From Ectocarpus siliculosus (Eukaryota > Sar > Phaeophyceae > Ectocarpales > Ectocarpaceae): 64,000 nt of DNA. How positions within the stretch are numbered: the stretch's first letter is position 1; each line of letters begins with the position of its first letter. Shown in pieces: positions 1-64,000 of the stretch. Below the pieces are notes generated by a model that saw nothing but the letters and a program-made list of their open reading frames with translations, had not been told where the DNA came from and made no database searches. Made by a program: the position numbers and the translations under genes. The stretch spans positions 1,378,984-1,442,983 of the forward strand of contig FN649731.1 in assembly GCA_000310025.1 (NCBI GenBank). Reading direction: 5' to 3'.

Positions 1-205
1 AGTTAGGGGAAAAGGAGCCCGGGCTGATTAGGCCCTTGAAACCCAGGGGGAGGGGGGGGGGGGGGGGGCGGGATCGATCGAAAAACTCTCGGGATTGGCA
101 AACACAACGTCGCGATGGCAGAAAAACGCCACCTCGGAATGATCGGGGTGTTGACGATCGGCCAGCGTGGCTACGGTTTTGTATGATTTGGTCTTGATAA
201 CGTAC

Positions 206-3200
206 CCAACGAAAGCAACCCGCAGGTTGATGTTGGCGACGTCCTCTTTTGCCTGGTCGATTATGTCCAGCAACCTAGTCCTGGCCTGGTCGATCCACCG
301 TTGCATCTGAGAAGCAGAACCACCATGGAGAACAACGTGGCACATCAGGTGAAGGCAGCAACAAAACTCGGTGTTGGAGTGTATTGAGTTCGACGTGCGT
401 GGTGTGATTGGTGTTTTGTTGTTATTGTTGTAGTGACCATGTCACTCAGATTCGAATAACTTACGTACGAACGGATCGTTAGCTTCGTCTTATCCTCCAG
501 CGGAACACCAGAGCTGAATCCTCGAGGAAGGGGCACCCGCCAAAATCCAAGACGTGCCGTCAGCAATAAAAATGTATCTACCGGTACTCCTCAACGGCGA
601 GCACAATTAACCGCTTTGGACGCTCGGCGACTTCTTGCTTTCCGTCTTTTTCCCCGTCGACTTTTGAAAACCGAAAGCAGTGCACGCCGAAGAAATTCGG
701 CAGCCCTCTCACCGATCCTGTGCAGTCCATCACGAAGCATAAATCTACGTCGGTCTTCCTAGTAGAATCATTCCGCGCCGCTGCCATTCTCGTTTCGACC
801 CGGTTAACCCTGTCCAGACCGTGGTCGATCGCCGAAGTCAAGCACTCGGGGTCCTTGCCCGCTCCAGGATGCAAACTCAACGCTACCAGCAGCTCGGAGG
901 AGAAAAGGCGGCCGTAGTTGCCGTCAGAGGCCAGACCGCGGAGCCCCAAGAGCGATGCCCTGGCAACGCTGGGGTCGATTATGTCTCCCGTCCCTATCAA
1001 GGCTTGCGTGTAGTGATCGATTGCCTCCTCGTGGTAGTCGTTTGCTACACTGAGGGCGGCGCGCGCTTCCAAAAGCCTCTGGCGGAGGATGTGCACTGGT
1101 GTTTCCAGCGGCGTAGTCATCGCCGCCCCCGGCCCCGCGTCGACGTATTGCCTCTCGTAGGGCGCGATCACCAGCTCGGCTGCATCCAGTGCTTCCCCTG
1201 CTTCCTGAGATCTACCTTGCCCTCGCTCCAGGACGGACAATTGGAGGAGGTATCCAAATCGCTGTAGGTCGTTCTTCGTGTCGCCATTGTTGCGGTTTCC
1301 TCCGCTATTTTGGCCGGCGGAGGTTAGCTGGAGGCACTCCTGCAACAGATTCCTGGCCTCGTGGATGATTTCCAGGTCTGGCTTCCCTCCCGTTGCAACG
1401 GCGCTATTGCCCCTGGCTTCGGTGCACCGGGCGAGGTTAGACTTGCGGCTAGCGAGCTGCCGGTCAAGAGCGGCGTGTGACGTGTTGTCGTCATCGTCGT
1501 CGTTTGTGTCGACATCCGCGAGTGCAGCATTTGCAGCCTCAACGTCTTCATCAAACTTGGTCTCGCCGACACCGTCATGACCACCGTGGTGGGCGCTCGG
1601 GTGCTGAGGTAAAGCACCATTCGGTTGGTAATTGGTGGCTGCGCAGAGCATCTCGGCGTCGTCGATGGCGAGCTTGAAGTTGATGGCGGCGTCGATAAAA
1701 ATCAGCAGCGCCGCTTCCATGAGGGCCTTGGCTTGGGTCGGATTTCGTGCATCCCTTGCCTGCGCCACGAGCTCTCCGGCCTCCATCGCGCAAACGTTGC
1801 CGAGGTTGTTCCGCACGATGCCGATTCCGCGGTCGTTTCCTAGCTTTGTGAAGAGTTCTAGGGCGTCCATGTAGATGGACTTCGCCACGGCTATGTTACC
1901 TGTGGCCAGGGTTGTGTTGGCGAACTTTACTGCCGTATTCATGGACTCGAAGGCTTCCACCAAGTCGTCAACCTCGGGGGGGAGCATGTCGTTGGAGGGC
2001 ATGTCGTGGACGATCCGAGTCCCTGGCGGCTGTGCCACGCATGCGCACGCACACATGCGAATTGTTTTTTACGAGAAGTGACAGCGTCATCAAATGACAT
2101 GGACATGCCGCTTGTGCAGCAGCGCCTGTGAAGGATTTGGTGAATGATTTGGGCACATACTTCGTGGAACAGCTTTTCCATCACTGGGAGTGTAGAACCG
2201 ACTCATGCGCGTACTTGGCGGAATGAGCGCATCTCACCGGCGGATACATGTGGTAGGAGAGTGCGCGCATGCGCAAAAACACGCTTGGTGGAGATAATAC
2301 AACAGGGCTTCTCGGCCTGCCGCCACCGGGGTTCTCTTGGCAACATCATGTGTTTCTCCAGGTCAAAGCTTAGACGTCGAGTAGCTCTGCGCTCCTCAAC
2401 TGATACCGTACATCCTGCTTGTTGGTGAGCACGCTTGAGAGTACGACTCGCTGCCACCTTTGCGAGATGCATGTGGCACGCGCCCAAGTATAACATTCAT
2501 GACTCTGGATCAGAGCCCTTTAGCAGAGAAGGTCTTGACCGTGAACGTACGAACAGCAGTGAATGGAGTTCTAGACACGATGTTCTAGGAAAATTGGGAC
2601 AGCGCGCGTCAGGCTTTTCGCCGACCAGCTACAAAGTGGTGGTGGGGCACCTGGCGGAGCGAGAATAATCATACCTGCCGCGAAAAATCCATCCTGTTGA
2701 GTGCGAACACGGCACCGATGAGTTGGTTGATCGGACCCTCGATCCCGCCAGCCACGAATCGAGCAGTGACACTCGTGATGCAGGCGATTGCTACCAGCAC
2801 CAGGACCATGATGAAGCTCGCGAAGAGAACCACCCGGTAAATCTGTGATTTCGTCTCGGAGAAGGCCTAGATCACGTGCGTGCCGGTACGCCACGCGAAA
2901 GGGAAAGTAGCGGAAGAAAGGGAACGGAAGGGAAGGAAAAATATGGGTTCAACAGGTAGAGCCACGGCCAGCAATACTGTTCTGAACCAAGACAAGCGCG
3001 CTCTTTCCATCGCGTAGTTCGTCCTCGCGGGCTCCAGAGAAACTGCATCTCGATCAAGGCTGGTCTCAGCAAATATCCCGAAACTGAACCGCTAGGACAC
3101 GTACAGTATTCGAAACACGGCCCTACCGCCCTCGGCAGCCGATCCTCCTCCTGCGTTCTCCTACACAGCCACTCCCTCCCTGAACCACCGTACCTCCAAC

Positions 3201-5324
3201 AGAACCGATTCGCTGACCGTCACCACGGCGATGAAGCCACCGTCGCCGCAGCTGTCGCTGGCAGTAGACGCGCCGGCGCCGCTCACGGTCTCGTGCTTCC
3301 AGGCCAGGATCCACGCACTCCCGTCCCTCGAGTACTCGGCGGAGCCGGAGCAGGTGGCGGAGATCTCGGTGACAAGATCAAGAAACTGCGATTCCTCCTC
3401 GCCGTTTTCGTCGGCGCCGTCTCCGAACTCCAAGTCCAGGATGTAGTTCACGCCGCCGTAGTCCAACAAGTCCCTGTGAACGGCCACCTGCCCGTCCCCG
3501 CCCGGGGCCAGCAGGTAGGCATAACCGTCGTCGTTGATGACATTGAGGTCCTTGATGGAGCTCTCGATGTTTGTCGTGTTGATGTCCAACCCAACCACTC
3601 CGGCCACGGTGCCGGCCAAGTTGAAGACCGGCGCTGCGGCAGACATGGTGAGCTTCTCCGAGTCGGCGTCCTCGTAAGGGTTGGTGAAGATGACCCCGGT
3701 GTTGCCGTTCTCGATGGCGTCTTGGTACCACAGTCTGCATCGCGGCTCGTACGAGTCCCCGGTGTAGGTGGTTTCATCCCAACTGTCGCATACCTGTTTG
3801 GGGTGAAATAGTTTTTTTTTTTTTCCGAACCCGTTCGTGCCAACGTGCGAGGAAACGAGGAGCGCGTGCAAGAGTTGTCATGAATGATCATGTTGCAGCC
3901 CTGGTGTCGTCGAAGCCCAGAGCATTCGTGTGAATACCCGTTAGTGTTTCGAGATGAGTCTTCCAACACAAATTCGGTACGAAGGGATTCCACCGATAGG
4001 CGTGGTACTGGTTAGTCGTTGTGCCCTGCATGCTTACCCCAACCAAGCCCCATTCCAGGTAACCAGTCATATCGAACCCGGCGTAAGCCTGGAAGTTGAT
4101 ATCCGAGATCGTGCCAGCGGCGGGGGATGGATCGTCCAAGGCTGCGAGGTACACAAGGGGGTGCTGCCGCTGCATCCCCCGAAAGGGAACGTCCATGAGC
4201 GACGAGCGGTTGAGCAGGCTTTCCAGGGACCCTCCGGCCTCCGGCACCTCACCCGTAGCGAATTCCGGGATGAACCTGAAACGAGCAGTTGGCAGCGGCA
4301 TCTATCTTACCCACCTCAAATTTCTGTTTTTGTTAGACTTGTTTGAGCCATGTCTACTGACAAGCACACACTTTGCACACCCACACATCCTTTCGCGATC
4401 GCTTCGGACACATTGCGCCCGAAATATTACAAGAGAACGCCTGCGGCATTCCACACGCACAAGCACAAGCGGGTCTTCCTTGCTCTGCTTGGACAAGTCG
4501 AGAGCAGAAAATGAAAGGGGGGCGGGGGGCGGATCGCCCTGCAAAAATGTCGAAGTTAAGATACGCAAGAAAATCGGAACGCTATGTGCGCGATGATGCT
4601 CCAAGGTATGAGATTTTATGGAGCACACATGCACGGTTCTCTAAGGACGTTGAGTAGCGAGCATCACGCGTTTTACTCTGGGCATGTTGAGCTTTACACG
4701 TAAGGACAAATACTCCGGCTGCCAGGGCCTTGGAGGCAACTTTGCCCTCTCAAGAAGCATTGTACTAAAAGTCTCCGGGTAGAGTGTACTTGCCAAACAC
4801 TATTATCGAAGGTTGTGTCAGATTGAAGAAGTCCCGAATAGCTGGTCAAGTAGGAGTTGACCGTCATCGTCTCTGGAACGGCCAAAATAGCCTGCCCCGC
4901 AAACACTTGCAGCTGCAGAATGCTCTCCTCAACCCTTCCGAATTGCTCTGACACAAACTCGGCTTTCGCTTCCGCAAGCTTGAGCAGGTTCGCCTGATTC
5001 CATGAGAGAAGAGGAAGCAAAGAGAGAAAAGAGACGGAGATAAGAGAGACAGAAACAGAGAGAGAGGTCAACTCAACATATGTCGGCGAGACAAAGACAG
5101 CCTTCTTCACCGTCTAGACACCCTCTATGCTGATCCCAGCGTGTTGTGTGAGAATCGATTGCCGACCGCCGGAGAGCAGGCCAAGCAAAGACACCATATA
5201 CTATAAGCAGCACGCACCTCCTCGAGCTCAACCATCGCCTTCCTTGTGTCGCCCCCCCAATCATCAATGGCCGTGAGGGTCAGCACAACCTGAATGAGGA
5301 GGATGATCACGGTGCCCGCCACGA
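206..5324 (-). CDS. Gene A: Cache/TPR/vWA transmembrane receptor, partial at both ends
   Basis: Probable plasma-membrane sensor. Exons in transcript order: 5324-5218 (membrane helix 1, IILLIQVVLTLTAI), 4993-4794, 4275-4038, 3793-3194 (Cache sensor, with PRCRLWYQDA, TNPYEDAD and GVVGLDINTT), 2866-2675 (membrane helix 2 plus a HAMP-like GPINQL linker), 2029-713 (TPR helices such as GIGIVRNNLGNV, ending in the vWA start DLCFVMDCTGS) and 306-206 (vWA helix, WIDQARTRLLDIIDQAKEDV). Phases match gene B exon by exon. The rest of the vWA lies beyond the left edge. The exon with the start codon was not resolved: an acceptor (ctctccag) lies directly before helix 1, so at least one exon is upstream. The intron after 4794 uses a GC donor. 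The protein is nearly identical in plan to gene B and diverged from gene C. Function is inferred from domains; the ligand is unknown. Confidence 0.82.
4788..4793 (-). other. GC splice donor (gcaagt) in gene A
   Basis: The exon encoding DNSVW ends in TG and the next exon begins GTTCATCCC, which restores Trp then FIPEF. The intron start is therefore gcaagt, a GC-AG intron. Gene C has a normal gtgagc at the same place. Confidence 0.7.
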
Positions 5325-5825
5325 CTGGAGAGAAACGGGGAAAGGGTGAGAGACAGTGGATGGGGGGGGAGAGGCCGTCGAAGCAAAGACCGAAGAGGCA
5401 AGTATTGAGTCGTGCTTGCCCCCGTTGTCCGTTCTAACCACCAGACTAGAATAGTATGGTACCAAGGGCAGGGCACGCGGAACCTGTCCGTGTAGAGAAA
5501 GTCGGATATAAGAGAGTGATTTCGGCTTGTGACACCCTTTCTTCGAACTGTAGTAGTGATTGTAGTCCCTCGTCAAAAATGCGCTGTTGTTGTTGTGTTA
5601 GCTACGGATTCTTTCTTGTGGTGGGAGGGCAAAGCACACAAGCTGCTGCGTACCGTCTCTCACGCCTAGTGTGAGCGCGGTCGTGGCGGAGTGAGCGTGC
5701 AGAGGTAGGGGTGAAACCGTCTGAGGCACACAAAACCGAGGTCAAATCCAAGCGTGTTCGTCTAAGTCATCCCGCACACCTAGGTACCCCTGTCCCCCGC
5801 ACCGCCCCGGAGGCCCGGAAAAATG
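5325..5825. other. Upstream flank of gene A, first exon unresolved
   Basis: No exon could be proved here. Minus-strand sequence around 5440-5485 resembles 23185-23240 upstream of gene B. Both start after a possible acceptor (acacggacag or cctacacag). One frame in B reads RCPWCHATVV, which recalls CAVCSATVV just before helix 1 of gene C. Splice phases do not close cleanly, so this is only a candidate for the missing upstream exon. Confidence 0.25.
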
Positions 5826-5905
5826 TTTTTGTATTATTTGCTCTTGGGGTTTGAAGCCCACTTTCACGCAAGCTGCACATGGGGGACATCTTGTGGACAA
5901 TGTGC
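5826..5905. repeat. Dispersed repeat, copy at 10905-10975
   Basis: A stretch of about 60 bases reading tttgcTcttggggtttgaag and then cccactttcacgcaagc recurs diverged at 10905-10975, in both cases just upstream of other repeat material. It may be the 5' part of the neighbouring LINE family. Confidence 0.5.
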
Positions 5906-5989
5906 AACCTTGTGGGACCCCCTTCGCAATGTTGAAAGATTGAGAGGAGGGGGGGGGGGGGTCAGGGTATCCAATGCGCGAGCTAGAAT

Positions 5990-6867
5990 TCTTTCTTGTG
6001 AACCCCCAAGCCAAGAGCACACAAAACGGGTACGGAGCTCAATTACGCGTGAAACGTCGGTCACTGGTGTTCATCAACGATCTGTTGAAAGTCATAGAGG
6101 CAGTTGGGAAGGGGGTAAAGGTAGGGGAAACTTGGGTGTCGGGAATGCTGTTTGCAGATGATTTTTTTGGGATGTCCGACATCCTTGAGGGACTTGAACT
6201 GCTGACTGCCGCAGCTAAGGATAATACTGATAAGTGGAGATTGTCTGCCAACGTTAAGAAGAGTGCCGTCAAGGTATGCAACGAGGACAGGGAGAAGTCG
6301 AGTATAGATGGAAGTGGGGGGTCGAGGAGCTTGCAGTAGTGGATCAGTACACATATCTCGGAGTAGAGATGGCAAATGACTGCTCGTGGAATGCACACAT
6401 GTCCAAGGTAGCGGAAAGGGGCAAAGCACGAGCAGGGAAGCTGCACCCAATTCTCGCAAACCGGCACCTCGATAAACGCATCAAACTGATGGTTTTGAGG
6501 AGCATAATGGTACCGCCGCTAGAGTACGCCAGAGAAGTATGGGAAGGAAATATGAAGGCCGTCAAAGAGCTCGAGGCGGTACAGATGAAAGAAGCGAAAA
6601 TCATTCTAGGATGCTCCAAGCGCACAAGCAATGCAGCCGTTAGGGCAGAACCGGGGTCCGATCCCTACGATCGGGAAGAGACGCAAGAAGCTGACATGGC
6701 AGTACGCATGTGCGGTATGGGAGAGGAGAGGTGAAGTGGGCAAGCAAGAAGAGGGGTAGACAACCCATGGAGTGGGTGAAGGTTGTAGATGCCGTATGGG
6801 AGGGGTTCGAAATTGACGAAGGTGGTACGCTGGACACGGAAGTTCTAGAGGGGTTCAAGGAGAATTA
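5990..6867 (+). mobile_element. Degenerate LINE, reverse transcriptase 3' part
   Basis: Non-LTR retrotransposon remnant. Around 6060-6300 the sequence reads FINDLLKVIEAVGKGVKVG and then SGMLFADDFFG, where FADD is the reverse-transcriptase catalytic motif. From about 6300 a second frame gives DQYTYLGVEM and IKLMVLRSIMVPPLEYAREVW, the usual LINE thumb and tail region. A third frame (about 6732-6867) gives WASKKRGRQPMEWVKVVDA and ends in a stop at 6867. The three frames mean at least two frameshifts, so it is dead. The endonuclease and 5' end are missing. The gag-like and nuclease parts were looked for upstream and not found. Confidence 0.75.
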
Positions 6868-7039
6868 GATCTGCTGCTTTTGCCGAGAGAGAAGAACAGA
6901 CCCTACTAATCAAAGAACCAACGATGAGGAGGGTCTAGAAGTGTACGGAATGCCGAAAGAAGGAATAGGGTTCAAGGATTACCTACTACATGGACTGTTA
7001 CGGGGTTAGGTCGGACCTCGGACCGTAGCGGGCCGGGTG

Positions 7040-7120
7040 GTAGTGAAGCCCGGGTTGGGTTGGGTTGGTTGGTCCGGACGATGGGGATTGGCGGGTGGGT
7101 TCGTTTGGGTTGGGTTGGGT
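7040..7120 (+). repeat. G-rich GGGTT repeat patch
   Basis: Imperfect repeats of gggtt (gggttgggttgggttgg twice, separated by about 35 bases) give many G triplets. The patch could form G-quadruplex DNA or be a scar of telomere-like sequence. It is too short and irregular to call an internal telomere. Confidence 0.5.
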
Positions 7121-7194
7121 CGTTTGGGCGGCGTTGAGCCTCCTCCTTCGTCGATCGCGCCGCACGCAGTCTTTCCGTCGTCGTCACCGCCGGA

Positions 7195-7480
7195 TGTTTG
7201 GGGTACTTGGATACAAGATCCGATCTGCAGATCATATGTGTGTGGGGGGTATGATGTTGGGGGTCCAAGTGCGGGGCCCCTCGTGAGAGCCCGCGCATGT
7301 GTGTTTACTGTATCTGCAAGAGATACTGTGTATATTGTGCTGGAAGGAGCACTGTGTGTGATAATCAAGGTTCTACTCATCTGCATCGGTCCCTGGGTAA
7401 ACATATAGTCCCCAGATCAACTCTTATTTCCGTGGGTGGGCACGGTAGCCCCCGTGGGAAGGCACGGGGGCCTCTAACAC
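7195..7480 (+). repeat. LTR-like repeat, left copy
   Basis: Left member of the direct pair bounding the fossil element. It ends with ccgtgggaaggcacggggg, a small hairpin, about 25 bases before the gag-like start. Confidence 0.5.
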
Positions 7481-8379
7481 GATATATCGTTTAAAAGACG
7501 ATCGATGTCGGATGTTCAAGAAGCCGCGGAGAGGGCGGCCGCTGCGAAAAGAGCAGCAGCAAATGCGGAGAAACAACTTACCGCAGCGGTAAGGGCTGCG
7601 CAAGAGGTTACAAACAAACAAGTTCAACGCTGCGATAGACAAGATCGCGACGATCGAGACTGCTGGGAGGGCAGCAGGTGGTCCAGCTGGGCAGACAGCT
7701 GGTGGAAGTGGAGGATACGCCGCCGGAGGAGGGTCCGGCGGTGGATACTACGGGGTCGAAGAGAGAACGGCCCACTGGAAGAAAAAACAACCCCCCCCCC
7801 CCTACAGTATGACGGAAACTTCGCCGGCTTCCGGCAACTCTTCGAAAACTAGCTACATGTCGAGCGAAGGGCTTGCCCACACTCTGCAGGAGTCTCGTAT
7901 CCTTCCACATTTCTATGGGTGACGGGTTTCACACAAAAAATATTTTGGGAAAAATACAACGCCCGCCTCGAGCTATGTAAATGGTACTGCTCAGCGACGG
8001 TATCTTCTTGCCCTGTGTTGTTCGTGGATCTACCTGCTGCTGCTGTAGAGCGACCTCTCCCATACCGTAAGCAACCTACGCGACGGACATCTAGCTATGA
8101 TTCATGTAGCTCCCGCTCCTTTTTGGTCTGCAAGGATGAGGTGTAGTCGAAAAAGTAGTCCTACAGCAGTAGTAGCAGTCTTGCCATCGTTCGTTGGTGG
8201 TCTGCTGTGTCTACATAAGTCTATGTAGAAGGTAGATTATATGTTGTTGCCGCTGTTGTAGTCGAGATCGGCACACACATCATCATCAGCAGTAGACTCT
8301 ATGCTACACATGTAGGGTAAGACTTACAGCAGTGATTCAACGAGAGAGCAGGTATTGTGTACAAGTTGCTGGAAGTTCT

Positions 8380-8612
8380 TCTTCATCGGCAACCCGCCTC
8401 TTCTCGCTCACCTATTGAGTCCACAGAGCAGGTCAGTTTTCTCGCAAGCCCTCTCTTGGGGTTGGAGTTGTCATCATCGAGGGCGGAAGAAGAACTGACG
8501 GACGCCATGATCAACAGCGGGAGTGAGTATGGAGGTCACGGACGACGAGTTTTGTGTCCACAGCAGACTCAGCGGATGACACGCACACCCTGTGCTTCGT
8601 GGGTTCAGTGAG
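8380..8612 (+). repeat. Dispersed repeat, copy at 30965-31200
   Basis: Shared blocks in the same order include ctcacctattga, ttttctcgcaagcc, catcatcgag, gacggacgccat, ggaggtcacg and ccctgtgcttcg. It lies inside the interior of the fossil LTR element, so the copy at 30965 may be a second remnant of that family. Confidence 0.65.
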
Positions 8613-9324
8613 GGTGATTCCCCTCTGTTGCAGTGGATCAGCTAGCAAAGCGGGTGTGTGTCCTGTGGCGTATGTTTGTGTCGGGCGTTTCCCTCAACCC
8701 ACCCGTTCGAGCTTTTCGCCCGGCGAAATGGTTTGGTTCGTTAGGAAATTTCCTCGCGCACACACGCGCAGAGTGCGCAGATTGGAAGATTATTTTTTAC
8801 CGATATTTTTATGATGCGGACGGCGGGGACAAAATCAGTCCATCCTTGTACAATGCGCGCTATCAACACCTAAACATTAAAGTCGCCAAACATTGTACCT
8901 TCTGCCATCCACCCTCTCAGTTTCAACAACCTTGGTCGCAACAAATTCCCTCAAGTCGGTCTGGCGCGTTTTCTTCGCGCGGTATGCCTGCGTTCTTGGC
9001 CATCCTTGCTATCGACAGGTAAATGCAGCCTCTGTGTTGCCACACTCCTCCGCAGCCCGCTCCAGGAAGCCGAAGTGAGACGACAGTTCAACGTAGTAGG
9101 CGGGCGGGTACCCCTACTGTTGTGTAACCTCTCCAATGTGCTTGTGTGTGCGCCAACAACACAAATAAACGGCGCTACTGCGGGCTGTAGCGGTGCTGAA
9201 ACCGGCGATAGTGCTGGCTTCCCTCAACAGCGCCGGTCTGGCGCTATTGAGGGCGCTGGCTGTCTGTGCCTTGCAATTTCACCGACACTTTGAGGGCCAC
9301 CGACGTGTTATTCAACCGGCGATA

Positions 9325-9690
9325 TTGAGGGACCACTTTGGATACGAGTTTCGATCTGGAAAATATGTGTATCAAGCAAGTATCAAGGGGGTATTCTGTT
9401 GGAGGTCCAAGTGCGAGGCCCCTCTCGAGACAGAGACCACGCTCATCACGTGTGTGTTTATTCTAGGTTACGTTCTTCCTCGTTCGTGTTCAGTTTTGTC
9501 TTTCCTCTCTGTTCTGTTTGTGGTTCATTCATGATGTGCTGGAAGGAGCACGGTATCTTAATCAAGAACATTTTTCTGTCATCCTCATCGGTCCTGGGTT
9601 AGCCATCTCTCTATGCAGTCCCCACATTCAACTCTAAGTACCGCGGGAAAGCGCGGTAGCCTCCGCGGGAAGGCGCGGAGGAAGAAACAT
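9325..9690 (+). repeat. LTR-like repeat, right copy
   Basis: Right member of the pair bounding the fossil element. It is longer than the left copy because of a pyrimidine-rich stretch around 9465-9530. Confidence 0.5.
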
Positions 9691-10590
9691 ACAAGAAGGC
9701 AGAGGTACAGTACACATACATGTAGGTTAAATCTGAGTCGTCCTACGATAGGGGATGCACCACGAGAAGATCGGCAACGCGACCGCGTAAGTAAGTATAT
9801 AGTCAACGGAGGCGAAAGCTTTGCACAGAACGGAAGCAAAATGGCATGGCGGTGCTTGTCCTCAGAACAGAGCCGCCAAACATGGGAAATTCGAAAAGTT
9901 AGAAGGGTACCGAACGAACCACGTACAACCAAAAACTACCGTTCGTTGTTGGCTCCTGTTTCTGGCACCCCTATCGCACGATGATTCTTCTCTATCATCA
10001 CCATAACCATACCCCCATGGAGAACGAACGTAGGTTCACCAACAAAGCGAGTTCTGTATTTATTTCAGAAACAATCACCCCCGGAGGTACATACGACAAC
10101 ATTTGGACAGCTTTTCGCCAATAAAATTGAGTGGGGGTACTAGACTAATACTGTGTGTGATACAATGTATGAGATTGGACCCCCTTCCTTTACATATAGA
10201 AGAATCAATCACCTTTCTGCTGTGTGGAACTCTCTCGTCCGACCACCGATGTAGGTTCGTGTTGCTTTCCTTTGTTTTCTCCCCTTGATTAGCTTTTCCG
10301 TTATGTTCCAACGCAACCCAATAAGTCAACGCACACAGATCTCAAACGCGCAAGATCAAACCCGACCCACGCACACACACTTGATGATGAACAGAAAGGA
10401 ACACGTTTCGGCATAACGCCCGAATCTTGCATGGCGTCAAGTCAAAGTATCTGACAACGCCAAACAACCATGGTGAAGCACGATCTACCTCCAAATACCG
10501 TAACACTACGACACCGTAAGTTACGGTATGCTAATAAAAACAGTATACTCTGCAACCCGCGTAGCAGGTCGTAAGACTACGCATGGCGGA
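9691..10590. other. Intergenic, nothing recognised
   Basis: Short open frames only, none with recognisable domains or plausible splice structure. No clear repeat was seen. Confidence 0.5.
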
Positions 10591-10734
10591 AACACTGCTA
10601 ATTAGACTGCGTGTCCGGTGAAAGGGGTGTCCTAAGACCCTTTTTCTTGATACCCTCGCGGTTGCGGAGGTCCCCTTTACAAAGGATTCAGTCTCAGAAC
10701 GTCGGTCAAGCACAGTTCCCTCTATTCACATTGG

Positions 10735-10800
10735 CATCGCGATGAGACCTCTGCTTTTGGTGGAAGATAACCCGGGTTCGAAACCGCCACCCGCCATGTG
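10735..10800 (+). other. tRNA-like B box
   Basis: The stretch ending cccgggttcgaaaccgcc contains a good pol III B-box (ggttcgaaacc), but no matching acceptor stem was found. Probably a decayed tRNA-derived SINE head. Confidence 0.3.
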
Positions 10801-10904
10801 CTTTTCCAAGAAGAGTGGTGGGGGACCAAAAGAGTGGTGGGGGAGCAAAAACAGACTGTCGAACTCGTGGAACTGTGGTCGAATATAATTATCAACCGGT
10901 GTTT

Positions 10905-10975
10905 ATTTGCTTGTCTTGGGGATTAGAGCTCACTTCCACGCAAGCGGTATTTGGGGGACACTGTTAAGATCCACG
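10905..10975. repeat. Dispersed repeat, copy at 5826-5905
   Basis: Second copy of the block with cttggggatt, cacgcaagc and tgggggac. Confidence 0.5.
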
Positions 10976-11189
10976 ATGACTAGTGGCAAAATCGCGTGCT
11001 ACTGCGAAACATTGGCCACGTATCACCCATCCGTTGAGCAGGTCAGTTGGGTTGGTCTCTTGACGTGCTATGCATACGCACTACCAGTTTTGTGTAATTA
11101 CGGGTTGGCGGTTGTTTGCAAGAGAGAGGATCCTACCTCGCGCCTAGGGCACCCCGACGAACCCCCCCCTCCCCCTATCGGAACCTCCC

Positions 11190-11700
11190 GGTATGTGCCA
11201 TGGGGGTTGGGTTTTCGTCGCTTGGCAACGACGTTGTAAAACAAGCCGATCACTTCATGAGCTCGGCGACCAGGTTACCGCCTTTGTTTTTACCTTTGTT
11301 TCTTTTTTGGCGGTAGCCATGGTGGTTAGATTATGTTGTGCGGGGTCGAGAACCCTCACTTCGCGCAAAGGGGATGATCGCACCACGTCGTATTAAATTT
11401 GCCAAGCACTCTCGAGGCAGTCACACAGTGCTTATAACTGTCTCCGGAAGTGAAAGCACCAGAAATAAAACAACTCCTGAGTAACTGCTGACATCCGTAT
11501 GCAAGCAAGTAAGCACAAGATGCCGAACACCCTTAGCAGGATGCAGCGCACCCTTCATGCGACTCACCGCATACCTCACGGTGCTTCGCGCTTGGTGATG
11601 TGAGAGCCTGGTCCGGTGAGAACCCAGCGTGCTCCGTCCCGGCTTTGTAGGGATGCGAGGTCAGAGGTCTAACGACTACGGCATGCACAACTCTCCCCCC
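11190..11700 (-). repeat. SINE-like repeat, copy 1
   Basis: About 500 bases shared with 33872-34390, including gcaacgacgttgtaaaacaa, aagccgatcact and ggatgcagcgcacccttcat. Read on the minus strand, the right end starts gtgcatgccgtagtcgttag and later has ggttctcacc. These resemble pol III A and B boxes about 40 bases apart, which suggests a tRNA-derived head. Copies 3 and 4 keep mostly this head. Confidence 0.6.
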
Positions 11701-13140
11701 CACTCGAACCCCCTTTGATTTTTATATAAATTAGACTAACAGGCACCTCCCGAAATTCTCCAAAACAGCAATAGAAGGGTAACAAAAAAAGGGAAAAGGC
11801 ACGCAGTTGTCTGATTTGTCAATAGACCTTGCGGAGCAATTTTTTCGGAGATGACCGCGGTAAATTAAAGAAAGCCATAAAATGCGAAATAAAGGCACTA
11901 CAACACATTATTTGCACTGTACATGGAGGTCGAACACGGCTTTCCTCCCCATAAGTACTTCGAAGAAAACATCGTCCAGGCCAACCATTGGGAAACAAGG
12001 TACACTTGCTGCTTAGAATTCGCGCAACGACGGACACAACATTTGACAGATAAAAAACAGTGGATGAAGGCAAAAAATATACCATATATTTCACGACAAT
12101 GACTGAAGACCCCACAACCCATCTATAGATCTGGCACGCACGCTGGTTGTACATTGACCAAGCAAGAAAACGAAATGATGTGTCTCCCTGTACGCGCTTC
12201 GAAGAGAATATCGTGGGCGCTTCATTTTCCCCGCCTTGATCTACACCAGACCATGGCAACCACAACTACATGCTACAAAAAGCCTTTGGTTTGATCTGAC
12301 TCACAAGCACACAAACTTACTGCCGTTATGTCACCATGCGATTCCTTCCTCTCCCAGGATCCTCTCGCCAAAATTTTCAACACGAACACGAAGGGGCCTG
12401 CGTTTTCGAGCCAACGCGATGCGAAAGCTAGATCAAGAATCAAACGAGCATCGTCTGCTTACAGTTGCTTTTGCTACCTCTGCCTTCAACATGCTTTTAG
12501 ACCGGCCACGTCAATCGAAACCTTGCTCCTGCGATCCACAGCTCGCTTCCGGGTACCAACGGCCTCTTCAGGCGGATACATTTTCTTCCTCTAAAACGAG
12601 TGTTTTCTAGCACCAAGCACGGTCAGGTATCAGGACGTGGGCCTGGCTGGTCAAGATAGGAAAGCCGGATAAACGATACGCTACACGCTACCACGTCCAC
12701 AGATGACCGTCACAGGCTGCTCAAACTTCACAGCATATTTCATCTCTCTGTTCTGACCAGATTTCTGTCCGTCTCCCTTCCTCGCTCTCCCATCGGAAGT
12801 AAAAGCGGAGTGCCGGAGTTCGGGGCATCGCGTCGATCCTTCATACACCACCAATCGAACCCTCAGCAACAAAATCTTGAAGTGCATCCTTATCCTTGAA
12901 TTCCACCGTACTTTCGGCAGCACATCGTCCGTCCTGCGTGGGTTGTGATGGACCTCGGACCGGAATGTGGGTGAACCTGTTGAAGGGGACCCAGCCCTTG
13001 CACTGATCTCAACATACTATGCACATGCCTTTCAGGATGCCCGCGAGCAGCATCCATACTCTGTTTCGCACCAATTTCCGACGCGGTGGACAGCATCCAT
13101 GCCTTCCCCGTCCTCTTCAGTGTTTTTTCCGGGAGACCTA
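11701..13140. other. 3' flank of gene B
   Basis: No gene recognised. The part next to 13140 should hold the 3' UTR of gene B. The rest has only short uninformative frames. Confidence 0.45.
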
Positions 13141-16100
13141 TTACTCCTGGAATAGATACCGCCAGACGCTGTCAAGGACGCTTTCCACAACTACCTCCAG
13201 GAAGCGGTTGTCCTCCGAACTAAGGTCGTGCACCACGATGTCACGCCTCTTGGCCACCCTGAGCCCTTGCCGGGAAGAAGGGTGAGTCCTTGATTCAGCA
13301 AACATATTCCCCGCCCTGTTCTGCAGCACCCGGATCATCCTGTCGGTGACTTCCGTGATTCTGATGAAGTAAAAATCGGCACCTATTTCGTACTGAAGGT
13401 GTATTGAAAGATTGTGCGATGGTAAGGAGGGGGGAAGGGGTTGGTGGCAATTGGTACGGGGTTGGTCAAGGGCGAGAGTGGGCCAAGACGTTGACATGGT
13501 GGGGTGCAATATTTTGTTATACAAGTACTCCGGCCGACGGCCCCCGATGTGTACAGTATTTAGGTAAGTATTCTGTGTTGTGCACAGCATGCCAAGGGAT
13601 GGTGGCAATAGTCGTTCGTTCATATCCGCGTGCCCGACAAAAACTATATTGTGTCGTAAGGCGCACGCCATGGGATGGTGGCCGGAGCCGTGCATCGTTT
13701 ACATTTGGGCGGGGGGGATGGAGGGATGAGTAGAGTCAGTGGTTCAGGCGGTGGAGGGGGAGGTGTGGGGGTAAAACAGCGGTGAGAGTTGTGGTTCATG
13801 AGTCCCCCGTTGCAGCTTCGGTAAATGGGGCATAGACTATGTACGCCATTTAGTTTCTGTGAAGGGAAGAGGTACAATATTGATTCATGTCTGTATTTAG
13901 CTGAAGCTGCTGATGAGGACCTTTAGTATATGGAGACCGATTCGCCTATCGGGACACCGCCTGATGGAGTCTCTCCGACAGGTGTCAAGCAAGGCTGACG
14001 CACACGTTGGGGTCTTCGTGAGCCGAAGAACCGTGCACAATACTTGACAGCCGGCGGTTGGTATCCGTGTACATTTTTTTGTGGCACGGTGCAAAGTAAC
14101 CTCGATATTCTTCCTTTCTAAGAGCTTATCGTGGCCGTCGCAGTAATTTTCTGGGCGAGGCCAGGCAGGGTCGCTCTTCTGGTGAGAACGGGGCTTCGGG
14201 TTGCTGGGGGGCGAGGCCGCAGCCGCGGATGATTGAGGTTTCGCTGGAGAGGACCTTGGCAGGCGTTCATTTTGGAAAGAATGGCTACTATTGACAACGT
14301 AAGGTCTGAGAAGGCGGGTGGTAGGTGGGTGTGGAGATTGTTTGTGATAGACCTATCGGCGATTCGGTGCACATTTGGCTCACAAATCTTGAACACCTTA
14401 ACAAAATCGGTGTGCACATTCCGTGCAAACCAATCTTCACCCCAACGGACCGCATTCAGCAATCCACCACCAACGAACGAATGTCGTTTTCAACCAACCA
14501 AGACGCACTGCTAGTGTAGTTGTTGTCGAATATGCACATGGCTACACAAAATATGAAATATTTGTCAAGACCAACGAACATTCAAAATCACAGATATTTG
14601 TTGCCTCAACTTTCCTCGGAGACCACCCAAGTTCAAGTGAATAGTTCATTGTTCGTTCGTGGATAGACCACCAAAGTTCCAGTAAATGGTTGAATGTTCC
14701 CGTGGATACTGCGTTGTCGCCGTGAGGAGATGCAAAGTGTTTACGTGTACACATATAACATGCATGTACTGCTGTACATTTACAAACATCGTGGTGCGAA
14801 TGGTGCGAAAAAGAAGTCTCCGTCAACAAAATGCTGTGCGGGTCAGTAGATATGAGACGGCAGGCGTTTCGCCAAGAAGGTAGAACCTACCCGCCGAGAA
14901 CAGAATGAGTGATGTAGCGTGACGTTCTGCGCCGGGAGCTCGTCCAATGAGACGCGCGTTTCTTGAAGAACGTGAGCGTTCAACGCAGATTCTCCGGGAT
15001 GCAGGCGGGAAGTGCCCGATTAGGGCGGACTCCGCGGTGGTGTAACACTCGAGGCGTGCGACCGCCGAGCCCGCGACAGGGAGGCCGTCGTGGAAAGACT
15101 TTCCTGGCCGACATCGCGAAGAGCTGAAGTCGATCGAAGTTGTTGGGCGGGCCAAGTATAGGGCCGAAGTTGACACGTTGAATTGAGGGGGGGGTCTAGT
15201 CTCCCCGCTTCGCTCACAGCGCTCGGGACTGCTGTCAGGCAGAGCACTCTAACTTTAGCATCACTTTAAAGATTCAAATAACCATAACTCTATATTGGTC
15301 TATCGCGCTCTGCCCGACCTGCAGTTGCTGGCATATGGCTGGAAGCGAAATCAGAGTGCGCAGAACAAGAAGCCTTTGGACAAATCAACGCTGCATGGCT
15401 GCATGCATGCACCGGTGATGCTGCGGGACCTGCGACTAAGTGTGCACACGTTCGTACGAACGAGGCGGGGCTGACAAATAGTGGCGCTCAAAGGGAAAAC
15501 TAGCACCAAAACCCGGCGGCTGCTTATGAGCAGATGCCCTGTATGCTGCTGTGGGGTCTCCCACGTACGTCGCTGGGGAATTCTGCAGCACTGTGAAGAA
15601 GACTAGTTGGGCACCGCCCCACACGCACACACCTGCAGTTTGTAGAGCAATTTGGACGGATCGTTTCCCTTCGGACAGCCGTTCGGGTACCTGTCCCCGA
15701 CCCCGGCGTGGTAGATGGAACCGTGGCAGGGGGCGTCGGCGATGAGGATACAAAGGCGGATTGTGCCCCTCCAGTCCAGCTCCGTCGCAAGCTTCAGCCC
15801 TCCGGCGACGTCCTCTGGGAAGTCATCGCCTGAAGTTGATAGAAATGAGGGAACGGGTTAGAGCCGGGGAAAGTACTACTATTTAAGAGAAATGCTGAAA
15901 AGCAAGGAGCGGGGCGGGGCGGGGTGCGTCACGGGCGAAGAATGGGAGGCGCAAGGAGACGGGAGGGGAGCACGGCAACGGCGGGGGTGAGGGCGATTCT
16001 GGTGATGCCATGCCATGAAGACCTCACCGGGGTTGGACTGTGACAGTACGAAAACAGGAGGGCTCACTGTCGTATTCCTGATCTTTCGAAACGGGAACCG

Positions 16101-19100
16101 ATGACTGCCGCCATGGACAAGCTAGATATGAAGGAGGAAAACGACGTGAACAGCCTACGTGTACCACATGTATTACAGCACGATGTGCAGTGGTGGGAAT
16201 GCATGCATGCACCTCCGTAGGCCTCAATTTTGTTGAGCTTGGCGAGAAGCTCGGGGAGATCTTTTTCTTTGTGGAAGTCGAACAACTCGTACCGTACCCT
16301 GTCTCCGAAGTCACGATACCTGCGGCGAGGAGTGGGGAGTTTTCGGCAGATCGCCTGGGGTGTGAGGAACAATTTGATACTGCCGAAGTGTGGTTCGGAA
16401 AGCTGACAAGGCTTGATCGGTTTTCTCGCGTTCACTAACCCATGTTTCGCGATGATGTTCTACGTATGTCCCGTAGACGTCGGATCAATCGCGTCAACAC
16501 CACTTGGTGCAGAGGTAGGTGAGAACGATACCAGGGCTAAGGCCATGAGACAGAGATGAAAAGAAGGGGGGGGGATCGATCGAAAAACTCTCGGCATAGG
16601 CAAATACAACGTCGCGATGGCACAAAAGCACACTCGAGACAATCGGGGCGCTAATAATCGGCCAGCGTGGGTACGGTGCTGGATGATCGCAACCACGTTT
16701 GTCTTGACACCGTACCCAACGAAGGCAACCCGCAGGTTGATGTTGGCGACGTCTTTCCTCGCTTGGTTGATGATGTCCAGCAACTTGGTCTTGGCCTGGT
16801 CGATCCAATATTGCATCTGAGAAGAAGGACCATCATGGAAAATAACGTGTAACATGAAGTTAAGCAGCAAGACTCGGCATTGACGTGTTTCGAGTTCGAC
16901 GTGCGGTGGTGTGCTTCGTGTTTGTCGTTTTTGTTGTAGCGACCTTGTCAAAATCAGATTCGAATTTTGAATAACTTACGTACGAACGGATCACTATTTA
17001 CCTCGCTTATCCTCTATTAGTGGAACACCAGAGCTGTATTCCCGAGGGGGGGGGGCACCCGTAAAAGATCCAAGTCTACCGGTACTCCTCAACGGTGAGC
17101 ACGACAACCGTTTTGATGGCTCGGCGACTTCTCCCTTCTATCTATCGCCCCGTCGACTCGTGAAAGCTGAAAGCAGTGCACGTCGAAATACGGCAGCTCT
17201 CTCACCGATCCTGTGCAGTCCATCACGAAGCATAAATCTATATGGGTCTTCCTAGAAGGGTTGTCTTGAAGCGCTTCCATTTTCGTTTTGGCCGTCTTGA
17301 CCTTGTCCAGACCTTGGTCGATTGCCGAGGTCAAGCCCTCGGGCTCCGTGTCCGCGTCAGGATGCAAGCCCAAGGCTACCAGCAGGTCGGGGGAGAAGAG
17401 GCGGCCGTAGTTGCCGTCAGAAGCCAGACCGCGGAGCCCCCAGAGCGATGCCCTGGCAACGCTGAGGTCGATTATGTCTCCCGTCCCTATCATGGCTTGC
17501 GTGTAGTGAGCGATCGCCTCCGCGTGGTTGCCGCTTGCTACGCAGTGGGCGGCGCGCTCTTCCAACAGCCTCTGGCGGAGGATCTGCACTGGTGTTTCCA
17601 GTGACGTCGCCATCGCGGCCCCGGGCCCCCCATCGGGGTGGTTGTTCTCGTAGGGCACGATCACCAGCTCGGCCGCATCCAGTGCTTCCCATGCCTCCCG
17701 AGATCTACCTTGCTGCCTTCGTTCCAGGGCGGCCAATTGGAGGAGGTATCTAAATCGCTGCAGGTCGTTCTTCGTGTTGCCTTTGTTGCGGTTTCCGCCA
17801 ATGTTCCCCCCGGCGGAGGTTAGCTGGATGCATTGCTGTATCAGGTTTCTGGCCTCGTTGATGATTTCAAGGTCTGGCTGCCCCCCCGTGGACACGGCGC
17901 TATTGCCCTTAGCTTCGGTGCACAGGGCGAGGTTAAACTTGCGGACAGCAAGCTGCCGGCAAAGAGCGGCGTGTGACATATTCTCGTCGTCGTCGTTTGC
18001 ATCGACATCCGCCCGTGCGGCTCTTGCAGCCTCAACGTCTTCCTCAAACTTGGCCTCGTCGACACCGTCATGACCACCGTGGTGGGCGCCCCGGTGCAGC
18101 GGTGAAGCGCCATTCGGTCGGTGAAGGGTGGCTGCGCAAAGCATCTCGGCGTCTTCGATGGCGACCTTGTAGTTGATTTCGGCGTCGGCGAAACACTCCT
18201 TCGCCTTTTCCATCAGGGTCTTGGTTTGGGCCGGGTTTTCCTCGTCCTTTGCGTGCGCCACGAGCTCTTCGGCCTCCATCGCGTAAGCATTGCCGAGGTT
18301 GTTGCGCACGATGCTGACTCCACTGTCGTTGCATCGTATTGTGAAGAGGGTCAGGGCCTCCCTGTAGATGACCTTCGCCGCGGCAATGTTTCCCGTGGCC
18401 AGGGTCGTGGTGGCGAACTTTACAACCGTGTTCATGGCCGGGGCGGCTTCCATGAGCTCCTCAACCTCGGGGCAGGATATGCGGTTGACCATATGAGGCC
18501 CTGCAACCTGTGTCACGCATGCATACGCACATACCCGAAAAAGAGGTTTGCGAGAATTGGCATCGCTATCAAGAGACGTGGGCATGCCGCTTGTGCAGCA
18601 GCGCCTGTAGAGGTTGAGCTTGCGAGAATGATGTGGGCACATTTCTGAGGTAGCTTTTCCATCACTGGGCTCCGAACCAACTCCCCAGCAAGTTTTGTTG
18701 AAAATCATAGCACATCGGCGGACACTTATGGTAGGGGAGTGTACGTATACACAGCGTGTTTGGCGGAGATGTCACAGCAGGGCCTCTCGGCCGGCCGCCT
18801 CTTGACAACATCATGTGCCGTCTCGAAGTCGAGTCGCAGCGAATTGGATGTCACGCATCCTGCTTGTTGGTGCGTGCGCTCGAGAGCAGGACTTGCTGAC
18901 AAATTTTCGAGATGCATGTGGCATGCGCGCAACAATACGTGTATGACTCCGCATCGGAGCCCTTTACCACACATGGCGATGACCGCAGGATACGAACTCA
19001 GGGAGCGCTCTAGAGAGGAGGTGTTGGAAAATCCGGACAGAGCGCGTCAGGCTTTTCGCCGACCAGCTACAAAGAGGTGGTGCAGCAAGCGAGAGGAATC

Positions 19101-22100
19101 ATACCTGCCGCGAAAAATCCATCCTGTTGAGTGCGTGCACGACGTAGATGAGCTGGTTGATCGGACCCACGATCCCGCCAGCCACGAATCGAGCAGTGAT
19201 ACCCGTGATGCAGGCGATTACGGTCAGCACCAGGGCCATGATGAGGCTCGCGAGGATAACCACCCGGGAAATCTGTGATTTCGTCCTGGAGAAGGCCTAG
19301 ATCACGTGCAAGCCGGAATGCCATGCCAAATGCAATGCCAAAGGGAACGAGGCGGGAAGGAAGGGAACGGAAAAGAGAAATATGGGTTCCACAGTTACAG
19401 CCACTGCTAGCAATACTGTTCTGAAACAAGACAAGCTCGCTCCTCCATCGCGTAGTTCGCCCTCGCGGGCTCCAGAGATACTGCATCTCGATCAAGGCTG
19501 GTCCCAGCAAATATCCCGAAATTGAACAATTTGCAGACGTATCCGAAACCGACCCTACCGGCTTCCGCAGCCCACCCTCCTCCTCCGCTCTCTCACACAA
19601 CTATTCCCTCCCTGAGCCACCGTACCTCCAACAGAACCGACTCGCTGACCGTCACCACGGCGATGAAGCCACCGTCGCCGCAGTTGTCGCTGGCAGTAGA
19701 CGCGCCGGCGCCGCTCACGGTCTCGTGCTTCCAGGCCAGGATCCACGTGCTCCCGTCCCTCGAGTACTCAGCGGAGCCGGAGCAGGCGGTGGAGATCTCG
19801 GTGACAAGATCAAGAAACTGTGATTCCTCCTCGCCGTTTTCGTCGGCGCCGTCTCCGAACTCCAAGTCCAGGATGTAGTTCACGCCGCCGTAGTTCAGCA
19901 GATCCCGGTGAACGGCCACCTGCCCGTCCCCGCCCGGGGCCAGCAGGTAAGCATAACCGTCGTCGTTGATGACCTTGAGATTCTTGATGGAGCTCTCCAT
20001 GTTTGTCGTGTTGATGTCCAGCCCAACCACGCCGGCCACGGTGCCGGCCGAGTTGAAGACCGGTGCCGCTGCCGTCAGGGTCAGCTCCTCCGAGTCGGCG
20101 TCCTCGTAAGGGTTGGTGAAGAACACCCCGGTGTTGCCGTTCTCGATGGCGCCTTGGTACCACAGTCTGCATCGCGGCTCGTACGAGTCCCCGGTGTAGG
20201 TGGTTTCATCCCAACTGTCGCATACCTGGTTGGCGTTGAAGAATTGGTTTTATTTTTTCACCCCGTTCGTGCCAACGTGCGAGGAAAGGAGGAGCGCGTG
20301 TAAGAATTATCGTGAACGATCATGTTGCAGCCCTGGCGTCGTCGAAGCCCAGGGCATTCGTGTGAATACCCGTTAGTGTTTCGAGATGAGCCCTCAACAC
20401 AAATTCGATACGAAGGGATTCCACCGGTAGGTGTGGTACTGAATATTTCGTTGTTCCCTGCGTGCTTACCCCATCCACGCCCCATTCCAGGTGACCAGTC
20501 ATATCGAACCCGGCGTAAGCCTGGAAGTTGATATCGGAGATCGTGCCAGCGGCTGGGAATGGATCGTCCAAGGCTGCGAGGTACACGAGGGGGTGCTGCC
20601 GTTGCATTCCCCGAAAGGGAACGTCCATGAGCGACGAGCGGTTGAGCAGGCTTTCCAGGGACCCGCCGGCCTCGGGCACCTCACCCGTAGGCAGGTCCGG
20701 GATGAACCTGGACGAGCGATTGGCGGCGACATTCATGTCTACTGACATGCACACAATTGAACACCCACACATCCTTTTGCAATCGCGTCGAAGTCATTTC
20801 CACGATAACTGATTACTTCCGGTGTTCGATACGCACGCTAGTTGGACAAGTCGAGAGTAGAGAATGGTGGTGGTGGAGGGGGGTCGCCCTGTAAAGTTGT
20901 CAGAGTTTACAGGCACAAAAAAAGCAGCTGTACGCACGATGATGTTCCAGGTGCATTGCGTTCTGCCAAGCACGCTTGTTATTTGACACCGAGTAGCCAA
21001 CATCATGCGAAACTGCGGCGTGTTGGGGCTATATCACGCCAGGACAACACCCCTGCCAACCACAGTTATTCGAGAGGAGCTTACTGCTGCACGCCTTGGA
21101 CGAAACTCTGCTTCTCTGGAAAACAAGTGTACCATAAGTCTTTTGGTTGAGGGTATGCAGATATGACAGACAAATACAGCCACTCGCCAAACACTATGGT
21201 CGAGGGTAGTGCTTGATTGTAGAAGTCCCGAATAGCTGGTCAAGTACGAGTCGACCGTCATCGTCTCCGGAACGGCCAAAACGGCCTGCTCCGCAAACGC
21301 TTGCAGTTGCAAAATGCTTTCCTCGACCCTTCCGAATTGCTCAGAAACGAACTCGGCTTTCGCCGCTGCAAGCTTGAGTAGATTTGCCTGATACCATAAG
21401 GGAAGAGAGAAGAGATAGACAGGGAAAGAGAGAGAGAGAGAGAGACGCAGGAAAATCAGCATATGTCAGGGCGACAAAGAAAACCCTCTCTCGTTCTCGA
21501 GACATTCTTCTGTTCTTATACTTGTATAGCAGAAGTACTTACGACGCATACATGTGGATTTTATTTTAGTCTTGGCGTTGCCGAAATTGAACTATTCTTG
21601 TCTGTTTCTACCCTACATGTATCATCCAATACGGCTTTTTGGCGGATGAAAATAGGCACATGCTGAGATCATTGCCCGTACAGCACAGCGCTGTTGAATT
21701 ACAGCGCATTACTGCTGTAGGATGTGTGTATTTAGTAAGATGCTGTAGTTTGCTGTATGCAATGATACATAGATGCGGTGTGATCAAGTGACCGTGGTAG
21801 AACGTAACATGTAGCGAGGAGATCACGAGGTGTTGCGATCCCCACCAGGCTCACTCCCAAGTATCCCTCTTCTACATACCGATAGTTTCAACTGAGCTAT
21901 CATAGACGACTCCGGTGCCACCGGTAGGAAAATAATCCAATAATGATATCTCACGACTGCAAACAGGCTAACCGCCAGTAGACGATCGTTGGGTACGGGC
22001 ACCTCGACACTGCACATTTCTACAAGCGTATGACTCCGTCGCGCTTATTGGCGAGATGACGGTGGGGCGCATGTCCGTAAAGACGCAAAACACTTGACTT

Positions 22101-22990
22101 TTCCAACTTTCTTCCGTATTCCCTGGTTTGTGTATCATCCCTGTTCGACCTCATACTGCAGACGTACGATCTCAAACGTTATCCACCCACTACCAGCACA
22201 CATGGCTCCAAGTTGGGGGATGGGATGCCACCTCCTGTTGCGGGTTGCATGCCATCCCCTGCTGACAATTGAACATCAACAATCAACCAATCAACACTAA
22301 CTACTGCGCCGTAAGCCGCATCATTGCTTCTCGCGAAACGATCATAGGTCCACCGCAAACCGCCCGCTACTCGTCTACTCGTCTATCGTGAAACGATAAC
22401 AGTTGCACCGCGTCACACGACAGCTGTCGCCTTTCTCTTCTTAACGATAACAGTTGCATCGCTTCACGCGACTGCTGTCGCCTTTCTCCTCCTACTGTAT
22501 GTAACTTGTAATATTGTACGAAGTACCTTTCGGCATGCTTCCCACACAAAGACGATTCTTCAAGAAGAGTTCAAATCGACACACGCAATGGATGAGTTAC
22601 AGCGTAGATGACGCGCAGGAGGGGGGGCGGGAGGAACCGCTCGGCGAAACGTGACGGCTTCCCACGCTTACCATAGGACGATACCGCCCACAGGTTTACT
22701 TTCAAACCGGTCCACCTACACGGCAAGACGGTAGTGTGATCCCAGTGGCCATCCCGCCACAGGGGCGGGCAGCCGCCGTACCCTAGTCCCCAACATTGCA
22801 ATCATGTTTTAGAATCGATCGCTGACCAGCAGAGAGCACGTTAACCAAGGACACCATACATCACGGTAGAAAACACCTCGTACCTGCTCAAGCTCAATCA
22901 TCTCCCCCCTTGTTTCGGCCCCCCAATCATCCACAGTCGTGAGGGTAAAGTAAACCTGAATGATGAGGATGAGCACGATACCCGCCAAGT
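13141..22990 (-). CDS. Gene B: Cache/TPR/vWA transmembrane receptor, start exon unresolved
   Basis: Sensor of the same plan as gene A, with its 3' end in view. Exons: 22990-22884 (membrane helix 1), 21387-21188, 20707-20470, 20225-19626 (Cache, PRCRLWYQGA and GVVGLDINTT), 19296-19105 (membrane helix 2, MALVLTVIACITGI, and HAMP-like linker), 18507-17206 (TPR, SIVRNNLGNAYAM; vWA start DLCFVMDCTGS), 16816-16716, 16319-16213 (YRDFGD), 15829-15633 (LIADAPCHGSIYH) and 13392-13141 (FYFIRITEVTDRMI; stop TAA). All phases agree and 1098 codons close in frame. The vWA resembles those of alpha-kinases such as Dictyostelium VwkA, but the gene ends with no kinase domain. The intron after 21188 has a GC donor. 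The start codon lies in an unresolved upstream exon. Confidence 0.85.
14620..14712. repeat. 45-bp tandem duplication in last intron of gene B
   Basis: Two diverged units, each starting gaccacc(c/a)aagttc and ending cgtggata, lie head to tail within the 2.2-kb last intron. Confidence 0.6.
21182..21187 (-). other. GC splice donor (gcgagt) in gene B
   Basis: Same position as the GC donor of gene A: HSVW is split as TG|G across the intron, so the donor must be gcgagt. Confidence 0.7.
22392..22492. repeat. 51-bp tandem duplication in intron of gene B
   Basis: Two units begin aacgataacagttgca and end gctgtcgcctttctc, with a few differences. Confidence 0.75.
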
Positions 22991-23583
22991 CTGGAGAGAA
23001 AAGGGGAAAGAGCGACGGGGACAGCGCCGGGGGGGAGAGGTTGTTGATGGAAAATACCGTGACATGTTTCCACGTTAAGTTGTGGATCGCAGGGAAAAAA
23101 AATAGGTGTGTAGGTTTGACACGGAGGGTGTCAAAACTCGCTAACACTACCCGTGTCCATCTGCTTGCCCCCTTTGCCCTTCCTGACCAGACAACAGTAG
23201 CGTGGCACCAAGGGCAACGCGCGCGGAACCTGTGTAGGTGAAGGATGGTTCTAATTGTTTGACAACTTCTCCTAGACTAGGCAAATGAAGTATTGCGTCC
23301 CGTGTGCGCGGATAAAGCACATGGATAAACGACGACCCGTAGGACGAACGCCCCATGGCCCATCCTACAACCGTTACCAAGCCTACCGCAGAGGTAGTAT
23401 TCACCTACAGCGCGGTCTCGCCATCAGTCCATGGTAGGCACGACCATTTAAGTTTCTATTCACTCTACATTCCAAAGTACCATCACTGGCAGTGTCCACT
23501 CACAGCTGTACGATCTCGCCACCAGTCTCTGTAACTATGTAGGATCGGTACTGCTCAGGGTGGGTGGGCGGTGACTTCCACAA
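22991..23583. other. Upstream flank of gene B
   Basis: Should contain the missing first exon and promoter of gene B. A candidate exon near 23185-23240 (see the gene A flank) could not be confirmed by splice phase. Confidence 0.3.
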
Positions 23584-23740
23584 AAACCCTCCTTGTCTCC
23601 TGTTTTCCGTGGCGACGCTTGCTTTGTTTGGAGAGTTAAAGACAAAATCTTGCTTGTCATAATACAGCCTCGTTCCTTTAGGAGCGTTCTGCGACATTTT
23701 TCACCTTTCTCGACTCTTCCATGCAGAATACATCAGCATT
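23584..23740 (+). repeat. Direct repeat, left copy
   Basis: About 150 bases matching 27933-28110 in the same orientation, including tgtggcgacgcttgctt or its near form, cttgcttgtcat and cctttctcgactcttccat. The pair encloses a tyrosine-recombinase remnant. Confidence 0.75.
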
Positions 23741-23911
23741 TCCGAGCTAGTTCTTCTTTCGTTCTAGTGTGGGATTTACCAATGGCATCACCTTCCCCGG
23801 GTCGATGTCTGTCATCCTCCCATACTCCTTTAACCCACACTATCTCGGGTAGAAGTATTTTCTCTCTCATGTCTCACTGCTGTTGTCTGTTCAAAAATTT
23901 CAAATAATCAT

Positions 23912-24700
23912 TCAGAGCATCGGTGATCGACCGAAAGCCCCCACATGTCGGCTTTGCTCACTCAACGAAAACTCGTTGAGTTCTCTATACTGTGCCTTTG
24001 TTACCCCTTGAACCATACCCTCGCTCCAGGAACCTGGCGCCACTACCTCCATCAATGGCATGTGTCTCCTGCTAATATTAATAATTAATGCCCGTGAAAT
24101 CGCTCCTCCTCCCGGCCTAAACGAATGCAAAGATAATCTTGCCTCTCCTCTGCTTGTTGAGCGTACATCTTCAACGCAGCTGACATGCGCTGTGTCGTGA
24201 CTGTCTTCGAATCCCATGCGGTCTTTTGCCCCTTGACCTCCTGGAATAATTATCCCTTCGTCATGTGGCAGCACTCGCAAGTTGCTATCTCAACCAACCG
24301 TTCCTCTGCCCGTACTGGGCATATGGATACTTCCACCTCGTCGTAAAGTACAGTCAAAAATATGGTCTTGCTCCATCTCTCTGCGTCTTCCCCCATTGAA
24401 AGTTGAACGTAAGCCCACTTTGGTTCGGCAAACGCAAGATGCGCTGCACCAAGGTGTTCGTCAGCTCCTTGACCCGTTTCTTCGTACTGAAAGCCACCGC
24501 GCGAAAGGCAATATCCATAGCCAAAGTAACTCGTTCATGCGGAGACGACGTATTTCTCAGCGTAGCTTGCATCGGTGCAAGTATCGTGACCAAGCGACTG
24601 CTCAACAATGGAGGTGCTTGCATAACCAAAACTCCTGCCCGATTCTTGTGCTCTTCCGTCTTTAAACGCATTACCATATATGACACAAGATAACACACCC
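23912..24700 (-). mobile_element. Tyrosine-recombinase element remnant (Crypton- or DIRS-like)
   Basis: Minus-strand frames resemble a mobile-element tyrosine recombinase. One carries LSLHSFRPGGGAISRAL, matching the conserved H-x-x-R box, followed some 45 residues later by AQYRELNEF, which could hold the tyrosine. The other carries FRAVAFSTKKRVKELTNTL and NFQWGKTQRDG, typical of the region before it. The element is broken. It lies inside direct repeats 4.3 kb apart, which would suit a DIRS-type element, but no reverse transcriptase was recognised, so Crypton is equally possible. Confidence 0.5.
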
Positions 24701-24890
24701 CCTGGCCCGATTTTCAAAGATCGATTACTCGACGACGAAGAGGATACATAAACGAAATGATACATTTTCCAAAAGCTCTCAACGAGACGGTTCCAACGCC
24801 GCCCTTTTCGGCGTTGTGAGTCTTCCTGCTGTTGAGAAATCGATCTTTGAAAACCGGTCAAGGGGGTGTGTTATCTTGTGTCATATACGG
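24674..24890. mobile_element. MITE with 53-bp inverted ends and TA target duplication
   Basis: Terminal arms 24674-24726 and 24838-24890 are inverted copies with about 4 mismatches in 53 (outer end ccatatatgacacaag). TA flanks both sides (24672-24673, 24891-24892), as for Tc1/mariner-type MITEs. It is 217 bp long with no coding capacity and sits at the edge of the recombinase remnant. Confidence 0.8.
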
Positions 24891-25496
24891 TATACTGCTG
24901 TGGTACTAGATCGCTTCGAACTGGGTTCTTTCCCCGCTTTGAGTACATGGTTCCAGTCTACTGTAACCCCTAGTTCCTTCTCGAAGAACGCTGCCAATCT
25001 CGATACAATACATGGTTCGCCCGTAAATTCATGAGCGTACCTATCTGCGATTGCATTCCCCGTTTGTTGTGGAACATCGCACGCACCAAATCAGGTGTCC
25101 CCATCGCTTCACAGTGATGAGCATGAACCACTGTTTGTCTTCTCGTTCCACACGTGTCCAACCAACATCGATATTGGACTACATCCTATGGGCGTGTCTG
25201 CTCAACAGCAACCACCCTTGCCGTTCTTCGGAACTCCAGAAAATTTTCAAATTGTGTATTACAAGGTTTTGGGCGCTGCGCGCCCCCGCTTTATTTGAAG
25301 CGATTCCAAGGCAATGTTTTCTCTGAAAGTGGGTGTAGGATGTTGTTAAAATGAAGGTAGGCGCGATGGCAGTTAAAGTTTCCGTGAAGGTGGAGTTCCC
25401 ATGATGGAGGTTCGTGTGTGATTTAAGGAGATGTAAAGGTCCATTATTTGTTTCCCATCGCCGTGCCCAGTACCTCTCTATTATCTGATACACATC

Positions 25497-26570
25497 CAGA
25501 ACTCAGACCCCAATTTATGGGAACAAAATCTTGTAGATAAATCTTGATCTTGGCCAAGATCTGCCAGTTTCACGATTTATGGGAGCAAAATCTTCCGATA
25601 TATCTTGGCCAAGATTTCTCGAGGCCCGAAACCTGCCCTTTCGAACAAATCTTGACCAAGATCTGTCGAAACGAGCCTTCCGACAAATCTTGAGGCGGCG
25701 AAACAAATCTTGCCTGGGTGCGGCGCGATCACCGAAGGTCAGTCAACCTATCGTCCATAACGCCATGAAATCTGCACGTGGCACACTCGCAAGGGTCTCA
25801 AACGCACCCTGGCGTCACTGCGTCAGCGCCACGGGTGCCGACAGCGAACGAAAACGACCAAGGCGCGCGAAAAAAATGCGTATTTGCCCTGGCTCGTTCC
25901 ACGTGCGTCATCACCAGTCTGTCGAGGGACCGTTCAAAGAGTACTTTATTTTGAAGTAGAAAAATAGAGGAGGAGGAACGTTTTGCCAACACAGCTCTGT
26001 CGTGTGCGACGGTTCTATCTCTTCATCGAATCACCCCACACCCAATCCCTTTGTACCCGAGCCAGATCCGTGAGTGCAGATGACAGAGCCGGAGGTTTGA
26101 CCTCGGTACGCCTGCTACATAGTGAGATACGTGCACGGGTGTAATCGGCTTCGGGTTGATGCACTTTCTTGTCAGTTGGACAGCATTGGAACAATTTTGT
26201 TTCTCCGCTTGATATATATGAGCTCGTGGGCAACGGCTTCTATTTTGCACCCAAAGTAGGCGCCCATCGCTAGTATCCACCCATAGTGTTGAAGCAATAC
26301 AGCTGGGGGAGGGACGCTCCTTCTACAACTGCGTCATGGTCACTTTTCGCCACACCTTGGCATTTTCTGTGGAACAAGTGGCCGTTGTGCCTTTATCAAC
26401 TTCAAGCAGAAGAGAGGAACAACTCGCCGCTTTTTCAACATTCAACATATTCTCCCCATAAATCGCGATATTGCAAATCTTGGTGAAGATATATTGTGAG
26501 AAAATCTTGGGTCAAAATGCCAACATATATTTGCAAGATTCTGTTTCCATATAGAAGGGTCTCAGAACTG
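25497..26570 (-). mobile_element. TIR DNA transposon, non-autonomous, AATCTTG subterminal repeats
   Basis: Imperfect inverted ends of about 38 bases start CAG (left cagaactcagacccc, right read inward cagttctgagaccc), as in hAT elements. Inside both ends the motif aatcttg and its complement recur many times, the pattern of transposase-binding subterminal repeats. No convincing 8-bp target duplication was found. The interior (about 26000-26280, minus) has short frames shared with a relative at 36150-36720. The transposase type was not recognised. Confidence 0.5.
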
Positions 26571-26839
26571 CAAAAAATAGGCAAAATTGTCGGCTGAACT
26601 GCGAATGAATGAAGAAAGGATGCTCGGGCGGGGGAGTCGTCGAAGAGATGGCGGCGAGACATGGGGTCGAAGACTACAGAAGGAGTGCGAAGTAACAGAA
26701 GGAGTGCGAAAAGTAGCCGGAGTAGCTACAGAGGAGTGGGAGGACTGGGCCGGGGTAGCCATCGAGAGTGGGGGTAGAAAGGAGTATATTTTCGTATTTT
26801 CCGGACCTTTAAAAAGGGATTATCGGAACCGGAGCACAC

Positions 26840-27628
26840 AACACCGTTGCCGGAGTCGGAACAAACAACAGACCATTCCGACGCGAGAGCGGTGAAGAGA
26901 GAAAAGAAAAAATTTAAAGACAACGTGGATACACAGACACACACACACACCGAGAGGAGAGAGAGAGAAAAAACGGTACCCACGTGATAGGAGGTGAGTG
27001 CACACCGTGTGAAGGTGTTATAAGAAAAAAAATGTACAGCAGTAGCACACGGAATCGGAACAAACAACAGACATTCCGACGCGAGAGCGGTCAAGAGAGA
27101 AAGCAAATGAAAAGAGAATGTGGATAGACAGACCGTCGGAGACATGGAGAGACGGAGGAACGGAGGAGAAGGAGGCACACACAGAGAGGGTCGTACTTCG
27201 AGTGGAATGCGTGGTATGATGGCAGAGAGGGGTGACAGCAGCCGGCGAGAGAGATAAAAGCGGAACATAAAAGTGGAAAGTCCACCAAAGTGCCAAATTT
27301 CCAGAGGAAATGCTGCTCTGTGAGAGCCCGCAGTAGCACACGGCATCGGCACAAACAACAGACCATTCCGACGCGAGAGCGGTCAAGAGAGAAGGCGAAA
27401 ATGAAAAGAGAATGTGGATAGACAGACCGTCAGAGACATAGAGAGACGGAGGAACGGAGGAGAAGGACGCACACACAGAGGAGAGGGCCGTACTTCGAGT
27501 GGAATGCGTGGTATGATGGTACAGAGCGGGGTGACAGCAGCAGGCGAGAGAGACAAAAGCGGAAGACAAAAAATGAAAAGTCCACCAAAGTGCCAAATTT
27601 CCAGAGGAAATGCTGCTCTGTGAGAGCC
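26840..27628. repeat. Tandem repeat, 291-299-bp unit
   Basis: Two close units (27039-27329, 27330-27628) and a diverged partial unit before them (26840-27038). Each holds attccgacgcgagagcggt, a purine-rich stretch and ccaaatttccagaggaaatg. The units differ by small indels, so the open frames on the minus strand change frame between units and are not coding. Confidence 0.85.
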
Positions 27629-27932
27629 CGAGAAAACCGGAGTAGAGCGCTCACAGAAGCCGAAAGAGGCGAAATGAAGCGTCCTCAGAGAAAACTTAAA
27701 TTGTAAGAAGACTACTGGTCGCGGTCCGACTTCTTTGCGACGCTTTTGCAGCTCACATTCGTCTGAATTCCGGAATCCGCGTCGTGAAGGCGTGTTCATC
27801 GACTATCAAAGGCGTATTCCTCCGTGGATCGTCCAGCGGGATTCCCCCCACTCCACACCAATAACGAAGGGAAAATCGATCATCATTCTTCCCTAGACAC
27901 GTCGAGCACAATACTAATACTGACCTCCCACC

Positions 27933-28110
27933 AAAACCTCCCTTGTCTCCTGTTTTCTGTGGCGACGCTTGCTTCTGTTTGGAGAGTGAAATACATCATC
28001 TTGCTTGTCATGATACTGCCTATTTCCTGTAGGAACTCTCTGCGAAAGGGACTGCGAAAGGGTCTGCGAAAGGGTTAACCTTTCTCGACTCTTCCATACA
28101 GAATACATAC
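27933..28110 (+). repeat. Direct repeat, right copy
   Basis: Matches 23584-23740. It differs mainly by a small internal triplication of ctgcgaaaggg near 28040-28075. Confidence 0.75.
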
Positions 28111-28204
28111 GTACTGAATCTTCCCGTTCTTTAAGTCTCCTCTGGGGTTTTTCAAGAGATGATGCTAGTGCTCCGTATGCTTAGGTGATTTGTTCGTTTA
28201 TTTT

Positions 28205-28930
28205 CCGGTGATTTCTTCCCATTGCTAAAAAATATCGGCGAGTATGGTCGCTGGACAACACCCTTTCCTTTTCGGCGTGAATCGGCCATCAACAAGAAAA
28301 AGGCGAGTTGCCGACAACCGCTTTTCGGCCATTTTCGGCGAATGAATGTCCGTGTAGTATATCAGCGAGTTGCCTCCCGCTTTCGGCGAACTCGGAATTA
28401 TTGTCTGGTTGACCAACCACACAAAATATCCTTCCTGGAAACGACCGCGACCTCCCACCTTCCACGTTCTGTTTCATTTTGTTTGGTGATCATCCCTGTT
28501 CGTTCCCTGTTTGGTAGGACGTTAGTATGCGCCCTAAAAAATGTCAATAATGTCTCAGTTTTTTCGGTGACCAATCTCAAATTCGGTCGTTTTCGGTGCT
28601 CGCCGACTACCGCCGTGCGCGGTATCTGCAGCGCGGTGCGTGGGTTGTGTTTGACCTGTGCTGCTGTGCTTGGTGAGGTCTTGGACTCTTGTCGGACTCG
28701 ACATGAGGTTCTCTGGTAAAAGTTTTGGGGTAAGACCTATATCCACGGAGCCCCCGAAAACAGAAACAAACGTTGAAAAACGGCGACAATCGGCGCGTAC
28801 ATCAAATATCGGCGAGGCGCCTCCCGTTTTCGGCGGTGTGCCCGTTTTTTTTCGGTGATGATTCCTCAGTTTTGCGGCGACCAATATTGTATCAACTTCG
28901 GAAATTCGGTCGTTTTCGGCGATTGCCTAC
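28205..28930. repeat. Repeat region rich in TTTTCGGCG
   Basis: Two related blocks (about 28230-28620 and 28750-28930) each run from atatcggcgag through gcctcccg(c/t)tttcggcg to aaattcggtcgttttcgg. The recurring ttttcggcg motif resembles subterminal repeats of a DNA transposon, but no inverted ends were proved. Confidence 0.5.
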
Positions 28931-29142
28931 ATACATACGGAGCGCAATAGATAGGCAAAAACCTAGCTAGATGGTGCTAAACAGCAGCTAGCGCCCACTT
29001 TATTTAGTAAGAAAGGCCAGTTTCCGGTCCAACCTCAAATAATAAATTCGTTATTGTGGGCTGAAAACTCAGCGTAATAAGTTGTTCAATTTCTTTTGTT
29101 TCTTACTTTTGTTCGTGCTTCCGAATCCTCCTGCCGAGTTTC

Positions 29143-29895
29143 TTAAGGGCGCGGGGGGGATCGCAGTGCCTCATCTCAAAAATCCAGGAAACGCCTGCAT
29201 ATCTCAGTTTTCCAAAGTCTAACTCCAGTACGAAGCTATTACGACCGTATCGCAATTTAACCGCGCTTGTGTACGATGTTACATAGTGTCTGAGATCAGA
29301 CTTGTAGCGGTCCGCTATTTTCCAAAAGATCCTTCTATCATCGAGATCGGTGAGCTAAATTATAATAAGCAGGATTTATTTCTGAAGCTACCTGCTGTTG
29401 TGCGGTCCGATTTTGAAACGCTTCAAGCACACAGCAGTAACGGCGAATGAGCGCCTACGTGAGTATGTGGGGCCGCGAACTGCAGCACAGCTCTTCCCTC
29501 ACATGTCCTACTCGTCGCCATACATGGTCGATTTGAATGCCTGGGGTCATGTATTGGTAGGCCTAGGCAAAGCCAAGGTGCTTGACGCGTTTCAAAATCG
29601 GACCGCACAGACAGACAGGCAGCAGCTTCAAAAATCCCATTTCTTTTGTAGCTCACCGATCTCGATGATAGAAGGACGTTTGGAAAATCACGACCGACCG
29701 CTACATAGTAGTCTGCAGTGCATATCAAAGGGCTACAATCTCAGACACGAACGAACGTTGTACCCAAACGACCTCCTCTGCGGACGGCTAATTGCGATAC
29801 GGTAGTTTCGTACTGAAGTTAGACTTTGGAAAAATGAGATATGCAGGCATTTCCTGGATTTTTGAAGAGGAGACACTGCGATCCCCCCCGCGCGG
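29143..29895. mobile_element. Foldback element with about 280-310-bp inverted arms
   Basis: Left arm (about 29143-29425) and right arm (about 29585-29895) are inverted copies separated by about 160 bases. Shared blocks in mirrored order are cgcgggggggatcgcagtg, aaaaatccaggaaa, tgcctgcatatctca, tttccaaagtctaact, ccttctatcatcgagatcgg and gtgcggtccgattttgaaac. It has no transposase and should fold into a long hairpin. Confidence 0.85.
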
Positions 29896-30964
29896 CAATT
29901 TCTGGTCTCTGCTTCCTATCTAACTCTATTATGTAGACTACACAACACGTAAAATTAAACAATGATTTGCGCTGCTTCCTCGCCTCCCGTACGCAACCGC
30001 ATTATTCTCATCACCCACCGCTGTACATACATACGAAGGCCACAACGTAGAAGAAGCAAAATATATTCAGCTGGATCTCACTGTCGCTGCAACGTCCTGT
30101 ACCCCCCCCGCCCCCATGATGAGTGAGGGCTGAAACTGCTGTGTAGACTACATACATCTGTAGATTTTACAGCAATAAAAGACTAGCGTTGCTGGGAGGG
30201 GGTTGGGTAACACATGGGAGAGGGGGAAAGAGAGGCGGGGAGCTGTGGGATGTTTCTTATTCGACACTCCCCCCCCAACCTCTCGTTTCTTGATATAGGA
30301 GAGTATAGCGCTCACTCGTGTTCTTCTTGAGACGTTTACGTTTCTTTTAGTAGTAGTGTGGCCCAAAGGCAGTACTGCTGTATGTAAAGCAAACCTTGGG
30401 TACGTAGTGTGTTTGTTTCCAAACTGTTTTCATGTCTTGGGGGAAACATTGAGCCTTCATTCCAGATTGCTTCTTAATAATTTGGCTCTTATTGGTCGAT
30501 AAGAAGCACCTTAACTGCCAACTGCTGCAGCTGGCTGTGTTGCAGCAGCAAACGTGTGTGTGTGTGTGTGTGTGTACTACAAGTAAAATTTGCACAGATG
30601 GTACCAGGATCTTGCAGGATCTTGCCGCCGAACTCAAACATAGTCTACAGCAGTGCTGTGGTCTGGTGGTGACAACACGGACGACGGCGGGACAGATACT
30701 TTTGCTACTCCTATAGCATCGTAGTGACGAGACTTCAAGTGCAAAGCGCACAGGGCGGAAAAAAGGAGAAACTCAACTCTGGTTACAAGGAAGGGTCGAC
30801 TATTTAACTGCTGTATTTCTTCCGCCTGTCTGCTGTTCTTGTGTAATTTCAGACAAGCATGCACCGAGGTACCGAAGGAGCTCACGACGAAGAAATGGCC
30901 CTGTATCATCGGGAACGGATGTGTATTCTTTGCTGGTTCACGCGCGCACGTTCAAATGCGGACG
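29896..30964. other. Intergenic with short GT microsatellite
   Basis: A (gt)n run lies at about 30553-30575. No gene was recognised. Confidence 0.5.
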
Positions 30965-31200
30965 CCTTCTTCCTCTTCTCCCACTCACCTATTGAAGTCA
31001 CAGGATAGGTCATTTTTCTCGCAAGCCCCGTCTTGGGCTTGCCATCATCGAGGACGGCGGAGGAACCGACGGACGCCATATGATCACAGACAGGCGATCA
31101 GTATGGACGGAGGTCACGAACGACACAGGCAGATGGGTGCGCCCACAGCAGACCCAGCGGATGACCGATGCACCCTGTGCTTCGCGGTGTTTCGCACCAG
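30965..31200 (+). repeat. Dispersed repeat, copy of 8380-8612
   Basis: Same ordered blocks as the copy inside the fossil LTR element. It ends about 470 bases before the start of gene C, so it may overlap that gene's promoter region. Confidence 0.65.
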
Positions 31201-31671
31201 CTGCTTCTGTAGAAAGCACAAGCAAGCAGCGTATTCTTTGCGCGCGCTCGTTCTTCGTTTTTTATTTCATCATATGCATATATGACCAAACGAATCCCTC
31301 GTTGTTCGTTTGCCACTGCGGGCCTTCATGTTATTGCCCCAACTTGTTGGTGCGGCCCAACGAAAGTTACGGTTATCGGGAAACTTCCGTGGAAAGTTCC
31401 TTGCAGAGGAAAACTCGGAACGATGCTTGAAACGCAGGGCGAAAGAGCATAATTTCTGCATTCACGGGGCACCCTTGTCTGCTGCACGTCCCGTTGTTTC
31501 TGCTCTGCTGATTTCTTGTCTGCTCGATCTTCCCTGCTTCCTGCTTCCCTGTTGCTCTCTCTGCGCTTGCTTGGAGGGCGAAGCGGTTCTTCTTTGGAGC
31601 AAGGAGCCCCCGATATGGTCTTGCGACCGCTCTCTCTTCGCGGTCGCTCGTCGAGCATAAGTCGGGAAAAC

Positions 31672-34600
31672 ATGGCAACCCCGTCGAGGGGTGTGTCCAG
31701 AACCTTTTCCGCGCAATTCGGGCGCCCGGAGGAACGCGAGGTTCATGGGCTTGCGAGGAAACTGACTTGCGCGGTGTGCTCCGCAACAGTTGTAGGCGTG
31801 CTCCTGATTCTGCTTGGCCAAGTCCTTCTTACCCTCGCAGCCGTTCCGGAGTGGGGGTCGAGCACGAGAGAGGTCATGGTCGAACTTGAGAAGGTAACGA
31901 TGGGCAATGATAGCGGTGCCGTTTAGAGGTTTTCTTGTTGACACCCTCCTGTGACTGCTGCAGGTAGAACATGCAACTACCGCTGTAACATACACACACA
32001 CGCCGCCCAGTGTGTACCTCTATCGACCCAACAGATATGTTTCTTTATTACAGAGGGAGCGGATCCGGGGCTGTAAAGAGCGACCTTCGTAGACTGTCTT
32101 TGTCTATTCCTTTCGTGGAAACTGAGAGGTTGTCATGATCCCTCTCTCGAAGGGTTGCCATTCCACCTTCAACCAGGAGCGCTGTTACGTCACCTCTAGG
32201 ACTTTAGTCAGTGAAGGAGTATCCCGCCAGCGATGATATTGTAAAGTTTCAACTCTACGGGGGCGAAGAGCAAAAAGTCCGTCATGTTTCAGGTGCATAT
32301 AGTAGCGTTCGGTTAATTGACGTTAGCTTCTGTTTCAAGACCATGGCCTTTGGTCGGGAATCAGGAGGGCGAAGTGGGGGTCCCGTTGTTGCGGTTCCCT
32401 GCTTGGCGACATGTCCTGTTCCACATTTATGCAGCGGTTGCAGAAAGGTAGTCCTTTGATCGTATGCATTATTCCTGCTAGACCGACCGGGGCGGGGTAG
32501 TAGTTTTTTGGGTTGAAAAAACAGTACCTGCAGCAGGCTCGTGCGTTGTTGCGTTGATACCATTGGCTCGTTTACCACACAGCAGCAGTGTTGTGTTCTG
32601 GGGGCACCATGGTGATTTATTGAGAGGAGGGGTGGTGTTCATCATCATCAGGCAACTCAAAAAGCGTGTGATGGGTGACCAGACTAAATATCACGGAGGG
32701 CACGGGTCGCACACTAAACCCTCGCGCACAAGTGTAGAGAGGGGTACAGCAGCACTTACTGCACCAATGGTGGTGCGTATGTAGCAGCGTCAGCGTGTGT
32801 TTTTATTATTAGCATCGACCACGCTAACCGGCTGACCAATGACGTCAGTGTGTGTGTGTTGGTGGTGTGATGCTGCCTCTCTCCAAGAAGAGGCCGCTGC
32901 AGCCAACTGCTGCCGCTGCGCTGCAAAAAAACTAAACGCTTATCTCTCCTCTCACTTGCTCCGCCGATAGCTACAACCAGTAGGCAAGGCCACACCCTGC
33001 TCCCGCCGTCTCGCCCTCTCGCTGTGGTGTGTGTGTCCCTCCCCCTTGTCCATGCCTGGCTGCGTGTGTGTGGTGTCGCGTGTAAGGCTACGCCCCACAG
33101 GCCGCTGCTGCCGCTCGCTGCAAACACAAAAACAACCGAGATCAACAACAACAACAACCAAACGTGTATCTCTCCTCTCGCTTCCCCCGCCGATAGCTAA
33201 CAGCAGTAGGTATAGGGCACACCCTGTTCCCGTCTCGCTCTCGCCCAAAACTCTCGCTGTGGTGTGTGGCTCCCTCCCCCCTCCCCCCTTGTTCATGTCT
33301 GGCCCCGGGTGATGTCTTTTGCGTGAGCCTACGTACGTGTGGTTCCAAACAAGCCTCCTCCTCCACCTCGGGGACGCGTGAATCCGACATTTTTATCAGC
33401 ACAGATGCTGTGCTATCTCGACGCACCGACCACGGATTGAAAAGGTAGCAGTTGGGACACCTTGGGCAAAATATTCTTGTTGTGCGCAAGTCTAAGATTG
33501 CAAGTTGGTGCCTAGATGGTGAAATGGGCTCCAGTCTGCTGTGATGTTGTTGTCACGGACGACAGACAGACAGACAGACATGCATGGCTGATTCCCCCCC
33601 CCCCAATGGTCAAACGACTAAGGCATGNNNNNNNNNNNNNNNNNNNNNNNNNNNNNNNNNNNNNNNNNNNNNNNNNNNNNNNNNNNNNNNNNNNNNNNNN
33701 NNNNNNNNNNNNNNNNNNNNNNNNNNNNNNNNNNNNNNNNNNNNNNNNNNNNNNNNNNNNNNNNNNNNNNNNNNNNNNNNNNNNNNNNNNNNNNNNNNNN
33801 NNNNNNNNNNNNNNNNNNNNNNNNNNNNNNNNNNNNNNNNNNNNNNNNNNNNNNNNNNNNNNNNNNNNNNNCCCCCTGGTGTTTGCCATCGGGGTTGGGT
33901 TTTCGTCGTTTAGCAACGACGTTGTAAAACAAGCCGATCACTCCGTGAGCTCGGCAACCAGGTTACCGGGTTTTTTTGCTTCTGATTTTTGTTTTTGCGG
34001 CAACCATAATGGTGGTCGAGTAGATGATGTTGTGCGGGGCCGAGAACCCTCACTCCGCGCATAGGGGATGATCGCGCCACGTGTGTGTTAAATTGATCAA
34101 GCACCCTCGAGGCAGTTTCACAGTGCTTATAACTGTCTCTGGAAGTGAAAGCACCAGAAAATATATAAAGTCATACGCAGCTATCATCCGTACGCAAGGA
34201 AGTTAGCACAAGATGCCAAACACCCTTAGCAGGATGCAGCGCACCCTTCATGCGACTCGCCGCATACCTCACGGTGCTTCGCGCTTGGTGATGTGAGAGC
34301 CTGGTCCGGTGAGAACCCAGCCTGCTCCGTCCCGGCTTTGTAGGGATGCGAGATCAATGGTCTAACGACTACGGCATGCACGACGATGAGACCCCCCCCC
34401 CCCCCCCCTCAGTCAACTTTTTTTTTTTTTGCGCGCATACCATTACGTGCAATCCACAGTACCTCTACCGGGCCGCTCTGGAAAAGTAAAAGTAAACACT
34501 ATTAACATCTCGTGAACTATAAATTCTCGTAGCACTGCAATAGGGCACCACTTGTAACCTTTGGGTAATCCTTACGATGAATAGTTGGCCAGGTTGTGCA

Positions 34601-37600
34601 AGGTGCACCTTTATTAGAGGTTGCGCACTGTTTGCAAGTCGGTTCGGGGCCAAGCTGCCAACGGTAATGCAAGGTGCCCTTTCGTGGAGGTTGGCGCACT
34701 ACTGGCTGTGCACAAGCCGGTTAGGGAAGCCGGTTAGGGAGCAGGTTGCCGATGATATTGTAGTGTAATGTATACTTTTCTTGAAGTTTGGCACTACATA
34801 TGAACAATCCGACTATGTAGCGAGCAGGTTGCCGATGGTAGTGCGAGGTGTACCGTTTCTTGGAGGTTGTGCACTTTTTTAGAAAGTAAAACACTTTGTA
34901 CCAGCCGGTATTTCAACACGGTTGCTTTTTTTTTGTTTGAGCGGATTCTATTCCCTCTGCACCACTTGTTTTTTGCATTTCATTTTTTCTTTCCCCTGTT
35001 TTTTTTATGTGGTTGTATCGAATCACTACAATATTTTCGTCAGTACACATGTACCGAGCAAAAGCCCAGAAACAACAGTACCTCGTGCCTGTTTTTCGCA
35101 CCTTGCTACTAGCTCCAGGTTACACCCATCTCCGCCCGCGGCTTATCATCTGGAGCCCGGGGTCGAAAGCATCCGGAAGTTACATGGACAAAGAGCGAGA
35201 AACAGACAATGTACATATGTCAAATGAAAACAACACGTACCATCTCGAAGTATAGTACTTTTATTTTTATTTGATTTTCCCCCCACGACAGCATGCCCTC
35301 GCCCACAACCACCAACGATCGATCACGCAGATGATCCAGAATCCCCACAGAAAACTGCCGTTATTGGGTGATGAGGGGAAAATGACGTAGCCAGAGACAG
35401 CAGCTACACGTTGCGACAGCAGTACTCGCCAAGCGCACTTGTAGAAATGACCGTCCTCTCCCAACACGAAATAAAGCACTCCCCCCCTCGCCGCCCCCAA
35501 AGCCACAGTTCTGATCAAGAAAACGAGCTGTCTGAGACAGAGCCAGCTGGGACAGCCATGTACTCCAAACACAATGAACCTCTACTCTCCTACACCAAAG
35601 ATCACACCTCCGCCCTCCCCTCCCCATGAGCCACAGTTCGTAGAAAGAAAAAAAAGGCCCGGGCCGCGAAGACAAGAGGTAGCAGTGACAGACTCCAAAA
35701 CTCTTGCAGACACAGTACGAAAACACCTGGCTCTCTTCCGACGTGCTAGCGAGAGCAGCAAGCACATCACAGCATTCTACGACCTAGAAGAAAACATGGC
35801 TGGCGAATGATTATAGTTCGTGAGATATCTGCAGGTCTCCCGATGTGCATTTGAAAGCCTGTCAACCCCCTGCTCATCTCTGTCTGCAAAACAGGCGAAC
35901 CTGGAGAAAATTTCTGAGGCCAAGGCCGGGACTATCGAGGAGCACTTCGGTCGGGTGAAGGAGACCGTTTTGCAGCTGCAGGCATTTGGAGAGCAGACAG
36001 GACTCATCGTGCCGGAGACGATGACGGTCGATGCGTACGTGGAACAGCACTCGGGGCTGCTAGAGCCGGAACCCCTGGACTACAAGCACTCGGTCTGGTG
36101 AGCCCCTTGGGCGACTCTCGTTGCAGCAGGCATTGTTGCAAAGCGTACGCCTATCTTCGTGGGAACATAACCTTGGAAAAATATCTCCCCAAGATTTTCT
36201 CGCAAGAATTGTTTGGTGGGACATTTCGTTGCACTCTCTCTGGGGGAAACATGTTATTGTTGAATTGAAAAAGGCGGTTGTTGTTTGCCACAATCTCGTG
36301 CATAAACAGAATTGTTCCATTGCTGCCCCAACGGCTAAGATGGGCACCAACCCGACAGCCGATGACAATCATGCACGTCTCTCACTACGTAGTGAGGGTA
36401 CCGGGGCCAAACCTTCAACGTTGTTATCTGCACTCGAGGACCTATATCGGGTGCAAGCGTATTGGGTGTGGGGTGATTCGGTCAAGAGATACGAAGCGTC
36501 GCACACGATCAAGCTCTGTTAGAACAAACCCCTGCCTTTTTCCCTACATGGCAGTAGAGTGCTTTTGCGAACGGTCCATCAACAGACAGCAACTGTTGGT
36601 GTCACCAGCGATGCTTTTGTCAAAGGATAGAAGCATCCCACAACTGCCTACTTCCATCCGAACGAGGACTGTTTGTGGAGGTTGCAGCGTCGAGGGAAAG
36701 TATGCGCTTTGTCAGTAGAGGCCTTGTAGCGCGAGATCGAGATGCATGAAAACCACGTTTGTGAGCACCATCTCCCCATAGAGATTTCGGTGAACAAGCC
36801 CAGTAAGCTACATGCTTCAGTTGCGAATCGCTACAGCTCGACACAAGCATCACATGCTCAAAATTGCCAGAGCCTACCGATATAGCGTGTGAGTGGCGCA
36901 TGCCTGAACAGCAGCTGAAGGCAGCCAGAAAGAACTAAAGGCCTCGTAATGTGTTGCTAGATGCAGCGGTGGCCCGAATTTGTACCAAACTGCCGGATCT
37001 TGTGGGTTCGTTGGCGCATCGACGCCGTTCTCCACGTGTTCATCCCCAATGGGCAAATGAACTTCCCGCGAATCATGCTGGTTTTCCGGGCGTTTCGTAG
37101 GCCTAACATGTGGTAGAAGTTTGACCCACCACACGAACTGATTTTTCGATCTACGGCCCAAAACATTTATCAAAACCACGCTTGCCCCGTTGTTTTTATA
37201 GTCTTCTGCATGCTGAGTTGCTGTTGAGCCATCCCTCACTCTACGTTCAAGTTTGGGTTGTCTTCTTCGAAACGCCATTCCTGGAGGTATTTTTTCCGTG
37301 AGGAGCCGGGTGTAGCCCTGACATGCGCTCGACTTAGAAAAAGCAGCAACAATCATCATGTGGTACGTCTCCTCAAAGGAAGCCTGCATGTCCACCGGCG
37401 TTCACCATTGGCAGGTAATCGACTACTTTTTTTTAGCGGGGCGCTGATGTTTGAAACCAATCAAGCCTCCTCGCGATGTTCCACACCCTGCCCCGTGCTC
37501 TTAAGGTTCATCCCGGAGTTCGGCGCGGAGGCGCCAGAGGCCGGCAGTACCGTGGAAGGTCTCCTCAACCGCTCGTCGCTCATGGATGTAGCGTTTCGCG

Positions 37601-40600
37601 GAATGCAGCGTCAGCACAGCCTTATCTTCATCTCGGCCTTGGAGGACCCTACTCCAGAAGTGGTGTCCTATATCGACTTTCAGTCGTACCCCGATTTTAA
37701 CATGTCCCACGAGGGCTATCTCAAGTGGGGCGAAAACGCGGTAAGCGCAAACGAAGAATACACCAATGTCATGAGTAGGACCTGCCTCAGCAACTACAGT
37801 AGTTGCGCACGGAGCAATGACGCTCAAACGTATATTCGTTCAATAGGAGCGTTGACGATTCTCACCCGTTTCTCGCCGCCGTTGAGGGTTGATATTTGAT
37901 TTCTCCGTATTCTCCTTTTGTCTCTGTTTCTTCCGCTCTAAGGCTGAAAGTTCAGTACTTTTGGGATTTGCGCTAACCGTTTCATGTACATTTGCACAAG
38001 TTCGAATGTCCGATCTCGTCTAACCTAGTGTTTGGCATTGTTAGCTGTCTCTGAGCGAGACGAGAGAGGCTTCAGAAGGACAACGTCCACACGAACCATT
38101 ATCCTTTTCACATGGCTGCGCTGCATGCCACCTCTTTGCGCCGCTCTCTAGCGTGCGCAACGTGACTAGCTTGGATCTGGTGACTCCTATTTAGCGCTGC
38201 TGTCGCAATGCAATATCGCATGTAAATTTTTGCCAGTTATCGCACTGGAAGAAACATTCGTTTGCGCGTTCACGATGAACTTCAAACATGCCACCGCCTG
38301 TTTTGTGCGTACTCCTGTTGAACCGGACCTTTGTTGCAACGGAAATGATCAGACTTGTGACTACCGGTACGCCACGCCTGGTACCTTCGAAGGGATGCAC
38401 TTCGAGCCGCGCTGCAGGCCCTGGTACCAAGACGCCCTCGACGAGGGCAATACTGGGTGCATCATCACTAACCCGTATGTTGACGCACACTCCTTCAAGC
38501 TCATTCTAACGGGTGCGGCACCCGTGTTCAACCCCTCCGGCAACCTTCTGGGAGTGGTCGGCTTGGACGTCAACTCTTCGGATATCGAGAGCACCATCAA
38601 AAACTTAACTATTATCGACGGGGAGGGCTACGCCTATCTGCTGGCCCCGGGAGGGGAAGGGCAGGTAGCCGTTCACAATTCCTTGGAGGACTACGGGCAA
38701 GAGCAGTACGTATACGATCTCGAGTCTGTGGTCGAGGAAGAGTTCGAACCCATTTTGACAAAAATGAACGAAAACTGCAATGGGTCGAAGGAGTACACGA
38801 TGAACGGGGAGACATGGCTGCTGGCGTGGAACCACGAAACGGTAAGCAGCTCGTCAACGGTAGCGGCGGCAACTTCGGGGACGGATGCTGATGAAGTGTG
38901 CGATGGCTTTATCGTTGTCGTTACCGTCAGCAAGTCGGCCCTCTTGGAGGTGAGTGACAGGTGTTGTTTCTGTCGTCAAGAGATGGCCTGGCGTTCTTTG
39001 TGCGCAGACATCACATTTGTATGAATCTGTCGGCGTTGATTGCTCTCCTATACCAATCGCTCGCGACTTACCTGAAACGTGCACAATATGTGACTGGTCG
39101 TGGGTCTTGTTTCGTTTCTCAACCTCCTACTGTCTTCTGTACGATAAAAGCGATGCGCCCACGTGAAGCTGGCAACCAGCATAGCACAGCGATACATATG
39201 GTCGTTGAGCTGGATCCGGTTTGAATTCAAGAGTCATGGACGGCATCCGTTTCGGCTTTTTCCACATCAGACTTGCATTACACATTGGTCACTGAGTTCA
39301 CCTGACCTAGGCCGAAGCCTGGAGCCAGTGTCCGTCGTCTGCGATGCCTGTGATGCTCGTGATCATGGGTTGGATATTGTAAGGGGAATTTCCAGCCTAT
39401 TTTTCGTATCTTCCAGGTTGTTTTCCATGTTGGAACCACACTTTTCTGTGCCCTGAGCCGTGTTGCCCATAGATCAACCGCTCTGCGTCCATCGGATGTA
39501 TCTGTGATTTCCGTTGCTAAATTACCGTGATAACTGGCATTGTCATCAGGCATTCTCAGAGACGGAAGACGATATTCGCTATTTCGTCGCCCTGGCGAGC
39601 ATCATCATGGCGGCGGTGCTGCTGGTGATCGGCTGCTGCACCGGCGGATCCGCCCGCATCTTGTCAACAAGCATTACCGAGCCCGTCAATCAGTTGGTGG
39701 ATGTTGTTCATGCATTGAACCGGCGTGATTTCGCCGAGAAGGTACGTGTGCACACATGCCTCGAATTAGCACCGGTGGCGTTCAAATGTAGCAGTAGCAA
39801 GTGTTGACGTGGAAATTGGTCGAAACAGAGGCCGCTCGCCGTTGAAAGCGCAAACGTAAACTTTTGACTCCTCGAGCGCTTGTGTGCTATAACATACCTT
39901 CTCAATATTGTTCTCCATTTGGGTTTCGCAGTGCGCACCAACACGTCTTTGAGACCGTTTCGTTTTCGTGGCATGCACTTGTGTTGAAGGCCCCCGGGAC
40001 GTGGATTGTAAACGACGTGACGTCGCCCGAGGTGGAAGAACTGATGACGGCGTTCCAGGCCATGACCACCGTCGTGAAGTTCGCCAACATTAGGGTAAAC
40101 CACGGCGACATTGACGTGGCCCAACAAAACTACATTGAAGCCAAGGTCCTCTTCCTGAAGCTGGGAAACGAGCGGGGAGTTGGCATCGTGCATAACAACT
40201 TGGGCAGTGTGTACACGCTCCAGGCGCGCGAGTTTGCTAAGCAGGCCGCCGCGGAGACGGACAAGGCGAAAGCTGACCTTCTCATGGAAAAGGCGGACGA
40301 AAAGTTTTACGATGCAGTGACGAACTATCAGGTAAGCCATCAGGACTGGGGCGCAGGAATTGCCGCCTCGTTTTTCGTCCTCATTCGAGTGTTGTCTGAC
40401 TCGAATCTATTTCTGACGCGCTGGCAGCACGCCAACCCACCCGACGGAACTCGTGCATCGTTTCATGTCTTTTTTCGCTACTGGGGTGCTTTGCATCCCT
40501 GCACAAACTTGACAATAACGTTGTATTTTTCCTACCCACGTTTGAACGTGTTGTTTATGTGTTTTTAGGTGGCGATCGATGACGCCTTCTTGCTGTGCGC

Positions 40601-43600
40601 AGGACAGGATCAGATTCACGAAGACGACAGCGACAACGGCGGCATCGACGACTACGCCAACAGAGGAGGGGAGTTCAAGGAAGGGCAGCCACGACAGTCT
40701 GGTTCAAGGCCCGACGTCGAACAGGGGTCTGGAGTTGCAGGCGGGTCGAGGATCATGAGTAACCATGGCTATCGACACGTGAGCGCTCGCAGGGCTAGCA
40801 GCACCTACAGTGTCTCTCGCCTATCCTTGGACAACCCCAACTCGGCGCTCGCTCTCGACCTCCAGCTAGCGAACCGGAAGCTAAACCTTGCTTTATGCCT
40901 GGCCACCAAAGGCTTCAGCGGTGTGCCCTTGGGGAGACCCCCCGACCTCAACGCGGTCAATCACGCCAGACGGCTCCTAAACGAATGCGCCACGCTGGCG
41001 GCGAACAGGAACGATCCCAAAGGTGACCAGCGACATGTGGAGTGCCTCCTCGAAGTCGCGAAGCTCGAGCGCCAGGCGGGTCGCAGCAAAGAGGCCTTTG
41101 AGGCCCTGGATACTGCCCAGCGCGTGGTGATGGATTCCCAAGGTGTTGGCGGCGCGGGCAGTGCCCATCGCACGGCCGGCCTCGGCAACCCTGTCAGTAT
41201 TGGAATCGCCGTCCCTCCGCCGGAAGGAGTCTCACTGTCCGCGCCCTTGGCGGCGCTTAGGCAGCAGGTCCTGGTGGCGCGTGGGGAGCACTGCGTCGCT
41301 TCCGGTAAACCCAATGAAGCCATCGAGCACTGGACGGATGCTGTCGTCGGTTGCGGAGACAGAATGGACGTGGTTGCGGTACGAGGTGCATTGATGGGTC
41401 TCCGCAAGCTGGCCGAGAACGGGTTGAAGTTCCCGAAGACGCTCATGGATGCCCTGGGCTTTTCAGATTTGGAGCCAAACCGCACGGTGGGCGTCGATCA
41501 GCTCGTGGCGGCCGTGGACGAGGCCCTGGCAAAGCTAGACTCCGTGGCGAAGAAGTCCGGGACAGCGGTGCCGGCCGTGGAGGCGACCAAAGTTGACCTG
41601 TGCTTCGTCATGGACTGCACGCGCTCGGTAAGTCGACGAGGAGCGCTACGCTGGTGTCATTTGGCTATTGTCTTGGTCGGAGGTGTTATAGATATGGCCG
41701 GATGGAATCAACTAAGGGACCCGCTCTCGATTATCCCACGCCGTTGTGCTTCGTGCGGTCGATGTACCTTAGTTTTATGCTTGGCGACGGAAGTCGTTGG
41801 AGTTTGCTTGGGAGGAATAACACCTTCTTACCGTCTTTCCTGGTTGTCGAGAAGGCCCCCACAATGAATACATTACGTATAGAAGGGAGACACTGCACAG
41901 AAGATTTGGATGCCAAGTCAGCGCGCGCATGGGGGGTGTTGTTGCCGTGCTATTTTCTTTTGTTCAGGAGAGGTGAGGTGAGACGTAGGAATTTCTGGAA
42001 TTGTTGGGTGTGTCTCGTACTCGGGTTTTTCCAGCCTGACCACCACGTGCACAGAGCTGACCGTGCGGACCTGCGGTGGAACATGTCCCTGCTGCTTCAT
42101 TGTTGTTTTTCTCAATTCGTCTGCGAATGCCAGATGCAGAGTTGGATCGAACAGGCAAGAAGCAAGTTGATTGACATCATCGAGCAGGCGAAGAAGGATG
42201 TGGACAACCTTGAGCTCCGCGTGGCCTTCGTAGGGTAAGTCAAACGCATGAAATATGGTCGAAGTAGTGGAATATGCTACAGATAACACCAACAAGGCAG
42301 CAGGCCCGACATTGTTGGGCTTGTCCTCCCTGTTCTGTGGACGTGTTGTACGATTTTGAGACGGTATTGTGTTTTCGTAATTTTCTAGGCCCATCCGATG
42401 GTTGTTTTCATTGGCTGCCGAACTCAGCTTTTCCCGGGCTGTGCGTCGGATTTCGACATTGATGTACACGTATCCCTTGCCTTCCGCAGCCAGCAGTAAC
42501 CAGATCTCAGGGAAACAACAAACAGGTATGATTTGACTACGTCATGGTACCACTGAAGTCGTACCAAATCCGTCCATTTTTTTGCTATTTTTCCCTCTCG
42601 TTGAACGGCGGCCGCTCACAGGTACCGAGACTTCGGAGACAAAGAGCGATGCGAGGGTCCTTACGACTTCCACACGGAGGACAAAATTCCCCAGCTTCTC
42701 GAGAAGCTGAATCGCATCAAGGCTACCGGAGGTATATCTATGCGCTTTGGCCAGTTGTCGTCAGCCTACACCCCGTACCCATCCGGGGGATCGGGGTGCT
42801 TGTTGCGAACAGCTGCTGCTGCTATATTCAATGTTTCGTCGGGTAGTCCACAACCCCCCGTCCCCCCTCCCCACGTCCCTCTCCTTCCTGTCTCCCTATG
42901 GTATTCGGTTTTTCTCCGGCAACCTAACATCACGTCACTCTGCATCACCGACCTCCACGCTGCCCACACCATAACCGTACACCGGTAGGCAAAGACGTGC
43001 CCGAGGACATTGCCGGAGGGTTGCAAAATGCAACTCAACTGTCGTGGGAGAGCCCCATCCGCCTATGCATGCTCATCGCAGACGCGCCGTGCCACGGCTC
43101 GATGTACCATAGCTGCAGGGACAACTACCCGACGGGCTGCCCGAAAGGACTCGATCCGTCCAAGCTGCTCTACAAGTTGCAGGTGTGTGAGCAGCCAAGT
43201 GCAACACATGTATACAAATTCCCACGACGGCGATCATTACTGCGTGTGGTGTGTCGTGTCGTGTTTTGAACCCTTGTTATCCGTGCTCTTGACCCGGGTT
43301 TTATTCGTCTCTTGGATACTTCGGGCTGCTGCTCCTCTGCGCATGCTGCTGCTGCTGCTGCTGCTCATGCTCATGCTGCTGCTTCTGCTTCAGCAGCAGA
43401 CTTTTGCCACGCTGCATGAATGAATTATGTCGCCCATGGCAGACCTGCTCCAGACTCCATTCGTCTTGAAAGAATTCCCGCCCTAGTTTGTTCATTTTCG
43501 GGTGCGGAGACAGTTGTCTTCCATTTTTCTGGTAAGGAGGATAGCCCGTGTGGGTGCGAAGAATAGCTACTGTGAGAGTTACGGTTGAGCATCTTCTGAA

Positions 43601-44059
43601 AGGATGGATGTGGGCCGAATGATACTCGTTCCTTCGCCGGAGTTTCAAGATGAGCACTGCGTGCTGTAGACGTTGCCTGGTTTGTTGATTATACCGACAA
43701 GGGGCGTTTCGTCGAAAACGTATTCCACACGTTGCACGTCCGTTGCCTCTCGTTCCGTTGGCGCCCCCGTCTCAATTTATGCGTCATCCCGTTCCCCTTC
43801 TCTCCCCTTCCCTCCCGTTCACAAAATCAACCCGCAAACACCAACAATTTCCAGTACGAGCTCGGAGTGGATTTCTACTTCGTCCGCATCACTGGCATCA
43901 CTGACAAGTGAGCAACTCTCGTTCGTCACGGTTATGCCGGCATCGCGTGCCTCAGACACATGATGCATTTCGCGATCGATAATCACATGGGTAGAAGCGC
44001 CCTCGACTTGGCACGTCTCTGTCTGCCGGTCCATCTGTCTGCGTGCGTGCGTGCGTGCG

Positions 44060-44091
<32 letters not shown>

Positions 44092-44416
44092 AGTCTAGCT
44101 GTTTGTCTCCTCTGCCTGTTGACCTGTTTTTTTGTTCGTCTTTGTGTCTCTAATCTCTTCATCCGATCATTTGCGCGGTGTAACTCATTGACCGATCGAC
44201 CACTCCAGAATGATCAGTGTCCTTCAGAACACGGTGACGGGATACACTTCGGATCGCAACCACGCACGCCGACGGCCTCTCAAGGGCACCGCGAACACCG
44301 AGCCAAAGTTCATGGTGCATGACCTAGGCTGCAACGATCACCGTTTCCTTGACATCGTGGTAGAGTCCGTCAAGGCAAGCGCTGGCATCAACCTCCGCAT
44401 CGAAGTTTACTGTTGA
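31672..44416 (+). CDS. Gene C: complete Cache/TPR/vWA transmembrane receptor
   Basis: Exons: 31672-31893, 35895-36097, 37506-37740, 38353-38949, 39550-39741, 39990-40331, 40569-41627, 42134-42234, 42622-42731, 42989-43182, 43855-43907 and 44209-44416; 1172 codons close in frame with stop TGA. Protein: membrane helix about 33-58 (VVGVLLILLGQVLLTLAAV), outside helical part 75-142, double Cache about 143-419 (EPRCRPWYQDA, TGAAPVFN, GVVGLDVN), second helix about 430-452, HAMP-like EPVNQLVDVVHAL, TPR from about 484 (GIVHNNLGSVYTL), vWA about 940-1171 with DCTRS (946-950), YRDFGD, IADAPCHGSMYH and ITDKMI. No alpha-kinase domain follows. An upstream in-frame ATG at 31516 exists; 31672 was chosen because MATPSRG begins the conserved-looking cytoplasmic tail, so the start is uncertain. 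The first intron is 4 kb and full of repeats. The metal-site Gly of A and B is Arg here. Confidence 0.87.
32870..33340. repeat. Tandem duplication in first intron of gene C
   Basis: Two units of about 225-245 bases, each running from ccgctg(c) and tatctctcctctc through ccgccgatagcta, cacaccctg and ctcgctgtggtgtgtg to the cccccttgt(c/t)catg block. Confidence 0.75.
33628..33871. other. Assembly gap (244 N)
   Basis: Run of N within the first intron of gene C. It is flanked by a poly-C stretch plus part of a SINE-like head on the left and by SINE-like copy 2 on the right. Confidence 1.
33872..34390 (-). repeat. SINE-like repeat, copy 2
   Basis: Closest relative of 11190-11700, inserted in the first intron of gene C. 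It ends in a long poly-C run beside gacgatgagac, as the other copies end near C-rich tracts. Confidence 0.6.
34580..34920. repeat. Degenerate tandem repeat in first intron of gene C
   Basis: Three to four diverged units of about 80-105 bases built from caggttgccgatg, gtgcaaggtg(c/t), tggaggttg and gcact. Confidence 0.55.
35574..35810 (+). other. Unrecognised open frame in first intron of gene C
   Basis: A 78-codon frame that is Pro/Lys-rich and then charged helical (TVRKHLALFRRASESSKH). No family was recognised, and it ends 85 bases before exon 2. Probably chance or a transposon fragment rather than an alternative exon. Confidence 0.2.
36150..36720 (+). mobile_element. Relative of the AATCTTG element, in intron 2 of gene C
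   Basis: Reverse-complement relative of 26000-26290. Shared blocks are ttgttcca(t/a)tgctg, caacccga, tgcacgt(c/a)tctcacta, ttgggtgtggggtgattcg and gtcgcacacga. The left end has ccaagattttct near 36200; the right end was not found. Confidence 0.55.
36874..37395 (-). other. Unrecognised 173-codon frame in intron 2 of gene C
   Basis: Open on the minus strand with a plausible protein composition (RRRQPKLERRVRDG, FVWWVKLLPHVRP). No known domain. Its place beside a DNA-transposon remnant suggests a transposon protein fragment. Confidence 0.3.
43340..43402 (+). repeat. CTG-rich microsatellite in intron of gene C
   Basis: Interrupted (ctg)n, longest pure run seven units. Confidence 0.8.
44041..44090 (+). 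repeat. Tetranucleotide microsatellite in last intron of gene C
   Basis: (gcgt)n passing into (gcct)n, about 45 bases. Confidence 0.85.
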
Positions 44417-45875
44417 CGAGGAGCAGAAGTTTTTCCAACGGCCGACAAGGATGCAACATTTGTTATGTTCGGCCCCATGCCCAAGGTAGTTATGAGGAGG
44501 AGAGCATCGTTATTTGGGCGGCGGTTAAAGTTGCATGGTTGTGAGGTTTCCGGTGCTTTACAAGTACAGAAACGAAGAGAAGGTGGGCACATATTTTCGA
44601 CTTTGGCTCTCGGTTCATGTTTTGCGGTTTCGTATGTACGCACTCTGTCGCGATCTTTTGTGGGCTTGGTGCCGGAATCAGTCGATCAACACGATCGCAG
44701 AGGGCAATAACAGTGTGGGGTTACTACCTTGAGGCGTGATTCAGCGGGTGGGGGCACAAAATTTTGTCGAAAGTCAAACCCGGTGAATGGAGGGTAGGGC
44801 CCGCCGTCCTCTCTGGTGGATGTATGAAGTATTTTGTCGGGAAACCTTCGGGGAGTACCGAAGGGGAGGAGTTTCTAGGAGAAGAGTGTGCCGTAACGGT
44901 CTAGCCTGTCGCTTGAGTTGTAAGTCGGAGTTGCGAGGGATTAGTTCGATTTGCTGAGTATTCATTTCTGTGGCCCACTAAAAAGCGGTGTCGGTAGTAG
45001 ATGTTTTGAGTACCAATGGACGAGCGGCTATTCCTGCCAGTACCCGAATTTGGCTCGACGGACGGAATATGGCAGGGCCAGATGCACACATACGAACCGA
45101 TGTGGTGATGACATCAGCAGGTTGATCATGTGCCTCAAATATTGCAGCGGAAACGTAGGTCACCCTTTCCGTGAGTGGCATGCTTGATGGATGTAGTTGA
45201 TCAGTGCATCAGACGTTACAGCGCAATTGGGTGAATTAAGATCACTCGTCCAGAAAAGCGGTCCTGTCAAGCAAAGACTGCTGTACAAACTATTCATGTT
45301 TTTGACGTTTATCTGGGGGGCATTCTCGTTGGATTGAGCGTTCCCAAGTTCTGTGGGTCATATTTGCTTGCCACGCTGCAGTGTTTGGCAAAAGCCCGAT
45401 ACTCCATTTTTTACCTTGCAGTAGTACAGACGAACCGCCGCGTAAGAACTTCTTTTATTCAACCTCTTTTATGTTGAGGCTCGTTTCTTGTTTTCTCTGT
45501 GGGGTAACCCACATCGACTACAATATTGCTGTTTTATTTTGAGAATATTTCAGTTGTTTTGGTCGAGTTCTTAAATTTGGTTCGTTTTGAGCCTGATTTT
45601 CTAGACTTGCAGGTTCTTAGGTGGTGGCGCGTACTGTATGGTGCATATTTTCAGCACTTTCCATTTTTTACTATATGCTACTATTGTTATAACAGTATCG
45701 TCGGCGTTGCGTATTGTGCCGGTGTGTGGAAGCCAGTAGCAACCGTAAGAGTTCCCTCGAATCCATGTGGGTGCGTTTCATTCGAGAGGCAAACGCATGA
45801 GGCGTGTGCGGCGAGTTTTTAATAGTTTAGTTTCTACCTTCTTCGCATGTGGCAACTTTGCCAGCTCCAGACTTG
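44417..45875. other. 3' flank of gene C
   Basis: Holds the 3' UTR of gene C. No further exon was recognised, and in particular no alpha-kinase sequence. Confidence 0.5.
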
Positions 45876-46045
45876 GAGGGCTATTATAATAATATTCGGA
45901 GTAGACTACGTGGTACATTTCAACTGCCTTTAGGTGGACAGCGTGTGCCAATGTGCCAATGAGGGCAATAATAATAATAATATTTGGAGTAGACTAATAT
46001 ATTTCAACGGCCATTAGGTGGACAGCGTGTGCCAATACTCCAAAG
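45876..46045. repeat. 85-bp tandem duplication
   Basis: Two units begin gagggc and share ggagtagact, taggtggacagcgtgtgcca and an (ata)n stretch that differs in length. Confidence 0.75.
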
Positions 46046-46133
46046 GGAAGAACCAGGACCAGTCGACATGCTCCAGTCACTTGGGGGCAACTGGGGGCCA
46101 ATAAACAATGGGTACCAGCAGAGTGAATAAACT

Positions 46134-46370
46134 TCAACAATGCAACAAGTCATCATCTTCCGTATGAAAGGAAACAAGCCGCCGAACAGCCTTACAAGGC
46201 AGAATGCAGCGCACCCTCCACGTGACTCGCCGAATGCCTGGCGCTTCGCGCTTGTGATGTGTTAGTAGTCTGGTCGGTTGAAAACCGGGCGTGCTCCGTC
46301 CCGGGTAGGGATGAGAGGTCAATGGTCTGAAGACTACGGCATGCACGGCTATGAGTACACCCCCCCAAAC
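46134..46370 (-). repeat. SINE-like repeat, copy 3
   Basis: Keeps gcagcgcaccct, gcttcgcgctt, gtgctccgtcccgg, gacta cggcatgcac (tagged as gactacggcatgcac) and a C-rich right edge; it lacks the left part of copies 1 and 2. Confidence 0.6.
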
Positions 46371-47019
46371 CGTTGACGAATAGAGCCATCCCCTTAATCG
46401 TAGCTAGATTGTTGAGGGAACACACTGAGCAGCAAGGTGTACCTACAGCACGAACCCGCCTTCTCCGCACTTTGAAAAACGCCGCCTTTGTACATGCCCT
46501 CTCGTTCTCCCATCCTCTGACACCTACACTACGGGATAACTCTACACCCATCCGTGGTCTTCGCAGCTTAGACAGAGTTGCCCATTTGGTGCCAACATAC
46601 GAAAAGAAGCTACGGCTCGTTTTCATGGAAAACAACAGTTGTTCGAGTTTGATCAATAAGCTAGAGCTGCACTAGATCGGCATCTACAAATAATTTAGCA
46701 CCTATCGGGATACGCGCCGTTAGGGTGGTGTAGGTTCGAATTTGCTCTGACGACGCATGACACCGCAAAAACATGAAAGAATCGGCCCTCGGCCAGGCCT
46801 GCGCCAGATGGGTTCATAAATACTCGCTGTCGCCTCCACAGCAGCATTTAGTTGCTGCTGCCTGACGACCACCCCGGGTCACGTGTACGCTACAGGTTGA
46901 CAGTTCCACAACCCCAAGAAACAATTTCGAAGAACACTTACACACGTAGAAAGACAACTGCTCCAACATGAACTCATTCGAGAGGGCTTGCCCCTACTAA
47001 AAGCACCCGCACCCTGACG
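46371..47019. other. Intergenic, nothing recognised
   Basis: No gene or clear repeat found. Confidence 0.4.
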
Positions 47020-48840
47020 ATGACGTCTTGCGTGCTCTCTGCCTTTGGGTGGCATTGTCACATACCTTCTTGGTTTTGGAGTAGAGAGGCAGTCAGGTAT
47101 GGTTTTCGAGGAAAACAACGGGGGAGCAGATCCGAGACAGTTGAACAGGGGATTCGCGGTCCTGCCTCACGTGCCGAGATGTGGCTTGGTTTCACCCCAT
47201 CAGACGATTGTTTTCTGCAACAAAGAATCCCGTACCAAGGCCGCTGTTCGCTTGCAGTACTGTACTGCATCCATTCCGTTTCTCTTTTGGCAACCAACGT
47301 TCGCCGACAGTACCGCACCCTTTCTGTTCCTTTTCCAGCATCCCAAGAGGGCGTCAAAGGCGAAACCGCTCCACTCGTTCTCCGGGCTTTCCAACATCTC
47401 TCGTGGATAGCGCTCAACCGCTTGTCATTCAATTTCATTTTGGTGTATCAACAACTTGGGGGTCCACCGACCCCACATTCACGTGTCAGGCGCGTCGATG
47501 GTGGTACCGTGCAGGCACTCCATGTGAGGGTGACCGGTAGAGCAGTCCTCATTAAGAACGCGATTGCGGCACCTGTTTTGGGGGGGCAGGGCAGGGAGCG
47601 GGAGCGGAGGACGCGTTGGAATGTGAGGGCTTACGGCTCACCCATTCGTTGCTTGCCGTTGGCACTTAACCCTTGACCACGCATATTCACCAAGTTTGGG
47701 ACGGACCATCGTCGTTCGGAATCTCCGGTTCGCTACCGACATCACCGTTGGTGCTCTCACCAGTGTCACCATGTTTCGATTTCGAACTGGGTGGGTGGAG
47801 ACTGTGCTACTGTTTCCTGCAAAGCGGGGCATCAGGCACCCCCTCAATTTCGCGTTGTGATTGGAACATATTTGCAAGCTACAAACCGGGCAAACACGTA
47901 GCAATAGGTTTGGTGAGCTGTGAGGCGGAGGTGAACGAGAGGTACGCGCGATCAGGGCTCGGTGCGGGAACGCGGAGAGGATCTCTTCGCTCTGGCAGAG
48001 GGTAGGGCATTTCTGGGGCCCTCAGTGTTTCAGGATGTCTTCATGGCGATCATACCCCTCTGGTCAGTTCCCACCACACAACAAACGTTTCGTGTCAGCC
48101 ACTACAGTAGTTCCATCCTGGATACAGGGCTTTTCGAAACACGGGGATGCGGCCAGGCGTATCTGCTCCTTCCACGGTTCCCCCTCGATTGTTGAGATGT
48201 GGTGCCGATTGGCCAGAGCAATACTAACACTTGGTTAGTGTTTTATTGAAAGGAGCGAAGCACCTTCCCCTATTGAGCTCGCCCGTCAGGTCCGTGTCGT
48301 GGTATTCCCTGCGAGATTGCGTATTGTAGATACAGTGGATGGGCCTTTCGGCGAATCATTGTGTGAAATGATGGGTTTGGATGAAGCACCGATAGCTGCG
48401 CTAGCGAACTCGTAATTTCGTCGAGGACACGCATGAGGGCCGCTCTCAACCCAACGCATGCACCATGTACATGCCGTGGTTCTGCTCTCACGCCTACCGT
48501 GGATCAACCGCAACAAACGATGACCCTTCGCACATCGCTCTTACTTGTGACACGATCTTCCATAGCTAATTAAATGGCATTGGGCTACAGTTGCTCGATG
48601 CGGAAATGGAGGTACGGAGTATCCCACCCTTGTCGTTGTGGCAACCTGTCAGCGTCACCACTACACTCAGCAACCATGGCAAAGAATTAAATCGTGTTAC
48701 ACTCATTCCCACGGTCGAGAACATCGGCGTTCCTGTCCATCACAACTCACGACCGAACCGTGGATGTGATTTGGTAGCTCCAATAGTACCCACAGAGCGT
48801 CCGCAAAACCCACCGCGGCTGACCCTCCTAATGTGAGCAA
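47020..48840 (+). pseudogene. Possible decayed protein-coding region, family uncertain
   Basis: Several plus-strand frames of 70-218 codons follow one another but switch frame without convincing splice sites. Pieces such as TIVFCNKESRTKAAVRLQY and VSVTTTLSNHGKELNRVTL loosely recall beta-strand-rich MSP/ASH-type repeats of flagellar proteins. This is only a weak impression; it may equally be transposon debris. Confidence 0.2.
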
Positions 48841-49069
48841 CAGCACCATAGCGCCGAGAGCCGTTGACTACGTTGCGTCCAGCCCTGATGCACTCACCTT
48901 CTCTCTTAGGCATGGGATCAAAATGAGGTCCGCCCTCTACATTCCGTGAAAGTGCCTGCTGTCAAAAAGACCGGGTGGTGAGTCAAAAGGAATCGTTGCT
49001 ACTAGGCCTTCTTGTTCATAGTCTCAGGTTGTTTCTGTTGTTATGATGTTGTCTTCACAGCCAAAACCG

Positions 49070-49560
49070 TTCCGGTCTCTGCTCAGTACCTTCTAACATC
49101 CGTACCTGTCCGATTGACGCGGACAGCTTCCGTGATTACGGGCCAACTACCCTAAAAGGGCACACTAGGAATCATACGGAACCAGTAACTGGACTCAGAA
49201 AATGATCTAACGCGATCATAGCAGATCGCAAAAACAAATCGGGAGACGAGTCAACCCGGCAAGAGAAATGTACAGAAATGTAGAAAGTAGGTACAGTTCT
49301 TCCCAGACCAAAGTAAGAGAGAGAGAGCCCCCCGCTCGGCATGCAATGCCGAGCAATAACACAATGCACAAACATTAAGGATCGAAGGATCACCGATTGA
49401 GTTACTACCTAGATGGATGTATCCATGAATCCCTGCAGCACACCTGGGCCGGGATGTATTCGCCGCTGGGGTTACATAGGCCAAGCCAGCCCCGCACGCA
49501 GCCGCAAAGCCAATACGTGTGGGAGGTTCTAAAGATCACTCAACCGGAACAACGTAAGAA
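49070..49560 (+). repeat. Dispersed repeat, possible solo LTR, copy 1
   Basis: About 490 bases resembling 59845-60380, with shared gctcag(t/n)acctt, ctcggcatgc(a/g)atgccgag (a perfect hairpin), gtgtattc or gatgtattcg, and cgtgtggg(a/t)ggttct. It stands alone with no recognised interior, so solo LTR is a guess. Confidence 0.5.
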
Positions 49561-49614
49561 CACACCAAGACAATAATAACAACCCAAGCAGATCGGGGGG
49601 GGGGGGGGGGGGGG

Positions 49615-49714
49615 NNNNNNNNNNNNNNNNNNNNNNNNNNNNNNNNNNNNNNNNNNNNNNNNNNNNNNNNNNNNNNNNNNNNNNNNNNNNNNNNNNNNNN
49701 NNNNNNNNNNNNNN
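49615..49714. other. Assembly gap (100 N) in poly-G
   Basis: Exactly 100 N flanked on both sides by long G runs, so the gap was caused by a homopolymer. Confidence 1.
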
Positions 49715-49949
49715 GGGGGTGGGGGGGGGGGGGGGGGGGGGTACAGTGGCGCCAAAAATATGTAGACTAGAGGGATAAATGTGACTGGTTATCCCTGCGA
49801 CCACCTCCATCATATCCAGTCCTCTACACATATCTCGTTCCACGTTCTGCCACCTCCGTCCTGCTCTCCTCACCTGCCGCCATTTCTGCTAACCGGGTCT
49901 CTCGACACTTCCCCGTCCCCCCCCACCCCCGCCTCGGTGGTTGTTTCAG

Positions 49950-50700
49950 TCTTCTTTCGGCTCTGATGTTGACGTAATGTATTGTGTGCATATTTTGCTA
50001 GCCCGTTTTCCGCGCGTAGCCCGTTTTCCGCGCGTACGGTACAGTGTAGTGTGCCGGCCTTGTTGTCCTCCTCGTGCCAGGCGACCTGAACCTCTCCAAC
50101 CCCTGTAGCAACCCCATGTACACAGGCACGAGGAGTCGGCTCTGGCGTCGAACGTTTTTGAAGTCGTCCAAGCATTTATTTCGTCCAATCAACGCTGTCC
50201 CACCCCGTGCCTGCCCCGAACGATGTCGCCGAACATCACTCGCTTCAAGAGTCGTCCGTCTGGCTGTCAGGCCAATGCTCCAGGGAACAATAGTCGCCGT
50301 GTCCGGACGATGAGTTGGCATCCGCGCTTAGGGTCTAGGCGGAGGAGAGCTGCCGTTCATTTGCCGCTCGTGCGGCGGTACCCGATGACCCGTAGCGGAT
50401 CTGAGAGCGATAGGTCGTCCTCGGAACCACTCCGCCGGAGCGGCGAAACGTAGAAGATCGTAACAGGCCCGCGGAACATGGAGGAGATCAACTGGTAGCG
50501 GTCGCGGCGCGGGCCTCCGTATAGCAGAGCCTCCATCGCCTCCGTATTCAGAAGCCGGACTTTAAGTCTCCACGGTGTTGTCTGCCTGTGTCGGACAGCT
50601 CCCGGGCGAACGTACGGAGACAGGCACGCCCGCCCGCGTTGTTCTGCTCCCGTCAGCTCACCATCGTCATCTTTTGACTTGGCCATCCGAGTATCGCACA
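49950..50700 (-). mobile_element. LINE 3' tail fragment
   Basis: Minus-strand frames match the end of a LINE reverse transcriptase: KVRLLNTEAMEALLYG (about 50500-50570), then shifted frames with ASDVRRHRSGQARGG and NKCLDDFKN, like the usual conserved tail of these proteins. It is frame-broken and lacks the catalytic part. It is from a different lineage than the LINE at 5990. Confidence 0.5.
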
Positions 50701-51434
50701 GACGGATGTGCTTCTGTCCCACTGCTTCGATCACACAGTGGTTCCTGAGGTGGTTTACTGCTGTACAACCAAGTGTGGGCAAGTGGTGGGAGAAGCTGGG
50801 TGGGAGGTAGGAAGCTTGCGGGCCTGCAGGCTGCTGCAAACTGCAAACTGCGAAACCTGCAATATCGACCGGTTCGCCAGAAAGTTCCGCACCGTATGTT
50901 ACCATTCGGGCCGCCGAGATCGGCAAAACGTAAAACGGATCCGCATCTTCCGGACGACGCCAAACAAGGGATGTGGTGGAGGTCACAATCACGGGAGCAC
51001 AGTCTCGGTTGGATTGAGCCCCTGCCTTTGACCACTCTGGTAAACTGGGAAGGAGAGGCTTGCAGACGCTCGCAGGGTTGGAAATATGCCCGCGGTGGCT
51101 TCCAGCTTTTGGCGACGCCGGTGGTGGCGGAAGTGGACATGGAGGTGCGACCGATGTACATGTGTGTGTGGGGTGTTTGCCGGATATCCTCAGACCCTCG
51201 TCTTGCCTTCAACCGAGCATATGTAATCTCTCAAAGATGAACCCGGGTGTACTATGGCCTGTTATACATCTGTCCCGTGCGGCACAGGAGCAGTGGCCCT
51301 AGAGGACGTAATGGATCCTGCTGTGGACAAGATAAATACATCCAAAGAGCATGGCATTCTACCGGCAATGTACGCCACCAAGAAAACTTCCACTGCCCCC
51401 CGTTTATAGAATGTCTACATAGAAGCACCATTGT
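50701..51434. other. Intergenic, nothing recognised
   Basis: Overlapping frames on both strands, none recognisable. May be further LINE debris. Confidence 0.35.
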
Positions 51435-51656
51435 TATCAGTTCGGACGATAAATGAGATAAGAGTGCTGTAGGTTTCCCAGAAGTAAGACAGGTATCTGA
51501 GTAGGGATCCACCCGGCCGTGATACGGAGGAGACCGGTTTTTGTTTATCAGTCCGGACGATAAATGAGATAAGAGTACTACCATGTATAGTTTTCCTAGA
51601 AGTAAGACAGGTATCTGAGTAGGGATCTACCCGGCCGTGATACGGAGGAGACCGAA
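51435..51656. repeat. 111-bp tandem duplication
   Basis: Two units start tatcagt(t/c)cggacgataaat and end gtgatacggaggagaccg, with very few differences outside a small indel. Recent. Confidence 0.9.
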
Positions 51657-52212
51657 AGCCGAACCATACCCTTCGATTTCCCTGGACAAACTCTTGGTTG
51701 CTCTGTCTGTCGTTCGCCCAGTATTCGTTTGAATGAATGTTGTCGCTTCTTCCTCCTGTTGTCCTTGAATTCATCAGACGCAGACTGAAAGGATGTGGTA
51801 CCAGCACCCAGCGGGGGTTTGTTCCGGATGCGCAGCAGTTGGGAGGAAACCAGGTCTCACTTGTTGGTGCAATGAGTTCTACCTTGGGTCGCGATCTCTC
51901 TCTTCTGTTTCACCCCGTATGTAGCTGGTGATGCCTGTCTGTGCATGACGTAAGGATGGATTTTCGGATTTTCTACCCGCTTGCGGTCACGCTTGTGTTC
52001 AAACATCAAACCAATCATGCGAAGCGAAAAGTTATTGCTGGCATGTATATGGTATGTACCTGTCGCTTCGTTGTCCAAGCATGGATTATTTTCTCCGATT
52101 GTTGAGTTCCACCGTGGATCCGCCGGTGTTGTGCCTGGGACCCCTAGCGCTCATTCTTCCTCGGTAAAGACTGGTTTTGGCTGTTGTTGGACATGCAGCC
52201 TCTCTATTTCTA

Positions 52213-52252
52213 TCTTTCCCTTCCTCTCTCTCTCTCTCTATTTCTATCTTTC

Positions 52253-52305
<53 letters not shown>

Positions 52306-52340
52306 CTCTCTCTCTCTCTCTCAATCTCTTTCTCCTCTCT
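52213..52340 (+). repeat. (CT)n tract before gene E
   Basis: About 125 bases of nearly pure CT. It lies 90 bases before a probable splice acceptor and so probably sits in an intron of gene E or in its leader. Confidence 0.9.
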
Positions 52341-52431
52341 CGCCCTGCGACAATCAATCAACAGTGTGCGACAATCAATTAACAGTGTTCCGAAGTCATA
52401 TGTACCTGACTGTACAGCTCTTGATGTTCAG

Positions 52432-55400
52432 GTGACAGCGGCTGCGGCGATCGTGCTGGCCGAGGGCCTAACCGAAAGAAGCACAGCAGAGCATCAGCAG
52501 ATGCATGAGAATCAGGCAGAGGCAGCGGCGGGGTCAGCGAGGGGAAGGTCAATCGGAGTCATCGAGGAAGCGCGGGAGGGATTCGGAGTCCTGATGGCGC
52601 AGGAGGGCAGGGCACCGAAGTCCACGGTGGTGGCGAGGGGCGACACGGAGGTTGGTGCTCATACCATGGCTCTGATCAAAAGGTCACCACGCTTGATGGG
52701 AGGTGGAACTACGGAGGCGGCGGACGGACCAGACGTAGACAAGGCAGCGTCTCCGAGGAGATCTGCGGACGATGTGACGAAGCTGTCGTCGATCCCAGCG
52801 ATAGGAGGAGGACCCGCTGTCGCACGCACGTTCCGCCCCATGACCTCTGGAAACTCGCCCAGCCTGCCAGCAGTCAAGTTGCCGTTGTATGAAGGGAAAG
52901 CTAACAAGACATCTTCTGTTGCAGGAGCGGTTGGCCTTCAGGGCTCTGCTGGTCGTTCTTTGGGCGTCAAGGGGCCGAACCGCACCCCGCCGCTCACACC
53001 ACCGCCGCAGTTCGCCCGCTCGCCGGTACTATCCATCACCGACATCTCGCGGCCCCTCTCTGCACCGAGTGGAAGCTCGGCCGGCGGCAGCGCGCCGACG
53101 ACGACCGCTCTCCTGCCCCGCAGCAGAAGTGTTGCCGGCCCCGTCGTCAAGGTGCCGCCATCACCATCAAGGCTTCACGGCGCTCTGCCCTGCGGCACTT
53201 GCGTTGTTGGAGATGCCCAAATGGCGCTGACCCGGTCCTGGGCGCACATCGCGATTGCTGACTCAGAGGTGCCGAACATTGCTGCCGAGACGACCCTCGC
53301 TGGCGTTACCGCTGCACGGGTTGTCAAGTCGGAGGCGGTGAAGGAGTCCTTGGCGAGTGGGCAGGCGGCGCGGCGATCACACCACGAGGAGCGGCGCGTG
53401 AAACCGAGGGTTCGCCACGATGCTGGTGAGAAGGAGACAGAGAGGCCGTGTTCTTGGGACCAGCAACAGCAGCCGCAGCAGCAGCAGTATGAGCTGTGCC
53501 CGCCGGAGGAGGGAGAAACTCTCGTGGTCTTGGGCGTGGAGGGGGAGACGGGATCCCCGGTGATGGAAGAGCTCAGACCCCCTGGACAGGAGAACGACAG
53601 CGGCTGCACGTGGAGTCTTGGGATGCTAAGGGAGGACAAGACGCTTGGACTTTTCGCGCAAGGCAGCTTTGGTGCGCATGCAGTGCTTGTGGCTTCTGCT
53701 TAAGCAAACTGTGATTAAAGAAAAGAGGATATTTGCACAACATTCAGCGCCGTTTCAACGACATTCCAAACAACAAACAAAAACAATTGCATAACTGGTT
53801 CAGAACATCATACCATTTGTTTGGATCATTGGTTCGGTATGTTTTTTCTCCCTCTTTGTTCCAGAATATATGCCAGGTATGCCAAGTACAGGGTTGCTCT
53901 CCCTCCGGAATACAAGCCATGTTGAGCCATTCTTACTCATGTTCTGTAAGGCGGGTCACCGCCGCCTACCCGCCGCTCTCCCCTCCCAACTTTACCATAC
54001 CTCTTGCTTATTTGCTGTCGATGGCACTTTTTCCTGCTTGTATATGCTTCCCGGCTGTGGTATTCGCGCGGTGGCTGGGCAGGCGCGGTGGTGGCAGTAA
54101 GGACGGCGAATGGCCGGCTGCTGGCCATGAAGGTCGTGCAAACCGACGGAGATGTACAAAAAGTGAGAAGATGTGATTCCTCCCTTTCTTTCGCCCGCCT
54201 AGGATCTTCCCCCCCTCCGCCCTTCCCCTTTGAAAATCACAAAGGGCGGAAGTACGGACAAATCTTCCGTTTTTGCCCTGCTGAAGCACATGGTCAGAAA
54301 ACATTTTTTTATGACGGAGGACGTCCGGGAGGAAATTTGTCAATTGAAGTTTAGTGTAGGGGTGAGGTTGCAGCGTGGTTAATTCCCCCTTGCTCGAACA
54401 GCTTAACATTTTCGGTTTTCTGCAAGAAGGACGGCCGCGTTCGTCTCGTTGTTCAGCGTGTGTAGCCCACATGTTGGAACTCTAGTCATATGGTGTGCGT
54501 CGTGTCGGACATGGCCGAACGTTGACACGAAAACGACCGAACAACGGTCTACTAGGTGTGCAAATTACCACCTCTAACTTATCGAGCCCCCCCGGCATCG
54601 ACGTCATCATCGTCGTCGGTAGTGATCCATTTCATAAGTATTCTATTCTTCTACCCGACATCTACCCAGAACTTCCGCAACATGGGTGCTGTACTATATG
54701 CTACCAGTTCGCCAAGGTCCGTAGTACGCCGGTCGCCCCGGTGGTCTAGTTGGTAACCTCGAAACCTTCTAGAGGTTAGGTCAGGGGTTCGAATCCCGGC
54801 GTAAGCGAGCTTTTCTTGCAAAGTGAGTTTTTCTCTCGCTTCCGCTCCTGGTCTATCTAGTGGATAGCGGTAGTTAGTGTGTACACAGAGGGAAGAGAGT
54901 GCTGAACTCTTCTCGCATTAAAAATCGAAGGCAAAGTACCGCAGGAGGGGACGGTAGAGTGGAGCTCTTCTGTGTGACCACGGGTTGGAGTAAACGGCAC
55001 TAGAGCTGTGAGGGCTGATTTGAAGTGAAGACAAGAAGAAGTAGGTGGGCACAAACACTGTTCACGAAACAGAGCGGGCCGAGAGAATCGAATTTTCCCA
55101 TGCACTACTCTATTTTTTGTCGTGATCACCCTCTTTTTTTTGTGTTTCGTTGAACCTCCTTCCACCTCCCCCTCACGGTGCTTCACCCTGCATCATTTGC
55201 GAGCCTGGTCTGGTGAAACGCCATCGTGCTCCAATCTGGCGTTGGAGAGATGCAAAGTGCATGGTCGACGCATGACAATGAGCACCCCCTCCTCCCCCCG
55301 CCATCAATTCGATACCTCACGCAGGAGAAAGAGGCCCGGCAGGAGGCAGAACTTCTCGAGGTCTGTGCGCCGCACCCGAACGTGGTCGACATGCTTGGAG

Positions 55401-58400
55401 TTATCAAGACCAACACCACGTGAGTGAGAAGAAACATGAATATCGAAAACAACGTAGTTTTGTACGTTAGGTGCTCGGTGTTTGTTGTTGCCATGCATAT
55501 GAACTTCGTTGTGCAAACGGGAATCAAGCAGAAGGGAAACAATATTTTACGTTAACGCCAGCGGCAGCGATTCCCCTCTTGGTGGCAAACGAGAAGCGCG
55601 GACAATACTCGAGAAGAGGAGAAACAGACAACCTTACTGCCACGTCGAATATCAACCTTCTATTTCCTAAGTTCTCGTTCCCTGTGGAACATTGCTCCCT
55701 CTGGAGGACACGGCCCAACATCGACTGAACGCCGGTGAAAATGCTGATCAGCGGGGAGACATGCCTCCCAAAAGCTTTGAGACTGGGTCAGATTCGAACG
55801 ATTTGACGGTGGAGGCTATCATTAAGAAGATCAAAGCTCGCGAGGGTGCGCGGCGTTGCTGGGTGAATCTCAGTTTCAGTTGTGCGTTCTTTTCGAAGTT
55901 TTTACGTTCCTGAAATCCTCAGCGGCACGTCTTGTCGTTGATGTTGTTGCTGCTGCTGTTGCTGCTGTTGCCGCCGTTGCCGCAGATTTGATCTGCTGAA
56001 CTATTTACTGGTTGTTCGTGTCGATTCCGCGTGCGAATCCACAGTGTTGGTGCTCCTGGGGAGCTTTAGTCGTCTCTCTCCATCATTCTTCAACGCGATG
56101 GGCTCTTCGACAGCGTGTATCGCTTCTGTACCCCTGTTCAAATGCGGGGTTCAGAACACACGAGCATGGCGGGTGGGGTATTTTCCCGAGTTTCGTTTGC
56201 ACCTTGTATTGATCGACCCGGTCTGCCCGCCGTGTCTCGCTCTCGACAGATACTACACGCTCATGTCCTTGGCGGACGGCGACGTAGCTGCCATGATGAA
56301 GGTGAGCTCGAAACTACAACAGAACGGGTATCAGGTGACAATATATTGTTATTGCCGCCGCCCTGCCTTGCGTTGGTTTCTGATTTGCATCTTCGCGGAT
56401 GTTGGCAAGTCACGTGGTTTGGTTTACGACCAAGCAACCAATTGTTTGCCGTAAACGCTTGCGATGATGTACTGACGATGGAAGCAACAACAACAACCAC
56501 AGCGTATCCGAAACCGCTCCCACGTACCCCTCCCAAAAGCATAATGAACGCCCGCCCTGCTGCCCATACTAGGTGATGCTTTGTTTCCGTTTGTTCCTGC
56601 ACACACACCACATCGCCTGCTGCCTGTTGGTGACATGCAGCGGTCACCCTGACGCCCGCTCCTTTCTTCTATTACATTGCTACTGCGCGCTCAAACTCCT
56701 GTGGTTATTGGGGATGGACGTATTGTGCGCGAACGCAGCACGCCGGCCGCCTGACCGAGAAGCAGGCCGTGTTCCTCATCCGGCAGCTGGTCTCCGCGTT
56801 GGAGTTCCTGCACGCGCGGAGAATCGTGCACTGTGACGTCAAGCCTGCCAACATGCTCCTCGTCGGGAGTATAAGTGTATTGTTTTCATTTCCTTGTGTC
56901 TTGTGTTATTTGAGGTGTTTTTCACCTATCCTGTTTTACCGACTTCGTTAACAGTCTCGTTGTTCTTCCTATTGTTTTTCGCGCGATTCCACTCTTCCAC
57001 GCCATCATCGTACAAGGCGACTGTAGTGCAGTTAGAATGTTCCAGTAACGGCTAACTTGAGATAACCAATGGAACAACTCGTCGAACAGCCCGATATTCT
57101 ACCGTATGTTTGGCTCCTGCTACTCCAACCGGATCTTTTTGGAACATTGTGAACAAACAAAACTGAAAACGTTTTATGCGGTGACCGAGAGACGGGGAAG
57201 AGGGAGAAGGAGAGATGACCAAAATGATATACTTCACGCGGCGATGCGTATCCCCCCCGTTCCTCGTTGTCGTGCATCGTGCTCCAGTTTTCTGTGCAAA
57301 ACGTTTCGTGGAGTCTTCTTGCATCTAACCCCACCACTACCACCTCCCGCCCACCCCCCTAAACCAGACAAGATGCGGCTGGCGGACTTCGGGCTGTCGG
57401 CTAAAGTCCCTAGAGGCCACGCCGGCGTCAACGGTGCCTGTAGAACCTTGGTGAGAATACTCATCAGTATGACACGCGTCGATTGTTGACAAATTACGAT
57501 TTGTCCGACCGGTCGGTTGTTATTTTCAAGGGTAAAATGTAGACGATGGAAGGCATCCACTCATCCACCTGAGAAGCGGCCGTCTAAGGGAGCAAAGGCA
57601 CTGGGAGGTTGAGGGTCGGATTGCTGTTTTATATAGGATGTGTCAAGACTTCCACCACGTCAACGTAGATCCATGCGCCTTGTTCGCATTTTTTCGTCAA
57701 TGTCATGCCTTCAGGTTCACCATCCTCGAGGATACCATTCTTGGAACTAGTGAAGTTCAGGCACCTAGTTTTTCCGGCGTTTTGGTTTTGTTTCCCGACC
57801 TCAAAGCCCCAAAATATTCTGAAAGCACTGTTCGGCAGCGCCAAACATCCGAACAGCCAACACATATGGGGGCAACACGGGGTGGGTGGTGACATCTTTG
57901 GGGCCTGTGCTCAAACACGGGCATCTTGTTTGCATGCGAGGCCCTCATGGTTCTCTTGACTCCCACAAGCCCCCGTTTATTTGCGCATCATGGCCTTAGG
58001 CATAAATTGCACGTAGATTCAACATCGGCGAAGCCCTTGAACTGCATTTTATCCACTCTTGTTTGCCGTCGCCCTACGCCTAAAGCCGTACATGTCGCCG
58101 GAGCTGTTCAATGGTGCAAAGTTCGGGACGGCGGTCGACATGTGGGCGACGGGCGTGGTGGCCTACGAGCTAATGATGGGCGTCCTCCCGTTTGCTGGTG
58201 GTGGGAAGAGTAGCACCGCCCCCCGCGGCAGCGGCGGGAGCGTGAGCACCGATTCAAGCGGCTCGATCGTCACCGATTGCGGTAGTGGACCCGGCACCAG
58301 TTTCCGCAACAGCAGCAGCAGCAGCCGGGGGGCGTCGCCCCGACCGGCGTCGATTCTGGCGACAGGTGACCGTGACGGTCTTCTGCGCGAAAAGAGGGCA

Positions 58401-59753
58401 CGGAAGGAGGCCAAGGTGACGTGGAGGGAAAGAGTGCGCGCTGACATCATCAACGGAGAGTACACGGTAGACGATGGTGCTGTCGGGCACCAAGGACGAC
58501 GGTTCATCGAGAAGGTGAGCGGCTTGGTCGGGGGTGCACTGAGATTCGTGGCCGCCCGGGGCGCGAGGTCCTGGAACTGTTTCTTGTGCGGGGTCAAAAC
58601 TACCAGCCGTGGTAGGCATGCTTCTGCGAGCTTGAGCGGCGTGTCGAATTACCTAGGCTGAACTTGGGTTCTTGTGCACACCATGCCTATGTTGGTGTTT
58701 CGGACAGAACGGGAGACCAGGACACGGCCGGGTGGTACGGTAGTGGATTGCTCGTGGGACCTACGACGGGCTTGTTTGCCAGACCGACAGGAATGCCAAG
58801 CCATGGGGGGATTGTAACAAGCACGAGAGCTGCGGTGAGAATGCACTGAGGTTGTGGACATATAGGGGGTAGTTTGGCGACGATGATCACGAGTCTCGAG
58901 AAAATGTTGAAAGTGTGAACAACGTGACAGCATTACACAACTATCGTCTCTTTACCTCCCAACCCGAGATGTGAGAGTGTGTCGCCTGCCGCCGCCCCTC
59001 TCGCGCCCAGCCCACCACGTACCTCGAGCACCTGCGCCCGCTGTCTCTTCCCTCTCGCCGCTTCATCCTCCCGCTCTATCGACCCTTCTCATGACGCCTC
59101 GCATCCGTCTCGCCTGCCCCGCGCCCTGTTTTTCCAACCCCCCGTTCAACACGCGACAACACAAGCTCCTGCAGAAGAACCCGAGCGACCGCATGTCCGC
59201 CTACGTTGCCGCCGGGCACAGCTGGCTCGACCCTAACTCCACCATCCCCGCGAGGAGGCGCGCGGTCCGGCTCACGGTCGCCGAGGCGCAGGTCGACCTG
59301 ATGGTGCGGCTCGTGAAACGGCTTAAGTCGCGTGCGGGAGGACTGGTGGACCCCGCCCACCCGGCGGCGATGAAGTCCGCGGAGGCGGTGGAGGCGACGG
59401 CAGCAGCGGTGAGCGTCCTGTCGGAATCGGCCCTGCTCGCGGTGGCGGCGGCGGCCGAGTTGCGGGCGGAGTGCAAGGCGGCCAGGGCACTGGACAAGGC
59501 CGCTTCTGCCGCCGTTGTGTCTGCCAAGAACACGAAGGAAGCGCGGCAGGAGCAGGTGGGGGCTAACGCCAGTCCGGCAAAGAGCGGCGGCGGTGACTAC
59601 GGTGGCCATGGCGTGTTTGGTCTCGAGGCCATGTTCCACGAGGCGGAGGAGGCCGTGCGGCGCGCGGAGGTGTGCGCCAGGAGAATGACGCTGGCCGGAG
59701 AAGCGGCGGTTTGTGCGGTCACCAAGTGGAGGGACGTGGTCAAGCCACAGTGA
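52432..59753 (+). CDS. Gene E: serine/threonine protein kinase
   Basis: Exons: 52432-53671, 54083-54162, 55325-55419, 56250-56301, 56739-56868, 57368-57450, 58086-58514 and 59166-59753; 899 codons close in frame. Residues 1-400 are disordered, Ser/Pro/Ala-rich with a Gln run. Kinase domain about 404-720: Gly loop AQGSFGAVVAV, Lys430 (LLAMK), helix C Glu in EAELLEV, HPNVVDMLG, catalytic loop HCDVKPAN (520-527), DFG 539-541, PYMSPE 561-566, DMWATGVVAYEL, and NPSDRM near 712. An insert of about 70 residues (599-670, Ser/Gly-rich) lies after LPFAG. The Ala-rich helical tail (735-898) may be coiled coil. HRD is replaced by HCD but Asp, Lys and Asn are kept, so it should be active. The 5' end is uncertain: a possible acceptor precedes 52432, and the first Met in frame is at 52501. 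Closest subfamily not determined. Confidence 0.85.
54735..54803 (+). ncRNA. tRNA-like sequence in intron of gene E, probable SINE head
   Basis: Contains an excellent A box (ggtggtctagttggta) and B box (ggggttcgaatccc) plus a 4-bp anticodon-like stem AACC/GGTT with loop TTCTAGA. Standard acceptor and T stems do not pair fully. Most likely a tRNA-derived SINE or tRNA pseudogene. Confidence 0.45.
55175..55290 (-). repeat. SINE-like repeat, copy 4
   Basis: Diverged head of the same family (cacggtgcttc, gcctggtc(t/c)ggtga, cgtgctcc, right-hand C-rich edge), ending 35 bases before kinase exon 3. Confidence 0.45.
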
Positions 59754-59792
59754 TGTTGGACTCGGCACAACGAACGATGTTGTTGCTGTGAG

Positions 59793-59826
59793 GTTGTTGT
59801 TATTGTTGTTGTTGTTGTTGTTGTTG
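59793..59826 (+). repeat. (TTG)n microsatellite
   Basis: Short (gtt)n run just after the stop codon of gene E, within its likely 3' UTR. Confidence 0.85.
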
Positions 59827-59844
59827 CTACTTCCTTCATATAAA

Positions 59845-60380
59845 CAAACGGTGCGCTCTCTGCTGAGGACCTTCTGATGTCCGTACCGGTCCACCTGATG
59901 CGGGCGCCTTCCGAAGTCACAGGCCACCTACGTAGTACCCGAAACTGTATACGATGCATGCACTGCTAGATATCAAACAGGAACGTAAACGGACTCAGCA
60001 AGTCCTCAGAAGAACGCGATAGAGATCACTAAAGTATATTCCAGGAGGCGACCGAACCCAGAAAAAGAACACTAGAAAACATGATACCTTCGTACAGTTA
60101 ACGAAGGCCCCATGCAGAAGAAACAGAGCTCATTGCTCCCGCTCGGCATGCGATGCCGAGGGAACAAAAATACAACAAAATATATAAAGTAACCAAAGAT
60201 CCGTGATAGTGACAAAACGAACATTAATAGAGTCGCCTTAATTATCCTTGTAAGCGTACCCTTGTACGCCTACCGTGGTAGTCCGGGGTGTATTCCTCGC
60301 CGGGGTTTTATGGGCCAAACCCTACAATCACGATGCGTGTGGGTGGTTCTGAGGTCACTCCTCCAGCGGACGAAACCGGA
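59845..60380 (+). repeat. Dispersed repeat, possible solo LTR, copy 2
   Basis: Resembles 49070-49560 in block order, including the ctcggcatgcgatgccgag hairpin at about 60140. Lies immediately downstream of gene E. Confidence 0.5.
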
Positions 60381-61168
<788 letters not shown>

Positions 61169-62248
61169 AGAGAAAGAGGCGTGCTCGACAGCGACAGCAG
61201 TCCATGATCAACTCGTGTAGGAACTGACCGCGAGACTGGCGGGTTTGCTTCAGTCAACCGTCCATCGATATTATTCACCTGCCCTGTGCCCACCAATCAC
61301 GGGCGTCGCCGATGATCCAAACATCGATCAATGATATACTACTGCTGAACTACATGACTCTATCACAAATTTCCAAGTTTCCAAGTTTAAGCATGCGGGC
61401 TAACTACATGTACAGGTAGGTACGGGGTACGAGAGAGACGGCTCGGATGGGGCAACTCGTGAGGAGGGAGCTTGCGGTTTTTGCACGCCCGGACCGGAAC
61501 TGTCCGCATCATCCAATCAGCAAACGTCGTTACTACTCTGCAGAAAATAAAAAAATAAAATTGCACACCAACAAGAACTGAATCCATTGCTAATCTGTCT
61601 CAGACTCTTTTCGACATGATGATGGAGATGGTTTCGTGGTGTCATATTAAGGAAAAAAAAAAAAAAGAACTGTTCCGGTCTCCGTCTGGTCCAACTTACA
61701 ACGCGGCAAGAGGCAAGAGGCCTTGTTGTCCAGCCGTGGTCGCAAGCCAACTAAACAAACAGGCGCACATCTTTCTAGAGAACGAAACAAATGGACATGA
61801 ACCAGGGAAAAAATCCTCCAAAACGCGGTAGGGCTGGTTGTTATTGTTGATGTTGGTGTTTTGTTGTTATTGTGTCAATGTTGTTGTTGTTGTTGACCTC
61901 GAGTGGTCGATGCGTCCAGAAAAAAGGCGGACCGACGCCAGCATATAATGGTTGAAGGTTCTCGGATGTTACGTCAGTATGTTCGAGTAGCCCGACTTTT
62001 TATGGGGGGGGGGTCAGATAAGAATATTCTCGCTTTTGTCCTTGGGTCCTGGGTCCAGTGGCCCAGTCTGCCAACAGGTCTCCATAAAGCTGCTGTATGC
62101 TGTAGAGTGTTTGTTGAAGAGGTGTTGAGCTCTCTCTCTCGCGCCTCCAAGGCAAATCAATGCAGATTCATTTCAGTCTAATATCATCGGCGAAACCATC
62201 AACCTCTTCTCAGCTTCGGCAAAGAGAGAGAACGAGAGTGAGTGAGGC
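61169..62248. other. Intergenic upstream of gene F
   Basis: No gene recognised. It includes AT-rich short runs and a (ttg)n patch near 61870-61895, and should hold the promoter of gene F. Confidence 0.4.
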
Positions 62249-64000
62249 ATGATATTCCGCGTGGTGGGCCTGTGCAAGCCATGCCTCAACCAGGCGTACC
62301 CCCTGCGGAAGCAGCTCCTGCTGAGTTTCCTTGCATTTGCCACGGTGAGGTCGTTGTTTCGACAGCAACAGACAGCAGCACTCCGTTTTTGCACTTTTAC
62401 CTGGAACCAGTACCCCGAAACACACGACTGACTGGTTGATTTGTTCAGAGGTCAGTGCGCCACACTGGATAGGTGCTATAATGCGGCACTTGGCACATGC
62501 ATCCCCACAGGGTAGACAAAAGTGGTATAGCAGTCGTGGTGGCCCCTGTTTTGCGATTCCCTGCTCTCTGTGTGCTGAAATAGTAGCAGGATGCCTACAT
62601 AGTGTTGCGCCCGTTCCCTGCTGTATGCTATACTCCTGTATGTCCTTTGTATTTTGCCTTCGGCCTCAGTGCTGTGCTTCTTTTTCATCTCCTCCCTGCC
62701 TACTCTGCCTTATTGGGTACTACCTTGATCTCCCCTTTTTGCTGTTGCTTTTGCTTTTATATAGATGGCTGTCTGCCCGTCTGCCGCCTCTTTGTTCTGT
62801 TACCAAGATTGAACCAAGGGGGTGTACCTCTTTCTCTGACCCGTGATGCTGACTCCTAGTCTCAGTTGTTACCTCGCATAGCGCGCAGAGGGAGCGGAGG
62901 ACTCCAGAGTATCTGTCGTTGGTTTCTATTGACTTGCGGACCCCTTGGGGCCAGTTTGTTTGAGCGTACCTTCTTAGGGTAAGTTAGCCTGTGACCACGG
63001 GAATCGACCGCGTCAAGTGTTGGATCAGTACGGACATATGAAGGTACTGGGTAGAGAGAGATCGGAACGGTTTTTAATGTGAAGACAACAACATTTATTA
63101 CTCCCATGCCCTGGTGCGTAGTGCCTGATGCTGGTACGGTACCCTTTGCTTTTTTTAGGCGGGTGTGGGAAGCGTCCTCCCTTTTCACTTTATATTTTCG
63201 CCTTTATTTCGAACCATCTCTATCATAGAGTCTGAGACAGATTAGCAATGAATTCATAGCGTCAGAAAGTACCTGCATGATTTTTGTTTTGTTTAATTTT
63301 GATCGGTTACCCAGGGCTCCTTTTCTCGACCGGTCGGTGCGGTAGCTGTTCTTTTCTTGCTATAATTTTGTCTTCCCTTTCCGAGTGGTTTGTACCCTGA
63401 GCCGCGTTCTCGACCAGTTCGCGGCCGCTAGGCCGTGCTTTGGCCGTGGGTGAGGGTTAGGGTAGATGTGGGGTGAGGAACCTAGCCTTGCTCGCGTGAG
63501 GAACCTAGCCTTGCAAAGTGCAACATCGGTTAGTCCTAAAGAATCACTAACAGAGTGTAAATAGACCTCACAACCCCCCCCACACAGAGAGGTCTACTTC
63601 CTGCTGTAGGTCCTTCGAGGTTGTTGCGGACCGGCAGCACCGCGTTGTCATGATGCGCGCGCGAAAGGTCGGCCGGCGCTCGGGGTTTGTTCCAGTGATG
63701 TGTAACGGTCAATTTCGAAAGCAAGCCGTGTCCCATGCCATGAGGCTGACCAGCATCATTCCACCTACAGCAAAAAGTTTTACTTAACTGTAGCTACCCC
63801 GTTGCATCTCCCGCAACCTTACAGGCAAGCCTGCTGCTGGCCCTAGCGGTTGTCATAGGCACGACGGCCTTCATCGGCGACAAGGCCAGGGTCGCGGCCC
63901 GTGTCAGCCTGGAGAACCAGATCAAGCGACACCTCACGAACGCCAGCGAGGAGGCCGCCACCACCATTGGAGCAAGGTTCCGGAAACTCCAGTACGGTGT
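62249..64000 (+). CDS. Gene F: N-terminal end of a membrane receptor, partial
   Basis: Exon 1 62249-62344 (ATG to a gtgagg donor) and exon 2 from 63825 (after cttacag) to the window edge join in phase 0. Together they give a short cytoplasmic tail (KPCLNQAYPLRKQ), one strong membrane helix split by the intron (LLLSFLAFAT then ASLLLALAVVIGTTAFI) and an outside helix (SLENQIKRHLTNASEE, then GARFRKLQ). The last part follows the pattern of the exon 1-2 region of gene C (VELEKQANLEKISEAK, HFGRVKETVLQL), so F is probably a distant member of the same receptor family. The Cache, TPR and vWA parts would lie to the right and are not visible. Confidence 0.5.
62955..63105 (-). repeat. Dispersed repeat, fragment, inverted
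   Basis: Reverse-complement fragment of the family at 49070 and 59845 (gaaggtactg, gtacggacat, gaccacgg and tgtgaagacaaca blocks), inside intron 1 of gene F. Confidence 0.5.

Follow-up and report, generated by a model that had tools for sequence, protein, structure and literature searches.

A putative amino-acid receptor family of Ectocarpus siliculosus that joins a chemoreceptor-type double Cache sensor to a C-terminal vWA domain

The window analysed here, a stretch of 64,000 nucleotides of Ectocarpus siliculosus DNA, contains a gene, gene C, whose product carries, from the N to the C terminus, TM1, a double Cache domain, TM2, a HAMP-like region, TPR-like repeats and a vWA domain, after which the reading frame stops. 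This domain architecture is secure, and the computation directly gives the gene structure, the domain order, a stop shared among paralogues, a conserved amino-acid motif and a similarity to HAMP. We consider it fairly probable that gene C and its paralogues, of which there are at least four (five gene copies, A to E), are amino-acid receptors that signal by the docking of a partner at the MIDAS of the vWA domain, where docking is the putative output.

The exon model of gene C, which was built from splice signals and homology to the paralogues, has 12 exons on the forward strand (31672-44416) and encodes 1171 residues. All 11 introns are GT-AG and phase-consistent, from which their splicing is predicted, and paralogue E aligns with gene C at both the start region and the stop. 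The gene had been described as complete with a product of this length, and the exon model arrived at the same figure. The exons are as follows.

31672..31893, + strand, exon 1: start codon, N-terminus and TM1 (hydrophobic window at residues 40-58); from the exon model, the start alignment with paralogue E and hydropathy.
35895..36097, + strand, exon 2: probably a helical stalk after TM1 (residues 75-142); exon model, with helicity predicted.
37506..37740, + strand, exon 3: first part of the double Cache (residues 142-220); exon model.
38353..38949, + strand, exon 4: double Cache core (residues 221-419) with the amino-acid motif F237....R242.W244 Y245 / Y262.D264 / D292; exon model, Pfam, alignments and PDB profile match.
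39550..39741, + strand, exon 5: TM2 plus the first helix of the HAMP-like region (residues 420-483); exon model, Pfam, hydropathy and hhalign.
39990..40331, + strand, exon 6: second helix of the HAMP-like region, with the first of the TPR-like repeats (residues 484-597); exon model, Pfam and hhalign.
40569..41627, + strand, exon 7: linker, TPR-like helical repeats and start of the vWA with the MIDAS D946-x-T948-x-S950 (residues 598-950); exon model, Pfam and structure model.
42134..42234, + strand, exon 8: vWA (residues 951-984); exon model and Pfam.
42622..42731, + strand, exon 9: vWA (residues 984-1021); exon model and Pfam.
42989..43182, + strand, exon 10: vWA (residues 1021-1085) with PED (E1026) and ADAPCHG (D1052); exon model and paralogue alignment.
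43855..43907, + strand, exon 11: vWA (residues 1086-1103); exon model.
44209..44416, + strand, exon 12: end of the vWA and stop codon; exon model, with a stop position common to paralogues B, D and E.

The double Cache domain enclosed by two membrane segments, as proposed in the preliminary description, was confirmed. The product of gene C scored 32.7 bits against the Pfam family MCP-like_PDC_1, above the cut-off of 27, and 34.1 bits against dCache_1, below the cut-off of 45, and dCache_1 matched all four copies scanned (C, E, B and D; A was left out) with a best E-value of 2e-13. Hydropathy placed two strong hydrophobic segments of gene C at the flanks of the Cache domain (windows 40-58 and 431-449). 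Copy E has a third, weaker peak within the Cache domain, which makes its topology less clear, and copies A and D each have one borderline peak in the cytoplasmic part. The location of six of the eight N-glycosylation sequons of gene C in the Cache region, together with the invariant cysteines of that region (four in the four-copy alignment, three of which are also invariant in the five-copy alignment), fits a Cache domain lying outside the cell, and the family is predicted to expose Cache outside and to hold the vWA domain in the cytoplasm. It is very improbable that gene C instead encodes a channel accessory subunit like alpha2delta or CACHD1, with Cache and vWA both extracellular. CACHD1 does have a vWA, and alpha2delta-1 was a weak PDB match (E 0.015). 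Animal alpha2delta also joins dCache_1 and vWA in one protein, and alpha2delta-1 has the amino-acid motif (passages of PMC9901441). In alpha2delta, however, the vWA is extracellular and sits within the first Cache, whereas that of gene C is C-terminal, coming after TM2, HAMP and TPR, and the Cache domain of gene C lies between two membrane segments.

The best PDB matches in a profile search with the Cache domain were chemoreceptor sensor domains, with PctA first (E 1.3e-18) and PctB and PctC, which are amino-acid receptors, also present. PctA is an amino-acid receptor as well (PMC10104139, in part). The likeness to such PctA-type chemoreceptors (dCache_1AA) covers the Cache sequence, the amino-acid motif and the order TM, double Cache, TM and HAMP (HAMP-like in gene C), which was seen in eight related MCPs. 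The pocket motif was compared at the positions of PctA Y121, R126, W128, Y129, Y144 and D173, plus D146, which we take to be a further motif residue. In the numbering of gene C, R242, W244, Y262, D264 and D292 are invariant in all five copies. At the PctA Y121 position, A and B have Y whereas C, D and E have F; at the Y129 position, E alone has F and the other four copies have Y. Given the similarity and the pocket motif, the Cache domain of the family resembles the amino-acid-binding kind, and its ligand is likely an amino acid; the motif is new relative to the preliminary description. The predicted structure of the exon 4 Cache core had a mean pLDDT of 34.7, too low for use. One alternative, which we regard as rather unlikely, keeps the receptor architecture but gives it something other than an amino acid to sense: the pocket would have shifted its specificity to a different small molecule, or the domain would sense no ligand directly. 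Sensors of amines, uracil and purines are indeed derived from the amino-acid type, and amine sensors differ from it mainly at three positions (parts of PMC10104139 and PMC12415202); the F found at the Y121 position in C, D and E would agree with such drift. Against it stands the retention of the five invariant residues in every copy, whereas, on inspection by eye, the aspartate two residues past the tyrosine is missing from three of the eight bacterial relatives.

The HAMP-like call was strengthened, though gene C scored only 12.3 bits with Pfam HAMP, below the cut-off of 25, and only one of the four scanned copies reached E <= 1. When the family was aligned by hhalign with the HAMP of eight bacterial MCPs, taken from plasmids and carrying related Cache domains, the probability was 60% without the TM segment (49 of 54 template columns aligned) and 83% with it, as compared with 6.4% or less in column shuffles of the comparison without TM (30 shuffles, counting those that returned a match). 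No HAMP structure was among the PDB profile matches of the TM2-HAMP region, and an archaeal genome searched for a HAMP reference gave no HAMP match. For the TPR region, the call stays weak: the scores fall below the Pfam cut-offs (TPR_12, 20.1 bits against 30.1), and the predicted structure of exon 7 is helical but of low confidence (mean pLDDT 53). TPR proteins are among the PDB matches of that model, though no match reaches E <= 0.001, and a PDB profile search with the region returned one TPR protein (E 0.034).

The C-terminal vWA domain was upheld by VWA_4 (PF25106), which scored 40.6 bits in gene C against a cut-off of 27 and matched all four scanned copies (C, E, B and D). DxTxS and the D of ADAPCHG are kept in all four aligned copies, with T in place of the second S of the MIDAS; the PE of the middle loop is present in C, B and D and absent from E in its exon model. 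The MIDAS-type site is a candidate metal-binding site. A PDB profile search with this vWA found no vWA structure, and no relatives turned up in viral contigs with either the vWA profile or the Cache-HAMP profile. One scan of prokaryotic genome contigs gave a single archaeal MAG locus, whose vWA has 32% identity in a 1459-residue frame in which no Cache was seen by eye; this pattern scan used two short peptides, has low sensitivity and says nothing on absence. Plasmid-borne bacterial vWA proteins, four of the five matching records being inspected by eye, share DxTxSM and DA[PS]xH in 4/4 and the middle-loop PE in 3/4, but in none of the four does the frame also contain a Cache. The Calothrix vWA gene is immediately followed by one for a protein kinase.

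In the gene C product, Pfam matched neither a kinase nor a cyclase, and neither Pfam nor NCBIfam matched an MCP signalling domain; the earlier statement that the gene ends just after the vWA domain with neither kinase nor cyclase stands. The four copies with readable 3' ends (B, C, D and E) all stop within three alignment columns, just after the vWA. A six-frame search for alpha-kinase (PF02816), a type of search that can miss domains split across short exons, as seen when PF25106 gave no match in this genome though gene C carries it, found nothing on the contigs of the family, C6 and C2. With the shared stop and this absence taken together, the missing catalytic domain seems to be an old feature of the family rather than a truncation. 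The refuting case named beforehand, a run-on into an alpha-kinase, was not seen, and of six comparisons of downstream regions between copies, five gave no match and the sixth, C-B, a weak one of 32 residues (E 9e-4); an alpha-kinase continuation was rejected on these grounds. We accordingly give very little credence to gene C being a truncated or misjoined vWA-alpha-kinase gene with its kinase exons further 3'. What speaks for this is the limit of the six-frame search, the seven PF02816 matches in the genome (contigs C1, C27 and C55), one of which adjoins a vWA open frame, and the motifs DCTxS and ADAPCHG, which, like VWA_4, are presumably linked to vWA alpha-kinases such as Dictyostelium VwkA. 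The vWA beside the alpha-kinase scores best with another vWA family, VWA_2, below cut-off, and is missed by the vWA profile of the family; the label "alpha-kinase-type" is tentative. Gene C further differs from VwkA-like proteins in being membrane-bound, having a sensor and lacking the kinase domain. Oomycetes are reported to have vWA alpha-kinases, and diatoms to have alpha-kinases that lack a vWA (PMC3019232, in part).

Two of the paralogues lie in the same window.

13141..22988, - strand, paralogue B: the architecture of gene C in 10 exons that run from TM1 to the stop, with a start exon that was not located; homology.
206..5322, - strand, paralogue A: 7 exons from TM1 to the first vWA exons; homology.

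A search of the next 9,189 bases downstream of paralogue A did not find its later vWA exons, but a run of N lies in this stretch; because this run follows its last exon, we do not claim A as a clear pseudogene. The domain order recurs in all five copies, although A could be followed only up to its first vWA exons. In the comparison of C with E, dS could be computed for four of five regions and greatly exceeds dN in all four, with dS near saturation (for the vWA, 60% identity, dN 0.33 and dS 1.8). The PctA-level Cache match, the recurrence of the order and this excess of dS place the architecture beyond chance. Among the recent copies A, B and D, by contrast, dN of the TM2-HAMP region is about equal to or above dS (95-96 codons), and copy D has an in-frame stop, which suggests that parts of the family may be decaying. 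These observations, along with a diverged HAMP that has a longer connector, would suit a static scaffold or adhesion factor in which the domains are real and Cache and HAMP are non-signalling relics. We think this improbable, as the C-E constraint and the ligand motif retained in five of five copies speak against it.

The amino-acid receptor that we favor would consist of two halves. The front half, a module of the bacterial chemoreceptor type, comprises TM1, a double Cache of the amino-acid kind, TM2 and HAMP; an extracellular L-amino acid or a close analogue would occupy the membrane-distal Cache pocket, and the resulting movement would run via TM2 into the HAMP helices, a relay like that of bacterial chemoreceptors. 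The back half, which lacks any catalytic domain, consists of TPR-like repeats and the C-terminal vWA with its MIDAS-type metal site. A cytoplasmic partner would dock there when one of its acidic residues coordinates the metal, and this docking would change once the ligand is bound. The partner might, as one guess, be a kinase that acts in trans. We infer the ligand, the conformational relay and the recruitment of the partner from the features described above. Unlike PctA-type chemoreceptors, gene C is eukaryotic and multi-exon and has TPR-like repeats and vWA in place of the MCP signalling domain. The family might even represent a separate class of eukaryotic receptors, with a bacterial chemoreceptor front end for amino acids and ligand-gated, metal-dependent vWA docking as the sole output, having no enzyme, channel or chemotaxis domain, a proposal to which we give slightly less than even credence.

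Literature searches on the respective domain and organism combinations found, among the entries listed from the library searched, no description of a Cache and vWA receptor in brown algae, of Cache in Ectocarpus or of a Cache-TPR-vWA protein; PMC7848895, considered as a prior account of the last, is unrelated in the portion available, and the available portion of PMC8307928 makes no mention of Cache. If the proposal is true, a multicellular alga has put this amino-acid pocket to use in a receptor whose output is not enzymatic, which is a different wiring of the sensor, and a docking output of this metal-binding kind would be an unfamiliar signalling route. The family also offers a direct ligand prediction that is testable on a single purified domain. 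In the brown alga Ectocarpus, bacteria affect both morphology and reproduction (PMC4765120, in part), and an amino-acid receptor would be a plausible channel for such contact.

To rebuild gene C, open frames were combined with splice signals and homology to the paralogues; this gave 12 exons at window positions 31672-44416 (+), with 11 of 11 introns GT-AG and consistent in phase, and a product of 1171 residues, the length given in the preliminary description. VWA_4 (40.6 bits) and MCP-like_PDC_1 (32.7 bits) were recovered by Pfam above the cut-off of 27, whereas dCache_1 (34.1), TPR_12 (20.1) and HAMP (12.3) scored below theirs. Pfam detected neither a kinase nor a cyclase nor an MCP signalling domain in the product, and the sole NCBIfam match, to a diguanylate cyclase model, is weak (residues 425-490, 14.1 bits versus a cut-off of 325) and covers the TM2-HAMP stretch and no catalytic part.

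A search of the 189-Mb genome (492 contigs, the window being C6:1378984-1442983) with the gene C protein gave at least 43 exon matches, a lower bound because 39 of 54 candidates were scored, and all of them fall in five genes, for each of which an exon model was built:

Within the window: gene C and its paralogues A and B
C6 near 698,000-707,000: paralogue D
C2 near 8,610,000-8,618,700: paralogue E

The full architecture up to the C-terminal end is common to the models of B, C, D and E. Paralogue A apparently breaks off behind its first vWA exons (at window 206-306 plus the left flank, C6 below 1379185); the later ones were not found within 9,189 bases downstream, a stretch that includes a run of N, and an assembly gap and a true loss cannot be told apart. 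The model of paralogue D is open except for one in-frame stop, which lies in the TPR exon, and the models of A, B and D start without a located start exon. The intron after exon 2 is GC-AG in A, B and D versus GT-AG at the same site in C and E.

At E <= 0.01, a profile of the Cache-TM2-HAMP part of all five copies matched 17 distinct PDB sequences, with the bacterial chemoreceptor PctA at the top (1.3e-18) and PctB and PctC among them. According to excerpts of PMC10104139, R126 of PctA hydrogen-bonds the amino-acid carboxylate, Y121 and Y129 are also named for the pocket, and amine receptors have residues corresponding to W128, Y144 and D173; an excerpt of PMC9901441 summarizes the amino-acid pocket as YxxxRxWY ... 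Y ... D. The pocket positions align onto F237, R242, W244, Y245, Y262, D264 and D292 of gene C, and those of R242, W244, Y262, D264 and D292 are invariant in all five copies. PctA D146 is a further pocket residue. At the Y121 position, A and B have Y and the other three copies (C, D, E) have F; at that of Y129, E has F and the remaining four have Y. Among eight bacterial relatives chosen out of 28 matching plasmid records and inspected by eye, three are without the aspartate that follows the tyrosine, the last aspartate being absent as well from one of the three.

Strong hydrophobic windows flank the Cache of gene C (40-58 and 431-449), and six of its eight sequons lie in the Cache region, while E has a third, weaker peak inside the Cache, and A and D each have one borderline peak further along the protein; the predicted arrangement, likely but unproven, is Cache outside and vWA inside. 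The region after TM2 scored 12.3 bits against Pfam HAMP, with E <= 1 in one of four copies, and a PDB profile search of it found no HAMP structure. In a profile-profile comparison with the HAMP domains of the same eight bacterial relatives, which are chemoreceptors, most of the domain aligned with a probability of 60% without the TM and 83% with it, and 30 column shuffles of the comparison without the TM reached at most 6.4% among those giving a match. We read the region as a HAMP that has diverged and whose connector is longer.

The structure model of exon 7 consists of successive helices at low confidence (mean pLDDT 53). TPR proteins were among its Foldseek matches, none of them with E <= 0.001: sNASP TPR and kinesin-light-chain TPR by title, and also BtubC and RapH. 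A PDB profile search gave one TPR protein (E 0.034). The DxTxS and ADAPCHG motifs of the vWA are kept in all four aligned copies; in the exon model of E the middle-loop PE is lost.

The preliminary description had called this vWA alpha-kinase-type, with the gene ending right after it. When B, C, D and E are aligned, their four stops fall no more than three columns apart, directly 3' of the vWA. PF02816 (alpha-kinase) has seven matches in the genome, on contigs C1, C27 and C55 only, and none was found on C6 or C2, the contigs of the family, in an exon-by-exon search that can miss short exons. When frames 3' of the stop were compared between copies, over 10,000 bases in C, 7,740 in B, 2,655 in D and 2,815 in E, one 32-residue match appeared (C versus B, E 9e-4), and the other five comparisons gave none. 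Because of these shared stops, the missing PF02816 and the downstream comparisons, the family most likely lacked a kinase from its origin, so that no artefact of one gene is at work, and an alpha-kinase beyond 44416 was not seen. At one alpha-kinase locus, on C1 near 3677400-3680700, a vWA open frame adjoins the kinase match; the family that it scores best with is a different one, VWA_2, at 23.6 bits and thus under the cut-off of 27. The vWA profile of the gene C family had no match among open frames of at least 25 residues at the six alpha-kinase loci (best E 7.7).

Region-by-region NG86 estimates between C and E, rough as ratios because dS is near saturation, gave dN 0.47 and dS 3.2 for the Cache, 0.33 and 1.8 for the vWA, 0.66 and 2.4 for the TPR, and 0.48 and 1.9 for TM1-stalk; these regions are under constraint. 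For TM2-HAMP, dN was 0.37 and dS was not computable. Among the recent copies A, B and D, dN is 0.03-0.05 versus dS 0.09-0.15 in the Cache, whereas in TM2-HAMP it approaches or exceeds dS (0.21-0.22 versus 0.11-0.21, 95-96 codons), which could reflect diversifying selection, relaxed selection or noise.

Gene C is followed, in the same orientation, by a gene resembling Ser/Thr protein kinases, whose exons lie at window 55217-58661 (+), with a Pkinase match of 35.3 bits in the frame 58059-58661 and more kinase-like motifs by eye. Three similar stretches (window about 11150-11670, 33910-34360 and 46170-46370, (+)) are probably an interspersed repeat. EsV-1-7 repeats (PF19114), a family described in an excerpt of PMC7457493 as expanded in brown algae, are plentiful in the genome, with 880 first-look candidates and matches in 150 of the 150 scored, which makes a brown alga the probable source.

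For an MCP, a vWA alpha-kinase and an alpha2delta protein, one defining feature each was looked for and is lacking in the family protein, which is therefore none of these, and no published description of its architecture was found in the literature searched. By analogy with bacterial chemoreceptors, an amino acid bound at the distal Cache would shift the TM2 and HAMP helices. With no enzyme in the protein, the signal would then most likely reach a partner through the TPR-like repeats and the vWA metal site (MIDAS). The kinase-like gene 3' of C and a Calothrix plasmid, in which a distantly related vWA gene directly precedes a protein kinase gene, are hints, no more, that this partner might be a kinase acting in trans. 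The front half of the protein would work like an amino-acid-binding double Cache (dCache_1AA) chemoreceptor, and the back half, we infer, like a docking adaptor.
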